This document shows positions 1 through 64,000 of a DNA stretch of 64,000 nt, piece after piece. Origin of the DNA: Flavonifractor sp. An10. Its GTDB lineage: Bacteria; Bacillota; Clostridia; Oscillospirales; Oscillospiraceae. The stretch is taken from positions 1 through 64,000 of the forward strand of contig NZ_NFMB01000008.1 of the NCBI RefSeq assembly GCF_002161215.1. Direction: 5' to 3'. Numbering within the stretch: the first letter of the stretch is position 1; each line of letters begins with the position of its first letter. The notes below the pieces were generated by a model that was not told the origin of the DNA, did not search any database, and was given only the letters and a program-made list of their open reading frames with translations. Both the position numbers and the translations under genes were made by a program.

Positions 1-206
1 GGGGTTGCCTCCGGCGTGGGGCTGGCGGAGGGGAGCGTGCGTGGCACCTCCGGGCTCTGGGCCCCGGCGGACTGGGCCGGGCCGCTGCCCAGGGAGGGGA
101 TGATGATCAGGGCCAGGCACACCGCCGCCGCCGCGGCCAGCAGGGGGATGGGATTGCGGCGGCGAGGCCGCTTCTGGGCCCGCTTGGGTTGATAATTCGT
201 GGGCAA
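1..206 (-). CDS. Membrane-anchored protein, N-terminal fragment (cut by window edge)
   Basis: This is the first 68 codons or so of a gene running off the left edge. A TTG start is chosen because a GAGGTG ribosome site lies 6 nt upstream. The N-terminus is basic (PKRAQKRPRRRN). It is followed by one hydrophobic segment at about residues 18-39 (rich in Ala, Leu and Ile) and then a Pro/Ser/Ala/Thr-rich linker. This is the layout of a single-pass protein with a cytoplasmic positive patch and an extracytoplasmic domain outside the window. The function cannot be told from this part. Confidence 0.55.
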   Translation of the reverse strand, partial: MPTNYQPKRAQKRPRRRNPIPLLAAAAAVCLALIIIPSLGSGPAQSAGAQSPEVPRTLPSASPTPEAT

Positions 207-223
207 GTCGCACACCTCGTGTC

Positions 224-949
224 TTATGTAATTTGTGTGGAAGCGTTCGTGCGGGGGCCGTCCCCCAGGATCAGCGCCCGGAGGGCGGGGAAGCCGTCCG
301 CCTCCCAGGTGGGAACGACGGCCGGATCGCCGGGCAGGCGGCGGGGGTTGAACCAGGCCGTGTCCAGCCCGGCGTTTTTCCCGCCCTGGATGTCGGTGAG
401 CAGGTTGTCCCCCACCATGAGCACCCGGGAGCGGTCGGGCTCCCCCAGGGCGCGGAGCACCGGGGCGAAGAAGGCGGGGTCGGGCTTGCTGGCCCCCACC
501 TCCTCCGAGATGAACAGCCAGGGCACCACGTCCCGCAGGGGGGACGCCTCAAACCGGGCCCGCTGGGCCATGGCCACCCCGTTGGTGACGATGGCCAGGG
601 TGCAGCAGGGGGCCAGCGCCCGGCACAGCTCCTCCGCCCCGGGCAGCAGGAAGGCCCCCTCCCCCAGGTGGGTCAGGTAGGCGTGGTTGACGGCGGCGGG
701 GTCGCCGGAGCGGCCCAGGGCGCGGAGCAGCCGGGCAAACCGCTCCACCACCAGCCACTCCCGGGACACCTCCCCCCGGTCGAACTGGGCCCAGAGCGCC
801 CGGTTGACGGCCAGGTAGGTCTCCTCCGTCTCCGGCGTGGCGGGCAGGCCGTACTCCGCCAGGGTGGTGCGGAGGGCCTCCGCCTCCGCACGGTCAAAGT
901 CAAACAGGGTGTTGTCCGCGTCAAAGAGCACATAGTCGTAGCGTGGCAT
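224..949 (-). CDS. yjjG: YjjG-family HAD nucleotidase (noncanonical pyrimidine nucleotidase)
   Basis: 241-aa HAD hydrolase. Motif I is DADNT at residues 10-14 (nucleophile D10, acid D12). The C-terminal half carries the lysine motif (GASKPDP) and motif IV (VGDNLLTDIQGG). The cap and the length fit the YjjG family, which dephosphorylates odd pyrimidine nucleoside monophosphates and thereby cleans the nucleotide pool. It is cytosolic. It lies 12 bp downstream of the ThrE small subunit and could be read in the same transcript. The substrate is inferred from the family only. Confidence 0.85.
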   Translation of the reverse strand: MPRYDYVLFDADNTLFDFDRAEAEALRTTLAEYGLPATPETEETYLAVNRALWAQFDRGEVSREWLVVERFARLLRALGRSGDPAAVNHAYLTHLGEGAFLLPGAEELCRALAPCCTLAIVTNGVAMAQRARFEASPLRDVVPWLFISEEVGASKPDPAFFAPVLRALGEPDRSRVLMVGDNLLTDIQGGKNAGLDTAWFNPRRLPGDPAVVPTWEADGFPALRALILGDGPRTNASTQIT

Positions 950-961
950 GGCAGCCTCCTT

Positions 962-1420
962 TCACCGCCGGGGTTCCCGGCGGCGGTAGCTGGTAAACAG
1001 CCGCACGGAGGAGGCCACCAGCAGCACCCCCACCGCCAGCGCCCCGGCCAGGCCCAGGGTGTGCATCAGCGTCTCCAGAAAGAGCTCCGTCTCCCCGTTG
1101 ACGGCGTGCTCCATGGTGTAGTAGATGCCGCCGCCGGGCACCAGGGGAAACAGAGCCACCAGCAGGTAGCTGGTGACAGGGCACTTGCGCACCCGGGCCA
1201 TCCCCTCCGACCAGGCGGAGATGACCAGGGCGGCAAAAAAGGATTGGATGATGTCGCTGTGCACCAGGGGGGCGGTGAGCAGGTAGCACAGCCATCCAAG
1301 CCCCCCGCCGCCGGCGCAGATGAGCATGCCCGCCGCGCCGTGGATGTTGAAGAGCAGGGAGAAGCCGATGCAGGCCAGGAAGGCGTAGACGCAGGGCATA
1401 AAGTAGGTGACCGTCTCCAT
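962..1420 (-). CDS. Threonine/serine exporter, small membrane subunit (ThrE C-terminal type)
   Basis: 152-aa protein with about four membrane segments and the motif PGGGIYY typical of the DUF3815/ThrE_2 family. In many Firmicutes the amino acid exporter ThrE is split into a larger N-terminal protein and this small partner. The start is the ATG at 1420, which overlaps the stop of the upstream gene by one base (TGATG), a sign of translational coupling. The two subunits probably form one export complex for threonine, serine or related small molecules, but the substrate is not shown by sequence. Confidence 0.85.
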   Translation of the reverse strand: METVTYFMPCVYAFLACIGFSLLFNIHGAAGMLICAGGGGLGWLCYLLTAPLVHSDIIQSFFAALVISAWSEGMARVRKCPVTSYLLVALFPLVPGGGIYYTMEHAVNGETELFLETLMHTLGLAGALAVGVLLVASSVRLFTSYRRREPRR

Positions 1421-2214
1421 CACAGCGCCCCACCTCCCCCGATGAGCCCGGTGACGCCCAGGCCCAGGGCGGTGCCCAGGGCGATGGCCGCCCCGATGAG
1501 CAGGGCCTCCGCCCCCTTGCTGATGCCCGCCACCATGTCGCCGGCCATGATATCCCGCATGGCGTTGGTGATGGCGATGCCGGGCACCAGGGCCATGAGG
1601 GCGCCGATGATGATCAGATCCCGGTGCGCCCCCAGGCCGGCGGCGGTGAGCAGCACCGCCGCCACGGCGGACACCGCGGCCCCCGCGATGGTCTTGAAGA
1701 ACTGGTTGGCGCCGAAGCGGGCCATCAGGGTGGAGCACAGGCCGATGACCACCCCGCACAGCCCGCCGCATATCCCGTCCCGCCACGTGCCGCCGTAGAA
1801 CAGGGAGAACATGCCGCAGCCCAGGAAATGGGCCGCCAGCTGGACGGGGAGGGGGTAGACCACGTGGAGGCGGGCGATGGCCCGCATGCGCCGCAGCGCC
1901 TGGTCAAAGGGGGGCGTCTCCTGGCACAGGCGGCGGCACAGGCCGTTGTACTTCTCCAGCAGGTAGATGTCGGTGCCGTGGGGGGGCATGCGCCGGATCT
2001 GGGTCAGGGGCCGCCCCTCCGGGGAGATCAGGCTGACGATGATGCAGTTGGGGATGGCAAAGACCTCTCCCCGGGGCACGCCGTAGGCCTCCAGCAGGCG
2101 GTGAATGGACTCCTCCACCCGGTAGATCTCCGCGCCGCTCTCCATGAGGCGGTAGCCCATCTCACTGACCATGTCCAGCAGCTTGTTGTAGTCCAGCTCC
2201 AATCCGGCATGCAC
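1420..2214 (-). CDS. Threonine/serine exporter, large subunit (DUF1212/ThrE family)
   Basis: 264-aa protein. The N-terminal ~110 residues form the soluble DUF1212 part (a MESGAEIYRVEE segment), followed by about five hydrophobic segments with Gly-rich motifs (PGIAITNAMRDIMAGD). It pairs with the small subunit just downstream. The open frame extends far upstream, but the family-like region begins near a GTG at 2214 preceded by AAAGGA. The spacing is short (3 nt), so a TTG 15 nt further in is an alternative start. A good sigma-A-type promoter lies 140-170 bp upstream. Confidence 0.82.
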   Translation of the reverse strand: MHAGLELDYNKLLDMVSEMGYRLMESGAEIYRVEESIHRLLEAYGVPRGEVFAIPNCIIVSLISPEGRPLTQIRRMPPHGTDIYLLEKYNGLCRRLCQETPPFDQALRRMRAIARLHVVYPLPVQLAAHFLGCGMFSLFYGGTWRDGICGGLCGVVIGLCSTLMARFGANQFFKTIAGAAVSAVAAVLLTAAGLGAHRDLIIIGALMALVPGIAITNAMRDIMAGDMVAGISKGAEALLIGAAIALGTALGLGVTGLIGGGGAL

Positions 2215-2354
2215 CCGTCCTTTCGGAACCTCTGCCGCCGGGCGGGGCCGCCGCACCGATCTACAGACGGGGCAGCGGGGGGAAAAGTTGCGCCCCCCGG
2301 CGACAAATTTTGCGTTGTTTTTGGGGTACAGGGTGTCGAACCCTATACAGAGTA

Positions 2355-2383
2355 ATCGTATCACGAAATATCCCCGCTGTCCA
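2355..2383 (-). promoter_or_regulatory. Predicted sigma-A promoter for the thrE-type pair
   Basis: On the minus strand, TGGACA and TACGAT are separated by 17 bp. Transcription would start near 2348 and give a leader of about 130 nt. The rest of 2215-2497 shows only a GC-rich inverted repeat at about 2449-2483 (GAGCGGCTCC arms) just after the glycosyltransferase stop, without a clear T-run. Confidence 0.45.
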
Positions 2384-2497
2384 GAACAGACTTGTCCTTT
2401 TTTGCCCGGGCCGCCGGGATGTGCCGGGTGCCCTCTTTGCCCTGGGGTGGGAGCGGCTCCTGCCGGTGGGCGGAGCCGCTCCGGAGGCCGCGGAGGG

Positions 2498-3568
2498 TTA
2501 GCCGCCCAGCAGCTCCACATTCCGCCGGATGCGGGCATTGTCCGGCTCCAGCGCCAGGGCCTGCCGGGCGGCCTCCAGGGCCTCCGCCCGCCGCCCGGTG
2601 CGGTACAGGCCGATGGACAGCAGATCCCATGGCAGGCTCCCCCAGGCCCAGCCCTCGCAGATATAGGTCTGGGGCCGCGTCTCTATGGACAGGGCGGCGC
2701 GGCACAGGTAGGCCACCCCGTCCCACTCGCCGGACTCATAGAGCTGCCAGGCCAGCTCCAGCCACGGCTCCCGCAGGTGGGGCGCCTCCCCCACGGCCCG
2801 CCACAGCCACCGGCGGGCCTCCGCCTTCTCCCCCTTCTGCACGAGAGCCCGGGCGATGTAGCGCATGGAGGCGCACCGCTCGTCGGCCCAGACGGCCGAG
2901 GGCAGGGACAGGTGCCGCTTCAGGGTGCGGATGCAGTCGTCCCACCGGCCGTAGTATAGATATTCCCGGCCCAGGTAGTGGGTATTCCGGTCGTCTCCGG
3001 GAGCTTCTTCTACCGACAGCTCCAGCAGGGGCAGATACTGCCCCCGGGACTTGGACGGGTCGGGGTGGTGATCCAGCTGCACCCCCGGCGCCGCCGCCTT
3101 CCCGCCCGGCGGAAAGCCGGGCAGGCGCTCCAGCACCTCGTGAACCGGGTGCACCCACCGCCAGCCCTGCCGGGAGTGGATCTTTTCACTCCAGAACACC
3201 GTGTCCTCCCTCCCGTCGGGGCGGAAGCTCCAGGTGTAGCGGTAGGACGCCTGGACGGTGTCCGGCCCCCAGGCGCCCTCCAGCGCCGCCCGCCAGCCGG
3301 GGCGGAACACCTCGTCCAGATCGGTGCATACGCAGATGTCCGCGTCCTCCGGCACCAGGGCCAGGGAGCGGTTGCGGGCCGCGTCAAACCGCCAGGGGAT
3401 GATCTCCTCCACCGCCACCACGGCGCCCAGCGCCCGCAGGCGCTCCGCCGTGCCGTCGGTGGAGCCGGTGTCCAGCACGTACACCCCGTCGGCCTCCCCC
3501 ATGGAGGCCATCCACCGCGCGGCGAACCGGGCCTCGTTTTTGCAGATGGCATAGACTGCTACCTTCAT
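2498..3568 (-). CDS. Family 2 glycosyltransferase with C-terminal TPR repeats
   Basis: 356 aa. The N-terminal GT-A fold shows the usual start (AVYAICKNE), a DTGSTDGT nucleotide-sugar segment and a DLDE metal-binding motif near residue 85. The C-terminal half is made of helical repeat units (for example AEARRWLWRAVGEAP and GRRAEALEAARQALALEP), matching TPRs. This architecture is common among bacterial enzymes that glycosylate proteins or peptides. The gene lies between the thrE pair and a collagen-like surface protein. Modification of that protein is possible but is only inferred from position. Confidence 0.8.
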   Translation of the reverse strand: MKVAVYAICKNEARFAARWMASMGEADGVYVLDTGSTDGTAERLRALGAVVAVEEIIPWRFDAARNRSLALVPEDADICVCTDLDEVFRPGWRAALEGAWGPDTVQASYRYTWSFRPDGREDTVFWSEKIHSRQGWRWVHPVHEVLERLPGFPPGGKAAAPGVQLDHHPDPSKSRGQYLPLLELSVEEAPGDDRNTHYLGREYLYYGRWDDCIRTLKRHLSLPSAVWADERCASMRYIARALVQKGEKAEARRWLWRAVGEAPHLREPWLELAWQLYESGEWDGVAYLCRAALSIETRPQTYICEGWAWGSLPWDLLSIGLYRTGRRAEALEAARQALALEPDNARIRRNVELLGG

Positions 3569-3590
3569 ATCAGAGTCCTCCGGATCAGAT

Positions 3591-3620
3591 GCGGGGGCGG
3601 CGCAGATGCGCCGCCCCCGC
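3591..3620 (-). terminator. GC-rich hairpin between collagen-like gene and glycosyltransferase
   Basis: A perfect 14-bp stem (GCGGGGGCGGCGCA against its complement) with a 2-base centre lies 11 bp after the collagen-like gene stop. The T-run (CTTTT) is on the plus-strand side, so on the minus strand it is a hairpin without a strong U-tract. It may be a partial terminator that lowers glycosyltransferase expression. Confidence 0.45.
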
Positions 3621-3631
3621 TTTTGGGGCGT

Positions 3632-4180
3632 TCAGGAGTTGGCCAGCAGGCCGACGGCCCGCAGGTTGGCCAGCAGCTGGTTGAACTGGGTCAGCAGGGT
3701 GTTCTGGGTGGCGTTGGCCACCGCGGCCGCCGGAGTGACCGCCGGGCCGCTGGGGCCCGTGGGGCCGGCAGGGCCGGTGGGCCCGGTGGCACCCGCGGCG
3801 CCGGTGGGGCCGGTAGGCCCGGTGGCTCCCGCGGCGCCGGCAGGGCCGGTGGGCCCGGTGGGGCCCGCAGCACCGGCGGGGCCGGTGGGCCCAGTGGCAC
3901 CCGCGGCACCGGCTGGGCCGGTAGGCCCGGTGGCACCCGCAGCGCCGGCAGGGCCGGTGGGCCCGGTGGGGCCCGCAGCACCGGCGGGGCCAGTGGGCCC
4001 GGTAGCGCCGTCAGGGCCGGGGATGCCCTGGGGGCCGGTGGGCCCGGTGGGGCCCGGCACGGGGCAGGGCGGCGGACAGGGCGGACAGCCGCAGGCGTGG
4101 CTCTCCATCCCGCAGCGGAAGCGGTTCATGGGGCTCTCCTCCAGGGGATAGCCCTGGGAGGGCGCGCAGAATTTAGACAC
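3632..4180 (-). CDS. Collagen-like GXX-repeat surface/exosporium-type protein
   Basis: 182 aa. The start is a GTG with an AAGGAG site 8 nt upstream. The order is: a short Cys-rich head ([11 protein letters not shown], about residues 30-40), about 30 consecutive Gly-X-Y triplets rich in GPT, GPA and GAA, then a 40-residue tail (a [14 protein letters not shown] segment) that could trimerise as an amphipathic helix. BclA-type proteins of spore-formers have this layout. No signal peptide or LPXTG motif is visible, which fits spore-surface assembly better than Sec export. The DNA repeats are slightly degenerate and could vary in number by slippage. Confidence 0.8.
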
Positions 4181-4259
4181 GGGACATTCTCCTTCAACAG
4201 GCAGATTGCGGGGGAACGCTCTCCCGCCCTCCATCCTATGCGCCGCCGGCCGGAAACGG

Positions 4260-4298
4260 CACAGGGCCGGGGCCGGCATACGCCAGTCCCGGCCCTGT
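4260..4298 (-). terminator. Hairpin after the rRNA methyltransferase gene
   Basis: ACAGGGCCGGG pairs with CCCGGCCCTGT around a 17-base loop, beginning 50 bp downstream of the minus-strand methyltransferase stop. No U-run follows on the minus strand, so termination is uncertain. Confidence 0.35.
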
Positions 4299-4347
4299 AT
4301 TTTGGCCGCTGAATATGGCTCCCACTCAGATCGATAACCGAAAATCC

Positions 4348-5721
4348 TCAATCTTCTGCCTGATAATCGTCTCCGGCGCTCTGCCCGCGAGTCAGGAGCG
4401 CCACCGTCTCCACATGCTGGGTGCGGGGGAACATGTCCACCGCCTGGGCCTGCCGGAGCACGTAGCCGCGCCCGGCGAAGCGCTTCACATCCCGGCCCAG
4501 GGTGGCCGGGTCGCAGGAGACGTACACCACCCGGTCCGGGGCCATGTCCGCGATGGTGTCCACCACGTCCCCGGCCAGGCCCTTGCGGGGCGGATCCACG
4601 CAGATCACGTCGGGCCGCACCCCCTCCGCCGCCAGACGGCGGGCGGCCTCGCCGGCATCGGCGCAGAGGAAGCGGGCGTTGGTGATGCCGTTCCGGGCGG
4701 CGTTGGCGACGGCGTCGTCCACCGCCTCGGGCACCACCTCCGCCCCCCAGACGGCCCTTGCCCGCCGGGCCATGGCCAGGCCGATGGTGCCGATGCCGCA
4801 GTAGAGATCCAGCACCGTCTCCGCCCCCGTCAGGCCGGCCAGCTCCACCGCTTTGCCGTAGAGCACCTCGGTCTGGTTTGGGTTGACCTGATAGAAGGAG
4901 GGCACCGACAGGCGGAAGGTGAGGCCGCACAGGGTGTCGGTGAGGGCGTCCTCCCCCCACAGGGTGCGGTAGGAGTCCCCCAGAATCACGTTGTTGTGCT
5001 TCTGGTTCACCCCCAGCACCACCCCGGCCAGGCCGGGCTCCGCGTCCCGCAGGGCGCGCACCAGCTCCGCCTCCCGGGGCACCCCCCGGCCGTTGACCAG
5101 CAGGCAGCACAGACTCCGCCCCGCCCGGTTGGTGCGCACATACACGTGGCGCACCAGGCCGGTCTTGGCCCGCTCGTCATAGGCGGGGACGGCGTACCGG
5201 GCCATCCAGTCCTTCACCGCCGTGCGCAGGCGGCCCGCCGCCTCGCTCTGGAGCAGGCAGTCGGCCACGTCGATCACCTCGTGGCTGCGGGCCCGGTAGA
5301 AGCCGATGGCCCCCTTGGCCACGGGGAACTGGGCCTTGTTGCGGTAGCGCTCCGGGCTGGCCGCCCCCAGCACGGGGGGCAGGTCAATCTCCGCCCCGCC
5401 CAGGCGGCGCAGGGCGTCGGACACCTTGATGCGCTTGGCCTCCAGCTCCTCGGCGTAGCTCATGTGCCGCAGCTGGCAGCCGCCGGGGAAGTGGGGCAGT
5501 CGGGGCGACGCGGGCGGGGAGGGGTAGCACCTCCTGTACCGCCCCCACAAGACGGTGCGGCCCACGTGGTGAGGCACCATGCACTCTTCCCCCCGGATGC
5601 CCCCCTGGACAAACACCACCTGACCGTCCAGCCGGGCCACCCCGGCCCCGCCGCTGTCATAGCCGTCGATGGTCAGCCGGCAGAGCTGCCCCTCCCGGGG
5701 CCTGGTCTTATCCATAGACAC
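4348..5721 (-). CDS. rlmD: 23S rRNA (uracil-5-)-methyltransferase, RlmD/RlmCD type
   Basis: 457 aa. Domains in order: TRAM RNA-binding domain (about 8-60), a central region, and a Rossmann methyltransferase with the SAM motif [10 protein letters not shown], the motif DPPRKGL and the nucleophile motif [11 protein letters not shown]. It would methylate U1939 and/or U747 equivalents of 23S rRNA. Oddity: the usual [4Fe-4S] ligands C-x5-CGGC are only partly present. The segment reads RLPHFPGGC, so two of the four family cysteines seem lost while GGC and a later ADC remain. The GTG start has GGAGG 6 nt upstream, and an ATG two codons later is the alternative. It overlaps the upstream lipoprotein gene by 14 bp. 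Confidence 0.88.
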
Positions 5722-6514
5722 TCACGTCCTCCATGCTTTCGTAGCTGAGGGTCACCTCAATGGGGCTGTTCACCCCGGGCAGCTCGCCGCCGGCCAGCCA
5801 GAACACATAGCCCTCCGCCGACAGGTAGAACCGCTCCGGCTGCCAGGCCACGGTGACCGCGTCCCGGCTGTCCTCCAGGCCGTACTGGGACACGAAGGCG
5901 TCCACCGCCCGCTCCCGCACCGTGTCGGCGTCGGTGAACACGCGGCTGAAGCCCAGCTTCTCCCCGGTGGCGGCGTCGAAGGTCTCGGCCAGCAGGAAGG
6001 CGGAGGGGTGGGCCGCCCCCTCGGCGGCGACGTACAGCTCCCGCCGGATGCTGATGAGGTCCTCATCCTCATAGGCCACGGTATAGGTCATCTCCTGGGT
6101 GGTGGGGGAGAAGGGGAAGCCGGCGGCCTGGGACACGTCGTAGTCCGCCACCGCCATCTCATACTGCTCCTCCGCCTCCAGCATGCGGCTGGAGCCCTCC
6201 TGCTTGTACCAGTCGTTGATGGCCGTCCCGGCGGGGCAGGCGTCGGTGTTCTGCACCAGGGGCAGGGTGAAGGAGGCCGTCAGCACCGTGGCCCCGTCGC
6301 CGGCGGTGAAGGTCTTGGCGAACACCTGGTCTCCCCACACGGGGGCCTCGGCCGCGGGGGTTGGGGTGGGGGTGGGCTCCGGCGTAGCAACGGCCGTGGG
6401 AGTGGGCTCGGCGCTGGGGGTAACGGTGGGCTCCGGCTCCGGGCCGGAGCAGGCCGCCAGCGTGAGCATCAGAGCGCCGGCCAGCAGGCCGGACAGGATT
6501 GCACGTCGTTTCAT
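5708..6514 (-). CDS. Lipoprotein with RsiV/DUF3298-like domain
   Basis: 268 aa. The start at 6514 follows a GGAG site. Residues 1-22 are a lipoprotein signal with lipobox LAAC (C22), followed by a Pro/Thr/Glu-rich linker (about 23-55). The remaining ~200 residues contain an ALLAETFDAATGEKL-like strand pattern and a conserved aspartate-rich tail, like the DUF3298/RsiV sensor fold. In the family this domain binds extracellular ligands such as lysozyme in anti-sigma factors, but here there is no cytoplasmic part or sigma factor neighbour. Its transcript would begin in the structured element A upstream. Confidence 0.7.
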   Translation of the reverse strand: MKRRAILSGLLAGALMLTLAACSGPEPEPTVTPSAEPTPTAVATPEPTPTPTPAAEAPVWGDQVFAKTFTAGDGATVLTASFTLPLVQNTDACPAGTAINDWYKQEGSSRMLEAEEQYEMAVADYDVSQAAGFPFSPTTQEMTYTVAYEDEDLISIRRELYVAAEGAAHPSAFLLAETFDAATGEKLGFSRVFTDADTVRERAVDAFVSQYGLEDSRDAVTVAWQPERFYLSAEGYVFWLAGGELPGVNSPIEVTLSYESMEDVSVYG

Positions 6515-6552
6515 AACAGTCTCCTTTTCCAGGGGGTGGGTGGATCCTCTTC

Positions 6553-6828
6553 CATGCCTATTGTAATGCGCACGGAACAAAGCCACAAGCCTTGAAAGCA
6601 AAGATTTCAAGGCCCATTGGCTTTGTTCAGGTGCAGGGCTTTGGGTCTGTTTCAGCCCCAAAGCCCTGCACCTCCTGTGTCGGCATAGATATGCCGCCGC
6701 AGGAGGACGCATTGCAACAGTGTCTGAATGCTTCTCACAAGCGCCGAAATCGGCGATGGTGAGAAGCATTGCGCGGCAGTGCCGCGCGAATCGACCGCAA
6801 AGCGGTTGATTCACCAGACATTATTGTA
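6553..6828 (-). repeat. Element A, copy 1: structured promoter-bearing leader repeat
   Basis: Read on the minus strand, about 275 bp match the plus-strand segment 47600-47841 in order and orientation. The start (AATGTCTGNTGAAT) is followed by a GATTTCGGCGCTTG stem, a CCTCC...GCCGNC hairpin and a GGGCCTTGAAA...TTCAAGGC hairpin, ending about 40 nt before the lipoprotein start. Copy 1 has an extra perfect hairpin at 6640-6680 (GGTGCAGGGCTTTGGG arm). Stems vary in sequence but keep pairing between the copies. This looks like a conserved RNA leader or a mobile structured element. No protein-coding role is convincing. Confidence 0.6.
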
Positions 6829-6851
6829 CCATCCCCCGGCCGGGCCGTAAA
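6823..6851 (-). promoter_or_regulatory. Promoter at the 5' end of element A copy 1
   Basis: Minus strand TTTACG, 17 bp, TACAAT. The -10 coincides with the 5' border of the repeat, so transcription would start inside it and run toward the lipoprotein gene. A promoter occupies the same place in copy 2. Confidence 0.6.
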
Positions 6852-6888
6852 TGGGAAAAGCCGTTTTGTAAGGTTTCGTAGCTGTTTT

Positions 6889-6930
6889 GTAAAAAACGGA
6901 GGGGCCCCGCCGCGCAAGCGGCGGGGCCCC
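6889..6930 (-). terminator. Intrinsic terminator of the stalk-domain gene
   Basis: GGGGCCCCGCCGC, loop GCAA, GCGGCGGGGCCCC, followed on the minus strand by CTCCGTTTTTT. This is a strong Rho-independent terminator 35 bp after the stop at 6965. It insulates the promoter of element A. Confidence 0.85.
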
Positions 6931-6964
6931 TCCCCTTTGGAAAGAGAAAGATGGAAAGCAGGGC

Positions 6965-8041
6965 TCAGTCCCCCAGGGGGATGATGTTGAGGTAGATATC
7001 CACATTGCCGCTGAGGATCCTGATCTCGTCGCCGGAACCGGTCAGATACCAGGAGCCGGGCTGCAGCTCGCCGTTCTCCACCATGCCGCTGTCGCTGTTG
7101 GCGCCCACGCCGGCGTAGACGGGCACGGAGAGCTTCACCCAGCCGTCGGTGGAGCCTTTCAGGGTGCCGGACACAAAGTTGTCCGCCCAGTGCCACTCCC
7201 CGCCGTCTGTGCGGGTCTCATAGTCAATGGTCAAGCCATACTCCGCCAGGGCGTCCAGGCCGGCCTGGGTGCCGATGGGGGAGGCGCCAAAGCCGTAGCT
7301 CAGCGGGTCGTCGGGGTCGTCGGTGAGGTCGTCGCCGATGTAGAGAATGCCGTCGTAGGCGGTGGGGATGTGATTGTACACCTGATCCCCCTCCACGCCC
7401 CAGATCACCACGGGGGCGGCGTTGAACTCGTCGGGTTCATTGATCACGAAGCGGTAGGTGCGCTCAAAGGCCTCGCCGCCCCGGGGGGTGAAGCGAACCA
7501 CCACGTCCTGGGTCTCCGCGGCCTCAAACCGGCCCTCGAACACCCGGTCAGCCTCGTTGTAGGTGATGCCGGCGGGCAGGGTGCCGGAGACGATCTCGGC
7601 GGTGAACTGGTCGGAGTCCTCCACCTGCCAGCGCAGCTCCTCATAGATCTCGTTGTAGAAGGTCTGCACCGTGCCGTCCTCCATGGTAACGTCCTCGGGG
7701 GCATGGGAGAGAATGTAGACCACATCCCGGGTGTCGGGGGCCGCGACGGAGGAGCCGGCGGTGCCGTTGACCACGGCGGCCTGCTGGGCGGCGTCGTAGC
7801 CCACCTCCAGGCCGAAGGCCTCGCTCATGGCCCGGATGGGCACGTAGGTGGTGCCGTTGTAGGCGAACACATCCACGGCGTTGCCGTTGACGTCGGTGGG
7901 GGTGAACTCCTCTCCGTTGACCAGCACCTTCATGCCGGTGAGCACCTCAATGGTGCGGGTGCCGCCGGCGGCCAGGGCGGCGGTGCCCAGGCCCAGGCAC
8001 AGGGCCAGGGAGACGGCCAGAATACGGGTTGACTTTTTCAC
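6965..8041 (-). CDS. Secreted protein with copper-amine-oxidase-type stalk domain
   Basis: 358 aa. A GTG start is chosen because AAGGA lies 9 nt upstream. The signal peptide (residues 1 to about 26, ending ALAAG) is followed by a Cu_amine_oxidN1 stalk domain (about 30-85: VLVNGEEF..., TYVPIRAMSEAFG, YDAAQQAAVV). This domain is a substrate/envelope-binding module and not an oxidase. Residues 100-200 resemble an Ig/cadherin-like domain (LPAGITYNEADRVFEG). The rest is unrecognised and Asp-rich. It probably acts outside the membrane. It has its own terminator and stands alone. Confidence 0.7.
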   Translation of the reverse strand: MKKSTRILAVSLALCLGLGTAALAAGGTRTIEVLTGMKVLVNGEEFTPTDVNGNAVDVFAYNGTTYVPIRAMSEAFGLEVGYDAAQQAAVVNGTAGSSVAAPDTRDVVYILSHAPEDVTMEDGTVQTFYNEIYEELRWQVEDSDQFTAEIVSGTLPAGITYNEADRVFEGRFEAAETQDVVVRFTPRGGEAFERTYRFVINEPDEFNAAPVVIWGVEGDQVYNHIPTAYDGILYIGDDLTDDPDDPLSYGFGASPIGTQAGLDALAEYGLTIDYETRTDGGEWHWADNFVSGTLKGSTDGWVKLSVPVYAGVGANSDSGMVENGELQPGSWYLTGSGDEIRILSGNVDIYLNIIPLGD

Positions 8042-8082
8042 GCAGACACATCCTTTCATGGTACAACTGCCCTTTTTTGTAC

Positions 8083-8120
8083 AAAAAAGGGGGAACTATG
8101 GCAAGCATACCACAGTTCCC
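8083..8120 (-). terminator. Terminator of the kinase gene
   Basis: On the minus strand GGGAACTGTGG and CCATAGTTCCC pair around a short loop and are followed by CCTTTTTTG. The T-run belongs to a perfect 20-bp palindrome at 8071-8090 (CCTTTTTTGT arms). Confidence 0.65.
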
Positions 8121-8130
8121 GCCTCTTTTG

Positions 8131-8148
8131 GTGTGCGCCGCCGCACAC
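8131..8148. promoter_or_regulatory. Inverted repeat GTGTGC-N6-GCACAC, 3' copy
   Basis: This 18-bp inverted repeat lies 10 bp past the kinase stop. Exactly the same arms and spacing, again followed by TTTT, occur at 10579-10596 on the other side of the gene pair. It could be an operator for the HTH protein encoded between them, or a small hairpin. Confidence 0.35.
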
Positions 8149-8157
8149 TTTTGGGGA

Positions 8158-10056
8158 TTATTGGCCGGTGATGGCAAAAGCGGCGCCGGGGCAGTCGGCG
8201 GCGATGTCCTCCACCCGGGCCTGGGGAACCAGCACCCCGTGGAGCCGGGGCAGGGCGGACAGGGCGGAGAAGTCCTCCACCCCGTCCAGGCCGCTGAAGG
8301 AGAAGGTCTCCAGCCCGATACAGCCCGCCAGGGGCGACAGGTCGGCGGCGGTGCAGTCAAATACGTTCAGGTTGCGCAGGCTGGGCAGGTTTTCCGCCCC
8401 CTCCAGCCCCGCCAGGCCGCCGTGTATGCGCAGATCGATGACCGGGCAGCCGGCCAGGACGGTGAGATCGTCCAGCCCCGCATCCCCCAGCTCCAGCACC
8501 GCCAGGTAGTCCAGCCCGGCGGCGGCCTCCAGGGCCTCCGCCGGCGGTGACCAGAGGAACAGCTCGTCCAGCGCCCTCAGCGCCCCCAGGGGGAACCAGT
8601 CCCCGCCGGAGACGGTGCGCCGGGCCAGAGACAGGGTGTCCAGGGGCAGCTCCGCCAGGAAGGACAGGCTGTCCAGTCCGGTGTCCGCCCCGTGGCCGGC
8701 GGACAGGTTGAGCAGCCGCAGCCGCCCCAGATCCGCCAGGGGGGAGGCGTCGGCCACGGGATTACCCCCCAGCCACAGCTCCTCCAGGCTGTCCATCTCC
8801 GCCAGGGGCGACAGGTCGGTGATCTGGTTGTCTGACAGGGCCAGCACCTCCAGCTCCAGCCTCGCCAGGGGGCTGATGTCGGTGATGGCCTGCCGGCACA
8901 GGTAGAGCTCCGTCAGGTTGGGCATGTGGGCGAGCAGAGACAGGTCGCTCACATCCCCCGCCGGGGCGGAGTACCGGCTCACGCTGTCCAGGGTACTCTC
9001 CAGCCGGTAGCCGTAGGCCGTCTCCGCTCCGAAGGTCTCCCAGCCCACCAGGGCCAGCCGCTCCACCCCCTCCAGGTCGGCGTAGGTGATCTCCCCGGCG
9101 GGCATGTCCAGCTCCGCCCGGACGGCCTTTTCCAGGCAGGCGGAGGAGAACGCCACCGCCCGGTCAGCCTGCCGCCCGGACAGGGCCAGGCCCCCCACCC
9201 CCAGGCAGAGGGCGATACAGGCCGCCCCGGCCAGGGCAATCCGCAGGCCCCTCCGGCGCTCCGGCCCCCGGAGGGCCCGGCCCAGGGCGGCGGCGGTGGG
9301 GTAGCGGTCGGCGGGGGAGAAGGCGGCGGCCTTGGTCAGCACCCGCCTGAGCCGCCGGGAGACGGGGGCCCCCTCCAGGGCGTCCCGCCCGTAGGAGCCG
9401 GTGAGCAGCCAGCTCAGGGTGGCCCCCAGGGCGTAGAGATCGGCCCGGCCGTCGGTCTGAGCGAAGCCGTACTGCTCCGGCGGGGCGGTGGAGCGGCTGC
9501 CCATGAGGCGGGTGTCGCTCTCCCGCTCCGGCTTGTACTGCCGGGCGATGCCGAAATCGATGAGGCCCACGGCCCCATCCTCCCCCAGCACGATGTTCTC
9601 CGGCTTGATGTCCCGGTGGATCACCGGGGGCTCCAGGCTGTGGAGCCGCTCCAGCAGGGCGCACACCTTTCGTCCGATGGACACGCACTGTTCCTCGGTG
9701 CAGCCCCCCGCCTTCTCCCGCCACTGCGCCAGGGTCTGGCCGGGCAGGAAGCTGCGCACCAGGTAGTGCCGCTCCCCCTGGGCAAAGCAGTCCGCCGCCA
9801 GGGGCGCCGCCCCGGCCAGGGCCGGGTAGAGCCGGGTGAGCAGGCGGAACTCCTCCTCCAGGTTCTCCCCCTCCCCGGACGCCGCCTTTAATACAAAGGG
9901 GGCCCCGTCGCACCGGCGGCGGAGCTTCCACACGCTGCGGCCGCCGTGCTCGGACAGGAGGGCCTCCGGCTCGTACACCAGCCCCACCCGCTCGGGCAGC
10001 TCCAGGCCGTCCAGCACAGCCCGATACTCCCGGCAAAATTGCTCCGTGTGGCTCAC
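8158..10056 (-). CDS. Membrane Ser/Thr protein kinase with extracytoplasmic leucine-rich repeats
   Basis: 632 aa. Kinase domain at 1-265 with the ATP lysine (K57), HRD loop (H147, R148, D149), KPEN, DFG (167-169) and APPE (191-194). A transmembrane helix lies at about 272-292. Residues ~390-632 are LRR units of the internalin type (LTELYLCRQAITDISPLA, then ALSDNQITDLSPLA). The layout is an Hanks-type receptor kinase with an LRR sensor. All catalytic residues are present. The GTG start has GGAGG 10 nt upstream and overlaps the stop of the HTH gene by 4 bp (GTGA), so the two are co-translated. The ligand and target are unknown. Confidence 0.85.
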   Translation of the reverse strand: MSHTEQFCREYRAVLDGLELPERVGLVYEPEALLSEHGGRSVWKLRRRCDGAPFVLKAASGEGENLEEEFRLLTRLYPALAGAAPLAADCFAQGERHYLVRSFLPGQTLAQWREKAGGCTEEQCVSIGRKVCALLERLHSLEPPVIHRDIKPENIVLGEDGAVGLIDFGIARQYKPERESDTRLMGSRSTAPPEQYGFAQTDGRADLYALGATLSWLLTGSYGRDALEGAPVSRRLRRVLTKAAAFSPADRYPTAAALGRALRGPERRRGLRIALAGAACIALCLGVGGLALSGRQADRAVAFSSACLEKAVRAELDMPAGEITYADLEGVERLALVGWETFGAETAYGYRLESTLDSVSRYSAPAGDVSDLSLLAHMPNLTELYLCRQAITDISPLARLELEVLALSDNQITDLSPLAEMDSLEELWLGGNPVADASPLADLGRLRLLNLSAGHGADTGLDSLSFLAELPLDTLSLARRTVSGGDWFPLGALRALDELFLWSPPAEALEAAAGLDYLAVLELGDAGLDDLTVLAGCPVIDLRIHGGLAGLEGAENLPSLRNLNVFDCTAADLSPLAGCIGLETFSFSGLDGVEDFSALSALPRLHGVLVPQARVEDIAADCPGAAFAITGQ

Positions 10057-10463
10057 AGCAGCCCCTCCTCCCCCAGGGAGAGGAGCAGTTCGTCGGTCTC
10101 CTCCAGGCTCAGGCGGTGGCTCAGGCCGTAGAGCACCGCCGCGTCGGCGCGGCTGCGGGGGTAGAGCTCCGGCCGCCCCGCCCGGCGGAGGAGCCGCTGG
10201 GCCTCCTCCGCCCCCAGCTCCAGGGCCAGGGCCAGCCGCAGCAGGAAGTTGCGGGTGGGCGGCCGGGTGCCGTTGAACATCTGGTAGCCGTAGGAGCGCT
10301 CCAGGTAGCAGGCCCGGATGGCGTCCGCCGCCCGCCACCCCCGCTCCTCCAGCAGGCGGGAGAGGGTGCTGCTCAGCTCGAGCCGGGCAAATTCGGCGCC
10401 GGCAAGCAGCGCGGGCGTCTCTGACGCCCGGATGGCGCTGTGCAGCTCGTCGGTGGATTTCAT
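10053..10463 (-). CDS. Putative HTH (XRE-like) partner of the kinase
   Basis: 136 aa, start ATG 10463 with a weak GGGGG site. The middle (about 25-80) shows a Cro/XRE-like helical pattern (LSRLLEERGWRAADAIRACYLERSYGYQMFNGTRPPTRNFLLRLALAL). Similar proteins are often encoded next to bacterial Ser/Thr kinases as short helical regulators. The 4-bp overlap with the kinase indicates joint function, perhaps as its substrate or transcription regulator. The paired inverted repeats outside the operon may be its sites. Confidence 0.6.
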   Translation of the reverse strand: MKSTDELHSAIRASETPALLAGAEFARLELSSTLSRLLEERGWRAADAIRACYLERSYGYQMFNGTRPPTRNFLLRLALALELGAEEAQRLLRRAGRPELYPRSRADAAVLYGLSHRLSLEETDELLLSLGEEGLL

Positions 10464-10578
10464 GGCGGAATTGTCCCCCCTTACGGCCCTTCGGCCTTGT
10501 CTCTGTGTGCTCTTTGGGGATATTTTAAGGGATTTTATCCCATTTGAAAAGAGTTTACCACGTTTTCTTTCCCCACAG

Positions 10579-10596
10579 GTGTGCAAAACCGCACAC
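10579..10596. promoter_or_regulatory. Inverted repeat GTGTGC-N6-GCACAC, 5' copy
   Basis: Same arms and spacer length as at 8131-8148. It lies in the 281-bp region between the HTH-kinase operon and secA, about 115 bp upstream of the HTH start, where an operator would be expected. It is followed by TTTTT on the plus strand, so a small terminator is another reading. Confidence 0.4.
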
Positions 10597-10744
10597 TTTT
10601 TCATTCTCCCCCTTCCTGCCGCCGGTTTGTTCACAATTTCCCCTTTTTTATTGACAGAGGATATGATATACTAGGACACTGAATCAGCACGAAAACCCCC
10701 GGGGCCGCTGGCTTTGGGCGGAACAAGAAAGGTGAACAAGACCC

Positions 10745-13498
<2,754 letters not shown>

Positions 13499-13500
13499 TC

Positions 13501-13632
13501 GTCCAAGCGGCTTCGCCGCTCGGACGAGAGGGATACAGCCCGCTGCGCTGCGGCCGCGATTTATCGCGGCCCTACGGACAGAATCCAAACCCTGCATATC
13601 TCTATGTAGGGCCGCCATATATGGCGGCCGGC
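13501..13632. repeat. secA terminator hairpin and a pair of GTAGGG hairpin units
   Basis: 13501-13526 is a stem of GTCCAAGCGG/CCGCTCGGAC with a TTCG-type loop just after secA. 13549-13575 is GCGGCCGCGAT-TTATCGCGG-CCCTAC, and 13604-13630 is TGTAGGGCCGCCAT-ATGGCGGCC. The latter two are inverted copies of the GTAGGG hairpin unit also found at 20549, 25381, 25814 and 25915. No gene is seen in 13499-13665. Confidence 0.6.
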
Positions 13633-13665
13633 GGCCAGCCGGCACCTCTATGAAGGAGAACATCC

Positions 13666-14481
13666 ATGAATATCACCGAACACAATCAGAACGGTTTGGT
13701 GTACCTGACCGCCGACGGCTTCGACGCCGCCGGCGGTGTGGCACACGGCTTTTCCACCCGCCGCGGCGGGGTGTCCGAGGGGATCTTCGCCACCCTCAAC
13801 CTGAGCATGAACCGGGGGGACGACCCGGACAGGGTGCGGGAGAACTACCGCCGCTTCTGCGCCGCCATCGGCGTGGACGTGGGGAAGATCGTCTGCGCCA
13901 GCCAGGTCCACGGGGACACCGTGCGCACCGTCACCGCCGCCGACCTGGGCATCGGCCTGGACGAGGGGGAACCCTGGAAGGCCGACGGCCTGATCACCGA
14001 CATCCCCGGCGTGGTGCTCACCATCTTCACCGCCGACTGCCTGCCCATCCTGCTCTATGACCCGGTGCGCCGGGTGGTCGGCGCGGTGCACTCCGGCTGG
14101 CGGGGCACCGCCCTGGGCATCGCCGCCAAGGCGGTGGAGCGGATGGTGGACTGCTACGGCTGCGACCGGATGGACATCCTGGCCGCCATCGGCCCCGGCA
14201 TCTCCAAGTGCTGCTTTGAGACCCACGAGGACGTGCCCAACGCCATGACCGAGGCCATGGGCGCCGCCGCCCTGTCCGCCATCGAGGTGCTGCCCACCGG
14301 CAAGTTCCACGTGGATCTCAAGGCCCTCAACGCCAAGCGGCTGGAGAGCGCCGGGCTGGATCCGGCCCACATCGCCGTCTCCCCCGACTGCACCTGCTGC
14401 ATGCCGGAAAAATACTGGTCTCACCGGGCCACCCACGGGGAGCGGGGAAGCCAGGCGGCAATGATCGCGTTGACGGTCTAA
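13666..14481 (+). CDS. pgeF: Peptidoglycan editing factor PgeF (laccase-domain protein, YfiH family)
   Basis: 271 aa with the three zinc ligands of the family: H82 (SQVHGDTV), C125 (FTADCLP) and H142 (VHSGWRGT). Family members hydrolyse wrong UDP-MurNAc-L-Ser intermediates or act as purine nucleoside phosphorylases/adenosine deaminases. It is cytosolic. The ATG has a GAAGGAG site. A palindromic repeat region separates it from secA, so it is probably expressed on its own. Confidence 0.9.
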   Translation: MNITEHNQNGLVYLTADGFDAAGGVAHGFSTRRGGVSEGIFATLNLSMNRGDDPDRVRENYRRFCAAIGVDVGKIVCASQVHGDTVRTVTAADLGIGLDEGEPWKADGLITDIPGVVLTIFTADCLPILLYDPVRRVVGAVHSGWRGTALGIAAKAVERMVDCYGCDRMDILAAIGPGISKCCFETHEDVPNAMTEAMGAAALSAIEVLPTGKFHVDLKALNAKRLESAGLDPAHIAVSPDCTCCMPEKYWSHRATHGERGSQAAMIALTV

Positions 14482-14717
14482 GGGGCATCCAATGGCGTCT
14501 TAGGGGACTCCGTCTGGACTTTTATCGGAAGCGCCCCCGGCGCTTCCGACCCCTAGATACGAGCCTGCGTGCCGGCAAAGCCGGCGACTTGGCTCGATAC
14601 CCCCGGTTTCGCGCCCCGTGGCGCGGGTCGGGGTGTCTTTCCGGGAAATGAATTCCCGGAAAGACTGATTTTCCATTTCTTTTTCCCGCAGGGCGGGGAA
14701 AACGCTGCGGGGCCAAA
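14482..14717. repeat. Intergenic hairpin cluster downstream of pgeF
   Basis: No gene is seen here. 14521-14555 holds a hairpin (ATCGGAAGCGCC, CCC, GGCGCTTCCGACCCC). A counterpart with a changed but still paired stem is at 25521-25560 (ATCGAAGGTGCC, CCC, GGCACCTTCGACCCC). Around 14637-14664 lies a second stem, CTTTCCGGGAA/TTCCCGGAAAG. These look like copies of small structured intergenic repeats. Confidence 0.45.
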
Positions 14718-14842
14718 GCCTTCCCCCCACAGGGGGGAAGGTGCCGAGCGAAGCGAGGCGGATGAGGGGGACTGCCCCCACCGCTGACGCCCCCTCATCA
14801 GTCAGCCTTCGGCTGCCAGCTTCCCCCCTGAGGGGGGAAGCC
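14718..14842. repeat. CCTTCCCCC-bordered intergenic repeat (MITE-like)
   Basis: About 125 bp bounded by GCCTTCCCCCC-ACAG-GGGGGG at the left and CTTCCCCCC-TGAG-GGGGGGAAG at the right, with the internal phrase GAGCGAAGCGAGGCGGATGAG. From memory this kind of unit is widespread between genes of gut Ruminococcaceae/Oscillospiraceae. Only one copy lies here, so its mobility cannot be judged from the window. Confidence 0.5.
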
Positions 14843-14887
14843 CCGGGGTGGTGGGCACCGATGCCCCCGGAAAGGAGGTCACCTGCC

Positions 14888-16420
14888 TTGCGAAAAATCA
14901 TAGCCGCCCTGCTGGCGGCGGCCCTGTGCCTGGGGCTGGCCGGCTGCGGGCCCGCGCCGGAGCCGGAGGTGACCCCCACCCCCACGCCCAGCGCCACCCC
15001 CGCGCCGGAGCCGGCGGAGTTCGCCTTGGCCTGCTACCCGTCGGCGGGGTTCCACCCCATCACCGGCACCAACCGCACCAATCTGAACCTGGCCGGGCTG
15101 GTGTACGAGGGGCTGTTCGAGCTGGATCAGGAATTTCAGGTTCACAACGTGCTGTGCGCCTCCTATACTGTGTCCGAGGACGGCCTGACCTGGAGCTTCC
15201 GCCTGCGCCCCGGCGTCACCTTCTCCGACGGCAGCGCCCTCACCGCCGCGGATGTGGTGTCCTCCCTGGAGGCCGCCCGCACCAGCGCCCTCTACTCCGC
15301 CCGGTTTGCCGACATCGGCGCCGTGTCCGCCACGGCGGACGGCGGGGTGACCGTCACCCTCACCCGGGCCAACGGGAACCTGCCCGCCCTGCTGGACATC
15401 CCCATCGTGCGGGAGGCCGGGGCCGTCCCCCTGGGCACCGGCTCCTACGTGCTCACCGGCGCGGGGGAGAGCTGGAGCCTGACGGCCAACCCCAACTGGC
15501 GGCAGGGGGCGGAGAACCTGTCCCTGCAGTCCATCCCCCTGCGGGCCATCCACGAGGCGGACGAGCTCATCCGCGCCTTTGACACCCGGGAGGTCACCCT
15601 GGTGTCCACCGATCTGACGGGCACCAACTCCCTGGGCTTCTCCGGCTCCTTCGACACGGTGGACTACCCCACCAGCACCATGCTCTACGTGGGCTTCAAC
15701 ACCGTCTCCGGCCCCTGCGCCAGCGCGGCGGTGCGCCAGGCCCTTCTGCGGGCCTTCGACCGCTCGTCGGTGGTCACCGCCCGCCTGTCCCGCCACGCCC
15801 AGGCCGCCGCCCTGCCCGTCTCCCCGGTCAGCCCCCTCTACGACGCGGAGCTGGCCCAGTCCCTGGCCTACGACACCGGGGCGGCAGAGGAGCTGCTCAC
15901 CCAGGCGGGGTACAGCCGCTCCGACGGGGTGTGGCAGCGGCGGGGGACGCCCCTGTCCCTCACCCTGGCGGCCCCCACCAACAACCCCACCCGGCTGGAC
16001 GCGGCGGAGCTGCTGGCGGCCAACCTCACCGACCTGGGCATCCAGGCGGAGCTGGCCGCCCTGTCCTGGGACGACTATGTCCAGGCCCTGGAGGCGGGGG
16101 ATTTCGACTTGTACCTGGGGGAGGTGCGCCTCACCGCCGACTTCGACCTCACCGCCCTCATCACCCCCGGCGGGGCACTGAACTACGGCGGGTACAGCAA
16201 TGCCCAGGCCACCAGCCTGCACAGCGCCTTCCGGGCCGCCTCCGGCACGGCCAGGACGGAGGCGGCGGCCCAGCTCTATGCCCAGCTGGCCCAGGAGCCG
16301 CCCTTCGCGGTGATCTGCTTCAAGAACTGGTCGGTGCTGATGCAGTGGAATCAGCTCTCCGGCCTGACCCCCACCCAGCAGAACCTGTTTTACCAGTTTG
16401 ACCAATGGGAAATTTCATAA
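14888..16420 (+). CDS. ABC transporter solute-binding lipoprotein, family 5 (peptide/nickel type)
   Basis: 510 aa. A TTG start is supported by a perfect AAAGGAGG 9 nt upstream. The lipobox LAGC gives C20 as the lipidated residue, followed by a Pro/Thr-rich linker. The body has the SBP_bac_5 signature (NLNLAGLVYEGLFELD..., FRLRPGVTFSDGSALTAADVV) and a typical C-terminus. It would bind oligopeptides or similar ligands at the outer membrane face. No permease or ATPase gene is next to it, so it is an orphan receptor in this window. It sits 20 bp before purL. Confidence 0.85.
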   Translation: MRKIIAALLAAALCLGLAGCGPAPEPEVTPTPTPSATPAPEPAEFALACYPSAGFHPITGTNRTNLNLAGLVYEGLFELDQEFQVHNVLCASYTVSEDGLTWSFRLRPGVTFSDGSALTAADVVSSLEAARTSALYSARFADIGAVSATADGGVTVTLTRANGNLPALLDIPIVREAGAVPLGTGSYVLTGAGESWSLTANPNWRQGAENLSLQSIPLRAIHEADELIRAFDTREVTLVSTDLTGTNSLGFSGSFDTVDYPTSTMLYVGFNTVSGPCASAAVRQALLRAFDRSSVVTARLSRHAQAAALPVSPVSPLYDAELAQSLAYDTGAAEELLTQAGYSRSDGVWQRRGTPLSLTLAAPTNNPTRLDAAELLAANLTDLGIQAELAALSWDDYVQALEAGDFDLYLGEVRLTADFDLTALITPGGALNYGGYSNAQATSLHSAFRAASGTARTEAAAQLYAQLAQEPPFAVICFKNWSVLMQWNQLSGLTPTQQNLFYQFDQWEIS

Positions 16421-16440
16421 AGAGAGATAGGGGAGAGTGT

Positions 16441-19400
16441 ATGGGAAACGTATTTCGCTGTTTTGTAGAGAAGAAGTCCGGCTACGATGTGGAGGCGGAG
16501 GGGCTGTTCCATGAGCTCCGGCATACCCTGGGGCTCACCGGCCTCACCGGCGTGCGGGTGCTCCGCCGCTACGATGTGGAGGGGGTGGACGAGGCCGTCT
16601 ACGCCGCCGCCCGCACCACCATCCTGTCCGAGCCCCAGGTGGATAAGCTGTGGGACGAGAAGATGCCCGCCCCCCGGGGGGAGCACACCCTGCTGGCGGT
16701 GGAGGCCCTGCCGGGGCAGTACGACCAGCGGGCCGACTCCTGCGCCCAGTGCATCCAGATGATGACCGGCGGGGAGCGCCCCGCCGTCCGGGCCGCCACG
16801 GTGTACGTGCTCCAGGGCACCCTCACCCCGGAGGAACTGGACAAGGCCAGGGGCTACCTGATCAACCCGGTGGAGAGCCGGGAGGCCGCCCTGGACAAGC
16901 CGGAGACCCTCCGGCAGAGCTACCCCGTGCCGGAGGATGTGCCGGTGCTGGACGGCTTCGCCCACATGAGCGAGGAGGAGCTGCGCCAGGTGCTGGACAC
17001 CTACGGCCTGGCCATGGATCTGGCGGATCTGAAGTTCTTCCAGCAGTACATGTTTGAGGAGGAGCTGCGGGATCCCACCCTCACCGAGCTGCGGGTGGTG
17101 GACACCTACTGGTCTGACCACTGCCGCCACACCACCTTCTCCACCCACCTGGACGGGGCGGACATCGCCGACGGGCAGGTGAAGGCCGCCTATGACCGCT
17201 ACCTGGCCGCCCGGGTGGAGGTGTACGGCCAGGAGAAGGCCGCGGCCCGGCCCCAGACCCTGATGGACATCGCCACCATCGGCGCCAAGACCCTGAAAAA
17301 GCGGGGCCTGCTCCCCGAGCTGGACGAGAGCGAGGAGATCAACGCCTGCTCCATCCACGTGCCCGCCAAGGTGGACGGGAAGAAGCAGGACTGGCTGCTC
17401 ATGTTCAAGAACGAGACCCACAACCACCCCACCGAGATCGAGCCCTTCGGCGGCGCGGCCACCTGCATCGGCGGGTGCATCCGCGACCCCCTGTCCGGCC
17501 GGGTGTACGTCCACCAGGCCATGCGCCTCACCGGCTGCGGCGACCCCCGCACCCCGGTGGAGCAGACCCTGGCGGGCAAGCTGCCCCAGCGGAAGATCGC
17601 CCAGACCGCCGCGGCGGGCTACTCCTCCTACGGCAACCAGATCGGCCTTGCCACCGGCCACGTGGCGGAGCTCTACCACGAGGGCTACATTGCCAAGCAC
17701 CTGGAGTGCGGCGCGGTGGTGGGCGCGGCCCCGGCGGCCAACGTCCGCCGGGAGCGGCCCGCCCCCGGCGACGTGGTGATCCTCCTGGGCGGGCGCACCG
17801 GCCGGGACGGCATCGGCGGGGCCACCGGCTCCTCCAAGAGCCACAACCTCAAGAGCCTGGACACCATGGCCTCTGAGGTGCAGAAGGGCAACGCCCCGGA
17901 GGAGCGCAAGCTGCAGCGGCTGTTCCGGGACGGGGAGGTCACCCGCCTCATCAAGCGGTGCAACGACTTCGGCGCCGGCGGCGTCAGTGTCGCCATCGGC
18001 GAGCTGGCTGACGGCCTGTCCATCGATCTGGACGCGGTGCGCAAGAAGTACGACGGCCTGGACGGCACCGAGCTTGCCATCTCCGAGTCCCAGGAGCGCA
18101 TGGCCGTGGTGGTGGGGCCGGAGGACGTGGACGCCTTCCTGGCCGCCGCCCAGCGGGAGAATCTGGAGGCCTATCCGGTGGCCACCGTCACCCAGGAGCC
18201 CCGCATGGTCATGACCTGGCGGGGCCAGGTGGTGGCCGACCTGTCCCGGGCCTTCCTCAACACCAACGGCGCGGTGAAGCACGCCAGCGTGTCCGTCCCC
18301 GCCCGGCCGGACGGAGTGGCCCAGCCCAAGGCCCCCGCCCTGCGGGAGATGGCGGCCAGCCTGAAGTCCGCCTCCCGCCGGGGCCTCACCGAGCGGTTTG
18401 ACGGCTCCATCGGCGCGGGCAGCGTGCTCATGCCCTTCGGTGGAAAGAGCCAGCGCACCCCCGCCCAGGCCATGGCCGCCCTGTTCCCCGTGCTGCCCGG
18501 GCAGGAGACCGACCAGGCCAGCGTCATGGCCTGGGGCTGCGACCCCGACCAGCTGTCCGCGGATCCCTATTCCGGCGCCCACAGCGCGGTGTACACCTCG
18601 GTAGCCAAGCTGGTGGCCGCCGGCGCGGACTACAAAACCGCCTATCTCACCCTCCAGGAGTTCTTTGAGAAGCTGCGTGCCGACCCCGAGCGGTGGGGCA
18701 AGCCCTTCGCCGCCCTGCTGGGGGCCCTGGACGCCCAGCTGGAGCTGGGCGCGGCGGCCATCGGCGGCAAGGACTCCATGTCCGGCTCCTTCCTGGAGCT
18801 GGACGTGCCCCCCACGGTGATCTCCTTCGCCATCGCCCCGGTGAAGGCCGGGGAGGTGCTCTCCCCCGAGTTCAAGGAGGCGGGCCACCCGGTGTACCTG
18901 TTCCACGGGGAGGGGCCCGAGGGGCAGAAGGCCGCCTGGGAGGAGTTTTACGCCCTCCACAAGGCCGGCAAGGTGAAGGCCGCCTGGGCCGTGGAGAACG
19001 GCGCGGCGGAGGCCGTGATGAACATGGCCTTCGGCAACGGCATCGGCTTTGCCGCCGATTCCAAGGCCGGCGCTCCCTGGTATGCCTCCCGCCCCGGCGA
19101 CCTTGTGGCGGAGCTGACCGGGGACGTGGAGCTGACCCACGGCGGGAAGCTGGGCGCCACCACGGCGGAGCCGGTGATCACCATTGGGAAGGACTCCGCC
19201 CCCATTGACGAGCTGCTCTCCCTCAGCGAGGGCGTGCTGGAGGACGTGTACCCCACCCGGGCCGGCGCCTCCGGCGCGGTGAAGGCCATCTCCTGGGACA
19301 AGCGCTCCCCGGCGGTGCGCAAGCGCCGGGTGGCCCACCCCAAGGTGGTCATCCCCGTGTTCCCCGGCACCAACTGCGAGTACGACTCCGCCCGGGCCTG

Positions 19401-20133
19401 CCTGCGGGCGGGGCTGGAGCCGGAGATCCTGGTGGTGCGCAACCTGACCGCCGCCGACTTGGAGGAGTCCGCCCTGGCCCTGGAGAAGGCCATCCGCAAG
19501 GCCCAGATCCTGTTCCTTCCCGGCGGCTTCTCCGGCGGCGACGAGCCCGACGGCTCCGCCAAGTTCATCTGCTCCTTCCTGCGCAACCCCCGGCTCACCG
19601 ACGCGGTGCACGACCTGCTGAAAAAGCGGGACGGCCTGATGCTGGGCATCTGCAACGGCTTCCAGGCGCTGATCAAGCTGGGCCTGGTGCCCTACGGCGA
19701 GATCCGGGACATGGACGACAAGTGCCCCACCCTGACCTACAACACCATCGGCCGCCACCAGAGCCGGTACGTCACCACCCGGGTGGCCTCCGTCCAGTCC
19801 CCCTGGATGCTGAAGTCCAGCGTGGGCGACCTGCACACCATCCCCGTCTCCCACGGCGAGGGCCGCTTTGTGGCCCCCCGGGCGGAGGTGAAGCGGCTTA
19901 TCGCCGCCGGCCAGATCGCCACCCAGTATGTGGGGGCCGACGGCAAGCCCTCCATGGACATCGACGCCAACCCCAACGGCTCCCTGGAGGCCATCGAGGG
20001 CATCTTCTCCCCCGACGGCCGGGTGTTCGGCAAGATGGGCCACTCGGAGCGCCGGGGCCCCTACGTGGGCGTCAACATCCCCGGCGACAAGCACCAGCCC
20101 CTCTTTGAGAGCGGCGCGGAGTACTTCCGGTAA
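16441..20133 (+). CDS. purL: Phosphoribosylformylglycinamidine synthase, single-chain
   Basis: 1230 aa. It catalyses FGAR + Gln + ATP to FGAM in purine synthesis. It contains the linker domain, two AIRS-like halves (DHCRHTTF near residue 225; a KNETHNHPTEIEPFGGAATCIGG segment), and a C-terminal class I glutaminase with nucleophile Cys in LGICNGFQ and the PGTNCEYDSARA start. This is the Clostridia-type fused enzyme, so separate PurQ/PurS are not required. The ATG at 16441 is chosen for its GGGGAG site. An in-frame ATG at 16405 overlaps the upstream gene. No other pur genes lie nearby. Confidence 0.96.
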   Translation: MGNVFRCFVEKKSGYDVEAEGLFHELRHTLGLTGLTGVRVLRRYDVEGVDEAVYAAARTTILSEPQVDKLWDEKMPAPRGEHTLLAVEALPGQYDQRADSCAQCIQMMTGGERPAVRAATVYVLQGTLTPEELDKARGYLINPVESREAALDKPETLRQSYPVPEDVPVLDGFAHMSEEELRQVLDTYGLAMDLADLKFFQQYMFEEELRDPTLTELRVVDTYWSDHCRHTTFSTHLDGADIADGQVKAAYDRYLAARVEVYGQEKAAARPQTLMDIATIGAKTLKKRGLLPELDESEEINACSIHVPAKVDGKKQDWLLMFKNETHNHPTEIEPFGGAATCIGGCIRDPLSGRVYVHQAMRLTGCGDPRTPVEQTLAGKLPQRKIAQTAAAGYSSYGNQIGLATGHVAELYHEGYIAKHLECGAVVGAAPAANVRRERPAPGDVVILLGGRTGRDGIGGATGSSKSHNLKSLDTMASEVQKGNAPEERKLQRLFRDGEVTRLIKRCNDFGAGGVSVAIGELADGLSIDLDAVRKKYDGLDGTELAISESQERMAVVVGPEDVDAFLAAAQRENLEAYPVATVTQEPRMVMTWRGQVVADLSRAFLNTNGAVKHASVSVPARPDGVAQPKAPALREMAASLKSASRRGLTERFDGSIGAGSVLMPFGGKSQRTPAQAMAALFPVLPGQETDQASVMAWGCDPDQLSADPYSGAHSAVYTSVAKLVAAGADYKTAYLTLQEFFEKLRADPERWGKPFAALLGALDAQLELGAAAIGGKDSMSGSFLELDVPPTVISFAIAPVKAGEVLSPEFKEAGHPVYLFHGEGPEGQKAAWEEFYALHKAGKVKAAWAVENGAAEAVMNMAFGNGIGFAADSKAGAPWYASRPGDLVAELTGDVELTHGGKLGATTAEPVITIGKDSAPIDELLSLSEGVLEDVYPTRAGASGAVKAISWDKRSPAVRKRRVAHPKVVIPVFPGTNCEYDSARACLRAGLEPEILVVRNLTAADLEESALALEKAIRKAQILFLPGGFSGGDEPDGSAKFICSFLRNPRLTDAVHDLLKKRDGLMLGICNGFQALIKLGLVPYGEIRDMDDKCPTLTYNTIGRHQSRYVTTRVASVQSPWMLKSSVGDLHTIPVSHGEGRFVAPRAEVKRLIAAGQIATQYVGADGKPSMDIDANPNGSLEAIEGIFSPDGRVFGKMGHSERRGPYVGVNIPGDKHQPLFESGAEYFR

Positions 20134-20140
20134 CGAGTAT

Positions 20141-20179
20141 AAAAAATGTGGGACAGCCGGCGGCTGTCCCACATTTTTT
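20141..20179. terminator. Bidirectional terminator after purL
   Basis: A near-perfect stem (AAAAAATGTGGGACAGCCG pairing with its complement) ends in TTTTTT, 8 bp after the purL stop. It has A/T runs on both sides and so works in either direction. Confidence 0.92.
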
Positions 20180-20255
20180 ATCTGATTTTAAGGATTCCTT
20201 CAGGGCAGTTTTACCTGGGCGTGGTAAGCTGTATCCATCAAAAGGAGGAATTGCT

Positions 20256-20495
20256 ATGCTGACGCTGTTTACCCTCGGCATCATCTGCCTGGTGGCCGTG
20301 GTGGCCATCCCCGTGGTGTTGCTCATCATCGGCCTGCCCCTGATGCTGCTGCTGGGCCTGCTGCCCTGGCTGCTGCGGGTCGCCGGCGTGGTGCTGCTCA
20401 TCAAGGCCATCCTGGATCAGCCCACCCGGTGGGAGAACTTCCTGCCCGCCATCGCCGCCTTCGCCCTCTCCGTTCTGCTGGGCTGGATCTTCTGA
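20256..20495 (+). CDS. Small membrane protein, unknown function
   Basis: 79 aa with a strong AAAGGAGGA site before the ATG. There are two or three hydrophobic segments: 1-30, 33-50 and 60-79. The sequence is almost all Leu, Ile, Val, Ala, Gly and Pro with a short polar stretch (DQPTRWEN). I do not recognise a family. It is isolated between the purL terminator and a repeat region. Confidence 0.6.
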   Translation: MLTLFTLGIICLVAVVAIPVVLLIIGLPLMLLLGLLPWLLRVAGVVLLIKAILDQPTRWENFLPAIAAFALSVLLGWIF

Positions 20496-20548
20496 GCCCG
20501 TGCCGGCGATGTGGGACATCCCCCGGCGGGTGCGGCTTTCCGGCCTTC

Positions 20549-20908
20549 TGTAGGGCGCGGCATCCCTGACGCGCCGCTTTTTACCGGGGTGTCCACCCCT
20601 CGCAGGGCGCGCCTGCGCGGCGGGCGCACCGCTTTTGCTGTCAAAAGCGGTGGGAAAACCACCAGGGCCTGCGGGCCCTGGACCCGGAGTCCATGGCGGC
20701 GGTGCGCTGTACGGACAGAGCAGAGACCGGGCCAGCATTGCCGCCCGTTCTATCGGCACTCACGTTACAGGCGCTGCCGCGCCTCGGGTTGCACGCATCG
20801 GGATTACCCTGCAAGCCCTGAAAGTTGTTGCGCTGTGCCAACTTGGCCCGCTGGGCCGCCATCGGTGCTGTGCCTCCGAACTGCACTGGCGGCCGCGGCG
20901 GCGTTTTT
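20549..20908 (+). repeat. Composite repeat D, copy 1
   Basis: About 360 bp with the same order of blocks as 25381-25798: a TGTAGGG hairpin, a GCACCGCTTT...AAAGCGGTGGGAAA hairpin, a CGGCGGTG-GCTGTAC block, and the shared phrase ACAGGCGCTGCCGCGCCT followed by GGGTTGC and a GGCCCGC-GGGCCGCC segment. Frames through it are open because of high GC, but they shift between the copies, so I do not call a gene. No protein-coding gene is seen from 20496 to 21073. Confidence 0.6.
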
Positions 20909-20910
20909 GC

Positions 20911-21076
20911 TAGGGCTTGTTTGAAAATTGGCGATGTGTCCAGCGGCGAGGAATTTTGGGCCGCTGGCAAGCAATTTTTTCGCAGGAATCCTGACGGATT
21001 TCAAGGAAAAATTGCGCCGTCCAGGGGGCAAAAGGCCCGCCGATTGGGCATGTTGACATGTTTCAAACATGCCCTA
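20911..21076 (+). repeat. Element C, copy 1 (MITE-like, TA-flanked)
   Basis: 166 bp, about 85-90% identical to 61381-61544 in the same orientation. Ends are imperfect inverted repeats (TAGGGCTTGTTTGAAAA at the left, TTTCAAACATGCCCTA at the right). The last 75 bp are almost unchanged between copies (a GGATTTCAAGGAAAAATTG segment and GGCCCGCCGATTGGGCATG). TA at both ends suggests TA target duplication, as made by IS630/mariner-type transposases. None is encoded here. The terminal CTA is the stop codon of the adjacent minus-strand gene. Confidence 0.7.
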
Positions 21077-21334
21077 GGGCAGCCGCTCCGCCCGCAGAGC
21101 GCCGCCGCTGCCGGTGACGCCATAAAAGGCGTACTCGCCGGGCTTCAGGGTGGAGGCGGCCAGGGCGGCGCGCACGGCGTCCAGATCCTCTGGCTGGAAG
21201 CGCACCGCGATGCCGCAGCCCAGGGAGATCTCCCGCAGCACCGGCATGGTGAGCACATCCGCCACCCCCCGGAGCACCTTCTGGGCGTAGATGGCCCCGT
21301 AGGTGGAGGTGAAGGTGATCACGCCGTAGTCCAT
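21074..21334 (-). CDS. DUF3343-family putative Se/S carrier-like protein
   Basis: 86 aa. It begins FTSTYGAIYAQKVL and has a CGIAVRF segment, both typical of the DUF3343 family. That family is usually encoded next to YedF or other selenium/sulfur trafficking genes. The start ATG overlaps the YedF stop by one base (TAATG), so the two are translationally coupled. The TAG stop lies in the terminal repeat of element C, so the natural C-terminus may have been altered by insertion. The biochemical role is unproven. Confidence 0.75.
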   Translation of the reverse strand: MDYGVITFTSTYGAIYAQKVLRGVADVLTMPVLREISLGCGIAVRFQPEDLDAVRAALAASTLKPGEYAFYGVTGSGGALRAERLP

Positions 21335-21930
21335 TACAGGGAGATCACCTTGCCCGCCTTCTGCATGCGGGTGACAATGTCGTACATGTTGCTCACCGTG
21401 CCCACCCGGAGCCGGTCGGTGAGGCCGTAGAAGTTCAGGCAGGTGCCGCACACCAGAATCTCCACCCCGGCGGCGGACAGGGCCTTCAGGTGCTCCACGA
21501 CCTGCTCGTCCAGGGTGGGCAGCTTGACCCCGGCGTTCATGAAGAGCACCGCCCCCGGCTTGTCCTCCCCCTGGGAGAGGGTGTAGAAGAACATGCGCAT
21601 CAGGTTGGTACCCAGCTCCCGGTCGCCGTCGCCGATGATGTCCCGGCCCACAAACACCGCCCAGTCGCCGCCGGGGGCGGGCAGGGGGGAGTTGACCGCC
21701 TCCTCGCAGGCGGCGCAGCCGGTGCGGGTGAACGTGACAGAGAACACGCCCTCCGCCTCGGCGGCGGCGGCGTCAAAGCCCTGGTTTTCCGCTAAACGCT
21801 TCAGGTTTTCCACCGCCGTGGTGTTGTCCACCAGGACGGTGAAGGTGCTCTCTCCGGCGGAGATGGCTTTCTTTGCCATGATCACTGGGGTGGGGCAGGC
21901 CTTGCCCCGGGCGTCGATGATGGGAGACAT
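21334..21930 (-). CDS. yedF: YedF-type sulfurtransferase-like protein (selenium metabolism)
   Basis: 198 aa. An N-terminal TusA-like domain (about 1-75, DARGKACPTPVIMAKK, active CPxP cysteine) is followed by a linker with CAAC and a DsrE-like C-terminal domain (VFVGRDIIGDGDRELGTNLMRMFFYTL, then CGTCLNFYG). The family is linked by genome context to selenium use. It may shuttle reactive sulfur or selenium. The start at 21930 follows AAAGGACG. No selD, selA or selenoprotein gene is in the window. Confidence 0.83.
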   Translation of the reverse strand: MSPIIDARGKACPTPVIMAKKAISAGESTFTVLVDNTTAVENLKRLAENQGFDAAAAEAEGVFSVTFTRTGCAACEEAVNSPLPAPGGDWAVFVGRDIIGDGDRELGTNLMRMFFYTLSQGEDKPGAVLFMNAGVKLPTLDEQVVEHLKALSAAGVEILVCGTCLNFYGLTDRLRVGTVSNMYDIVTRMQKAGKVISL

Positions 21931-21961
21931 GGGCTCACGTCCTTTCCTGTTCGGTAAGGCC

Positions 21962-21991
21962 ATTATAACGCCGCAGGGGCCAAAATGTAAA
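21962..21991 (-). promoter_or_regulatory. Predicted promoter of yedF-DUF3343
   Basis: Minus strand TTTACA, 18 bp, TATAAT. Transcription would start about 25 nt before the yedF ATG. Confidence 0.6.
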
Positions 21992-22005
21992 GAATTCATG
22001 AAGAA

Positions 22006-22035
22006 AGCGGAAGCCTGCCCGGCTTCCGCTTTTTT
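22006..22035 (+). terminator. Hairpin with T-run in the yedF/ftsW divergent region
   Basis: AGCGGAAGCC, TGCCC, GGCTTCCGCT then TTTTTT. No plus-strand gene precedes it, so it may insulate the downstream ftsW-like gene from stray transcription. An extended -10 (TGGTATACT, 22050-22058) follows. Confidence 0.6.
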
Positions 22036-22091
22036 ACCGCCCGGATTTGTGGTATACTGGGTTGCGAATTTCCCGGAAAGGAGGCGGACAA

Positions 22092-23870
22092 GTGGATCTG
22101 CTCTTACAGTGGCTGACGGACAACCCCCAGTTCTGCGGCTGGTTCACCACCCTGGTGCGGTTTCTGTTTCCCATACTGGCCCTGATGATCCTGATCCGAA
22201 CCATCCACTCCCTGCTGATGGTGCCCTGCCTGCCGGAGGTGTGGGCCTACCTGACCCTGCCCAACGGCGCCCAGGAGCCGCTGACCCACTGGGAGAACAT
22301 CCTGGGCCGGGGCGGCAACTCCGACGTAATCCTCAACTACCCGGTGGTGTCCCGGCAGCACGCGGCCCTGATCCGCCGGGAGGACGACACCTGGACGGCC
22401 TACGACCTGGGCTCCAAGGGGGGCGTGACGGTGAACGGCAGGGCGGTGGCGGACTCCGCCCCCGTCCAGTACGGAGACGTGATCGGCCTGGGGGGCGTGG
22501 AGACGGTGCTCCTCCCCCTCTCTCCCGAGGAGAAGGCCCAGCGCCGCCAGCGCCGGCGGGCCTACCGGCCCGTGTCCCCCTGGCTGGGGCTGATCCTCCT
22601 CACCGTCTTCCAGGTGCTTACCGCCGTACAGCTCACCATCAGCGAGGGGGCCAACGCCACGGCGGTGATCCCCCTGACCTTCCTGCTGCTGACGGGGGTG
22701 ATGTGGCTCTACTTCCTGGTGCTGCGGGCCTGCCGGCAGGTGGGCTTTGAGATGGAGACCATCGCCTTCTTCCTGTCCACCCTGTCCCTGGCGGTCACCG
22801 CCTCCTCCAACACCGGGGCGCTGCTCAAGCAGTTTTTGTGCGTGGCTATGGGCCTGGCCGGCTTCCTGGTGCTGGGCGTCTTCCTGCGGGATCTGGATCG
22901 TGCCAAAAAGATCCGCTGGCTTATGGCCGGGGCGGCCATGGCCCTGGCGGCGGTCACCCTGCTGCCCGGCGTGCCCACCCAGTACGGCGCGGCCAACTGG
23001 CTCACCATCGCGGGGGTGTCCGTCCAGCCGTCGGAGCTGGCGAAGATCTGCTACATCTTCGCCGGGGCCGCCACCCTGGAGCGGCTCTTCCACAAGCGGA
23101 ACCTGGGGCTGTTCATCCTGCTCACCGGCGTATGCCTGGGCTGCCTGGCCCTGATGAGCGACTTCGGCACCGCCGCCATCTTCTTTGTCACCTTCCTGGT
23201 GATCGCCTACCTCCGCTCCGGCGACTGGGCCACCCTGGCCCTGATCTGCGGCGGCGGGGTGTTCGCCGTGCTCACCGTGCTCTCCCTCAAGCCCTACATC
23301 CTCCGCCGCTTCGCCACCTGGGGCCATGCCTGGCAGAACGCCTCCACCGGCAGCGGCTACCAGCAGACCCGCACCATGGCCTCCGCCGCCTCCGGCGGGC
23401 TGGTGGGGGTGGGCCCCGGCGAGGGCTGGCTCCACAACGTGGCCGCCGGGGACACCGACCTGGTGTTCGGCATGCTGTGCGAGGAGTGGGGGCTGATCAT
23501 CGCCCTGCTGGCGGTGGGCTCGGTCATCACCCTGGCGGTGTTCGCCGTCCGGGCCTGCCGGGCGGGGCGGAGCTCCTTCTACGTCATCGCCGCCTGCGCC
23601 GCCACCTCCATGATGGTGTTCCAGACCTGCCTCAACGTGTTCGGCGCGGTGGACATCCTCCCCCTCACCGGCGTCACCTTCCCCTTTGTGTCCAACGGGG
23701 GCACGTCCATGATCTCCTCCTGGGGGCTGCTGGCCTTTTTGAAGGCCACCGACACCCGGCCCAACGCCAGCTTTGCCATCCGGCTGCCCTCCCGGCGGGA
23801 GGATCGGAAAAACGCCGCCCTGGCCCCCCAGGCCGGGGAAGAATGGGAGGCGGACTATGAAGAAAATTGA
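22092..23870 (+). CDS. FHA domain fused to FtsW/RodA/SpoVE-type glycosyltransferase
   Basis: 592 aa. A GTG start has AAAGGAGG. After an N-terminal membrane helix (20-45) comes an FHA domain (about 65-140) with the phosphothreonine-binding residues G72-R73, S87, H90 and N115-G116. Then about ten membrane segments of the SEDS family follow, with the motifs SELAKI and SNGGTSMI. SEDS proteins polymerise lipid II with a class B PBP, and such a PBP follows with a 14-bp overlap. The FHA domain suggests control by Ser/Thr phosphorylation, and a Hanks kinase is encoded at 8.2-10.1 kb. The link to that kinase is inference. Confidence 0.88.
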   Translation: MDLLLQWLTDNPQFCGWFTTLVRFLFPILALMILIRTIHSLLMVPCLPEVWAYLTLPNGAQEPLTHWENILGRGGNSDVILNYPVVSRQHAALIRREDDTWTAYDLGSKGGVTVNGRAVADSAPVQYGDVIGLGGVETVLLPLSPEEKAQRRQRRRAYRPVSPWLGLILLTVFQVLTAVQLTISEGANATAVIPLTFLLLTGVMWLYFLVLRACRQVGFEMETIAFFLSTLSLAVTASSNTGALLKQFLCVAMGLAGFLVLGVFLRDLDRAKKIRWLMAGAAMALAAVTLLPGVPTQYGAANWLTIAGVSVQPSELAKICYIFAGAATLERLFHKRNLGLFILLTGVCLGCLALMSDFGTAAIFFVTFLVIAYLRSGDWATLALICGGGVFAVLTVLSLKPYILRRFATWGHAWQNASTGSGYQQTRTMASAASGGLVGVGPGEGWLHNVAAGDTDLVFGMLCEEWGLIIALLAVGSVITLAVFAVRACRAGRSSFYVIAACAATSMMVFQTCLNVFGAVDILPLTGVTFPFVSNGGTSMISSWGLLAFLKATDTRPNASFAIRLPSRREDRKNAALAPQAGEEWEADYEEN

Positions 23871-25215
23871 AAAACGGGCCCTGCTCTGCCTGCTCCTGGC
23901 CGGCGCCCTGCTGGCGGGCACGGTGCTGTTCGTGGGCCGCTTCCTGGTCAACGGCTCCTCCTGGGCCTCCTTCCTGCCGGTGTTCAGTGGGCAGCCCGCC
24001 ACCGGCCGGGTGCTGGATCGGGACGGGGATGTGCTCACCTGGGTGGATGAGGACGGGAAGCGCCGGTACTATGACGGGGCCACCGTGCGGGAGGCCACCC
24101 TCCACGCCGTGGGGGACGCGGAGGGCCGCATCGGCACCGGGGCCCTGGTGGCCTTCGCCGACAGGTTGTCCGGCTACAACCTGCTCACCGGCTCCTACTC
24201 CCCCCTGGGCCAGGGCAACGACCTCTACCTCACCCTGGACGCCCGGTACAACTATATTGCCTACCAGGCCCTGGGCGGCCGCAAGGGGGCGGTGGGGGTG
24301 TACAACTACAAGACGGGGGAGATCCTCTGCATGGTGTCCGCCCCCTCCTTTGACCCGGCCAATCCCCCCGACATCCAGGACGGGGACGAGCGGTACGACG
24401 GCGTGTACCTCAACCGCTTCCTCTCCGGCACCTTCACCCCCGGCTCGGTATACAAGACCGTCACCCTGGCCGCCGCCATTGAGAATATCCCCGATTTGTA
24501 CGACCGCACCTGGACGTGCACCGGCTCCACCACCGTGGGGGACGGCACCGTCACCTGCCCCTACGCCCACGGGGAGCAGGACATCTACGCCGCCCTGTCC
24601 AACTCCTGCAACGGGGTGTTCGCCCTCCTGGCCGACGAGCTGGGGGAGGACGTGCTGGCCCGGTACACGGAGAAAGCGGGGCTCACCGCCTCCTACTCGG
24701 TGAACGGCATCCGCACCGCCGCCGGCTCCTTCAGCCTGGACGGCCTCACCGCCAACGAGCTGGGCTGGGCCGGTGTGGGCCAGTACAACGACCTGGTGAA
24801 CCCCTGCGCCCTCATGGTGTACATGGGGGCCATCGGGGGCGGCGGCAGGGCCGCCGTGCCCGAGCTGATCCTGAAAACGGAGAACGCCCTGGGCCTGCCC
24901 TCCCTGCCCGCCTTCACCAAACAGACGGGCACCCTGATCGCCGCCGACACCGCCGAGCGCCTGGCGGACATGATGGGGCGCAACGTCACCGACCAGTACG
25001 GCTCCTCCCGCTTCCCCAACATGGACATCTGCGCCAAGAGCGGCACCGCCGAGGTGGGGGGCGGCAAGTCCCCCCACGCCTGGTTCGCCGGATTCCTCCG
25101 CAACGAGGACGCCCCCTACGCCTTCGTGGTGCTGGTGGAGAACGGCGGCTCCGGCGCCGACGTGGCCGGCGCCGTGGCCGCCCAGGTGCTGGACGCGGTG
25201 GTCAACGGGTATTGA
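23857..25215 (+). CDS. Class B penicillin-binding protein (transpeptidase)
   Basis: 452 aa. A membrane anchor lies at 8-30 and a short pedestal region follows (to about 120). The transpeptidase domain has all three motifs: SVYK at 197-200 (catalytic S197), SCN at 250-252 and KSG at 394-396. It resembles PbpA/PBP2-like partners of FtsW proteins and should cross-link the strands made by the SEDS enzyme encoded just upstream. The start at 23857 overlaps that gene by 14 bp. The C-terminus is short, with no PASTA domain. Confidence 0.9.
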   Translation: MKKIEKRALLCLLLAGALLAGTVLFVGRFLVNGSSWASFLPVFSGQPATGRVLDRDGDVLTWVDEDGKRRYYDGATVREATLHAVGDAEGRIGTGALVAFADRLSGYNLLTGSYSPLGQGNDLYLTLDARYNYIAYQALGGRKGAVGVYNYKTGEILCMVSAPSFDPANPPDIQDGDERYDGVYLNRFLSGTFTPGSVYKTVTLAAAIENIPDLYDRTWTCTGSTTVGDGTVTCPYAHGEQDIYAALSNSCNGVFALLADELGEDVLARYTEKAGLTASYSVNGIRTAAGSFSLDGLTANELGWAGVGQYNDLVNPCALMVYMGAIGGGGRAAVPELILKTENALGLPSLPAFTKQTGTLIAADTAERLADMMGRNVTDQYGSSRFPNMDICAKSGTAEVGGGKSPHAWFAGFLRNEDAPYAFVVLVENGGSGADVAGAVAAQVLDAVVNGY

Positions 25216-25380
25216 TTCCTGTGGGACACATGCCCGGTGGGGCGCGACGACTCGGCGCACCCAATGGGGCCCCCCGCGGCGACCCAACGGAGTGGTCGTC
25301 GTGGGGAGAGGAGGCCCAGCGGAGGGAATGAGCTTTCGCGTTTACGCGGAAGCGAATGATCCGCAGCTTGGGCCGACGAT
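25216..25380. other. Intergenic DNA with GC-rich palindromic patches
   Basis: No gene is seen. CGACGACT...GGTCGTCG bracket a GGGGCCCCCCGCGGCGACCC stretch, and 25332-25350 holds a CTTTCGCG/CGCGGAAG hairpin. The last 27 bases (AATGATCCGCAGC, TGGGCCGACG) recur at 25890-25915 just before another GTAGGG unit. Confidence 0.4.
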
Positions 25381-25798
25381 GTAGGGGCGACCTGTGGTCG
25401 CCCGCTGTTATCGGGGCTCCCCGGGGGCGGGCCTGCCCGGCCGGGGCACCGCTTTCTTTCCGAAAGAAAGCGGTGGGAAAGAAAGGGCCGGGGGTTCTTT
25501 TTTGAGGTGGCTTCGCGTTGATTTTCATCGAAGGTGCCCCCGGCACCTTCGACCCCCGGCGCCCCCCAATACGGGGGTTCACGGCGGCGGTGGGCTGTAC
25601 AGATCAGGCAAAAACCGGGCGTGCATCCACGCCCGGTTCCTTTTTGTGTCCGTCACAGGCGCTGCCGCGCCTTGGGTTGCCCGCGTCGATCACCCGGCAG
25701 GCCCTGACAGCGGCTGCGCTGTACCGACCGGGCCCGCCGGGCCGCCGCCGGTGCCATGCCGCTGAAATACTCTGGAGGGTGCGGCGGCGCACAGCACG
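25381..25798 (+). repeat. Composite repeat D, copy 2
   Basis: This has the same block order as 20549-20908. It begins with GTAGGGGCGACC-TGT-GGTCGCCC, then GCACCGCTTTCTTT/AAAGAAAGCGGTGGGAAA, an insertion carrying the ATCGAAGGTGCC hairpin, the CGGCGGTGGGCTGTAC block, a GGGCGTG-CATC-CACGCCC-type stem, and ACAGGCGCTGCCGCGCCT plus the GGCCCGCCGGGCCGCC segment. The pairing arms change between copies while pairing is kept. The function is unknown. Confidence 0.6.
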
Positions 25799-25813
25799 TT
25801 TGGGCCCTGCATA

Positions 25814-25940
25814 CCCGTAGGGCGGGGGCTTGCCCCCGCCGCCCGTTTCTCACAAGCCGCAGGTTCGGCGGGGAACCGGTGGCCCAGCAAATGATCCGCA
25901 GCCTGGGCCGACGCTGTAGGGGCGGATATCATCCGCCCGG
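25814..25940 (+). repeat. Two further GTAGGG hairpin units
   Basis: 25814-25845: CCCGTAGGGCGGGGG-CTTG-CCCCCGCC. 25915-25938: TGTAGGGGCGGAT-ATC-ATCCGCCC, preceded by the 27-base phrase also found before 25381. No gene is seen between 25216 and 26002. Confidence 0.5.
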
Positions 25941-26002
25941 AGCGGCCGGGCACAGGCCGCGGCTTCGGCAGGGAGAAAGAAGTCCAGCGGCAGGTACCCG
26001 TT

Positions 26003-26635
26003 CTACAGCTCCTCCAGGATGCCCCGCAGCAGCCAGGCGTGGGCGTCCGCCTCCCCGGACAGCTCCTCGTAGAGCTGCCGCAGGCAGGGGTCGGCGGTCT
26101 CCGCCGCCGCGGCCTGATAGGCGGCGGCCGACCGCTGCTCGGCCATGAACCGCTCCCGCAGGGCGGCGGCGAAGGGGGTACGGGAGGCGGGCCCGGCGGG
26201 CCGCTCTGCGGGCCAGTAGCGCACGCCGGAGATCAGGAAATAGGCGGTGGACAGCCGCTTGGCATGGCGGCGCTGGTCGGCGGCGATGGCGGAGAGGATT
26301 CGGCCGCTGTTCCCCTGGGCCCGGCGGGAGAGGGCCTGATAGCTCCGCCAGTCGGCCAGCGTCCTGTCCACAAACTGCTGGAGCTGGCCGCCGTAGATGG
26401 CCGAGGCCGCCCCCAGGCAGGGCACGTTGTGCTCCTCGCCCGCCACGGGTCGGCCTGGCGGGTCGGAGGCGGCCACGGCGGGCAGGGCCGGCGGGGCCTC
26501 CCGGACGGCGGGGGACGCGGCCGGCTCCGCCGGCAGGACGATGGGGCAGTCGGGGCGGGACTCCGGCATGACCCGCCGCCACACCCGCTCGAAGGTCTCC
26601 TGATCACACTGGCTGGAAAGATGCTCTTGTTCCAT
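26003..26635 (-). CDS. Ferritin-like helical-bundle protein
   Basis: 210 aa; ATG with AGGAGG 8 nt upstream. Residues 1-75 are a low-complexity Pro/Ala-rich head. The C-terminal part (about 85-210) forms four helices with the pattern of ferritin-like/rubrerythrin relatives: ADQRRHAKRLSTAYFLISG, AEQRSAAAYQAAAAE, and YEELSGEADAHAWLLRGILEEL with E-x-x-H spacing. A metal or stress role would be expected, but the set of Glu/His ligands is not complete to my eye, so an iron site is uncertain. It is divergent from the SufC-SufB operon, which fits iron metabolism. Confidence 0.6.
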   Translation of the reverse strand: MEQEHLSSQCDQETFERVWRRVMPESRPDCPIVLPAEPAASPAVREAPPALPAVAASDPPGRPVAGEEHNVPCLGAASAIYGGQLQQFVDRTLADWRSYQALSRRAQGNSGRILSAIAADQRRHAKRLSTAYFLISGVRYWPAERPAGPASRTPFAAALRERFMAEQRSAAAYQAAAAETADPCLRQLYEELSGEADAHAWLLRGILEEL

Positions 26636-26705
26636 GGACAGCGCCTCCTGACGATTTGAATTCACCTTATCCTATGCGAATAGTGTAATTTTTGCCCCGG
26701 CAGGG

Positions 26706-26734
26706 TTGTATTTTCCAGCACGCCATGATAAAAT
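26706..26734 (+). promoter_or_regulatory. Promoter of the sufC-sufB operon
   Basis: TTGTAT, 17 bp, TAAAAT, then a leader of about 35 nt to the sufC ATG. No clear Fur- or IscR-like box stands out. Confidence 0.65.
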
Positions 26735-26777
26735 AACACCCTGTAAAGCAAGCCATGTTACAAAGGAGCGACAGCCA

Positions 26778-27515
26778 ATGCTGGAGATCAAGCATCTCAG
26801 CTACCAGGTGGAGGACGAGACCGGCGGGGAGCTGGGCATCCTCAACGACGTATCCCTCACCGTAGCCGACAACCAATTCGTGGTGATCACCGGCCCCAAC
26901 GGGGGCGGCAAGACCACCCTGGCCAAAGCCATCATGGGCCTGGTGCGGCCCACGGGGGGCACCATCTCCTGGAACGGCACCGACATCACCGATCTGGACA
27001 TCACCCAGCGGGCCCGGCTTGGGGTGAGCTACGGCTTCCAGCAGCCCCCCCGGTTCAAGGGGCTGAAGGTGCGGGATCTCCTGTCCCTGGCCTCCGGCAG
27101 GGAGAACCTGAAGCGGGAGGAGGCCTGTCAGTACCTGACCAAGGTGGGCCTGTGCGCCGGGGACTATATCGACCGGGAGGTGGACGCCTCCCTGTCCGGC
27201 GGCGAGGTCAAGCGCATTGAGATCGCCACCATCCTGGCCCGCAAGGCCGGGCTCATGATCTTTGACGAGCCGGAGGCGGGCATCGACCTGTGGTCTTTTG
27301 CCAAGCTGACCGAGACCTTCCAGGCCATCCATCAGCGGCGGGAGCACACCCTGATCATCATCTCCCACCAGGAGCGCATCATCAACCTGGCCGACGAGAT
27401 CGTCATGATCGGCGACGGCAAGATCCAGAAGCAGGGCCCCCGGGAGGAGATTTTCCCCGAGATCCTGGCCAACACGGCCTCTGGATGCAGTTATCTGACA
27501 GAGGGGGCGAACTGA
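26778..27515 (+). CDS. sufC: Fe-S cluster assembly ATPase SufC (SufC/SmsC type)
   Basis: 245-aa ABC ATPase. Walker A GPNGGGKTTL (about 39-48), ABC signature LSGGEVKR, Walker B LMIFDEPEAGID, switch H in IIISHQ. SufC powers the SufB scaffold that builds [4Fe-4S] clusters. ATG preceded by AAAGGAG. It is followed after 2 bp by sufB, and there is no sufS, sufU or sufD here. This is the reduced two-gene arrangement described for SUF-like minimal systems, so the enzyme may get sulfur from sulfide or an unlinked desulfurase. Confidence 0.88.
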   Translation: MLEIKHLSYQVEDETGGELGILNDVSLTVADNQFVVITGPNGGGKTTLAKAIMGLVRPTGGTISWNGTDITDLDITQRARLGVSYGFQQPPRFKGLKVRDLLSLASGRENLKREEACQYLTKVGLCAGDYIDREVDASLSGGEVKRIEIATILARKAGLMIFDEPEAGIDLWSFAKLTETFQAIHQRREHTLIIISHQERIINLADEIVMIGDGKIQKQGPREEIFPEILANTASGCSYLTEGAN

Positions 27516-27517
27516 AC

Positions 27518-28441
27518 ATGGATCAAGCGGAATGGAAGCTGCTGAAGGAGATCGCGGATCTGGAGAAGACCCCCCAGGGGGCCTACAACATCCGCCGCAA
27601 CGGGCAGCTGGACTCCCGGAACAGCACTGCCAACATTGAGATCACCACCAAGACCGAGCCGGGCAAGTCTGGCATCGACATCCACGTCAAGCCGGGCACC
27701 AAACACGAGTCGGTGCACATCCCGGTGATCATCAGCCAGACCGGCCTGAGCGAGCTGGTGTACAACGACTTCTACATCGGCGACGACTGCGACGTGGACA
27801 TCGTGGCCGGCTGCGGCATCCACAACACCGGCTGCGAGACCAGCCAGCACGACGGCGTGCACACCTTCCACATCGGAAAGAACTCCAAGGTGCGCTATGT
27901 GGAGCGGCACTACGGCGAGGGCCCCGGCACCGGCAGGCGGATCATGAACCCCCAGACGGTGGTGTACCTGGAGGAGGGGGCCTCCCTCAACATGGAGAGC
28001 GTGCAGATCCGCGGCGTGGACTCCACCAAGCGGGAGACCAAGGTGGTGGTGGGCCCCAACGCGGAGGCTGTGATCACCGAAAAGCTGCTCACCCACGGGG
28101 AGCAGACCGCCGAGAGCGACATGGAGATCATCCTGGACGGGGAGGGGGCCAGCGGCCGGGTGGTGTCCCGGTCTGTGGCCCAGGACAACTCCCAGCAGGT
28201 GTTCTACCCCAAGATGACGGGCAACGCCAAGTGCTTCGGCCACGTCCAGTGCGACTCCATCATCATGGGGGAGGCGAAAATCTCCTCCATCCCCGCCATC
28301 GTGGCCAACCACGTGGACGCCCAGCTGATTCATGAGGCCGCCATCGGCCGCATCGCCGGAGATCAGATCCTCAAGCTCATGACCCTGGGCCTGACGGAGC
28401 AGGAAGCGGAGGAGAAGATTCTTGACGGATTTTTACAGTAA
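27518..28441 (+). CDS. sufB: SufB/SufD-family Fe-S scaffold protein (short form)
   Basis: 307 aa, much shorter than the ~470 aa of classical SufB. It has the beta-helix core of the SufBD family (GCGIHNTGCETSQHDGVHTFHIG, VYLEEGASLNMESVQIRG, HVQCDSIIMG) and the conserved C-terminal helical motif (HEAAIGRIAGDQILKLMTLGLTEQEAEEKI) that contacts SufC. It lacks the long N-terminal domain. It forms the complex with SufC encoded 2 bp upstream. The thioesterase gene overlaps its end by 20 bp. Confidence 0.87.
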   Translation: MDQAEWKLLKEIADLEKTPQGAYNIRRNGQLDSRNSTANIEITTKTEPGKSGIDIHVKPGTKHESVHIPVIISQTGLSELVYNDFYIGDDCDVDIVAGCGIHNTGCETSQHDGVHTFHIGKNSKVRYVERHYGEGPGTGRRIMNPQTVVYLEEGASLNMESVQIRGVDSTKRETKVVVGPNAEAVITEKLLTHGEQTAESDMEIILDGEGASGRVVSRSVAQDNSQQVFYPKMTGNAKCFGHVQCDSIIMGEAKISSIPAIVANHVDAQLIHEAAIGRIAGDQILKLMTLGLTEQEAEEKILDGFLQ

Positions 28442-28859
28442 GCTGCTGGCGCGGGTCAATGAGAGCGGCTGCTTTGCCCCCCACAACCACATCTACGTCA
28501 CCGAGCTGAGGGACGACCACAGCGCCTCCGGAGTGCTGGAAATCCAGCCCTCCAGCCTCAATCCCCTGGGGATTGTCCACGGCGGCGCCCTGGTCACCCT
28601 GGCCGACACCGTGGCCGGGACGGCCGCCTACACCACCGGCAAGACCTGCGTGACCCTGGACTGCTCCATGCAGTACCTGTCGCCGGGCACCGGGACGCGC
28701 ATCCACTGCACCGCCGTCCCCAAAAAGCTGGGGCGCACCGTGCTGGTGTACGACGTGTCCCTCACCGATGACAGCGGCCGGCTAGTGGCCTCCGGCACCT
28801 ATACCTTTTTTGCCGTGGAGCCCCACGCGCCGGGCGACGTCCCGCCCGAGGGGCGCTGA
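28422..28859 (+). CDS. Hotdog-fold thioesterase, PaaI family
   Basis: 145 aa. The hotdog signature NPLGIVHGGALVTLADTVAGTAA (Asn, His, Gly and Asp of the active site) lies at about 43-65. Family members hydrolyse acyl-CoA or aryl-CoA thioesters. The TTG start lies inside the end of sufB with a GGAGGAG site, so it is co-translated with the Fe-S genes. No functional link to Fe-S assembly is known to me. The C-terminal ~10 residues are extra. Confidence 0.85.
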   Translation: MTDFYSKLLARVNESGCFAPHNHIYVTELRDDHSASGVLEIQPSSLNPLGIVHGGALVTLADTVAGTAAYTTGKTCVTLDCSMQYLSPGTGTRIHCTAVPKKLGRTVLVYDVSLTDDSGRLVASGTYTFFAVEPHAPGDVPPEGR

Positions 28860-28898
28860 CGCCGGCTCTGCGCCCGCCGCCGGCTTCTATGCCAGCCC

Positions 28899-28931
28899 CG
28901 CCCCGCGCCCCTTCGGGTGCGGGGCGTTTTT
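28899..28931 (+). terminator. Terminator of the suf-thioesterase operon
   Basis: CGCCCCGC and GCGGGGCG pair across a short loop (CCCTTCGGG core) and are followed by TTTTT. Confidence 0.85.
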
Positions 28932-29081
28932 CTGCCCGGACACTGATTTTTCGCCGGGAGGGGCAAATTCTGCACATGCACTACAAAACAGGAATTTCGT
29001 ATGTTATTTATATAGGGTATTGTGCGGAGGCGTCCGCCCCCACGGACATCTTTCAAACCGACTGCGAGAGGAGAGGCGTCC

Positions 29082-30203
29082 ATGAGACAGGCCGTATGGC
29101 AGTTCCTGCGGATCCCGCCGGAGATCCGGGAGGAGTTCTGGCAGAACTCCCTGCAGAAAAACCGGCTGTCCCTGCTGGTCATCTGCATCATGATCTTCGG
29201 CATGGAGCTGTATAACATGGCCCGCGTGCTGTTCCTGTCCAGCTCCGGCCTGGGCACCCTGAACAACCGCATCTACTTCGGCATGTACTGCTCCCTCCTC
29301 CTGGCCGCGGCGCTCTCCCTGGCGCTGCAGCAGCTCACCCGCCGGGCCTCCTCCGGCGTGCAGTGGGCGGTTCAGTACGTCTCGGTGCTGTTCTTTTTCC
29401 TGTGGCACATCTGCCTGAACGCCTATGACCTGTCCCGGAGCCCCGGCGGGGCCACCATCACCTTCCTGACGGCTGTTCTGGGCCTGGCGGTTTTCATCCA
29501 GATGCCCGCCCGGTACAGCATCCCCTGCTATGGCGGCGGCTGGGCGCTGTTTCTCCTGCTCACCCGCGCCACCCTGGACAGCGGGGATCGGATCAACCTG
29601 ACCTTTACCGCCATTGTGGCCCTGGCCGTCTCCCTCACCACGGCCCGCCACGCTGTGATCACCCTCTCCCAGCGGCGGGAGATCCGGGAGATCAACGCCC
29701 ACCTGCAGAAGCTGCTGGAGCTGGATCCCCTCACGGGGCTGCTCAACAAGACCGCCTTCCAGGCCCGGGCGGAGGCCCGGCTGGCCCGGGGCGGCGAGGC
29801 CCTCACCCTGTTCATGCTGGATCTGGACGGCTTCAAGGCCGTCAACGACGTGTACGGCCACCCCTGCGGCGACTTTGTGCTCCAGGAGGCGGGCCTCCGC
29901 CTGCGCAGCGTCCTCCCCCCGGACACGGACATCGGGCGCATCGGCGGGGATGAGTTCGCCGCGCTGCTCCCCGGCGCCCGGGGGTCGGCGGAGCTGGAGC
30001 GCACCGGGGGGCGGCTCATCCGCGAAATCTCCGCCATCCGCTGGCAGGAGCGGGATGTGGGCGCAGGGTGCAGCGTGGGCATCTGCCAGGCCGCCAGGCC
30101 CGGCGCCTCCTACGCGCAGCTCTACCGGGAGGCCGACCAGGCCCTCTACCGGGCCAAGCACCAGGGCCGGGGGATGTGCGTGCTCACCCGGCTGCCGGAA
30201 TAA
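29082..30203 (+). CDS. Membrane diguanylate cyclase (GGDEF)
   Basis: 373 aa; ATG with a GAGAGGAG site. Six hydrophobic segments at about 30-195 form a membrane sensor. A short coiled linker (196-213) leads to a GGDEF domain with DPLTGLLNK, the metal aspartate in LDLDGFK and the intact GGDEF at 288-292, so the enzyme should make c-di-GMP. The inhibitory RxxD site five residues upstream is absent (PDTD there). It stands alone after the suf operon terminator. Upstream DNA has AT-rich candidates for a -10 but no clear pair. Confidence 0.9.
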   Translation: MRQAVWQFLRIPPEIREEFWQNSLQKNRLSLLVICIMIFGMELYNMARVLFLSSSGLGTLNNRIYFGMYCSLLLAAALSLALQQLTRRASSGVQWAVQYVSVLFFFLWHICLNAYDLSRSPGGATITFLTAVLGLAVFIQMPARYSIPCYGGGWALFLLLTRATLDSGDRINLTFTAIVALAVSLTTARHAVITLSQRREIREINAHLQKLLELDPLTGLLNKTAFQARAEARLARGGEALTLFMLDLDGFKAVNDVYGHPCGDFVLQEAGLRLRSVLPPDTDIGRIGGDEFAALLPGARGSAELERTGGRLIREISAIRWQERDVGAGCSVGICQAARPGASYAQLYREADQALYRAKHQGRGMCVLTRLPE

Positions 30204-30270
30204 AGCTCCATGCCCGGCCGCCCCGAAGGGGCAAATGGCGCATCTCAGCGCCCTGCCGCGCTTTTGCAGA
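30204..30270. other. Intergenic DNA after the cyclase gene
   Basis: This contains GGGGCGGCCGGGC-like GC-rich bases with no supported feature. It leads directly into the hairpin that opens repeat B copy 1. Confidence 0.3.
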
Positions 30271-30554
30271 GCCTCAAGCGCCTGATGTCTCATCAGGCGC
30301 TTGAGGCTGTCGATAAACCCTCCAGCCAAAGGATTCGGAGGGAAGGATAGTGTGAAAGGCTGCCCCGCAGGGCGTTTCGGAGCGCAACCGCCGCAAAGCG
30401 GCGGCACTTGGCGCGGAGATGAACCGTCAGGGTCCCCTTTCGCGTTAGATCAAACAACTTTTTGAAACTTTTTTGAAGTTTCAAAAAGTTCAGCAGCCTG
30501 TCGAAAAGACTTTTTCGACAGGCTGAAGCGCCTGATGTCTCCATCAGGCGCTTT
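30271..30554 (+). repeat. Element B, copy 1, with a hairpin at each side
   Basis: Left hairpin 30271-30307 has 17-bp arms (GCCTCAAGCGCCTGATG). The core at 30303-30526 begins GAGGCTGTCGATAAACCC and ends in a perfect palindrome (CAGCCTGTCGAAAA/TTTTCGACAGGCTG). The right hairpin carries the same AAGCGCCTGATG arms and ends in TTTTTT. The core also has CTTTTTGAAACTT/AAGTTTCAAAAAG. Compared with copy 2 it holds about 60 extra bases (CGCAACCGCCGCAAAGCGGCGG region). The right hairpin is a good terminator. Confidence 0.7.
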
Positions 30555-30564
30555 TTTGATGCTT

Positions 30565-30780
30565 TTATCCGGCGGGCTCTGCCGGCAGGCGCTCATAGAG
30601 CTCCATCTGCCGGTGGAGGCGGGCGGCCAGCTCCGGCGCGGCAAAGCCGCCGACGGCTGTGCAGTGAATCTGCCCCGTGCCAAGGTTTTGCCGCATGCAA
30701 AACGCTTGTATGGCGCAAACGCGCCGCCGGCCAGAAGGCCGGATCTTCCGAGTTGTAAATACCCGGATGGGTCTGGCATT
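30565..30780 (-). pseudogene. Possible remnant of a protein-coding gene (minus strand)
   Basis: A 71-codon open stretch ends in a natural-looking tail (GGFAAPELAARLHRQMELYERLPAEPAG, stop at 30565), but a TGA sits directly before its first codon and there is no RBS. The neighbouring frames carry other plausible-looking pieces, as expected from a frameshifted relic. I do not recognise the family. The rest of 30555-31100 shows no supported gene. Confidence 0.2.
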
Positions 30781-31114
30781 TCACGTCGGAGAAGAGTCCG
30801 CTTTGCTCTGATGCCTATCTATACCTGCGGCAAAAAGATGCCATCCGGGCCCGCTCCCTTGCTCTGCCTATCCATTTGAGTCCCACTGCGTTGGGCCCGC
30901 AGTGGGACATCATACTTGGGGGGTAAATTTCCGATGTTGAGAAAATATTGTTTTTAAGAGCCTTCCAATCCGAGGAGTCCTGGGAAGCATAAGCGTAAGC
31001 GATAATCGACAGGGAAGGAAAGCTGAATGTTCGCAGCCTTTTGAAACGCCGGGGGGCGCTGCGGCCCAGGGAATGCCGGGAATTTCGGCTGGCAATCCGG
31101 CAGCGGACAGCCCC

Positions 31115-31143
31115 TTTACAAACAGAAATCCTTGTATTATGAT
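31115..31143 (+). promoter_or_regulatory. Promoter of uxaB-uxaA
   Basis: TTTACA, 17 bp, TATGAT, giving a start near 31150 and a ~24-nt leader with an AAGGAGG site. It is likely under control of the GntR protein encoded at 34.4-35.0 kb, but no operator matching the palindrome before uxaC is visible. Confidence 0.65.
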
Positions 31144-31173
31144 AGGGGCCATCCGGACAGAAGGAGGGTTTTT

Positions 31174-32634
31174 ATGGAACAACTCAGCTATGAGGCACTG
31201 AGACGGCGGCACTACAACGGCTATCTCCTGGATCGGGCCCCGGAACGGGTGCTGCAGTTTGGAGAGGGCAACTTCCTGCGAGGCTTTGCGGATTACTTTA
31301 TCGATGTCATGAACGAGCGGGTAAACTTTCAGAGCAAGGTGGTAGTTGTCCCGCCCGCTTCTGCCGGGAAGACGGGGCGCATCAACGGTCAGGAGGGGCT
31401 TTATCAGCTCTGCCTGCGGGGACGCCTGGACGGAGCGGCTGTGGATCAGCGCCGGGTGATCAGCTGCATCAGCAGAGCGGTAGACGTCTATGAGGCGTAC
31501 GAGGCCTTTCTGGAAACCGCCCGCAACCCGGATATGCGCCTGATCATCTCCAATACCACAGAGGCCGGCATTGTCTACGATCCCTCCTGCACTCCGGAGG
31601 ATCGCCCCCCTGCCAGCTTTCCGGCCAAGCTGACCCGCCTGCTGTGGGAGCGGTATCAGGCCGGCCTGCCCGGCTATCTGATCCTCCCCTGTGAGCTGAT
31701 TGCCGATAACGGAGCCGTGCTGCGGGACTATGTCCTGCGCCATGCCAGGGACTGGGCGCTGGGGGAGGGGTTCCTCCGGTGGCTGGAGGAGGAGAACACC
31801 TTCTGCAGCACCCTGGTGGATCGGATTGTCACCGGCTATCCCCGGGAACAGGCCGATGCCATGAACAGAGCCTTCGGCCTGGAGGATCGGCTGTTGGACG
31901 TGGCGGAGCCCTTCGGATTGTGGGTGATCGAGGGCCCCGAGGAGCTTGCGGAGCAGTTCCCTGCGCCCCAGGCCGGCCTGCCGGTGAAATTTGTCCCCGA
32001 CCACCACCCCTACAAGGAGCAGAAGGTGCGCATACTCAACGGCGGGCACACGGCCATGGTAGCCGCCGCCTATCTGGCGGGCCACGACATTGTGCGGGAC
32101 AGCATGGCGGATCCGGCTGTGCGCGCCTACCTGGAAGGGGCGCTTTTTGAGGAGATCATCCCGACCCTCTCGCTGCCCCGGGAGGACTGTGAGGCCTTCG
32201 CCCGGGCGGTGGAGGAGCGCTTTGACAACCCCTATATCGACCACCGGCTTCTGGATATTGCCCTCAACTCGGTCTCCAAATGGCGGGCGCGGGTACTGCC
32301 CAGCGTGGAGGCCTATCTGGCGAGATTCCGCGCGGTTCCCCGCCGCCTGGCCTTCTCCTTCGCGGCTCTGTTCGCATTTTACAGCCAGGGATGCCGGAAT
32401 GGTGAGGCCTACCCGATCCGGGATGATCCGGCGGTGCTGGCATTTTTTGCAGAGCATCGGGACGGGGACGCGGCGGCGCTGGTGAGCGGCTTCGCGGCCC
32501 GGCAAGATTTCTGGGGGAGGGATCTGGCGGAGCTGCCCGGCTTCGTGCCGGCGGCGGCCCGCGCACTGGAACAGATCCGCGCCCGGGGGATGTCGGCGGC
32601 CCTGGCCGCCTGCGGCAAGGGGGCGGAAGCATGA
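31174..32634 (+). CDS. uxaB: Tagaturonate reductase (altronate oxidoreductase)
   Basis: 486 aa of the mannitol dehydrogenase/UxaB family. It reduces D-tagaturonate to D-altronate with NADH in galacturonate breakdown. The N-terminal nucleotide-binding segment is VLQFGEGNFLRGFADYFID (27-45). The catalytic region includes VKFVPDHHPYKEQKVRILNGGHTA with the conserved K and N-G-G-H. ATG with an AAGGAGG site. Its stop overlaps the uxaA start by 4 bp (ATGA). In the pathway it works between UxaC and UxaA. A second family member, uxuB, lies at 42.6 kb. Confidence 0.9.
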   Translation: MEQLSYEALRRRHYNGYLLDRAPERVLQFGEGNFLRGFADYFIDVMNERVNFQSKVVVVPPASAGKTGRINGQEGLYQLCLRGRLDGAAVDQRRVISCISRAVDVYEAYEAFLETARNPDMRLIISNTTEAGIVYDPSCTPEDRPPASFPAKLTRLLWERYQAGLPGYLILPCELIADNGAVLRDYVLRHARDWALGEGFLRWLEEENTFCSTLVDRIVTGYPREQADAMNRAFGLEDRLLDVAEPFGLWVIEGPEELAEQFPAPQAGLPVKFVPDHHPYKEQKVRILNGGHTAMVAAAYLAGHDIVRDSMADPAVRAYLEGALFEEIIPTLSLPREDCEAFARAVEERFDNPYIDHRLLDIALNSVSKWRARVLPSVEAYLARFRAVPRRLAFSFAALFAFYSQGCRNGEAYPIRDDPAVLAFFAEHRDGDAAALVSGFAARQDFWGRDLAELPGFVPAAARALEQIRARGMSAALAACGKGAEA

Positions 32635-34112
32635 GCCGGGCGCTGCGGATTCATCCCATGGACAATGTGGCGGTGGCCCTGACCCCCATCGGGGCGGGGG
32701 AGACCGTTGCGGTGGAAGGGGCGGCGGTTGCCGCCCGCCAGGATATCCCCCAGGGACACAAGGTGGCCCTGGCCCCCATCGCTGCGGGTGCGGAGGTGGT
32801 CAAATACGGCTGCCCCATTGGCAGGGCAAAGACAGACATCCGGCCGGGAGAGTGGGTACATACCCACAATCTGGGCACCGGACTGGAGGCCGGCACCGCC
32901 GTGGAGGCCCGCGTGGCGGGGCCGGGGGAGTCCTCCCTGCCGCCGGAGACCTTCCAGGGGTACCGACGGAGGAGCGGCGGCGTGGGGATCCGGAACGAGC
33001 TGTGGATTGTCCCCACAGTGGGCTGCGTCAACGGTGTGGCCCAGACACTGGCCCGCCGGCTTGGGCCGGAGCTGGAGGGAAAGGTGGACGGCGTGTACGC
33101 CTGGCCCCACCCCTATGGCTGCTCCCAGATGGGCGACGATCAGGAGCATACCAGGCACATCCTCTGCGGGCTGATCCGCCACCCCAATGCCGGCGGCGTG
33201 CTGGTGCTGGGCCTGGGCTGTGAGAACAGCAGCATCCAAGTGCTTCAGGCGCTGCTGAAGGACTGGGACGAGGAGCGGGTGGCCTTCCTGGAGTGCCAGT
33301 CTGTGGAAGACGAGCTGGCGGAGGGGGAGCGGCTGCTGCGCGGCCTGGCAGACCGGGCGGCCGAGGATCGGCGGGAGGCCATCCGTGCGGAGGAGCTGGT
33401 AATCGGCCTGAAGTGCGGCGGTTCCGACGGCCTGTCCGGCATTACGGCCAACCCCCTGGTGGGCCGTGTCACCGACCGGCTGACCGCCATGGGCGGCTCT
33501 GCCCTGCTGGCAGAGGTGCCGGAGATGTTCGGGGCGGAGAGCGTGCTCTTCCGGCGCTGCGCCGATGAGGCGGCGGCCCGGGCCCTGCCCGCCCTGGTGG
33601 AGGACTTCAAGGACTACTTTGTCCGACATGGGCAGGTGGTCTATGAAAACCCGTCGCCGGGGAACAAGGCGGGTGGCATCACCACGCTGGAGGAGAAGTC
33701 GCTGGGCTGCGTCCAGAAGGGCGGAACCGCCCCGGTGGCCGATGTGCTCCGCTATGGGGAGCGGGTGCGCAGGCGCGGCCTGTCCGTGCTCCAGACCCCG
33801 GGGAACGACCTGGTGTCCACCACCGGGCTGGCGGCGGCGGGCGCGCACCTGATCCTCTTCACCACCGGCCGGGGCACCCCCTTCGGTGCGCCGGTGCCCA
33901 CCCTCAAAATCGCCACCAACTCCGCTCTGGCCGGACGGAAGGGCGGGTGGATTGATTACGACGCCGGCGGGCTGGCCCGCGGGGACGGCTGGGAAGCGCA
34001 CACCAGCGCGCTGTTCCGCCTGGTGCTGGACACGGCCTCCGGAAACCCTACCCGCTCCGAGCGGGCGGGGTATCGGGAGATTGCCATCTGGAAAGACGGC
34101 GTCACCCTATAA
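32631..34112 (+). CDS. uxaA: Altronate dehydratase
   Basis: 493 aa. It converts D-altronate to 2-keto-3-deoxygluconate (KDG). An N-terminal SAF-type domain (about 1-90) with PIGAGETV and IPQGHKVAL is followed by the UxaA catalytic domain (YRRRSGGVGIRNELWIVPTVGCVN, then HPYGCSQMGDD). The family is iron-dependent, and the Cys residues of GCVN, GCENSS and KCGGSDG are present. It ends where repeat B copy 2 begins. Translation is coupled with uxaB. Confidence 0.92.
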   Translation: MSRALRIHPMDNVAVALTPIGAGETVAVEGAAVAARQDIPQGHKVALAPIAAGAEVVKYGCPIGRAKTDIRPGEWVHTHNLGTGLEAGTAVEARVAGPGESSLPPETFQGYRRRSGGVGIRNELWIVPTVGCVNGVAQTLARRLGPELEGKVDGVYAWPHPYGCSQMGDDQEHTRHILCGLIRHPNAGGVLVLGLGCENSSIQVLQALLKDWDEERVAFLECQSVEDELAEGERLLRGLADRAAEDRREAIRAEELVIGLKCGGSDGLSGITANPLVGRVTDRLTAMGGSALLAEVPEMFGAESVLFRRCADEAAARALPALVEDFKDYFVRHGQVVYENPSPGNKAGGITTLEEKSLGCVQKGGTAPVADVLRYGERVRRRGLSVLQTPGNDLVSTTGLAAAGAHLILFTTGRGTPFGAPVPTLKIATNSALAGRKGGWIDYDAGGLARGDGWEAHTSALFRLVLDTASGNPTRSERAGYREIAIWKDGVTL

Positions 34113-34130
34113 GTGATAATGGTATAGAAA

Positions 34131-34353
34131 GGCTCGCCGCAGGATACCCGCGGCGGGCCGGAGGCTGTCGATAAACCCTTGAGCCAAAGGCTTCGGAGGG
34201 AAGGATAGTGTGAAAGGGAACCGTCAGGGTTCCCTTTTGCGTTGGATCAAACAACTTTTTGAAACTCTTTTGAAGTTTCAAAAAGTTCAGCAGCCTGTCG
34301 AAAAGACTTTTTCGACAGGCTGAGGCCCGCCGCGGGATATCCGCGGCGGGCCT
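34131..34353 (+). repeat. Element B, copy 2, with a hairpin at each side
   Basis: Left hairpin 34131-34160 (GGCTCGCCGC/GCGGCGGGCC), core 34161-34323, right hairpin 34323-34353 (AGGCCCGCCGCGG, GATAT, complement). The core matches 30303-30526 apart from a 60-base gap: same GAGGCTGTCGATAAACCC start, GGGAACCGTCAGGGTTCCC stem, CTTTTTGAAAC stem and terminal palindrome. The side hairpins match each other but differ from those of copy 1. The right one lies 6 bp after the gntR stop and would act as the shared terminator of uxaA and gntR. Confidence 0.7.
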
Positions 34354-34358
34354 TTGCT

Positions 34359-35033
34359 TCAGAATGAGGCGTGGAGCATGGTGTTGATGGCCTCCTGATA
34401 GGAGAGCTGGATGTGATCGGACAGAAGCTGGCAGGCGTCCTCCATCCGCTGCTCGATGATGGCGTCCAGAATGGCGATATGCTCCCGGTTACTGACCTGA
34501 TAGCGGCTGGGCCGCCAGGCGGTGATCCGGATCAGGTTCAGGTAGTCGGTGAGGCTGCGCATCAGGTGGGAGGCGTACTGGTTATGCAGGGTATCCACCA
34601 GCGCCAGGTGGAACTGGTTGTCCAGATCAATCAGCGGCGCGGCGGTCTGCCCGGCGTTGCTGGCCTCGTCGTCCTGGTGCTGGATGAGCTGGCCGCGCAT
34701 GTCCAGCGCCCACTGGAGATCCACCCGGTAGAAGCACTGCCGGAGCACCAGCGGCTCCAACAGCAGGCGGATTTCAAAGATATCGTGGATGTCCTTGGGG
34801 GTGGGGCGGGTGATTTCGATGCCGCGGCGGGGGTGCACCCGAACCAGGTTGTCCTGCGCCAGGGCCAGAATCGCCTCCCGCACCGGTGTCCTGCCCAGGC
34901 CCAGCAGCTGCTGAAGCTGGGCCTCATTGACAAACTGCCCCGGAATCAGATCTTTCTGAAGAATCATGGTTTTGATCTGGTCGTACGCAATCTGGGACAA
35001 ACTGCCCTGCCGCTTTTCCGCCACTGCCGCCAT
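34359..35033 (-). CDS. GntR-family (FadR/UxuR-type) regulator of uronate genes
   Basis: 224 aa. The winged helix is at about 10-75 (SLSQIAYDQIKTMILQKDLIPGQ..., GLGRTPVREAILALAQDNLVRVHPRRG). The all-helical FCD effector domain is at 85-215, with a metal-type pattern of Asp, His and His (LIDLDNQFHLALVDTLHN, then SNREHIAILDAIIEQ). FadR-type proteins of this kind bind fructuronate, tagaturonate or related acids and repress uxu/uxa genes. The start at 35033 follows AGGAGG by 8 nt. It reads away from uxaC and lies between the two uronate operons. Confidence 0.87.
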   Translation of the reverse strand: MAAVAEKRQGSLSQIAYDQIKTMILQKDLIPGQFVNEAQLQQLLGLGRTPVREAILALAQDNLVRVHPRRGIEITRPTPKDIHDIFEIRLLLEPLVLRQCFYRVDLQWALDMRGQLIQHQDDEASNAGQTAAPLIDLDNQFHLALVDTLHNQYASHLMRSLTDYLNLIRITAWRPSRYQVSNREHIAILDAIIEQRMEDACQLLSDHIQLSYQEAINTMLHASF

Positions 35034-35226
35034 TGACATTGCCTCCTGATATATGTGATGGGTTCGGAGAACCCTTCGAGCCAAGCCCTTTATCCACCCA
35101 ATTATAGCAGTATCTTTCTGCGCGGTCAAGGTGTCCGGGTATGGGTTGGAGGGGGTATGTTTGTAGTAAATTCACAATTTCAAAGATTTGAAAATTATTT
35201 TCATGATAGAATTGCCAGTTTACCAC

Positions 35227-35255
35227 TTGACGGGACTGGCAAACTATGTTACAGT
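35227..35255 (+). promoter_or_regulatory. Promoter of the uxaC operon
   Basis: TTGACG, 17 bp, TACAGT in an otherwise AT-rich 355-bp divergent region between gntR and uxaC. The transcript would carry a ~130-nt leader. Confidence 0.6.
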
Positions 35256-35265
35256 TTGGCTTGTA

Positions 35266-35284
35266 GATATATTACAGATATATC
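35266..35284. promoter_or_regulatory. Candidate GntR operator overlapping the transcription start
   Basis: A perfect 7-bp inverted repeat GATATAT-TACAG-ATATATC, with outer TGT...ACA, lies about 5 bp downstream of the predicted start of the uxaC operon. The position suits a repressor. The size (19 bp) fits a FadR-family dimer, though it is unlike the published E. coli UxuR sequence as far as I remember it. Confidence 0.5.
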
Positions 35285-35388
35285 ACAAGGCCGCGCGCCA
35301 TTCTTTGGACAAAACCCCCAGCGCACGCCCGGCGCGTGATGACCCGCTGAGGCCGGAGGGGGCGGGGCGCCGGAAAGGACGGAAAGCC

Positions 35389-36819
35389 ATGAAAGCATTC
35401 CTGGATGAAGATTTCCTGTTGGACACTGACACGGCGAAAGAGCTCTACCACGGCACGGCGGAGCGGATGCCCATACTGGACTACCACTGCCATGTGAGCC
35501 CCAGGGAGATCGCGGAGGATCAGGTCTTCCACAATCTCACCCAGCTCTGGCTGGGCGGGGATCATTACAAATGGCGCCTGATGCGGGCCAACGGGACGGA
35601 TGAAAAATATATCACCGGAGACGCCTCCGACTTTGAGAAGTTTCAGGCCTGGGCCGCCGCCCTGGAGCGGGCGGTGGGCAATCCCCTGTACCACTGGAGC
35701 CACCTGGAGCTGCGGCGCTACTTCGGATATGAGGGCCACCTGACGGCGGCCAATGCCGGGGAGGTCTGGGAGCACTGCAGCAGGGTGATCGGCGATGGCA
35801 TGCACGTGCGGGAGATCCTGCGCAAGTCCGATGTGACGCTGCTGTGTACCACCGACGATCCGGCAGACAGCCTGGAGTGGCATGAGAAGCTGGCCGCTGA
35901 CGACACCCTGGAGACCAGAGTGCTCCCGGCGTTCCGGCCGGACAAGGCCGTCAATGTGGAGAAGCCGGACTTTGCCGGTTACATAGACAGGCTCTCCGGG
36001 GCCTCCGGCATACCTGTCACCGGCTGGGAGAGCCTTACGGCCGCGCTGGATGCGCGGATGGATTTCTTTGCGGCCCGGGGCTGCAAGGTGTCCGACCACG
36101 GCCTGGACAACCTGTGCTTCCTTCCCGCCTCGGAGGCGGAGCTGGACGGCATCCTGAAGCGCCGCCTGGCGGGCGAGGCGGTCAGCCGCCAGGAGATGTG
36201 GCAGTATAAATCGGCCCTGCTGAGCTTCCTCGCCCGGGGGTACGCCAGGCGGGACTGGGCCATGCAGCTCCACTTCTCCGCCCAGCGGGACAACAACCGC
36301 CGGATGTTCCGGCTGCTGGGGCCGGATACCGGCTACGACTGCATCGGCCCCGGGGTGAATCTGCCGGATCTGGCCCGCTTCCTGAGCGGCCTGGAGGAGA
36401 GCGGGGAGTTGCCCCGCACCGTCCTCTACTCCCTGGAGCCGGGCGACAATGCGGCGCTGGTGAGCCTGATGGGCTGCTTCCAGAGCCCCGGCACGGCGGG
36501 CAGGCTGCAGCATGGCTCGGCCTGGTGGTTCAACGACCACCGGCTGGGCATGGAGGCTCAGCTTACCAATCTGGCCGCCGGCGGCCTGCTGGGCAACTTC
36601 ATCGGCATGCTGACCGACTCCCGCAGCTTCCTGTCCTACACCAGACATGAGTACTTCCGCCGGATCCTCTGCGGCCTGCTGGGCCGCTGGACGGAGAACG
36701 GCGAATTCCCGGACGACCGGCCCGCGCTGGAGCGGCTGGTGGCAGACATCTCCTATCGAAACAGCATCCGCTACTTTGGATTTGAGCAGTATCACTTACG
36801 GGGGGCAGATACGGTATGA
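35389..36819 (+). CDS. uxaC: Uronate isomerase
   Basis: 476 aa. It isomerises D-glucuronate to D-fructuronate and D-galacturonate to D-tagaturonate. This amidohydrolase-fold family has the HxH-type metal site in [13 protein letters not shown], then TTDDP and the [11 protein letters not shown] motif, with [13 protein letters not shown] near the end. ATG with an AAAGGA site. It overlaps the ABC ATPase gene by 4 bp (ATGA). First step for both uronates, consistent with uxaB/uxaA and uxuB/uxuA in the same locus. Confidence 0.95.
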
Positions 36820-37547
36820 GTATGATCAGCGTTAAGGGGCTCCAGAAGAGCTTCGGCAAGCACGAGGTGCTCAAGGGCATCGACATTGACATCGAGCCTG
36901 GAGAGGTGGTGGCCATCGTAGGCCCCTCCGGCTGCGGCAAGTCCACCTTCCTGCGCTGCCTGAACCTGCTGGAAAGGCCCACGGGAGGACAGATCCTCTA
37001 CCACGGCATTGATCTGGTCAGCGCCGACAGCAAGAGTGCCACCAAAGAGCTGCTGAGCATGGGCATGGTGTTCCAGCAGTTCAACCTGTTCCCGCATCTG
37101 ACCGTGATTGACAACATCATGCTGGCGCCCACGCTGGTAAAGAAGCGGGACAAAAAGGACTGCGAGGAGCAGGCCCTGAGCCTGCTCAAGACCGTTGGGC
37201 TGGAGGACAAGCGGGATGCCTACCCCAACCAGCTCTCCGGCGGGCAGCAGCAGCGCATCGCCATCGCACGGGCCCTGGCCATGAAGCCGGAGCTGATGCT
37301 CTTTGACGAGCCCACCTCCGCCCTGGATCCCGAGATGGTGGGAGAGGTGCTGGACGTCATGAAGAAGCTGGCCGCCGACGGCATGACCATGCTGGTGGTG
37401 ACCCACGAGATGGGCTTCGCCCGCGAGGCGGCCGACCGGGTGATCTTCATCGACGGCGGCCACATCGTGGAGGACAGCGAGCCCGGTGAATTCTTCGCAC
37501 ATCCCAAAAACAAGCGCCTTCAGGATTTCCTGAGCAAGATGCTCTGA
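36816..37547 (+). CDS. ABC transporter ATPase, polar amino acid (GlnQ) type
   Basis: 243 aa. Walker [10 protein letters not shown] (about 36-44), Q-loop in [14 protein letters not shown], signature LSGGQQQR, Walker [15 protein letters not shown], switch H in [15 protein letters not shown]. All are typical of the amino-acid PAAT class. It overlaps uxaC by 4 bp. Its receptor and permease are encoded 3.3 and 4.3 kb further on in the same operon, with four enzyme genes between. Because it is surrounded by uronate genes I infer that the system imports a sugar acid or uronate derivative and not glutamine. Confidence 0.88.
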
Positions 37548-37575
37548 TTCACAACATTCAAGGAGGAAGCAAAAC

Positions 37576-38328
37576 ATGTCTCAGATCAAGGTGGCCCGCT
37601 ACAGCGGCGTCAAGTATGACTTTGTCAACGGCTACGCCCGTGTGCCCGTTCTGGAGGGTGAGTTCGATCAGGCCCACTTCGCCCACTGCGCCCTGCAGCC
37701 CGGCTGCTCCATCACTCCGGATGTCTACTCCGTGACCGAGCATAACCAGCTCTTCATCTTCACCAAGGGCAAGGGTTATGTGACCACCCCCCGTCAGGCC
37801 TGGAACATCAAGGAGCCCGGCGTCTTTGTCCCCGAGTTTGACACGGAGCGCTTCACCATCACCTGCTCCGCCGACAGCAAGCAGCCCCTGGAGTTCCTCC
37901 ATATCATCACCGAGCTGAGTGATTACGATAAGAACTGCCTGGTGGAGTCCCGCATGGTGCTGCCCCGGTTCCGCGGCATCTCCGAGGGGTGGACTTACGA
38001 CGAGGACTTCAAGGACAACGACACCACCACCTCCATCATGCTGCTGGAGCACCGCAACCTGGGCCGCCTGTCCATGGGCTGTGTCCGCGGCACCGGCCCC
38101 ATCGAGATCGGCCAGCACATCCACAACGAGCTGGCCCAGTGGTACTTCCCGCTCCCCGGCTCCGAGTTCATCTACACCGCCGGCGGCGAGGAAGTGAAGA
38201 TGACGGGCGGCGATCTGTCCTTCACCCCCACCGGCTTCTGGCACGGCAGCAAGGTGGAGGCCGGCAAGCAGTGCGACTACATCTGGTTTGAGATGTGCAT
38301 CGACGGCTATCCGGGAGAGATCAAGTAA
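37576..38328 (+). CDS. Bicupin protein 1, putative sugar-acid isomerase
   Basis: 250 aa with two cupin folds. The first has SVTEHNQLFIFTKGKGYV (H56). The second has IGQHIHNELAQWYFPLPG with H181, H183 and Q188, and H223 in FWHGS, a plausible metal site. It is about 55% identical to the gene that follows and has no annotated function that I recognise. KduI-type and lyxose-isomerase-type cupins act on sugar acids, which makes an isomerase or epimerase likely, but this is inference from context. ATG preceded by AAGGAGG. Confidence 0.72.
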   Translation: MSQIKVARYSGVKYDFVNGYARVPVLEGEFDQAHFAHCALQPGCSITPDVYSVTEHNQLFIFTKGKGYVTTPRQAWNIKEPGVFVPEFDTERFTITCSADSKQPLEFLHIITELSDYDKNCLVESRMVLPRFRGISEGWTYDEDFKDNDTTTSIMLLEHRNLGRLSMGCVRGTGPIEIGQHIHNELAQWYFPLPGSEFIYTAGGEEVKMTGGDLSFTPTGFWHGSKVEAGKQCDYIWFEMCIDGYPGEIK

Positions 38329-38395
38329 GCAAAGCAGCGCAGCATCCGAATCAAAAAATCATAAACACAACATTCACTGTAAAGGGGAATTTGCC

Positions 38396-39145
38396 ATGGC
38401 TCTGGTTAAAATTTCGAGAGGTGCCGATATCAAGCACGAGTATACCAACGGCGTGTCCCGCGTGCCCATCCTGGAAGGGGCCTACAAGGACGCCAAGGTG
38501 GAGCGGATCTCCCTCCAGCCCGGCGCGGATCTGACGCCGGAGACCTACTCCAAGACCGAGCACAACCAGGTGTTCCTGGTTACCGCCGGCAAGGGCTATA
38601 TCGTCACTCCCCGCCGTGTCTACAACATTACCGAGGTCTCGGTGTTCGTGCCCGACTTCGATAAGGAATCCTTTACCTTCCACTGCGCCGCTGACGCCAA
38701 GGAGACGATGGAGATCGTCCACTTCGTCACCGAGCTGAGCGACTATGACAAGACCTGCCTGAAAGAGGCCCACCTGACCCTGCCCCGGTTCCGCGGCGTA
38801 TCCCAGGCGTGGCACTACAAGGAGGACTTCACCGGCGCCGACATCCAGCAGATGATGATGATCGAGCACCGCAACCTGGGCCGCCTGTCCATGGGCGCCA
38901 ACTTCGGCACCGGCCCCAACTACATCGGCCAGCACATCCACAATGAGCTGGAGCAGTGGTACATCATGCTGCCCGGCGCCTCCTTCACCTATACCGCCGA
39001 GGATGAAAAGATCCACGTGCAGGGCGGCGACATCACCTTTACCCCCCATGGCTCCCACCACGGCAGCGAGTGCGCCGAGGGCGAGAAGTTCGCCTATGTG
39101 TGGTTCGAGCTGTGTGAGAACGGCTATCCCGGCGAGATCAAGTAA
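38396..39145 (+). CDS. Bicupin protein 2, paralogue of the preceding gene
   Basis: 249 aa; it aligns end to end with bicupin 1 (both end GYPGEIK). The second-cupin metal motif QHIHNELEQWYIMLPG and the HHGS motif are kept, and the first cupin has SKTEHNQVFLVTAGKGYIV. Unlike copy 1 the motif has a glutamate (NELEQW). ATG with AAAGGGG. The pair is probably a duplication that kept both members, either as a heterodimer or for different substrates. Confidence 0.72.
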   Translation: MALVKISRGADIKHEYTNGVSRVPILEGAYKDAKVERISLQPGADLTPETYSKTEHNQVFLVTAGKGYIVTPRRVYNITEVSVFVPDFDKESFTFHCAADAKETMEIVHFVTELSDYDKTCLKEAHLTLPRFRGVSQAWHYKEDFTGADIQQMMMIEHRNLGRLSMGANFGTGPNYIGQHIHNELEQWYIMLPGASFTYTAEDEKIHVQGGDITFTPHGSHHGSECAEGEKFAYVWFELCENGYPGEIK

Positions 39146-39148
39146 CCC

Positions 39149-39991
39149 ATGTCCGAAAGCTGGATCCTGCTGGGTTCCAACGGGCAGTATGTGCGCAGGC
39201 CCCTGGATGCCTTCCTGGCGGATATGGGGGAGCTGAGGCTGAAGTCTCTGGACTTCGTCCCACAGCCCCCCCACCTCTGGCTGAGCCACGCGGAGTATGA
39301 GGAGCCGGCCCCCCTGCTGGAGAAGCTGGCGGCGGCGGGCCTGCGGATCTCAGTCCTCACGCCGCCGGCCTGCCGTTACTCCATCACCGCGCCCCGGGGA
39401 AGGCAGCGGGAGGCCACGGTGGATTATTACCGGAACAGCATTGCGCTGGCCCGCGCCCTGGGGGCCGGGCAGGTGGTGCTGGGCGCGGCGGGCGCCTGCT
39501 GGGATCTGACGCCGGAGGCGCTGCTCCAAAACGCGGCGGAGGTGCTGGAGCGCCTCTGCCCCGCGGCGGAGGCAGCGGAGGTATCCCTGCTGCTGGCCCC
39601 GGTCATGGGGCCGGAGACTCCGCTGATCGCCGAGTCCCCGGTGCTGGGCCGGGCGGAGGAGTTCTCCGGGCTGCTCCGCCGGTTGGAGAGCCCCGCCCTG
39701 GGCGTATGCCTGGACACCAATGTGATGGCCTCCTGGGGGGACACCATTCCCCGGTGGTTCGACCTGCTGGGGGAGAAGACCGGCCTGATCCGCCTGTGCG
39801 ACGGCAACAGCCACGGCTGGCGGGCCTGGGGCGAGGGATGCCTGCCCATGGAACGCTTTGCGGAACAGCTGCGGTCGGCGGGCTATGCCGGGGCGCTGTC
39901 CCTGCTGCTGCCGGGGGATCGCTACGGCGGCAACCCGGACTGGCCCCACCGGCGGGCCGTGGAGGCCCTGACGAGAGGAGGGGCGGCATGA
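39149..39991 (+). CDS. Sugar phosphate isomerase/epimerase-like TIM barrel, degenerate metal site
   Basis: 280 aa of the AP-endonuclease-2/xylose-isomerase-like family. Compared with the next gene, three of four metal ligands are replaced: A150 where E is expected (LLLAPVM), C217 in place of H region (RLCDGN) and L254 instead of the last E (LSLLLPGD); D189 remains. So it may be a non-catalytic partner or use another mechanism. There is no strong RBS; the start follows the bicupin stop by 3 bp and overlaps the next gene by 4 bp (ATGA), so all are translationally coupled. Confidence 0.72.
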   Translation: MSESWILLGSNGQYVRRPLDAFLADMGELRLKSLDFVPQPPHLWLSHAEYEEPAPLLEKLAAAGLRISVLTPPACRYSITAPRGRQREATVDYYRNSIALARALGAGQVVLGAAGACWDLTPEALLQNAAEVLERLCPAAEAAEVSLLLAPVMGPETPLIAESPVLGRAEEFSGLLRRLESPALGVCLDTNVMASWGDTIPRWFDLLGEKTGLIRLCDGNSHGWRAWGEGCLPMERFAEQLRSAGYAGALSLLLPGDRYGGNPDWPHRRAVEALTRGGAA

Positions 39992-40824
39992 GCGGAATCA
40001 AGCGCAGCCAGCTGGTCAACATGAACCAGCACTACCGGCGCTTCTCCCTGGACTATTTCCTGGACTGCCAGCAGCGGCTGGATATTGGGCAGATCGAGCT
40101 CTGGTGCGGCGCGGCCCACTTCTGGCTGGATCACACCGGCTATGACGACGTGCCCGCCCTCCGGCAAAAGCTGCGGGATCACGGCGTGCGGGTGGTGTCC
40201 GTCACCGCGCCCAGCATGGCCTATCAGTATCAGTACGCCTCCCAGGAGCCCCTGGGCCTGGAGTACTCCTTCCGCTACTTCTCCAACGCCATCCGCCTGG
40301 CTTCCGAGCTGGGGGCCGACCGGGTGGTGGTCAACTCCGGCTGGGGCTACTGGGGAGAGGACGAGACGGCCATGTGGGCCCGCTGCCGGGATCACCTGGG
40401 CCGGCTCTGCCGGGTGGCGGAACCCCTGGGGGTAAAGCTGGCCATGGAGTCCCTCCGGGCCGACGAGAGCAACCTGGTCAACAGCCTGGAGCGGGCCCGC
40501 CGGATGTACCGGGAGGTAAACCACCCCAGCCTGAAAATGATGGTGGACAACATTGCCACCGGCGCGGCGGGGGAGAGCCTGGACGACTGGTTCGATGCCT
40601 TTGGGGAGGATCTGATCCACATGCACTTCCTGGACGGCGACCCCTGGCTGCACAACGTCTGGGGGGATGGGAACACCTCCCTGTCCGCCCAGCTGCAATC
40701 CCTGAACGACCACCACTACACCGGCTATCTGGTGCAGGAGGTGGCGGACGAGCACTACTTCTCCGATCCCTTTGCCGCCGACCGCCGGAATTTCCGGGTT
40801 CTGGAGCGGTTTGTGGAGGATTAG
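39988..40824 (+). CDS. Sugar phosphate isomerase/epimerase-like TIM barrel, intact metal site
   Basis: 278 aa. The four metal ligands of the family are in place: E154 (LAMESLR), D187 (MMVDNIA), H213 (IHMHFLDG) and E251 (LVQEVADEH). The fold supports C2/C4 epimerisation or isomerisation of a ketose or keto-acid. A GAGGAGGGG site precedes the ATG. Its partner with a damaged site is upstream. The substrate is unknown. In this locus it could turn an unusual uronate or ulosonate into fructuronate or tagaturonate. Confidence 0.8.
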   Translation: MSGIKRSQLVNMNQHYRRFSLDYFLDCQQRLDIGQIELWCGAAHFWLDHTGYDDVPALRQKLRDHGVRVVSVTAPSMAYQYQYASQEPLGLEYSFRYFSNAIRLASELGADRVVVNSGWGYWGEDETAMWARCRDHLGRLCRVAEPLGVKLAMESLRADESNLVNSLERARRMYREVNHPSLKMMVDNIATGAAGESLDDWFDAFGEDLIHMHFLDGDPWLHNVWGDGNTSLSAQLQSLNDHHYTGYLVQEVADEHYFSDPFAADRRNFRVLERFVED

Positions 40825-40885
40825 CGTTATTTTCCGGCGGCTTTCCGCCGGCGAATAAAAACTCTGAAAGGAAAAGGTGAAAAGA

Positions 40886-41794
40886 ATGAAACTCAAGAAG
40901 CTTGTACCCGCTGCGCTGTCTCTCGCGCTGGTGCTCTCCCTGGCCGCCTGCGGCGGCGGCACCACCAACTCCCCCGCGCCCGAGACCGACTCCCCCGCTG
41001 CCAGCACCGACTCTCCCGCCGCCAGCACCGAGACTGCCGCCCCCGAGGACGACGGCTCCCTGCAGCGGGTTCTGGACGCCGGCGTGCTGACCGTTGGCAA
41101 CGAGGGCAACTGGATCCCCTACGTGTACAACGAGGACGGCACCGGCGACCTCACCGGCTTCGAGGTGGAAGTGGCCCGTGAGATCGGCGCCCGCCTGGGC
41201 GTGGACGTGGAGTTCCAGACCGCCGACGGCTGGGACCCCGTGCTGGCCGGCCTGGACGCTGGCCGCTACGACGTGGTGGTCTGCGGCGTGAACCCAGACC
41301 CCGATCGCCAGGAGAAGTACGCCTGCTCCATCGCCTACGCTGAGAACCCCTACTGCCTGGTGGTGAACGGCGACAACACCGACATCACCTCCTTCGAGGA
41401 TCTGGAGGGCAAGCTGTGCATCAACTCTCCCTCCTCCGCCGCCGGCCGGATCGCCCAGCGCTACGGCGCCACCACCGCTGACGGCGACCTGACCGCCGCC
41501 ATGGAGCAGCTGAACACCGGCCGCGCCGACGGCCATATCAACAATGTGGCCGCCGTGGAGGAGTACATGGAGAGCCGCCCCGAGGTCAACGTGAAGATCG
41601 CCGCCATCTATGAGCCCGCCGAGGAGAACCGCTACGAGATCGAGTCCTCCGTCATGTGCCGCAAGGAGGACCAGAGCCTGTGCGACGGCATCTCCGAGGT
41701 TCTGCAGGAGATGATCGACGACGGCTTCCTCTATGACCTGACCGTGGAGTACTTCGGCCAGTCCGTGGCTGACAGCACCAGCATCTATCAGTAA
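40886..41794 (+). CDS. ABC solute-binding lipoprotein, amino-acid (PAAT) type
   Basis: 302 aa. Signal with lipobox LAAC (C22), a Ser/Pro/Ala/Thr linker (25-55), then the SBP_bac_3 fold. The carboxylate-binding Arg of the family is kept (R141 in DPDRQEKY). The Asp that normally grips the amino group of an amino acid appears as N220 (DGHINNVAAV). A ligand with a carboxylate but no amine, such as a sugar acid, would suit this. The ATG at 40886 is preferred to a GTG at 40877 because of the AAAAGG spacing. A strong hairpin follows the gene. Confidence 0.83.
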   Translation: MKLKKLVPAALSLALVLSLAACGGGTTNSPAPETDSPAASTDSPAASTETAAPEDDGSLQRVLDAGVLTVGNEGNWIPYVYNEDGTGDLTGFEVEVAREIGARLGVDVEFQTADGWDPVLAGLDAGRYDVVVCGVNPDPDRQEKYACSIAYAENPYCLVVNGDNTDITSFEDLEGKLCINSPSSAAGRIAQRYGATTADGDLTAAMEQLNTGRADGHINNVAAVEEYMESRPEVNVKIAAIYEPAEENRYEIESSVMCRKEDQSLCDGISEVLQEMIDDGFLYDLTVEYFGQSVADSTSIYQ

Positions 41795-41823
41795 TCCATC
41801 CGCTTATCCGTAAGACCATCCGC

Positions 41824-41853
41824 CTGGGTGGCTGCCCGCGGGCAGCCACCCAG
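41824..41853 (+). terminator. Processing/attenuation hairpin between receptor and permease genes
   Basis: A perfect 15-bp stem CTGGGTGGCTGCCCG/CGGGCAGCCACCCAG has no U-tract. Such hairpins after a binding-protein gene commonly stabilise that part of the mRNA and lower expression of the permease. Confidence 0.6.
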
Positions 41854-41892
41854 CCCTTAAAAACCAAAATTTGATGAAGGAGGTGGGCCGCT

Positions 41893-42564
41893 GTGGAACA
41901 AATCCAACTGGTGATTGAATCATTCTGGCCCATGTTCAAAGCTGGCTTACTGATCTCCGTCCCACTCATGCTGGTCTCCTTTGCATTGGGACTCGTGCTG
42001 GCCTTTATCCTGGCGCTGATGCGCATGTCCAAGATCAAGCCCTTCAAGGCCATCGCCTGGTTTGTGGTGTGGGTGATCCGCGGCACGCCTCTTCTGGTTC
42101 AGATCTACATCATCTACTTCGGCCTGCCCTCGGTGGGCCTGGTTCTGGATCCCATCCCATCGGCCATCCTGGCCCTGACTATCAGCCAGGGCGCCTATAA
42201 CTCGGAAGTCATCCGCGGCGCCCTGACCTCCATCCCCAAGGGACAGTTTGAGGCCTGCCGCGCCCTGGGCCTGAACAAGCTCCAGACCATGGGCCGCGTG
42301 GTTATCCCCCAGGCCGCCCTGGTGGCGGTGCCCGCCCTGTCCAACTCCTTCATCAGCCTGCTGAAGGATACCTCCCTGGTCTCCACCATCACCGTGGCCG
42401 AGATCATGATGACGGCCAAGGGCATCATCGCGGTGCAGTTCCAGCCCCTGCTGTTCTACTGCGAGGCCGGCGTTGTCTACCTGATCTTCAGCACCGTCCT
42501 GACCAGACTGCAGGGCATGCTGGAGAAAAAGCTGGGCAAGCACCTGGTGGACACCAGAGCCTGA
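41893..42564 (+). CDS. ABC transporter permease, polar amino acid (HisM/GlnP) type
   Basis: 223 aa, GTG start with AGGAGG. Five membrane segments and the EAA-like loop motif GQFEACRALGLNKLQTMGRVVIPQA that docks on the ATPase, plus RGTPLLVQIYIIYFGLP near 60-76. All are typical of PAAT permeases, which often function as homodimers. It completes the transporter with the ATPase at 36.8 kb and the receptor at 40.9 kb. Transport substrate inferred as above. Confidence 0.88.
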   Translation: MEQIQLVIESFWPMFKAGLLISVPLMLVSFALGLVLAFILALMRMSKIKPFKAIAWFVVWVIRGTPLLVQIYIIYFGLPSVGLVLDPIPSAILALTISQGAYNSEVIRGALTSIPKGQFEACRALGLNKLQTMGRVVIPQAALVAVPALSNSFISLLKDTSLVSTITVAEIMMTAKGIIAVQFQPLLFYCEAGVVYLIFSTVLTRLQGMLEKKLGKHLVDTRA

Positions 42565-42586
42565 CAAGAGAGGCTGAGACGACACC

Positions 42587-44209
42587 ATGTTACATTTGAA
42601 TATGCAAGGTCTGCGGGATCGCGGGGCGTGGGAGGCGGCGGGCATCAAGCTGCCCGGCTACGACATCCCCGCCATGCGGGAGCGCACCTGGCGCGCCCCT
42701 GTGTGGGTGCACTTCGGCGCGGGCAACATCTTCCGCGGCTTCCTGGCCGCAGCCCAGCAGACCCTTTTGAATAGCGGAGCGGCCGACACCGGCATCCTGG
42801 CCGCCGAGTCCTTTGACTTCCAGATCATCGACCACGTCTACACCCCCTACGATGATCTGAGCCTGCTGGTGCGGATGCGCGCCGACGGCACCGACGAAAA
42901 AGAGGTCATCGCCAGCGTGGCCGGCGGGCTCAAGGCCGACTGCGCCGGCCCCGACTGGGCCCGGCTGGCAGAGCTCTTCCGCGCCCCCAGCCTCCAGATG
43001 GCCAGCTTCACCATCACCGAGAAGGGCTACGCCCTCACCGATCTGGAGGGGAAGCCCCTGCCGGTGGTGGAGCGGGATCTGGCCGCCGGGCCCGACGGCC
43101 CCCGGCACACCATGTCCATCGCGGCCGCCCTGCTGTACCGCCGCTATCAGGCGGGGGGCGCGCCCATCGCCATGGTGAGCATGGACAACTGCGCCCAGAA
43201 CGGCAAGAAGCTGCGGGACGGGGTGCTGGCCGTGGCCCGGGGCTGGCAGGAGCGGGAACTGGTGCCCGCCGCCTTCCTGGACTGGCTGGAGAACCCCGCC
43301 TGTGTGAGCTTCCCCTGGTCTATGATCGACAAGATCACCCCCCACCCCTCCGAGAGGGTGAAGGAGGCGCTGGAGGGGCTGGGCCTGGCGGATATGACCA
43401 TCTCCAAGACCAACACCGGCACCCTGATCGCCCCCTTTGTCAACACGGAGATCACCGAGTACCTGGTGCTGGAGGACGCCTTCCCCAACGGCCGCCCGGC
43501 CCTGGAGAAGGCCGGGGTATACCTGACCGACCGCACCACGGTGGAGAAGGCGGAGAAGATGAAGGTGGGCACCTGCCTCAACCCGCTGCACACCGCCCTG
43601 GCGGTGTACGGCTGCCTGCTGGGCTATACCTCCATCTCCGCCGAGATGGGGGATCCGGATCTGCGGGCGCTGGTGGAGCACATCGCGGAGGAGAGCCTCC
43701 CGGTGGTGGAAGATCCCGGCATCCTCAGCCCCAGGGCCTTTATCGACGAGGTGCTCAACGAGCGCTTCCCCAACCCCGCCATCCCCGACACCCCCCAGCG
43801 CATTGCCGCCGACACGTCCCAGAAGATCCCGGTGCGCTACGGCGGAACGCTGCGCCGCTATGCCCAGCGGCCGGAGCTGGAGCTCTCCTCCCTGGTGTTC
43901 GCCCCCCTGGTGTTTGCCGGCTGGTGCCGGTATCTGCTGGGTGTGGACGATCAGGGCCGGGAGATGCCGGTCAGCCCCGACCCCATGGCGCCCCAGCTCC
44001 AGGCCCACCTGGCGGGCATCCGTCTGGGGGAGCCGGACAGCTGTACGGCTCAGCTGCGCCCCATCCTGTCCAACGCCGCCATTTTCGGCGTGGATCTGTA
44101 CCAGGCCGGGCTGGGCGGGCGGGTGGAGGAGATGTTCCGTGCCATGCTGGCCGGCCCCGGCGCGGTACGCGGCACCCTGCGCCACTATTTATCGCTCGCA
44201 GGAGCATAA
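42587..44209 (+). CDS. uxuB: Fructuronate reductase (mannonate oxidoreductase)
   Basis: 540 aa of the mannitol dehydrogenase family. It reduces D-fructuronate to D-mannonate. The N-terminal nucleotide-binding segment is VWVHFGAGNIFRGFLAA (about 38-54). The catalytic part has SMDNCAQNGKKL and MKVGTCLNPLHTALA with the conserved K, N and H. Distinct from UxaB at 31.2 kb in sequence and length. It is followed after 13 bp by uxuA. The ATG has an AGAGAGG-like site. Confidence 0.88.
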   Translation: MLHLNMQGLRDRGAWEAAGIKLPGYDIPAMRERTWRAPVWVHFGAGNIFRGFLAAAQQTLLNSGAADTGILAAESFDFQIIDHVYTPYDDLSLLVRMRADGTDEKEVIASVAGGLKADCAGPDWARLAELFRAPSLQMASFTITEKGYALTDLEGKPLPVVERDLAAGPDGPRHTMSIAAALLYRRYQAGGAPIAMVSMDNCAQNGKKLRDGVLAVARGWQERELVPAAFLDWLENPACVSFPWSMIDKITPHPSERVKEALEGLGLADMTISKTNTGTLIAPFVNTEITEYLVLEDAFPNGRPALEKAGVYLTDRTTVEKAEKMKVGTCLNPLHTALAVYGCLLGYTSISAEMGDPDLRALVEHIAEESLPVVEDPGILSPRAFIDEVLNERFPNPAIPDTPQRIAADTSQKIPVRYGGTLRRYAQRPELELSSLVFAPLVFAGWCRYLLGVDDQGREMPVSPDPMAPQLQAHLAGIRLGEPDSCTAQLRPILSNAAIFGVDLYQAGLGGRVEEMFRAMLAGPGAVRGTLRHYLSLAGA

Positions 44210-44222
44210 GGAGTAATCAGCC

Positions 44223-45299
44223 ATGAAGATGACATTTCGCTGGTACGGGAGTCAGATGGATCCCATACCGCTGCGATACATCAGACAGATCCCCAACATG
44301 AGCGGTGTGGTCACCTCCCTGATGGATATGCCCGCCGGGGCCCTCTGGCCCACGGAGCGGATTCAGGCCATGAAGGAGGAGGTCAACGCCGCCGGGCTGG
44401 AGATGGAGGTCATTGAGAGCGTCAACGTCCACGAGGACATCAAGCTGGGCCTGCCCAGCCGGGACGAGTACATCGACAACTACCGGGAGACGGTGCGCCG
44501 GCTGGGCCGGGCGGGCGTAAAGGTGATCTGCTACAACTTCATGCCGGTCTTTGACTGGACACGCACCGACCTGGCCAAGCCCCGTCCCGACGGCTCCACC
44601 GTGCTGGCCTACGACCAGTCGGTGATCGACCGGATCACGGATCCCCAGGCGTTTGCGGATCAGATCCAGCAGGGGGCGGGGGAGTTTGAGATGGCCGGCT
44701 GGGAGCCGGAGCGGATGAAGGAGCTCAAGGAACTGTTCACCCGGTACAAGAGCGTCTCCCACGAGGATTTGTTTGCCCATCTGGAATACTTCCTCAAGGC
44801 GGTCATCCCGGTGTGCGAGGAGTACGGCGTGACCATGGCCATCCATCCGGATGATCCCCCCTGGGATCTCTTCGGTCTGCCCCGTATCTATACCTGCCGG
44901 GAGAACATGCGCCGCATCCTGGATCTGGTGGACAGCCCCTGCAACAGCCTGACCCTGTGCTCGGGCTCCCTGGGCTCCAACCCCGCCAACGACATTCCCG
45001 CCCTGGTGCGGGAGTTCGGCGGGGAGGGGCGCATCGCCTTCGCCCATGTGCGGAACATCCAGTTCACCGGCCCCGGCCAGTTTGAGGAGGCGGCCCATTT
45101 CTCCGCAGACGGCAGCCTGGATCTGTATGAGATCATGAAGGCGCTCTATGATGTGGGCTTCCAGGGGTACATCCGCCCCGACCACGGCCGGATGATCTGG
45201 GACGAGAAGGGAAGAGCCGGCTACGGCCTGTACGACCGGGCCCTGGGCGCTTCCTACCTCAACGGCCTGTGGGAGGCCATCCAGAAAGACCATCGATAA
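44223..45299 (+). CDS. uxuA: Mannonate dehydratase
   Basis: 358 aa, TIM-barrel UxuA family. It dehydrates D-mannonate to KDG. It starts MTFRWYGSQMDPIPLRYIRQIPN and has the metal ligands in MAIHPDDPP (H), SLTLCSGSLGS (C), FAHVRNI (H) and YIRPDHGRMIW (D and H). ATG with AAGGAG. Shares with UxaA the product KDG, so both uronate branches converge here. Followed by a terminator-like hairpin. Confidence 0.94.
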   Translation: MKMTFRWYGSQMDPIPLRYIRQIPNMSGVVTSLMDMPAGALWPTERIQAMKEEVNAAGLEMEVIESVNVHEDIKLGLPSRDEYIDNYRETVRRLGRAGVKVICYNFMPVFDWTRTDLAKPRPDGSTVLAYDQSVIDRITDPQAFADQIQQGAGEFEMAGWEPERMKELKELFTRYKSVSHEDLFAHLEYFLKAVIPVCEEYGVTMAIHPDDPPWDLFGLPRIYTCRENMRRILDLVDSPCNSLTLCSGSLGSNPANDIPALVREFGGEGRIAFAHVRNIQFTGPGQFEEAAHFSADGSLDLYEIMKALYDVGFQGYIRPDHGRMIWDEKGRAGYGLYDRALGASYLNGLWEAIQKDHR

Positions 45300-45305
45300 A
45301 AAAGA

Positions 45306-45358
45306 AGCCGCATCCGGAAGAGGGACTGGCGCCCTGCGCCGGATGCGGCTTTCGTTTT
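45306..45358 (+). terminator. Terminator-like hairpin after uxuA
   Basis: AGCCGCATCCGG and CCGGATGCGGCT pair around 21 bases and are followed by TTCGTTTT. The eda gene comes 20 bp later, so this may be a partial terminator giving eda-kdgK lower expression. Confidence 0.6.
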
Positions 45359-45377
45359 GCAGAAAGGATGAGCAAGC

Positions 45378-46340
45378 ATGGATCCCATTTTGGAACAGAT
45401 CTACCGCATCGGCGTCATCCCGGTGATCGCCATCGACGATGCCAGCAAGGCCGTACCCCTGGCCCGCGCTCTGGTGGCGGGCGGGCTGCCCGCCGCGGAG
45501 GTGACCTTCCGCACGGCCGCCGCCCAGGAGGCCATGGAGGCGATTACGGCCCAGGTGCCTGAGATGCTGGTGGGCGCGGGCACCGTTCTCACCCATGACC
45601 AGGTGGATCGGGCCCTGGCCGCCGGCGCCAAGTTCATCGTCAGCCCCGGCTTCAATCCGGACACGGTGCGCTATGTCCAGTCCAAAGGGGCGCTGATGCT
45701 GCCCGGCACGGCCACCCCCGGCGAGATGGAGCAGGCCATGGCCCTGGGACTGGACGTGGTGAAGTTCTTCCCCGCTGAGCAGAACGGCGGTGTGGCCAAG
45801 CTCAAGGCGGTGGCGGGGCCCTACAAGACACTGAAATGGATGCCCACCGGCGGCGTCAACGCCAAAAATCTGATGGACTATCTCTCCTTTGATCAGATCG
45901 TCGCCTGCGGCGGCACCTGGATGGTGAAAAAGGATCTGATTGAGGCGGAGAACTGGACGGAGATCACCCGCCTGGCCCGGGAGGCGGTGGACACCATGCT
46001 GGGCCTCACCCTGGCCCATGTGGGCATCAACTGCGCCGACGCCCAGGAGTCGGAGCGCACGGCGAAGGCCATCTGCGGGCTGTTCGGGTTCCCCTATCGT
46101 GCGGGCGGCGCCTCCAACCACGCGGGATCGGCGGTGGAGTGCACCAAGGCTCCCGGCCCCGGCACCCACGGGCACATCGCCATCGCCGCCAACAACCTGG
46201 ATCGGGCCATTTACCACCTGGAGCTGCGCGGCGTGGAATTTGACCGGAGCACCCTGAAAACCGATGCCAGGGGCCGGGCCAAGGCGGTCTATGTGGCCGG
46301 TGAGTTCGGCGGCTTTGCCATCCATCTGGTACAGAAATAA
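45378..46340 (+). CDS. eda: KDPG/KHG aldolase fused to a VOC (glyoxalase-like) domain
   Basis: 320 aa. Residues 1-205 are the class I aldolase: E41 and R45 in EVTFRT, PGTATP at 109-114 and the Schiff-base lysine K129 in VVKFFPAEQ. It splits KDPG to pyruvate and glyceraldehyde-3-phosphate. Residues ~210-320 look like a VOC-fold domain (LTLAHVGINCADAQESERTAKAICGLFGF; NLDRAIYHLELRGVEF). Such fusions occur in some Clostridia. Stand-alone Eda proteins have about 210 aa. The role of the extra domain is unknown. The ATG is preceded by AAAGGATG, a modest site. Confidence 0.88.
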   Translation: MDPILEQIYRIGVIPVIAIDDASKAVPLARALVAGGLPAAEVTFRTAAAQEAMEAITAQVPEMLVGAGTVLTHDQVDRALAAGAKFIVSPGFNPDTVRYVQSKGALMLPGTATPGEMEQAMALGLDVVKFFPAEQNGGVAKLKAVAGPYKTLKWMPTGGVNAKNLMDYLSFDQIVACGGTWMVKKDLIEAENWTEITRLAREAVDTMLGLTLAHVGINCADAQESERTAKAICGLFGFPYRAGGASNHAGSAVECTKAPGPGTHGHIAIAANNLDRAIYHLELRGVEFDRSTLKTDARGRAKAVYVAGEFGGFAIHLVQK

Positions 46341-46354
46341 GGAGGTATTCCACC

Positions 46355-47380
46355 ATGAGCAAGCGCATTGTCACCTTTGGAGAGATCATGCTCCGGCTGG
46401 CCCCCAACGGCTACTACCGGTTCTTCCAGAACGATCAGATGCAGGCCACCTTCGGCGGCGGGGAGGCCAATGTGGCGGTCTCCCTGGCCAACTACGGCAT
46501 GGACTCGGTCTATGTGACCAAGCTGCCCGCCCATGCCATCGGACAGGCGGCGGTGGACTCCCTGCGGTACTTCGGCGTGGACACCTCGAAAATCGTGCGC
46601 GGCGGCGACCGCGTGGGCATCTATTACCTGGAGAAGGGCGCCTCCCAGCGGGGCAGCGTGTGCATCTATGACCGGGCGCACTCCGCCATTCAGGAGGCCC
46701 GGCCGGATGACTTCGACTGGGACGCCATTCTGGACGGGGCGGACTGGTTCCACTTCACCGGCATTACCCCGGCCCTGGGGCCCAACCTGGTGGAGATCTG
46801 CAGGCAGGCCTGCCAGACGGCCAAGGCCAAAGGCGTCAAGGTATCCTGTGATCTGAACTACCGGGGCAAGCTGTGGACTCGGGAGGAGGCCCGGGCCGCC
46901 ATGACGGAGCTGTGCCGGTATGTGGATGTGTGCATCTCCAACGAGGAGGACGCCAAGGACGTGTTCGGCATCGAGGCCGCGGACACTGATATCACCGGCG
47001 GCAAGCTGAACAAGGAGGGCTACAAGTCCGTGGCCAGGCAGCTGGCCGACCGATTCGGCTTTGAAAAGGTTGCCATCACCCTGCGTACTTCTATCTCCGC
47101 CAGCGACAACGACTGGGCCGGCATGCTGTACGATGGGGAGAACTGCTGCTTCTCCAAGGAGTATCACCTGCGTATCGTGGACCGTGTGGGCGGCGGCGAC
47201 AGCTTCGGCGGCGGGCTGATCTACGCCCTGCTCAACGGCAGGGATACCCAGGGAGCCATTGAATTTGCCGTGGCGGCCTCCGCACTGAAGCACTCGGTGG
47301 AAGGGGACTTCAATCGGGTCACCGTAGCCGAGGTGGAAAAGCTGGCCGGTGGCGACGGTTCCGGCCGGGTTCAGCGCTGA
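46355..47380 (+). CDS. kdgK: 2-dehydro-3-deoxygluconokinase (KDG kinase, PfkB family)
   Basis: 341 aa. It phosphorylates KDG to KDPG, linking the Uxa and Uxu branches with Eda. PfkB start TFGEIMLRLAP, GG motif FGGGEANVAVSLA, and the ATP/catalytic signature DRVGGGDSFGGGLIYALL with the catalytic Asp near residue 285. It follows eda by 14 bp with an AAGGAGG site and is the last gene before a strong hairpin. No uncommon features. Confidence 0.9.
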   Translation: MSKRIVTFGEIMLRLAPNGYYRFFQNDQMQATFGGGEANVAVSLANYGMDSVYVTKLPAHAIGQAAVDSLRYFGVDTSKIVRGGDRVGIYYLEKGASQRGSVCIYDRAHSAIQEARPDDFDWDAILDGADWFHFTGITPALGPNLVEICRQACQTAKAKGVKVSCDLNYRGKLWTREEARAAMTELCRYVDVCISNEEDAKDVFGIEAADTDITGGKLNKEGYKSVARQLADRFGFEKVAITLRTSISASDNDWAGMLYDGENCCFSKEYHLRIVDRVGGGDSFGGGLIYALLNGRDTQGAIEFAVAASALKHSVEGDFNRVTVAEVEKLAGGDGSGRVQR

Positions 47381-47398
47381 AACAAAACACCCCCATGT

Positions 47399-47432
47399 GC
47401 CCGGGGCGGAACCGGCCGGTTCCGCCCCGGGC
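47399..47432 (+). terminator. Hairpin terminator of the uronate operon
   Basis: A perfect 15-bp stem (GCCCGGGGCGGAACC arms) lies 18 bp after kdgK. The U-tract is weak (CTTACTAT). Confidence 0.65.
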
Positions 47433-47479
47433 CTTACTATGCATAAATAGTGTTATCAGGCGGAAAAGGAGGGGTGCGC

Positions 47480-47611
47480 ATGCGAAAGAGACACGTGGAT
47501 AAGGTGAGAATGGCGGTGGAGCGGCTTATAGACGGGCCTGAGGCATCCCTCCGGCGTCTCTGCGCCGGAATCAGACAGCCCCCTTGTGGCTCTGCGGCAT
47601 CTGTATTATAA
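47480..47611 (+). CDS. Small ORF, 43 aa, unknown
   Basis: The ATG has an excellent AAAAGGAGG site 7 nt upstream. The predicted peptide is basic and begins MRKRHVDKVRMAVERLIDG, with two Cys later. It is not similar to anything I recognise. Its stop codon lies within the -10 of the element A promoter, so translation and that promoter would interfere. It may be a leader peptide or a chance reading frame. Confidence 0.35.
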   Translation: MRKRHVDKVRMAVERLIDGPEASLRRLCAGIRQPPCGSAASVL

Positions 47612-47612
47612 T
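47584..47612 (+). promoter_or_regulatory. Promoter at the 5' end of element A copy 2
   Basis: TTGTGG, 17 bp, TATAAT. It lies at the same place relative to the repeat as the promoter of copy 1 (within 3 bp) and would drive the sigma-54 regulator gene through the structured leader. Confidence 0.55.
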
Positions 47613-47841
47613 GTCTGCTGAATAAAACGCTATGGGATCTATTCGCACGGCACGGCCGCGCAATTCCTCCCGCAAGCGCCGATTTCGGCGCTTGCGGGAA
47701 GAATTCAGCCATTGCTGCAATGTATCCTCCGGCGGCGGGGATATGCCGCCGCCGGAAGCGCCTGTGCAGAGCCGATGGGCCTTGAAAGCCCTGCTGTTCA
47801 AGGCTTTTGACTTTGCCCGGCAGGCATTGCAGCAGGCGGTG
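47600..47841 (+). repeat. Element A, copy 2: structured promoter-bearing leader repeat
   Basis: About 240 bp matching the minus-strand copy at 6828-6553. Hairpins: TCCCGCAAGCGCCGA-TT-TCGGCGCTTGCGGGA (15 bp, perfect), TCCGGCGGCGGG-GATAT-complement, and GCCTTGAA...TTCAAGGC. The first stem differs from copy 1 (CTTCTCAC/GTGAGAAG there) but pairs in both. It lacks the long GGTGCAGGGC hairpin of copy 1. The repeat ends 16 bp before the regulator ATG. No coding function is supported in the region apart from the small ORF above. Confidence 0.6.
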
Positions 47842-47857
47842 AAAAGGGGGAAACGCC

Positions 47858-49201
47858 ATGTACCTGAGTGATGACGCCCGGGCGGTATTTGACGCCATGC
47901 GGGAGGGCATTACCATCATCGACACCGAGGGGCGCATTGTCTTCGGCAACCGGGCCTACCGGGAGTTCCTCAACAAGGAGGCCGGAGGGGACATCGGCCC
48001 CATTGAGGGCTGCAAGCTCCGGGAGCTGCGCCCCGGCGCCCGGCTGCCGGGGGTGCTGGAGGCGGGCAAGCCCATCCTCCACATCACCCGCCAGGAGATC
48101 CAGGACTTCTATTTCGTCAACATGTACCCCATCTACGAGGACGGGGAGCTGAAGGGCGGCGTGTCGGTGGTGACCTTCCTGGAGGACGCCTACCAGGCCA
48201 AGGAGGAGCTGGAGGCGGCGGAGGCCCGGAGCAAGCAGGTGCTCCGCCGCCTCAACAGGGCCAACGGCGCCCGGTACACCTTCGACGACATTGTGGCCGT
48301 CAGCCCGGAGGCCATGCAGGTGAAGGAGCTGGCCCAGCGCATTGCCGCCACAGACGCCACGGTGCTGCTGGAGTCGGAGAGCGGCACGGGCAAGGAGCTC
48401 TACGCCCAGGCCATCCACAACGCCGGCGCCCGCTCCGCCGGGGTGTTCGTGGCCATCAACTGCGCCAACTTCAACGCCAACATGCTGGAGTCGGAGCTCT
48501 TCGGCTATGCCGAGGGCGCCTTCACCGGTGCCAAGCGGGGCGGCAAGATGGGCCTCTTCGAGGCCGCCGCCGGCGGCACCCTCTTTCTGGACGAGATCTC
48601 CGAAATGGACATCGGGCTCCAGGCCAAGCTGCTCCGTGTCCTCCAGGAGCGGCGGTTCCGCCCGGTGGGCGCGGTCAAGGAGCTGGAGGCCGACGTGCGG
48701 GTGATCGCCGCCTGCAACGCCTCCCTGCCCGACTATGTGGCGGAGGGGAAGTTCCGGAAGGATCTGTACTACCGCCTCAACACCTTTGCCCTGCACATCC
48801 CGCCCCTGCGGGAGCGGCCCGGCGATATCCCGCTGCTGGCCCGCACCATCCTGGACGAGCTGGGACACAGGCTCCGCCGCCCCTTCACCCTCACCGACGA
48901 CGCGGTGGAGTGCCTCCAGGCCCACGACTGGCCGGGCAACGTGCGGGAGCTGCGCAATGCCCTGGAGTTCTCCGCCTATCTCACCCCCTCCGGGGTGATT
49001 GACCGGGCGGCCCTGCCCAGCGATCTGATCCGGCGGAGCGAGGACGCCGGCCTCACCCTGGCCCAGAGGACACGGAACTTTGAAAAGCGGGAGATCCGCC
49101 GCCTGCTGGACAAGAACGGCGCCGGACTGGAGGGCAAAAAGAAGACCGCCGCCCAGCTGGGCATCTCCCTGGCCAGCCTGTACAACAAGCTCAACGGATA
49201 G
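47858..49201 (+). CDS. PAS-domain sigma-54-dependent regulator (for the CitMHS/AtuA operon)
   Basis: 447 aa. PAS sensor (about 8-115, FDAMREGITIIDTEGRIVFGNRAYREF) and a short coiled linker, then the AAA+ domain with ESESGTGKE (Walker A), the sigma-54 contact motif EGAFTGA, LFLDEISEMD (Walker B) and R-fingers in FRKDLYYRLN. The C-terminal Fis-type HTH (TAAQLGISLASLYNKL) ends the protein. No phosphoreceiver, so PAS probably senses a small molecule. Its stop touches the first of three palindromes preceding a -24/-12 promoter, so it almost surely activates the transporter operon downstream. Confidence 0.92.
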   Translation: MYLSDDARAVFDAMREGITIIDTEGRIVFGNRAYREFLNKEAGGDIGPIEGCKLRELRPGARLPGVLEAGKPILHITRQEIQDFYFVNMYPIYEDGELKGGVSVVTFLEDAYQAKEELEAAEARSKQVLRRLNRANGARYTFDDIVAVSPEAMQVKELAQRIAATDATVLLESESGTGKELYAQAIHNAGARSAGVFVAINCANFNANMLESELFGYAEGAFTGAKRGGKMGLFEAAAGGTLFLDEISEMDIGLQAKLLRVLQERRFRPVGAVKELEADVRVIAACNASLPDYVAEGKFRKDLYYRLNTFALHIPPLRERPGDIPLLARTILDELGHRLRRPFTLTDDAVECLQAHDWPGNVRELRNALEFSAYLTPSGVIDRAALPSDLIRRSEDAGLTLAQRTRNFEKREIRRLLDKNGAGLEGKKKTAAQLGISLASLYNKLNG

Positions 49202-49310
49202 TTCTAAAATTCTGGAAACCCATTCTAAAAATTTAGAATCGCAGCGGTTTCAGGGGGTGCGGGGAGCGCGCCCAAGGTGACCATTTGGTTTATTTCCAGA
49301 ATTTTAGAAC
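49201..49310. promoter_or_regulatory. Triple palindromic upstream activating sites
   Basis: Site 1 49201-49218 (GTTCTAAAATTCTGGAAA), site 2 49222-49239 (ATTCTAAA-AA-TTTAGAAT, a perfect palindrome), site 3 49293-49310, the exact reverse complement of site 1. Centres of sites 1 and 2 are 21 bp apart, two helical turns. They lie 100-210 bp before the -24 element, the usual place for a sigma-54 activator. A run of T after site 3 also allows a terminator reading. Confidence 0.7.
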
Positions 49311-49408
49311 AACCTTTTTTGTGCCCCGGCTGCCCCCGGGGCGCTGCCGCCGCCGCATCCCCTTGTGCCCCAAGGCTTTGAAAAATTTTTTCATCGTTCT
49401 TCCTCTTT

Positions 49409-49425
49409 TGGCATCCGCTTTGCAT
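49409..49425 (+). promoter_or_regulatory. Sigma-54 (-24/-12) promoter
   Basis: TGGCATCCGCTTTGCAT: the invariant GG and GC are exactly 10 nt apart. The start would be near 49435, 48 nt before the transporter ATG. Confidence 0.85.
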
Positions 49426-49482
49426 ATAGGCATATACAGGCAACATTGGAGAGGTTGCTAATTCAAAAGAGGAGGTCTCTAC

Positions 49483-50844
49483 ATGCTAGCAGCACTTGGT
49501 TTCATCACGGTCATAGCCATGCTTATCCTGATTATGACCAAGAAAGCGTCGCCTGCGGTGGCCCTGATCATCGTTCCCCTGATCACCGGCATCATCGCCT
49601 GCGCGTTCATCGTCACTGACCCGGAGGGCGCCCCTGGGGTGGTCAACTTCGCGGCCAACGTCAAGAGCCTTGGAGGGATGATCGCCGGCGATGACGGACT
49701 GCTGTCCGTGGCCGCCACCGGCGTCATGTTCATCTTCTCCATCCTGTTCTTCGGCATCCTGACCGATGCCGGCACCTTCCGCCCCATCATCGGCGGCATC
49801 ACCAAGCTGGTGGGCACCAACCCCATCCTGATCGCCATCGGCACCTCCATCCTGGCCATGATCGTCCACCTGGACGGTTCCGGCGCGGTCACCTTCCTGA
49901 TCTGCGTGCCCCCGCTGGTGCCCCTGTATGACGCCGTGGGCATGAAGCGCACCACCCTGGCCACCATCGTGGCCATGTCCGCCGGCACCATGAACATCCT
50001 GCCCTGGGGCGGCCCCACCATCCGCGCCGCCACCGCCCTGAACGTGGACGTGGTAAGCGAGCTGTTCATGCCTGTGCTCCCCGCTGTGCTGGTGGGCCTG
50101 GCCCTGGACGTGGTTCTGTCCGCCCTGCTGGGCGCCCGTGAGAAGGCCCGCCTGGGCACCGTCAAGCTGACCAGCGCCGAGTTCAAGATGGCCGAGCTCA
50201 CCGAAGAGGAGAAGAAGCTGGCCCGTCCCCACCTGTTCTGGGTCAACATCATCCTGATCATCGCCGCCATCGTCACCCTGCTGTTCTCCGGCTTTGCCCC
50301 CGCGGTGGTGTTCATGATCTTCTACGTGCTGGCCACCGTCATCAACTACCCCAAGGTGGCCGATACCAAGGCCCGTGTGGATGCCAACGCCAAGAGCGCC
50401 ATCATGATGTGCTCCGTGCTCTTTGCCGCCGGCGCCTTCTGCGGCATCATGACCGGCACCGGCATGATCACCGAGATGGCCAACACCCTGGTGTCCATCA
50501 TCCCCCACTCCCTGGGCAAGTTCTTCCCCGTCATCGTGGGCATCATCGGTATGCCCGCCTCCCTGCTCTTTGACCCCGATTCCTTCTACTACGGCGTGCT
50601 GCCCGTGCTGGCCCAGACCGCCGAGGGCTTCGGCGTGGCCGGTGTCAACGTAGGCCAGGCCGCCATCCTGGGCCAGATGACCGTTGGCTTCCCCGTCTCC
50701 CCGCTGACCCCCTCCACCTTCCTGCTGGTGGGTCTGGCCGGCGTGGATCTGGGTGAGCACCAGAAGAAGACCATCCCCATCCTGTGGCTGGTCTCCCTGG
50801 TCATGCTGGTCGTGGCCGTTCTGACCGGCGGCATCACCATCTGA
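49483..50844 (+). CDS. CitMHS-family carboxylate transporter
   Basis: 453 aa with about 11-12 membrane segments and the family-type patterns GTMNILPWGGPTIRAAT and PHSLGKFFPVIVGIIGMPASLLFDPDSFYYGVLP. CitMHS proteins import metal-citrate complexes with protons. Related members take other di- and tricarboxylates. Preceded by GAGGAGG. First gene of the sigma-54 operon. The substrate is likely the organic acid consumed by the AtuA-type proteins downstream, and may not be citrate. Confidence 0.87.
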   Translation: MLAALGFITVIAMLILIMTKKASPAVALIIVPLITGIIACAFIVTDPEGAPGVVNFAANVKSLGGMIAGDDGLLSVAATGVMFIFSILFFGILTDAGTFRPIIGGITKLVGTNPILIAIGTSILAMIVHLDGSGAVTFLICVPPLVPLYDAVGMKRTTLATIVAMSAGTMNILPWGGPTIRAATALNVDVVSELFMPVLPAVLVGLALDVVLSALLGAREKARLGTVKLTSAEFKMAELTEEEKKLARPHLFWVNIILIIAAIVTLLFSGFAPAVVFMIFYVLATVINYPKVADTKARVDANAKSAIMMCSVLFAAGAFCGIMTGTGMITEMANTLVSIIPHSLGKFFPVIVGIIGMPASLLFDPDSFYYGVLPVLAQTAEGFGVAGVNVGQAAILGQMTVGFPVSPLTPSTFLLVGLAGVDLGEHQKKTIPILWLVSLVMLVVAVLTGGITI

Positions 50845-50860
50845 ATCCCTGTCTGACCTT

Positions 50861-50906
50861 GGGCGCGGCGGCCCTGCGGGCCACAGTCCGTCGGAGCGCC
50901 GCGCCC
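50861..50906 (+). other. Intra-operon hairpin
   Basis: GGGCGCGGCG and CGCCGCGCCC pair around 26 bases between transporter and AtuA genes. No U-tract. It may stabilise or process the mRNA. Confidence 0.4.
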
Positions 50907-50939
50907 TCCTAACAATCTTTGAAAGGAAGAAGCTGCGCA

Positions 50940-52286
50940 ATGAAAACCATCCGAATCGGCAGCGGCGCGGGCTACGCCGGCGACCGCCTGGAGCCCTCCC
51001 TGGAGCTCATCGAGAAGGGCAATCTGGACTACATCAGCTACGAGTGCCTGGCCGAGCGCACCATCGCCATCGGCCAGCAGGCCAAGCTGAAGGATCCCAC
51101 CAAGGGCTACAACGGCCTGCTGGAGCACCGCATGGAGAAGGCCCTGCCCCTGTGCTGGAAGCACAAGGTGAAGCTCATCACCAACATGGGCTCCGCCAAC
51201 CCCCAGGCCGCGGCCAAGAAGTGCGTGGAGATCGCCCGCAAGCACGGCCTGACCGGCATGAAGATCGCCTGTGTCACCGGCGATGATCTGCTGCCCGTCA
51301 TCGACAAGTACATGGACACCGAGGTGTGGGAGACCCACGAGCCTCTGTCCAAGCTGCCCGGCGAGATCGTCTCCGCCAACGCCTACATGGGCGTGGAGGG
51401 CATCCTGAAGGCCCTGGAGCAGGGCGCCGACGTGGTGATCACCGGTCGCGTGGCCGACCCCGCCATCTTCATGGCCCCCGCCATCCACGAGTTCGGCTGG
51501 TCTCTGGAGGACTGGGACAAGCTGGGCAAGGGCACCATGATGGGCCACCTGCTGGAGTGCGGCGGCCAGGTCACCGGCGGCTACTTCGCCGAGCCCGGCA
51601 AGAAGGACGTACCCGGCGTGGGCCACCTGGGCTTCCCCATCGTGGAGATCGCTGAGGACGGCTCCTTCTTTGTCACCAAGGTGCCCGAGGCCGGCGGCAT
51701 GGTCACCGTGGAGACCTGCTCCGAGCAGATCGTCTATGAGATTCACGACCCGGAGAACTACCTGACCCCCGACGTGGTGGCCGACTTCAAGCAGGTCAAG
51801 TTCACCGAGGTGGAGAAGGACAAGGTTCAGGTGGAGGGCGCCACCGGCAAGCCCAAGACCGACACCTTCAAGTGCTCCATCGGCTATAAGGACTGCTTCA
51901 TCGGCGACGGCGAGATCAGCTACGGCGGCCCCGGCTGCCTGGCGCGCGCCAAGATGGCTCTGGACATCGTGAAGGAGCGGCTGGAGCTGGTGGCCCCCGG
52001 CCAGTTCGACGAGCTGAAGTTCGACCTGATCGGCTGCAACAGCCTGTACTGGAACCCGGACTACAAATACAACCAGGAGCCCAGCGAGGTTCGCGTCCGG
52101 GTGGCCGGCCGCGCCAAGACCAAGGCCGTCGCCGACCTGGTGCCCAACGAGGTGGAGGCCCTGTACACCAACGGCCCCGCCGGCGGCTGCGGCGCCGTCA
52201 AGCGCACCCGCGACATCGTCTCCGTGGCCTCCATCCTGGTGGATCGCAACGATGTCAAGCCCGAGGTCGAGCTGTTTGAAGTCTGA
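50940..52286 (+). CDS. AtuA-type protein (DUF1446)
   Basis: 448 aa. DUF1446 signature in the start (IRIGSGAGYAGDRLEP), NMGSANPQAA, ITGRVADPAIFMAPAIHEFGW and HLLECGGQVTGGYF. In Pseudomonas the family is required for acyclic terpene use (AtuA), but its chemistry is not known. Here it lies after a tricarboxylate-type carrier, so the substrate is probably a small acid. ATG with AAAGGA. The following small gene encodes the ferredoxin-fold part that is fused in some AtuA proteins. Confidence 0.87.
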   Translation: MKTIRIGSGAGYAGDRLEPSLELIEKGNLDYISYECLAERTIAIGQQAKLKDPTKGYNGLLEHRMEKALPLCWKHKVKLITNMGSANPQAAAKKCVEIARKHGLTGMKIACVTGDDLLPVIDKYMDTEVWETHEPLSKLPGEIVSANAYMGVEGILKALEQGADVVITGRVADPAIFMAPAIHEFGWSLEDWDKLGKGTMMGHLLECGGQVTGGYFAEPGKKDVPGVGHLGFPIVEIAEDGSFFVTKVPEAGGMVTVETCSEQIVYEIHDPENYLTPDVVADFKQVKFTEVEKDKVQVEGATGKPKTDTFKCSIGYKDCFIGDGEISYGGPGCLARAKMALDIVKERLELVAPGQFDELKFDLIGCNSLYWNPDYKYNQEPSEVRVRVAGRAKTKAVADLVPNEVEALYTNGPAGGCGAVKRTRDIVSVASILVDRNDVKPEVELFEV

Positions 52287-52314
52287 TTCTGGTACAGAAA
52301 GGAAGCGTTGAGTC

Positions 52315-52614
52315 ATGAAACTCTGGGATATCGCACACTCCCGCACCGGCGACAAGGGCAACATCTCCAATATCTCCCTCATCGCCTATGACCCCAAGGA
52401 CTATGAGCTGCTCCGTGAGAAGGTCACCGCCGAGAAGGTGAAGGAGCACTTCAAGGGCATGGTCAAGGGCGAGGTGGTTCGCTATGAGCTGCCCAACATC
52501 CACGCCCTCAACTTCGTCATGTACGCCGCCCTGGGCGGCGGCGTGACCCGCTCTCTGTCCGTGGACATGCACGGCAAGGGCCTGTCCTCCTATCTGCTGG
52601 ACATGGAGATCTAA
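52315..52614 (+). CDS. AtuA-associated ferredoxin-fold protein
   Basis: 99 aa. The start LWDIAHSRTGDKGNISNISLIAY and ALNFVMYAALGGGVTRSLSVDMHGKGLSSYLL are typical of the AtuA-like ferredoxin-fold domain, which is C-terminal in fused AtuA proteins and separate here. It likely forms a complex with the DUF1446 protein encoded 28 bp upstream. Ends in a very strong hairpin. Confidence 0.85.
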   Translation: MKLWDIAHSRTGDKGNISNISLIAYDPKDYELLREKVTAEKVKEHFKGMVKGEVVRYELPNIHALNFVMYAALGGGVTRSLSVDMHGKGLSSYLLDMEI

Positions 52615-52617
52615 CAG

Positions 52618-52670
52618 GCAAACGCACAGACGCCGCGGAAGCGCAGCTTCCGCGGCGTCTGTGCGTTTGC
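52618..52670. terminator. Long perfect hairpin between convergent operons
   Basis: A 25-bp perfect stem (GCAAACGCACAGACGCCGCG... with a GCA loop) lies directly after the AtuA-C stop and 12 bp before the stop of the minus-strand membrane protein gene. It is shared by both operons. There are no clear U-runs. Confidence 0.7.
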
Positions 52671-52682
52671 AGCCGGATGGGC

Positions 52683-53138
52683 TCAGCCCTCCCTGGAGCA
52701 GATGGCCATAGAGGCCTTCATGGAGGGGGCGATGGCGATCAGCGCGGTGACATAGGCCACCACAAAGATGGCGGGCACCTTGGTGATCCAAAAGCCGAAG
52801 AAGGCGCCGCCCAGGGCGAAGCCGGCCTCGCAGAACATGAGGATAAAGCTCATGAGGATCACGATGACGAACACAATGGCCAGGGTGCGGACAAAGTAGG
52901 CGGCCGCGCCGCCCGGGTTCTTGATGCCCACGGCCTTGACGAACCTGTTGCCCATGGCGGGCAGGTCGATGATGGTCTCCAGGGTCAGGTTGAGGCAGAA
53001 GCCCTGGATCATGCCCACCACAAAGGTGGGCACGGACAGGGTGCCCTGCCCGGCCTGGACAAAGAGGGTCACCACCAGGGTGATGAAGAAGGCCAGGAAG
53101 ATGTTGAATACCAGGGGGAATTTACTCTTTTTGCACAT
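52683..53138 (-). CDS. Four-helix membrane protein of unknown function
   Basis: 151 aa, ATG with GGAGG. Four membrane segments: about 10-30, 36-55, 85-110 and 120-145 (VFNIFLAFFITLVVTLFV; IVFVIVILMSFILMFCEAGFALGGAFFG). It follows the PhlG-like gene by 25 bp in the same operon and is therefore likely a transport or accessory component for that enzyme. No family assigned with confidence. Confidence 0.6.
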   Translation of the reverse strand: MCKKSKFPLVFNIFLAFFITLVVTLFVQAGQGTLSVPTFVVGMIQGFCLNLTLETIIDLPAMGNRFVKAVGIKNPGGAAAYFVRTLAIVFVIVILMSFILMFCEAGFALGGAFFGFWITKVPAIFVVAYVTALIAIAPSMKASMAICSREG

Positions 53139-53163
53139 AGTCGGTTCCTCCTCGAACAGTCGA

Positions 53164-53967
53164 TTACCAGTTGTCCTTGTTTTCCGCGTAGACCTGGGGC
53201 AGGATGGTGGCCAGGTGGCCGAACTCCTTCAGGTTGTGGGCAAACAGGCCCATGGGCACCTCGGGGGGCACGGAGACGCCGTCGGGCACCAGCTTGACCA
53301 GCTGCCCGTCCACCAGGCCGTAGCCGATCCAGAACCGGGAGCGCAGCTCGATGCCGCCGGGGATCTCCCGCACAAAGTGGGTCATGATGGCGGCCACGCC
53401 CTGGCCGGGCACGGGCCCGTGGCCGTTGGCACAAATCAGGGCGGCGCAGGCGTCGGTGCCCACCTTCTCCTCCTCGTAGCCCAGCTCGTGGGGATAGCGG
53501 AACTCCAGGATCAGCTCGTCCGGGCCGCCGCCGATGTCCTCCTTCACGTGGTGGCAGGTGCCCCAGGTGCGCTCCCGCATGGGCAGACTCTGATCCAGGG
53601 TCTTGGCCCGGTTCTGCTGGCGGGCGTAGTAGTGATCCTCGGGATCCCAGATGCGGTAGCGGAGATCCTCCAGGCTGTGCCAGGCGAACCACCACTCGAA
53701 CATCTCGGGGGTAACGCCGGGCATCTCGGTCTTGTTGGCCAGATAGCCGGTGCCGTTGGGCATGACGCACCAGCCGATCTCACAGGGCAGGTAGCCGGGC
53801 CGGAACAGCTCGTTGCGATCCTCAATCTTCAGGGCCAGAGCGGGGTCGATGGGGCCGCCCTCCAGGATGGCAATCTTTTCCCCCGGGATGGGGGTGATGG
53901 GCAGGTCGTAGAACTTGGCGTAGGGCAGGGCGCGCTCTTCCGGGGTCAATACAGGACGCTGACTCAT
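53164..53967 (-). CDS. PhlG-family C-C hydrolase (DAPG/phloretin hydrolase-like)
   Basis: 267 aa. The family pattern RYRIWDPEDHYYAR is present. The zinc ligands known for PhlG (His129, Glu160, His270, Glu274) have equivalents here with the same local spacing: H112 (PEDH), E143 (HHVKED, 31 residues on), H244 and E248 (AHNLKE, spacing 4). PhlG splits an acyl group from acylphloroglucinols, and gut phloretin hydrolase, its homologue, cleaves dihydrochalcones to phloroglucinol and an arylpropionate. Substrate inferred. AAAGGAG site. Under a -24/-12 promoter. Confidence 0.83.
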   Translation of the reverse strand: MSQRPVLTPEERALPYAKFYDLPITPIPGEKIAILEGGPIDPALALKIEDRNELFRPGYLPCEIGWCVMPNGTGYLANKTEMPGVTPEMFEWWFAWHSLEDLRYRIWDPEDHYYARQQNRAKTLDQSLPMRERTWGTCHHVKEDIGGGPDELILEFRYPHELGYEEEKVGTDACAALICANGHGPVPGQGVAAIMTHFVREIPGGIELRSRFWIGYGLVDGQLVKLVPDGVSVPPEVPMGLFAHNLKEFGHLATILPQVYAENKDNW

Positions 53968-54015
53968 GACTGATACACTCCTTTGCTGTTGTGGAAGACT
54001 TCTGCCTCCCTGTTA

Positions 54016-54031
54016 TGCAAAAGGAGGGCCA
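54016..54031 (-). promoter_or_regulatory. Sigma-54 promoter of the hydrolase operon
   Basis: On the minus strand TGGCCCTCCTTTTGCA with GG and GC 10 nt apart, 49 nt before the ATG. Two CTGTACA boxes at 54131-54137 and 54162-54168 (31 bp, three turns apart) lie 100-140 bp upstream and may be activator sites. Confidence 0.75.
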
Positions 54032-54177
54032 ACTTTTCCGCCGATGCCCGGATTCCCTGGGGCCGTATGCAAAATTTTGATTGTAACCCGTCTCCTGCCC
54101 CCGGTTTTGCGAAAATGAATTGTCTTTTTTCTGTACATATGCTAGGATAAATGTAAGAAATCTGTACAGGTGGTGGT

Positions 54178-55578
54178 ATGGTGAATACCCTCTATCTCTC
54201 CGAGACGGAGCTGCGCACCCGGGGCGGCGCCCTGGATCGGATGCTGGACAGCCTCTTTGACAACGGCATCCTGCTGGATCGGGACTGCCGGATCCTCTAT
54301 ATCACCGCGTCGGATCAGAAGGAGCTGATCGGGCAGCACGTCTCCGTCATCGACCAGGTCTCCCCCTTTGAGGCGGTGCTCCGCTCCGGCCGGCCCCAGC
54401 TGGATCTGCTGCTGGAGCTCCACGGCCGGCAGTGCCTGTCCAGCCTTTTCCCCGTCTCCGACGGGGAGGGGATCATCGGCGTGGTGGGCACCATCACGGT
54501 GCGCAGCCTGGCCCGGCTCAAGCGGGTGGCCACCCGCATCAGCGACCAGGACGAGGGCTTTCAGGGGCTCTACCGGGGGCTGTCCCGCATCGACAGCGGC
54601 TACAACCTGGAGGATTTCCGGGGGGAGAGCCCCGCGGTGAAGGATCTGCTGGAAAAGGCCCGCAAGGCGGCCAACAGCGGGGAGAGCGTGCTGATCCTGG
54701 GGGAGACGGGCACCGGCAAGGAGATCATCGCCGGCGGCATCCATGCCGAGCGCCACCGGGGCCGCCCCGCCCCCTACGTCACCATCAACTGCACCGCCAT
54801 TCCGGAGCAGCTGATGGAGGCGGAGCTCTTCGGCCATGAGAAGGGCGCCTTCACCGGGGCCACCGAGACCCGCCTGGGCAAGTTCCAGCTGGCGGGGGAC
54901 GGGGATATCCTGCTGGACGAGATCGGGGACATGGATCTGAACATGCAGTCCAAGCTGCTGCGGGTGCTGGAGTCCCGGGAGTTTGAGCGGGTGGGCGGCC
55001 GGGAGAGCATCCCCCTGCGGGCGGGGATCATCGCCTCCACCAACCAGAACCTGCTGGCCATGAGCGAGCGGCGGGCCTTCCGGGCGGATCTCTACTACCG
55101 CCTGTCCGCCATTGAGCTCTACCTGCCCCCGCTGCGGGCCAGGCCGGAGGACATCCCCATGCTCATTGACCACCTGTGCGCCCAGAAGGGGGGCCGCCTC
55201 CATCTCACCTCACAGGCCATGCTCTATCTCCAGCGGTACGCCTGGCCGGGCAATGTGCGCCAGCTGAAAAACCTGGTGGGCCGCTGGCTGGTGTTCTACG
55301 ACGGGGTGCTGATCACCGGGGAGCGGGTGGTGACCGAGCTGACCGTCGGCCAGCGCAGCTATAACGAGGCCTTCGGGGTTTCCGATCCCCTGGCCGGGCC
55401 GGCGCCGGAGACCCCCGCAGGCACCGCCGGGCCGCCCCGCACCCTGGCGGAGCAGGAGCGTGCCGCCGTGGAGGGGGCCCTGGCCTGGGCGAGGGGCAAC
55501 CGCTCGATGGCCGCCCGGGCGCTGGGGATCTCCCGCACCGCCCTCTACCAGAAGCTGGAACGGTTCCGGCTGCTGTGA
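54178..55578 (+). CDS. Sigma-54-dependent regulator (for the hydrolase operon)
   Basis: 466 aa. The N-terminal sensor (about 20-115) looks PAS-like (MLDSLFDNGILLDRDCRILYITAS). The AAA+ domain has GETGTGKE, EKGAFTGA, ILLDEIGDMD and FRADLYYRLS, followed by a Pro/Ala linker (~405-425) and a Fis-type HTH (SMAARALGISRTALYQKL). It is divergent from the PhlG-like gene, whose promoter it should activate. The ATG at 54178 is preceded by a weak GGTGG; the second codon GTG is an alternative. A loose promoter (TTGTCT, TAGGAT) lies before it. Confidence 0.9.
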   Translation: MVNTLYLSETELRTRGGALDRMLDSLFDNGILLDRDCRILYITASDQKELIGQHVSVIDQVSPFEAVLRSGRPQLDLLLELHGRQCLSSLFPVSDGEGIIGVVGTITVRSLARLKRVATRISDQDEGFQGLYRGLSRIDSGYNLEDFRGESPAVKDLLEKARKAANSGESVLILGETGTGKEIIAGGIHAERHRGRPAPYVTINCTAIPEQLMEAELFGHEKGAFTGATETRLGKFQLAGDGDILLDEIGDMDLNMQSKLLRVLESREFERVGGRESIPLRAGIIASTNQNLLAMSERRAFRADLYYRLSAIELYLPPLRARPEDIPMLIDHLCAQKGGRLHLTSQAMLYLQRYAWPGNVRQLKNLVGRWLVFYDGVLITGERVVTELTVGQRSYNEAFGVSDPLAGPAPETPAGTAGPPRTLAEQERAAVEGALAWARGNRSMAARALGISRTALYQKLERFRLL

Positions 55579-55591
55579 GCGCAAAAAAGAG

Positions 55592-55628
55592 CCCCGGACG
55601 GCTTTGCCGTCCGGGGCCCGGTTTTACG
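55592..55628 (+). terminator. Terminator of the second sigma-54 regulator
   Basis: GCCCCGGACGG, CTTTG, CCGTCCGGGGC then CCGGTTTT. Strong hairpin 15 bp after the stop. Confidence 0.8.
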
Positions 55629-55643
55629 CAGGGATTATGTGTC

Positions 55644-56192
55644 TCAGGTGTCGTCCTCAATGAGGCCGTAGCCGCCGTCGTTGCGCTTGTAGACCACGGC
55701 GAAGGAGCCGTCGTCGTCGGCGTTCTTGAAGGCGAAGAAGGTGTGATCCACCAGGTTCATCTGGAGCACCGCCTCCTCCACCGTCATCAGCTTGATGGGG
55801 AAGCGCTTGGTGCGGACGATCCGGAACTCCTCCTCTTCCTCCCCCTCGGGGGCGAAGGAGGACATCTCCTCCACATCCACCGAACGGGAGAAGGCGTCCT
55901 GGCGCAGGCGCTTCTCCAGCCGGGCCTTGTTCTTGCGCAGCTGACGCTCCACGGAGGAGACCGCGGCGTCGATGGTGGCAAACATATCGGAGGTGCTCTC
56001 GGCCACACGGATGATGGTGCCGCCGGAGCGGATGGTCAGCTCCACGTTGTTGCGGCCCTTCTCCACGCTGAAGACCACGGCGGCCTCCGTATCCGCCTTA
56101 AAATAACGGTCTAATTTGCCCACCTTTTTCTCCGCGTAGGCGTGAACCTTGTTGGGCAGGTTGACCTTTTTGTCTGTGAACACGAACTTCAT
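55644..56192 (-). CDS. hpf: Ribosome hibernation promoting factor, long form
   Basis: 182 aa. The N-terminal HPF/YfiA domain (1-100) is followed by an acidic linker with EGEEEEE and the C-terminal dimerisation domain (about 125-180, VRTKRFPIKLMTVEEAVLQMNLVDHTFFAFKNADD). Long HPF makes 100S ribosome dimers in resting cells. ATG with GGAG. Downstream region is shared with the terminator of the convergent regulator gene. Confidence 0.93.
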   Translation of the reverse strand: MKFVFTDKKVNLPNKVHAYAEKKVGKLDRYFKADTEAAVVFSVEKGRNNVELTIRSGGTIIRVAESTSDMFATIDAAVSSVERQLRKNKARLEKRLRQDAFSRSVDVEEMSSFAPEGEEEEEFRIVRTKRFPIKLMTVEEAVLQMNLVDHTFFAFKNADDDGSFAVVYKRNDGGYGLIEDDT

Positions 56193-56322
56193 AGTTTTCA
56201 GCTCCTTCCACCCTCCGGGGAGGGTTATGGTACAGCGGGCGGCTGGCCGTCCTCTGTATGTTGATTATACCACGAAGTCAGCCGGTTGTCACAGCTTATT
56301 TTGTGAATTTTTCCGATTCGAA

Positions 56323-56730
56323 TCAATTGCTGCCGCAGGAGCCCTGGCCGCAGTCGTGGTCATGGTGATGGCCGCAGTCATGGCCCTCGCCGTGGTCGTG
56401 GTGGGCGCAGACGGTGTCGGGGTCGTAGCTCAGCCGGCCGGCCAGCAGGGCCTCCACCTGGGCGTCGGCGCCGCCGGAGGCGCCGGGGTAGAGCTGGATG
56501 CCGACCTGGGCCAGGGCGTTCCGGGCTCCGCCGCCGATGCCGCCGCAGATCAGGGCGTCCACCCCGTACTCCCGCAGGAAGCCGGCCAGGGCGCCGTGGC
56601 CGCTGCCGTTGGTGTCCACCACCTGGCTGGACACCACCCGGCCGTCCTCCACCTCATAGAGCTTGAACTGCTCCGTGTGGCCGAAGTGCTGGAACACCTG
56701 TCCGTTTTCATAGGTTACCGCGATTTTCAT
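56323..56730 (-). CDS. NifX/NifB-like dinitrogenase cofactor-family protein
   Basis: 135 aa. NifX fold (1-110, GQVFQHFGHTEQFKLYEVEDG and DALICGGIGGGARNAL) and a C-terminal His/Cys-rich tail (HHDHGEGHDCGHHHDHDC), which should bind metals. These small proteins handle Fe-S or Fe-Mo clusters and are not proof of nitrogen fixation. The ATG at 56730 is chosen (GGAGG 9 nt away) instead of an ATG 9 bases upstream. It follows the DUF134 gene immediately. Confidence 0.83.
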   Translation of the reverse strand: MKIAVTYENGQVFQHFGHTEQFKLYEVEDGRVVSSQVVDTNGSGHGALAGFLREYGVDALICGGIGGGARNALAQVGIQLYPGASGGADAQVEALLAGRLSYDPDTVCAHHDHGEGHDCGHHHDHDCGQGSCGSN

Positions 56731-56731
56731 C

Positions 56732-57127
56732 TCAAACATCCTCCTTATATTGAATGGGCCGATGGCAGGTTCCGCAGCCGCAGCGCCCCCGTGGGCAGTC
56801 CCGCCGGGCGCAGTCCCGGCCGGCGCACCCCGCCGCATGGGGGCACAGCTCGTAGCTGCCGCCGGCGATCACCAGCTCCCGCCCCTCCACCAGGGCCAGG
56901 GCCAGCTTGCGCCGGGCGGCGTCGTATACCTGCTGCACGGTGGAGCGGGCCACCCCCATCTGCCCGGCGCACTCCTCCTGGGTGCAGCCCAGCAGATCCA
57001 GCAGGCGGATGGCCTCCAGCTCCTCCAGGGCCAGCGCCACACTGCCCTCCGCCGCCCCGTCCAGGGGGCCGAAGCGGCTGCACCGGGGCAGGGCACAGAT
57101 GCGGCGGCATTTCTTGGGCCTGGGCAT
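56732..57127 (-). CDS. DUF134 DNA-binding protein
   Basis: 131 aa. It starts MPRPKKCRRICALP and has a sigma-70-region-4-like HTH (EELEAIRLLDLLGCTQEECAGQMGVARSTVQQVYDAARRKLALALVEGR), both typical of DUF134. A Cys-rich tail (CPHAAGCAGRDCARRDCP and CGCGTC) could hold a metal or Fe-S cluster. The family is found with NifX-type proteins, as here. It may be a redox- or metal-responsive regulator of its own operon. ATG with GGAG. Confidence 0.86.
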   Translation of the reverse strand: MPRPKKCRRICALPRCSRFGPLDGAAEGSVALALEELEAIRLLDLLGCTQEECAGQMGVARSTVQQVYDAARRKLALALVEGRELVIAGGSYELCPHAAGCAGRDCARRDCPRGRCGCGTCHRPIQYKEDV

Positions 57128-57167
57128 GGGATCTCCTCCGTTTCTGGCTGTGCGCGGCTGTGTCGCG

Positions 57168-57194
57168 CGAATAAACCGCTGTGTGGTTTATTCG
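57168..57194. promoter_or_regulatory. Inverted repeat in the DUF134 leader (candidate operator)
   Basis: CGAATAAACC, GCTGTGT, GGTTTATTCG: perfect 10-bp arms just downstream of the predicted transcription start. Good position for autoregulation, or a 5' hairpin in the RNA. Confidence 0.5.
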
Positions 57195-57203
57195 TCAGAT
57201 CGT

Positions 57204-57231
57204 ATTATAGCACGTTTCTGGCATATGTCAA
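57204..57231 (-). promoter_or_regulatory. Strong promoter of the DUF134-NifX-like operon
   Basis: Minus strand TTGACA, 16 bp, TATAAT: both hexamers match consensus. Confidence 0.85.
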
Positions 57232-57406
57232 TAATATGGCTTACTTCACTCAAACAGCGCGTTAATCTGCTCGAATCCGCATTAAGCAAAACCTTAATGT
57301 GTTTATTTACGAAAATTTCATATGTTCTTCACATTTAGCAATCTGCCACAATGGTTTTGCATGGAACAGCGCGTCCCTTTCCCGCGGATTTCGGTGAGTA
57401 TGCCCA

Positions 57407-57435
57407 TTGTATTTTGCCGCCGGCTATATTATACT
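57407..57435 (+). promoter_or_regulatory. Promoter of the HPr-like gene
   Basis: TTGTAT, 17 bp, TATACT, 30 nt before the ATG. The rest of the 337-bp divergent region (57128-57464) holds the DUF134 promoter and repeat, and no gene. Confidence 0.65.
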
Positions 57436-57464
57436 TTAGCCATCCCATAAAGGAGGTATGATTT

Positions 57465-57716
57465 ATGGTTTTCGATATCAAGTTTGACTCCATCGCGGAG
57501 CTGGCCACGTTCCAGCAGCTGGCCCTCCAGGCGGATAAGCCCGTATATATTGCCAATGAGGACGACACCATCCGGGTGGACGCCCGCTCTTTCCTGGGGC
57601 TTTTCACGCTGGACTTCTCCAAGCCGCTGAAGGTGGTCACCGATTCCCTGTACGTGATGCGCCGCCTGGAAATCCGGCAGCGCGAGCGGGAGAACACCAC
57701 TGCTTCGATCCGCTGA
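57465..57716 (+). CDS. HPr-like protein without the phosphorylated histidine
   Basis: 83 aa, strong AAAGGAGG site. Residues 37-60 (RVDARSFLGLFTLDFSKPLKV) match the central HPr strand/helix, with the Ser-equivalent position. The N-terminal active-site loop with His15 is missing. Crh-like regulatory action through the serine is possible. Such short HPr-like proteins are common in Clostridia and their role is not known. Confidence 0.72.
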   Translation: MVFDIKFDSIAELATFQQLALQADKPVYIANEDDTIRVDARSFLGLFTLDFSKPLKVVTDSLYVMRRLEIRQRERENTTASIR

Positions 57717-57737
57717 ACTTCAGAGAACGGGAACCCG

Positions 57738-57765
57738 GGGGCCATCCGACGGAGGGCCCCCTTAG
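57738..57765 (+). terminator. Terminator of the HPr-like gene
   Basis: A GGGGGCC/GGCCCCC-type stem lies about 22 bp after the stop, followed by CTTAGT; moderate strength. Confidence 0.5.
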
Positions 57766-57797
57766 TCATGTCCGGCGCCGGAGTGTGCCGGCGGAGC

Positions 57798-57847
57798 AAA
57801 AAGGAGGATCCCCGGCCTGTACATACAGGCCGGGGATCCTCCTTTTT
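57798..57847. terminator. Perfect bidirectional terminator
   Basis: A 24-bp perfect stem beginning AAAAAGGAGGATCC and ending in CCTTTTT. It closes the MBL-fold RNase operon (minus) and backs up the HPr-like gene (plus). Confidence 0.9.
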
Positions 57848-57880
57848 GTAATCCGGTTCGGCCGGGCCGTCCCTCCGGCC

Positions 57881-59476
57881 TCAGCGATCCCACTTTTCGA
57901 TGAGGGCGCGCAGCTGGTCGGCGAACTTGCCCAGATCCTTGTTGGTGCCGCCCTTGTTGTGGGCGATGACCTCCATGAGCCTGCGGCCCACCTCCTCCAG
58001 GCGCTGGTACGCCGGGGAGCCTGCGGCCGGGGCGGCCTGCTTCTTCTCCGGGGGCAGGCCGGGGGAGAGCATCCGGTTGGTCAGCAGGTCGTAGACCTCC
58101 TCGTAGTTGGGGGCGTGGGCGTCCAGCCCACGCTGGCGCAGGGTGTTGGCGTAGACCTCGGTGACCTCCTGGTCGCCGTGAACCACGAAGACCTGCCGGG
58201 GCCTGGGGTTGTAGGCCTCGATCCACCGCAGCAGGCCGTCCCGGTCGGCGTGGGAGGACAGGCCGTGGAAGCGGACGATCTTCGCCCGGACGGCGATCTC
58301 CTCGCCGAAGAGCTTGACCGTGCTGACGCCGTTGAGGAGCCGCCGGCCCAGGCTGCCCTCCGCCTGATAGCCCACAAAGACGATGGCGCACTCCGGCCGC
58401 CACAGGTTGTGCTTCAGGTGGTGGCGGATGCGGCCGGCGTCGCACATGCCGGAGGCGGAGATGATCACCTTGGGGGCGGGGTCGGCGTTGAGGGCCTTGG
58501 ACTCCTCGCTGCTCTCGGTGATGGTGAGGCCGGGGAACTGGAACAGGGCCCCGCCCTTCAGGGCGGCGATGGCCTCCTCGTCCAGGTAGCCGTGGAGATC
58601 GCCGGAGAAGATGCGGGTGGCCTCGCCGGCCAGGGGGGAGTCCACCACCACGGTGAAGTTGGGCACGCTCTTCACCAGGTTCTGCTCCTTCATCTCCCGG
58701 ATGAAGTAGAGCAGCTCCTGGGTGCGGCCCACGGCGAAGGAGGGGATGATCACGTTGCCCCCCTGGCCCAGGGTCTCGTCGATGATGGCGGCCAGGTCGG
58801 CGGTGTAGTCCGGCTTCTGGCTCATGTCGTGGAGCCGGTCACCGTAGGTGCTCTCGGTGAGGACGTAGTCGGCGTCCCCGATGTACTGGGGATCCCGGAT
58901 GATGGGCTGATCCCGGTTGCCAATGTCGCCGGAGAACACCACCTTCCGGGTCTCTCCCCCCTCGGTGAGCCACATCTCCACGCTGGAGGAGCCCAGCAGG
59001 TGGCCCGCGTCCACAAAGCGGATCTTCACCCCGTCGGCGATCTGGAGGGTGGTGCCGTACTCACAGGTGACCACGTGCCGGACAGCCTCCTCCGCGTCCG
59101 CCACGGTGTACAGGGGCTCCACCGGCTCCTCCCCGGCGCGCCGGCCCTTCTGGTTGGCCCACTGGGCATCGCTCTCCTGGATGTGGGCGGAGTCCCGCAG
59201 CATGATGCTCAGCAGCTGGCCCGTCAGGCGGGTGCAGTAGATGTTGCCGGCGAAGCCCTGCTTCACCAGCAGGGGGATGCGGCCGGAGTGGTCGATGTGG
59301 GCGTGGGTCACCACCACCGCGTCGATGTACCCGGCGTTGAAGTCCAGGGCCTGGTTGTCCTTTTCATCCCGGCCCTGCTGCAATCCGCAGTCCACCAGGA
59401 TCTTCTTGCCGCCGCACTCCACGCAGTGGCAGCTGCCGGTGACGGCATGGGCCGCGCCGAAAAAGGTCAGTTTCAT
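57881..59476 (-). CDS. MBL-fold/beta-CASP RNA-processing nuclease
   Basis: 531 aa. MBL motif HAHIDHSG (about 58-65), zinc ligands H (DAGHLLGS) and D (FSGDIG), beta-CASP motifs A and B (STYGD, SFAVGRTQE) and the C-terminal His motif (HGLSSHADRDG, HGDQEV). The family includes RNase J-like and CPSF73-like enzymes that cut RNA. A Lys-rich C-terminal extension is typical of the Clostridia form. The GGAGG-preceded ATG at 59476 is chosen. It follows a 73-aa gene by 35 bp. Confidence 0.9.
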   Translation of the reverse strand: MKLTFFGAAHAVTGSCHCVECGGKKILVDCGLQQGRDEKDNQALDFNAGYIDAVVVTHAHIDHSGRIPLLVKQGFAGNIYCTRLTGQLLSIMLRDSAHIQESDAQWANQKGRRAGEEPVEPLYTVADAEEAVRHVVTCEYGTTLQIADGVKIRFVDAGHLLGSSSVEMWLTEGGETRKVVFSGDIGNRDQPIIRDPQYIGDADYVLTESTYGDRLHDMSQKPDYTADLAAIIDETLGQGGNVIIPSFAVGRTQELLYFIREMKEQNLVKSVPNFTVVVDSPLAGEATRIFSGDLHGYLDEEAIAALKGGALFQFPGLTITESSEESKALNADPAPKVIISASGMCDAGRIRHHLKHNLWRPECAIVFVGYQAEGSLGRRLLNGVSTVKLFGEEIAVRAKIVRFHGLSSHADRDGLLRWIEAYNPRPRQVFVVHGDQEVTEVYANTLRQRGLDAHAPNYEEVYDLLTNRMLSPGLPPEKKQAAPAAGSPAYQRLEEVGRRLMEVIAHNKGGTNKDLGKFADQLRALIEKWDR

Positions 59477-59511
59477 GGGGCACCTCCTTTTGTATCTTTG
59501 GTTCCGTAAGC

Positions 59512-59733
59512 TCATTGTAACCCCAAAACGGCCCGGTGTAAATACTCATTCAGCACCCGGTAGGAGGGGCAGAGGATCCGCCGCCCCAGGGCGGCGGAGA
59601 GGGCCTCGTTCCACTCGGGCAGGGTGTAGGTGTCCAGAGGCAGCACCGTGAACAGGGTGAGCAGCCACGTCACGTCGGGCTGCGCCCCCAGCCGCCCCTC
59701 CAGGCGGCGGAGAATCCGGTTTTCCATCTCCAT
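59512..59733 (-). CDS. Small conserved-looking protein, unknown function
   Basis: 73 aa, GGAGG 7 nt before the first ATG. The sequence is mostly helical (MEMENRILRRLEGRLG..., SYRVLNEYLHRAVLGL) and contains no Cys-rich or membrane segment except the LLTLFTVLPLDTY patch. It is encoded directly before the MBL nuclease and may be its partner. No family recognised. Confidence 0.5.
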   Translation of the reverse strand: MEMENRILRRLEGRLGAQPDVTWLLTLFTVLPLDTYTLPEWNEALSAALGRRILCPSYRVLNEYLHRAVLGLQ

Positions 59734-59761
59734 CCCTCCACCTCCATGGTATGCGCGGATG

Positions 59762-59794
59762 AAAAGGGCGGCCCGGCTTTTCAGCCGGGCCGCC
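59762..59794 (-). terminator. Terminator between pyk and the small gene
   Basis: GGCGGCCCGGCT, four-base loop, complement, and CCCTTTTC on the minus strand. A second hairpin (GGTGGC/GCCACC) lies at 59810-59824 just after pyk. Confidence 0.75.
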
Positions 59795-59836
59795 TTAGAC
59801 TGGCGCAACGGTGGCTTCGCCACCTTTTTGAATGAC

Positions 59837-61273
59837 TTAGAGGCCCTCCTCCACGATCTGGGCCTTGATGAGGTTGGTGGTGCCGGACTGGCCCAGGGGC
59901 ACGCCGGCGGTGATGACCACCGTGTCGCCCGGCTTGATGGCGCCCTCCTTGCGGGCCACATCCACGGCCAGGGAGAACATCCGGTCGGTGGAGTCCACCT
60001 CGCCGGACAGGAAGGGATGCACGCCCCAGGAGACGGCCAGCTGCCGCCGGGTGGACTCGCTCTGGCACAGGGCCACAATGGGGCAGGCCGGACGGAAGCG
60101 GGAGATGACCTTGGCGGTGTAGCCGGAGCGGGTGGGCGCCAGGATGCACGTGGCGTTGAGATCCATGGCGGTCAGGCAGCAGGTGTGGGTGATGGCGTCG
60201 CTGATGGTGGAGATGGCGGGCAGCAGGCTCCGCTCCCGGAACCGGCCCCAGTAGTCGATGGCCTCCTCCGCCGCCACCACGGTGTCCACCATGGTGGCCA
60301 GGGCCTCGATGGGGTACTTGCCGGAGGCGGTCTCACCGGAGAGCATGACGCAGGAGGTGCCGTCGAACACGGCGTTGGCCACGTCGGACACCTCGGCCCG
60401 GGTGGGACGGGGGTTGCGGATCATGGAGTCCAGCATCTGAGTGGCGGTGATGACGGGCAGACCGGCGCGGGTGCCCGCCTTGATCATCTTCTTCTGGAGG
60501 ATGGGCACCTCGTGGGCGGGGATCTCCACGCCCAGGTCGCCCCGGGCCACCATGATGCCGTCGGAGGCGGCGATGATGGCGTCCAGGTTCTCCACGCCCT
60601 CCCGGTTCTCGATCTTGGCGATGATGCGGATGTTGTCGCCGCCGTGCTTGTGCAGCTCGGCCCGGATGTCCTCCACATCGCTGGCCTTGCGGACAAAGGA
60701 GGCGGCGATGAAGTCGAACTCGTTCTCCACCGCGAACTTCAGATCCTCCCGATCCTTGTCGGTGAGGGAGGGCAGCAGGATGTGCACGTCGGGGATGTTG
60801 ATGGACTTGTTGCTGGACAGGGAGCCGCCGTTCTCCACCTCGCAGTGGATGGCGTGGCCCTCCACCTTCTGAACCCGCAGCTCGATGAGGCCGTCATCCA
60901 CCAGGATGCGGCAGCCGGGGCCCACCTCGTTGTGCAGGTTCTCGTAGGTGACGGACACCTGGTGCTCGTCACCGGGCACGTCGTCGGTGGTAAGGGTAAA
61001 GGACTGCCCCTGAGCCAGGTTGATGGGGCCGTCGGCAAAGGTTCTGATGCGGATCTCCGGGCCCTTGGTGTCCAGAATGGTGGCCACCGGGGCGCCCAGG
61101 GTGTCCCGCACCTTCTTGAACATGGTCAGCCGGGCCAGCTGCTCGGCGTGGGAGCCGTGGGAGAAGTTGAAGCGGGCGGCGTTCATGCCGTTTCGGATGA
61201 GCTTCTGCATGGTCTCCGGATTGTCCACCGCGGGGCCCAGGGTGCAGATAATCTTGGTCTTTCTCAGGTTCAT
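59837..61273 (-). CDS. pyk: Pyruvate kinase
   Basis: 478 aa. Final glycolytic step, PEP + ADP to pyruvate + ATP. N-terminal RKTKIICTLGPA, GMNAARFNFSHG, the signature MVARGDLGVEIPAHEVPILQKKMI with catalytic K in the IAKIENREG segment, and MLSGETASGKYP. There is no C-terminal PEP-utilising domain extension, so it is the short form. The ATG at 61273 is preferred (GGAGG 7 nt away); an ATG 6 bases upstream is too close to it. Confidence 0.96.
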   Translation of the reverse strand: MNLRKTKIICTLGPAVDNPETMQKLIRNGMNAARFNFSHGSHAEQLARLTMFKKVRDTLGAPVATILDTKGPEIRIRTFADGPINLAQGQSFTLTTDDVPGDEHQVSVTYENLHNEVGPGCRILVDDGLIELRVQKVEGHAIHCEVENGGSLSSNKSINIPDVHILLPSLTDKDREDLKFAVENEFDFIAASFVRKASDVEDIRAELHKHGGDNIRIIAKIENREGVENLDAIIAASDGIMVARGDLGVEIPAHEVPILQKKMIKAGTRAGLPVITATQMLDSMIRNPRPTRAEVSDVANAVFDGTSCVMLSGETASGKYPIEALATMVDTVVAAEEAIDYWGRFRERSLLPAISTISDAITHTCCLTAMDLNATCILAPTRSGYTAKVISRFRPACPIVALCQSESTRRQLAVSWGVHPFLSGEVDSTDRMFSLAVDVARKEGAIKPGDTVVITAGVPLGQSGTTNLIKAQIVEEGL

Positions 61274-61380
61274 ATCCATACCTCCGTTGGGTATTTGATC
61301 GTCTCTTGCTTTAAGCCGAAATACGGTGCTATCATACACCATCCGGCCCGATTTTGGAAGTGCGATTTTGTAAAAATTTC

Positions 61381-61544
61381 AGGGCTTGTCTGAAAATTGG
61401 CAATGTGCCCAGCAGGGGGGATTTTGGGCCGCCGGCAGGCCGTTTTTTTGCAGAAATCCCGACGGATTTCAAGGAAAAATTGCGCCGTCCAGGGGGCAAA
61501 AGGCCCGCCGATTGGGCATGTTGACATGTTTCAAACAAGCCCTA
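61381..61544 (+). repeat. Element C, copy 2 (MITE-like)
   Basis: 164 bp matching 20911-21076. Left end AGGGCTTGTCTGAAAATTGG, right end TTTCAAACAAGCCCTA. It overlaps the last codon of the MFS gene by 3 bp. It lies downstream of that gene and upstream of pyk, and so separates two minus-strand genes. Confidence 0.7.
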
Positions 61545-62750
61545 GCCGCTCCGGCCCCTCTTCCTGGGAAGGGCCAGCAGGCAGAGCAGGACGCTGACGC
61601 AGCCGCAGGCCACGCACCCGGCCAGCATCCAGTTGGCGCCCCCCAGATCCAGGGTGAAGCCGGCCAGCATGCCGCCCAGCATGCCGCCCAGGCCGTTGGA
61701 GGCCACCATCATGATGGTCTGGCCCCGCACCCGGTCGGCAGGGGGCACCGACTCGTTGACGAAGTACACCGACGCGGGGGTGAACAGGCCGTAGCCCAGC
61801 ATCTGCAGCGGCTGGCACAGCAGCACCCCGGCCAGGTTCCAGGTGAGCAGCAGGGCTACCCCCTTCAGGGTGCAGAACGCCATGCTCAGCACCAGGATCC
61901 GCCCGCTGCCCAGCCTCCGCAGCAGCTTGGGGAACAGGAAGGCGGCGGGCAGCTCGAAGCCGCCCATGAGGAACATGGCCAGGCCCAGATCCGCGGCGGT
62001 GCCGCCCCGGCTGAGGATCACGTTCACCAGGAAGTTGGACAGAGGGAGCACGGCGGTGAGGCCGAAGAGCACCCCCGCCAGCATGAGGGTGAACCGGGGG
62101 TTGCTCCGCAGCAGGGAGAGGGCCGACTGGGGCCGCTCCGCCGCGGCCCGGCCCTCCGCCGGGGCCTTGGGATGCCAGGTGGGGTAGGTGAACACCAGGG
62201 CGATCTCCGCCGCGGTCAGGAGCAGGAAGGTGACCAGGGTGGTCTCCACCCCCCACTGCCCCACCTGCAGGCCCAGCAGCACGCACACCACCGCATAGGC
62301 CAGGGAGCCCAGCCCCCGGCCCAGGCTGTACCGGATGGGCACGCCGTCGTTGATGAACTGCACGGCCATGGCGTCCATCAGGGGGTAGGAGGACACGCCC
62401 AGCCCGCCGATGACCACCCACACCAGGGCGGTCTGGGCCAGGCCCATGGCCGGCTCGGCCCAGTACCACACTCCGGCGGCCAGGGAGAGGGCCAGGGACA
62501 CGCCCACGATGCCCTTGAGGGGCACGCCGGGGTGCCGGTCGGCAAAGCCGCCCAGCAGGGGCTGGAACACGATGCCCGCCAGGCAGCGCACCGAGGTCAT
62601 CAGCCCCGCCTCGCCGTTGGTAAAGCCCCGCTCCAGCAGCAAGGCGGTCTGGTAGGCCACGATGGCGGCGAACATGGCCCAGAAGCCCATCTGCATGGCG
62701 ATGTAGTGCCAGTCCAGCCGCCGCAGGGAGGGGGATTTCACGGTATGCAA
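61542..62750 (-). CDS. Major facilitator transporter (MFS_1-like/LacY-nucleoside type)
   Basis: 402 aa, 12 membrane segments, with the family pattern at the start (YIAMQMGFWAMFAAIVAYQTALLLERGFTNGEAGLMTSV) and a central loop rich in Ala/Glu/Arg. The substrate (sugar, nucleoside or drug) cannot be told. A TTG start fits a GGAGG site 8 nt upstream; GTG 9 bases later is the alternative. The TAG stop lies in the terminal repeat of element C. Confidence 0.83.
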   Translation of the reverse strand: MHTVKSPSLRRLDWHYIAMQMGFWAMFAAIVAYQTALLLERGFTNGEAGLMTSVRCLAGIVFQPLLGGFADRHPGVPLKGIVGVSLALSLAAGVWYWAEPAMGLAQTALVWVVIGGLGVSSYPLMDAMAVQFINDGVPIRYSLGRGLGSLAYAVVCVLLGLQVGQWGVETTLVTFLLLTAAEIALVFTYPTWHPKAPAEGRAAAERPQSALSLLRSNPRFTLMLAGVLFGLTAVLPLSNFLVNVILSRGGTAADLGLAMFLMGGFELPAAFLFPKLLRRLGSGRILVLSMAFCTLKGVALLLTWNLAGVLLCQPLQMLGYGLFTPASVYFVNESVPPADRVRGQTIMMVASNGLGGMLGGMLAGFTLDLGGANWMLAGCVACGCVSVLLCLLALPRKRGRSG

Positions 62751-62753
62751 CAG

Positions 62754-63965
62754 TTATCCCTCCGTCTTGTCAAACTGGAACATGTTCTCCAGGCCGGTGG
62801 TGCTGGCCGTGTAGAGGGTGAGCACCAGGTCGGGGTCGTATGCCCCGATGGTCTCCATCAGATCTCCGTCAAAATGGCGCAGATCGATGGTAATCAGCTC
62901 CGAGCAGGACAGGGACAGGAAGGGGGCCAGGGCACAGGCGAAGGAGTCCCGCAGCATGACGATCCGGGGCCCGTCCGGGTTGTTGTGGTTGGTGATGGCG
63001 GCGATGGGGTAGTCGCCCCCGGAATAGTAGGTGTAGGGGTTGCCGTTGAACCAGTCCCGCTCCGCCACCCGCTCCGGGAAGCACACGGAGGTCTCGAAGG
63101 GGCCGGTGCGGGAGAAGCCGTAGGCCTCACAGGCGTAGGTCAGGTTGGTGTCGAACAGGGGGGTGTAGAGGGTGATGTCGTCCGCCCCGGCATAGAGGGA
63201 GCCCACCCGCTTGCCCTGGCTGCCCAGGAAGAAGTCCTCCAGCACCTGGGTGCTCCAGCTGGCGGGGTCGGTCAGGCCCGGGCTGGTGCGGAAGCCGTAG
63301 CAGTCCTCCAGCACGCCGGCCAGCTCCTGCCAGGCGAAGAAGGCCGCCTCCGGCTTCCAGTGGTGGTCGGTCTTGAAAAACCAGCTGGAGTAGATGCCGT
63401 TGTTCTCAAAGAGGGGGCGGAGATCCAGATAGTCCGTCCCCTGCCTGTCCAGCTCCTCCAGAAAGGCGTCGGCGCTGGCGTTGCCGCTCTCCGCCAGGGG
63501 GGCGGGCAGCAGCTGCACCCCCCGCTGGAGCTTCTGGGGGGCACACAGGTAGAGGTAGGGGATGCCCAGCTCCTCCAGCTCCCGGGCAAACGCCGCGGTA
63601 TTGGCGGCATTTTCCGTGGTCTGGGGGCCCACCCACACGTGGGTGCCCATGTTCACAAAGTTCAGCGCTCCGTTGGACAGCTTTGCCACCGTGTTCTCGC
63701 TCACCGCGTCCTCCACGATCCGCCGGCCGGACAGACGCTGGACGCCCCCGTAGAGCTGGATGAACCAGTGCTCCCGATCCAGATCCTGGTTGACGGCGCT
63801 CTCCGCCCCGTCCACAAAGGTCATCACGTCCCGCTCCCGGACGAAGCTCTTGAGCAGGGTCTCAAACTTTCCCTCCCCGCCGAAGAAGGAGGTGAGCAGC
63901 AGGACAAAGCCCGCCGCCACCGCCAGCAGGAACACCACAGCGGTGATGGTATTGCGTCGTCTCAT
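62754..63965 (-). CDS. DHHW-family SGNH-like exported protein (AlgX/AlgJ-like)
   Basis: 403 aa. A signal anchor at about 5-28 is followed by an SGNH-type domain. The DHHW motif (KTDHHWKPEAA, about 215) and the Ser motif (MLRDSFACALAP, near 330) are present, and the final H is unclear. DHHW/AlgX-like proteins acetylate exported polysaccharides together with an MBOAT (AlgI) partner, whose gene would be to the right of this window. The ATG at 63965 begins just before the window edge region; GTG/TTG alternatives are not needed. Confidence 0.8.
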   Translation of the reverse strand: MRRRNTITAVVFLLAVAAGFVLLLTSFFGGEGKFETLLKSFVRERDVMTFVDGAESAVNQDLDREHWFIQLYGGVQRLSGRRIVEDAVSENTVAKLSNGALNFVNMGTHVWVGPQTTENAANTAAFARELEELGIPYLYLCAPQKLQRGVQLLPAPLAESGNASADAFLEELDRQGTDYLDLRPLFENNGIYSSWFFKTDHHWKPEAAFFAWQELAGVLEDCYGFRTSPGLTDPASWSTQVLEDFFLGSQGKRVGSLYAGADDITLYTPLFDTNLTYACEAYGFSRTGPFETSVCFPERVAERDWFNGNPYTYYSGGDYPIAAITNHNNPDGPRIVMLRDSFACALAPFLSLSCSELITIDLRHFDGDLMETIGAYDPDLVLTLYTASTTGLENMFQFDKTEG

Positions 63966-64000
63966 GGCTCACACTCCTTTAGAAATTGAAGTAGATAAAG

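Follow-up and report, generated by a model that had tools for sequence, protein, structure and literature searches.

A conserved seven-gene block with a PAAT-type importer, two bicupins and a TIM-barrel pair: a candidate import-and-isomerise module at a Flavonifractor uronate locus

Pectin, glycosaminoglycans and host glucuronides are sources of uronates in the gut. The closest described setting for the locus analyzed here is the hexuronate operon of the Ashwell (isomerase) type, whose uxaC, uxaB-uxaA, uxuB-uxuA, kdgK and eda genes are all found at our locus. The transport genes of the locus resemble those of PAAT (polar amino acid) importers, the cystine and glutamine ones for example, in comprising a family-3 binding protein (SBP_bac_3), a TIGR01726 permease and a GlnQ-like ATPase. 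Metal cupins that act on acid sugars include KduI and KdgF; the latter is a single-domain cupin, with a metal set that we take to be H-x-H...Q...H. A further case is SftX (DUF4867), an unrelated cupin of another acid-sugar pathway, which is a proposed ketose mutarotase with no activity detected (PMC11968277). Among TIM barrels, IolO and LguG convert 5-keto-L-gluconate to D-tagaturonate (PMC12632266). In C-glycoside deglycosidases (DgpB/DgpC, CarB/CarC), a TIM subunit supplies Glu/Asp/His/Glu as metal ligands, and the active site lies where this subunit meets a beta-sandwich subunit (PMC8563793). The open-licence PMC literature yielded no description of the seven-gene module presented below.

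The window, a stretch of 64,000 nucleotides from Flavonifractor sp. An10 (GCF_002161215.1, NZ_NFMB01000008.1, positions 1-64,000, forward strand), contains the genes listed in Table 1. Open reading frames and profile matches confirmed the genes, their kinds and their positions as proposed in an initial sequence-only reading, except that the block described there as five genes comprises seven (36816-42564), encoding an ATPase, two bicupins, two TIM barrels, a binding protein and a permease. The uxaC gene lies upstream, its 3' end overlapping the start of the ATPase gene by 4 bp, and uxuB-uxuA-eda-kdgK follow downstream. The locus thus differs from the known hexuronate operon in carrying a PAAT carrier in mid-operon together with two bicupins and a TIM pair, and from known PAAT systems in its uronate setting and in having its transporter genes split by enzyme genes.

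Table 1. Features of the uronate locus and the evidence for each assignment.
Feature	Position	Strand	Evidence
uxaB, tagaturonate reductase	31174..32634	+	NCBIfam PRK03643 593.7 bits, cut-off 359; start is first ATG, by eye
uxaA-like altronate/galactarate dehydratase	32631..34112	+	Pfam GD_AH_C 328.7 bits, GD_AH_second, SAF
GntR/FCD regulator, divergent from operon	34359..35129	-	Pfam GntR and FCD; start codon uncertain
uxaC, uronate isomerase	35389..36819	+	Pfam UxaC 645.6 bits; match starts at 35389, the first ATG
atp, PAAT importer ATPase	36816..37547	+	ABC_tran 132.2 bits; top NCBIfam GlnQ 320.8, cut-off 379
cup1, bicupin 1	37576..38328	+	Cupin_2 match; AF2 model; conserved H181, H183, Q188, H223
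cup2, bicupin 2	38396..39145	+	Cupin_2 match; 55% identity to cup1; same four residues
tim1, xylose-isomerase-like TIM barrel, degenerate active site	39149..39991	+	AP_endonuc_2 104.8 bits
tim2, ketose 3-epimerase-like TIM barrel	39988..40824	+	AP_endonuc_2 104.2 bits; E154, D187, H213, E251
sbp, family-3 binding lipoprotein	40877..41794	+	SBP_bac_3 94.8 bits, cut-off 26.4
13-bp hairpin, sbp-perm gap	41824..41853	+	T run absent after hairpin
perm, PAAT importer permease	41893..42564	+	TIGR01726 99.5 bits, cut-off 42.2
uxuB-like mannitol-dehydrogenase-family reductase	42587..44209	+	Mannitol_dh and Mannitol_dh_C
uxuA, mannonate dehydratase	44223..45299	+	Pfam UxuA 513.1 bits; TIGR00695 385.3, cut-off 199.55
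eda, KDPG aldolase	45378..46340	+	Pfam Aldolase 228.4 bits, residues 9-199 of 320; TIGR01182 252, cut-off 156.05
kdgK, PfkB-family sugar kinase	46355..47380	+	Pfam PfkB 109.7 bits

Among the uronate genes first named, uxaC, uxuA, eda and kdgK stand as read. The uxuB-like gene is supported by its Mannitol_dh domains and not by a model cut-off, scoring far below that of the fructuronate reductase model PRK15037 (121.1 bits, cut-off 603); we use the name because of these domains and the gene position. The uxaA-like gene is below the cut-off of the galactarate dehydratase model (293.7 versus 730.85), and the eda product carries about 110 additional C-terminal residues. Since uxaB and uxaA are also at the locus, both uronate branches are present. 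They are complete without the enzymes of the block, which therefore have no gap to fill, a point against the module proposed below. For sbp, a GTG start is listed at 40877 and an in-frame ATG lies at 40886. In the hairpin region between sbp and perm, a 101-nt stretch has a z-score of -2.03, and 5 of 200 shuffled sequences fold equally well. Promoter-like sites (4 found versus 3.2 expected) and terminator-like sites (5 found versus 7.2 expected) were also counted.

The comparison of gene order covered the window and 21 loci of 18 further genomes; repeat loci of genomes already included (L023-L025, L027, L029, L040) and lone cupin genes (L031-L033) were omitted. The contiguous seven-gene order is present in 15 of the 19 genomes, including the window genome and L035, where the contig stops inside perm. 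The block thus recurs in other Clostridia, a check that the first reading had proposed, and this degree of conservation rules out a chance neighbourhood. The remaining four genomes are G017 (two contigs), G1216 (cup2 elsewhere), G1226 (contig ends) and G1272, whose locus L153 has a different order. Of the 15 contiguous cases, 13 have uronate genes as immediate downstream neighbours. UxaC was found in all 18 cup-carrying genomes searched versus 31 of 92 cup-less relatives (Fisher p 8e-4, kinship ignored); uxaC is unlinked to the block in four of the 18 (L026, L030, L035 and L041). The distribution of the cupins is narrow at larger scales. Strong matches (E < 1e-140) occur in 7 of 400 genomes of the host's family, with six more weak ones (1.3e-14 in G348, and five at 7e-5 to 8e-4). 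Besides the own genome, the class sample contains matches in 6 of 391 genomes, all remote, and the phylum sample none in 398 at E 1e-8; the family of G1222 has 2 in 120 besides G1222 itself.

Within the genus, uxaC occurs in 7 of 7 genomes with the block versus 1 of 13 without it. In G019, a member of the same genus that lacks the block, a GPH-like symporter adjoins uxaC. No relative of this symporter was found in any of the nine block-carrying genomes searched, and a broken uxaC in G019 was rejected, as the match contains no stop and the frame is open. Two further loci (L032, L033) have a lone cupin in uxaC-cup-uxuB-uxuA-eda-kdgK operons from which the importer and TIM genes are absent. These observations would suit an importer of ordinary galacturonate or glucuronate, replaced by a symporter in G019, with the cupins and TIM pair as accessory ring-openers, mutarotases or repair epimerases; the lone cupins in particular fit a general pathway helper. 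We nevertheless consider this explanation unlikely: the two cupins and the TIM pair are present in all 15 contiguous cases and exceed what plain import needs, and G1215 has the block and, apart from it, a uxaC cluster that carries TRAP-like genes (by eye).

Several loci loosen the link to uronates. In Oscillibacter (L026), the block lies away from the uronate genes, and by eye TRAP-like genes occur in a separate uxaC cluster of that genome. In L136, related cupins and a TIM pair stand alongside a CUT1 sugar importer; in L153 such a set accompanies a PAAT importer, and nearby uronate genes are absent. The chemistry therefore need not be uronate-specific. Likewise, the lone cupins mean that cupin and TIM proteins need not share a pathway. 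The import-and-isomerise reading first proposed is accordingly upheld in part: the conserved order, the distribution of UxaC and the G019 symporter speak for it, whereas L026, L136, L153, L032/L033 and the degenerate tim1 described below complicate it.

The importer proteins belong to the family-3 binding proteins (sbp) and to the His/Glu/Gln/Arg-opine type of permeases (perm), and the nearest PDB relatives of sbp are amino-acid binding proteins. Arg144 of sbp, which is shared with PAAT importers and which we take to contact the ligand carboxylate, is kept in 17 of 18 proteins, with Ala in L153. The position at which an Asp is expected, presumably the contact for a ligand alpha-amine, differs from other PAAT systems: it is mostly Asn (13 of 18, Asn223 in the window), with Asp in four proteins and Ser in one, and the L153 protein has neither the Arg nor the Asp. 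Amino-acid cargo is therefore less likely, while assignment to the PAAT type is unaffected.

The bicupins were searched against profiles, as the sequence-only reading had suggested, and matched Cupin_2 in their C-terminal half only (cup1 27.0 bits, just under the cut-off of 27.2; cup2 27.8). The H, H, Q, H site is invariant in 26 of 26 cupins. KdgF, from which these two-domain proteins differ in architecture, may have a comparable metal set. Neither cupin matched the KduI family in Pfam at E 0.001, Cupin_2 alone being found, and identification as KduI was rejected on this basis. Against PDB sequences, the best match was only E 0.37 (cup1). The AF2 model of cup1 (pLDDT 90.3) has two cupin barrels, and its top fold matches include 4e2q, an (S)-ureidoglycine aminohydrolase (Z 21.3, rmsd 2.8, 226 residues), which lies within about 1-2 Z of many other bicupins; KduI (7yrs_F) is among the Foldseek matches with a TMq of 0.61. 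Because the fold matches are tied across many bicupins, they single out no function. In a tree of the cupins, cup2 proteins cluster together (11 sequences, 100/99; 12 including one from Spirochaetales, 96/98), and cup1 as a single clade is unsupported. A role as required tagaturonate-fructuronate epimerases was rejected as well: both branches are present in the window, and in Mageeibacillus L028 a UxaE gene (422.8 bits, cut-off 27.1) adjoins cup1 and the TIM pair.

The two TIM barrels, first read as extra epimerases, differ in their active sites. In tim2, E154, D187, H213 and E251 are all retained in 20 of 20 proteins of the order comparison and in 19 of 19 of another comparison; the set aligns with that of psicose 3-epimerase. 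In tim1, the catalytic Glu, His and second Glu are missing in 17 of 17 orthologues and the Asp is retained in all 17, so that this protein is degenerate and apparently inactive. By the combination of a TIM barrel with Glu, Asp, His and Glu, tim2 falls within the D-tagatose/psicose 3-epimerase superfamily; tim1 does not have this set. For the AF2 model of tim2 (pLDDT 93.6), the top fold matches are tied among ketose 3-epimerases, including that of T. maritima (2zvr, Z 29.3, rmsd 2.0, 253 residues), and matches at Z 27-29 span both 3-epimerases and xylose isomerases. A search of PDB sequences with tim1 gave no match at E 0.01. No curated epimerase cut-off is reached by tim2. Its best curated model is FrlC (95.9 bits; tim1 52.5; cut-off 305), and both proteins are also below the cut-off of 300 for IolO (35.9 and 26.2 bits). 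tim2 shares fold and metal residues with IolO and LguG, and a role beside tagaturonate reductase is plausible. It differs from them in its degenerate partner and adjacent bicupins, neither of which is reported for IolO or LguG in the available text of PMC12632266.

The FrlC score raises the possibility of an amine-conjugated uronate as substrate (a fructosamine-like Amadori or Heyns product), which the amino-acid-type importer would take up, with tim2 acting like FrlC on the ketosamine and the bicupins releasing the uronate; the route by kinase and SIS deglycase would be closed because carbon 6 is a carboxylate. Consistent with this, a tim2-like protein (42%) accompanies a PAAT importer in L116, another adjoins true frlC and frlD genes in L119 (442.2 and 331.9 bits, over the cut-offs), and 4e2q is among the top fold matches of cup1. 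We nonetheless judge the idea quite improbable. tim2 is well under the FrlC cut-off, FrlD- and FrlB-like genes are absent from the window operon, and the block has no aminohydrolase, amidase or amino-acid gene; the tied cup1 fold matches, the Asn in most binding proteins and the lone cupins of L032/L033 also count against it. We give equally little credence to a broader version, in which the TIM pair, made up of an active barrel and a pseudo-enzyme, would join the bicupins in one undescribed multi-subunit enzyme for sugar remodelling. This enzyme would be combined with various importers, a PAAT one in uronate operons and a CUT1 one in other settings, and here would free a uronate from an amine conjugate by kinase-free deglycation.

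Another alternative is a bond-cleaving complex of the TIM pair and bicupins that would use elimination to split a uronate off a small conjugate. Its precedent is the C-glycoside deglycosidase, which likewise pairs a metal TIM barrel with a beta-rich partner gene (PMC8563793), and MatE exporters adjoin the cupin sets of L136 and L153 (Pfam) and, by eye, those of L152, L154 and L155. That enzyme, however, has a beta-sandwich partner, and its pathway needs a Gfo/Idh oxidase to supply the 3-oxo sugar. Such an oxidase is absent beside the window block, as is MatE, and small ligands are what PAAT importers take. The deglycosidase was missing from the best 50 tim2 fold matches listed, an absence that excludes nothing. 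This explanation appears very unlikely.

Taken together, the seven-gene set probably lets its host import and reshape an acidic sugar. We infer the substrate, reactions and subunit pairing, and rate as about evenly balanced the chances that the block is an import-and-isomerise module feeding an acidic sugar or ketosugar into the uronate pathway. In such a module, the ATPase, the permease (presumably a homodimer) and the lipoprotein would form an importer on a PAAT scaffold, probably repurposed for an acidic sugar, either a hexuronate or, more likely, a rarer keto- or epimeric uronate. At the metal site of their C-terminal cupin, the bicupins might bring about ring opening, tautomerisation or a carbonyl shift. 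tim2, as a metal-dependent enzyme of the ketose 3-epimerase type, would invert the carbon adjoining the ketone; the degenerate tim1 would be a structural or substrate-binding partner of tim2. The product would be glucuronate or galacturonate, fructuronate or tagaturonate, which UxaC and either UxuB/UxuA or UxaB/UxaA would convert to KDG; from KDG, pyruvate and glyceraldehyde 3-phosphate would be formed by KdgK and Eda.

The retention of a degenerate tim1 in 17 of 17 orthologues poses a clear question on pseudo-enzyme subunits, and the compact set of an importer protein, two cupins and two TIM barrels, of which one is active and the other degenerate, allows a direct test of substrate and chemistry. 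If the proposed module is correct, Flavonifractor and other Clostridia would have a further type of carrier, and probably a new entry reaction, for the catabolism of hexuronates.

The seven-gene order atp-cup1-cup2-tim1-tim2-sbp-perm, which unites a PAAT-type ABC importer (ATPase, binding protein and permease), two bicupins and two AP_endonuc_2 TIM barrels, was compared across 21 loci from 18 genomes and the window (19 genomes). It is contiguous in 15 of the 19: the window, five genus members (L016-L020), two family members (L056, L057) and L026, L030, L034-L036, L038 and L039, which include Oscillibacter, Anaerovorax, Lachnospiraceae and other Clostridia; L035 is counted here, and its contig ends in perm. 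The block thus recurs in other genomes, a check that the sequence-only reading had proposed. Its order persists in these loci as identities to the window drop to 57-59% for the cupins, 60% for tim2, 34% for tim1 and 45% for sbp. The cup1 of genome G014 is 97% identical to that of the window. uxuB or uxuA lies directly downstream in 13 of the 15 contiguous cases. In Mageeibacillus (L028/L037), cup2 is relocated beside uxuA, and cup1 still adjoins the importer genes and TIM pair; extra genes in L028 suggest a route via gluconate.

Coordinates of the features discussed (window, or the compared locus named)
Sequence	Coordinates	Feature
Window	36816-42564	Seven-gene block
Window	41824-41853	Strong GC-rich 13-bp hairpin without a T run, in the sbp-perm gap
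Window	45378-46340	eda, with about 110 residues past the aldolase domain
Window	47858-52611	PAS-domain sigma-54 activator directly after kdgK, then, by eye, an apparent large permease and AtuA-like protein
L028	2307-9034	Mageeibacillus uronate cluster, also with 6-phosphogluconate dehydrogenase, nickel-dependent hexonate epimerase (LarA superfamily) and UxaE
L066	4736-12735	Remote bicupin relative, glycyl radical enzyme and activase, manA-like protein, 3-epimerase-like TIM barrel, two Gfo/Idh proteins (likewise L067, L069)
L116	5894-11801	tim2-like barrel (42%) with PAAT importer, BtpA/SgcQ protein and FGGY kinase
L119	3605-7865	True frlC and frlD adjoining a second, tim2-like FrlC relative
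L136	1340-10088	CUT1-type importer, then three tandem bicupins (30-33% to cup1/cup2), TIM pair (26% and 41% to tim2), MatE exporter
L153	3380-10400	Two cupins, TIM pair, MatE, PAAT genes (64, 42 and 61% to atp, sbp and perm)

The window lies on contig C14 of a 3.88-Mb genome, and its locus reads uxaB-uxaA, gntR (minus strand), then uxaC, the block and uxuB-uxuA-eda-kdgK. By gene coordinates, uxaC/atp and tim1/tim2 overlap by 4 bp; the gaps measure 28 (atp-cup1), 67 (cup1-cup2), 3 (cup2-tim1), 52 (tim2-sbp), 98 (sbp-perm) and 22 bp (perm-uxuB), followed downstream by 13, 78 and 14 bp. These overlaps and short gaps argue that uxaC through kdgK likely form a single operon. The hairpin between sbp and perm may shield or fine-tune the message for the binding protein, but its stretch stands out only modestly, with 5 of 200 shuffled sequences folding equally well. 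The C-terminal extension of eda resembles, by eye, a glyoxalase/VOC fold and gave no match in a Pfam search; the long form also occurs in the genus member G019 (71% over 320 residues), and in several genus members the alignment spans only about 205 residues. The genes after kdgK are probably a separate regulated unit.

The two TIM barrels differ in their active sites. In tim2, E154, D187, H213 and E251 align on the Glu, Asp, His and Glu of psicose 3-epimerase and are invariant (20/20, and 19/19 in a wider set). In tim1, all 17 sequences retain the Asp, lack both Glu residues (the first being Ala, Met, Gly or others) and carry Arg in place of His; the invariance of this Arg points to a site that is conserved and altered, not decaying, as judged from the alignment. 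Among curated models, tim2 comes closest to that of the fructoselysine 3-epimerase FrlC, an assignment ruled out by its score (95.9 bits against a cut-off of 305; the genuine L119 FrlC scores 442.2). The predicted tim2 structure (pLDDT 93.6) has tied top matches among ketose 3-epimerases (2zvr, Z 29.3; Art22, 29.3; 5h1w, 29.2), of which 2zvr and 5h1w are, we assume, IolO; Foldseek placed YcjR, a 3-keto-glucoside 4-epimerase, first. IolO and LguG have been reported to epimerise 5-keto-L-gluconate to D-tagaturonate (PMC12632266), which offers a direct precedent for such a barrel next to tagaturonate reductase.

The two bicupins (cup1, cup2) share 55% identity. Across 26 aligned cupins, H181, H183, Q188 and H223 of the C-terminal barrel are invariant (26/26), and the N-terminal barrel has no comparable residue set. 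The cup1 model (pLDDT 90.3) is bicupin-like, and a fold search ranked structures of DUF861/(S)-ureidoglycine aminohydrolase at the top (Z 21-22), with other bicupins within 1-2 units. The sulfoglycolysis cupin SftX has been proposed as a ketose mutarotase, and the authors of that proposal detected no activity (PMC11968277). Loci L032 and L033 contain a single cupin in uxaC-cup-uxuB-uxuA-eda-kdgK, lacking importer and TIM genes; the tim2-like proteins of these genomes (31-34%) are encoded elsewhere. That the block encodes a bond-cleaving complex is very improbable.

Arg144 of sbp matches, in the alignment, a conserved Arg of amino-acid binding proteins, and 17 of 18 sequences retain it; at the position of the usual second-lobe Asp, 13 have Asn, four Asp and one Ser. 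Presumably, the Arg contacts the ligand carboxylate and the Asp its amine. The pattern would fit a carboxylate ligand, often without a free alpha-amine, such as a uronate, a match weakened by the four Asp cases. The idea of an amine-conjugated uronate draws on a barrel resembling FrlC, a carrier of the amino-acid type, and the lack in uronates of a free C6 hydroxyl on which an FrlD-like kinase could act, but none of the data require it, and we regard it as improbable. Fructoselysine is imported by an ABC system in Intestinimonas and by FrlONM in B. subtilis, as described in PMC4697335 and PMC12632257. L116 is a further case of an amino-acid-type carrier adjoining a sugar epimerase and kinase.

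UxaC is present in all 18 cup-carrying genomes searched, away from the block in four (L026, L030, L035, L041). Among 99 relatives it exceeded the cut-off in 7/7 with cups vs 31/92 without (Fisher p 8e-4), and within the genus in 7/7 vs 1/13 (p 1e-4), p-values that overstate independence because the genomes share ancestry and most of the genes are linked. Only one genus member, G019, has UxaC without the block; its uxaC is flanked by a gene resembling GH2 beta-glucuronidases and by a GPH-like symporter (both below curated cut-offs). Relatives of this symporter were absent from 9/9 block-carrying genomes, the window's included (E 1e-10), which suggests that the PAAT importer may fill the place of the carrier. 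Plain uronate import, with the remaining enzymes as helpers, is unlikely. Against it, the Oscillibacter genome G1215, where the block stands isolated (L026), has a separate cluster of uxaC, eda, kdgK and uxaA with TRAP genes (the latter by eye).

Related sets also occur outside uronate operons. The first TIM of L136, from the genome of L035, retains the first Glu; at its His and last Glu positions it has Cys and Asp, respectively. At L153, none of the window's uronate genes lies within 19.5 kb; by eye, its first TIM retains the His and lacks both Glu residues. L152, L154 and L155 combine cupins with carbohydrate-type ABC genes, L155 additionally with GH88 and GH28. Against the PFL2-3 model, the glycyl radical enzyme of L066 reaches 267.7 bits, less than the cut-off requires, and this type of locus is a candidate anaerobic sugar pathway. 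We found no description of the window's module in open-licence papers. Taken together, the cupin/TIM-pair set looks like a catalytic unit serving various importers. For the block itself, our preferred reading stays close to the import-and-isomerise role that the sequence-only reading had proposed for an unusual uronate or ulosonate derivative: with an even chance, it would be such a module for an acidic (keto)sugar.
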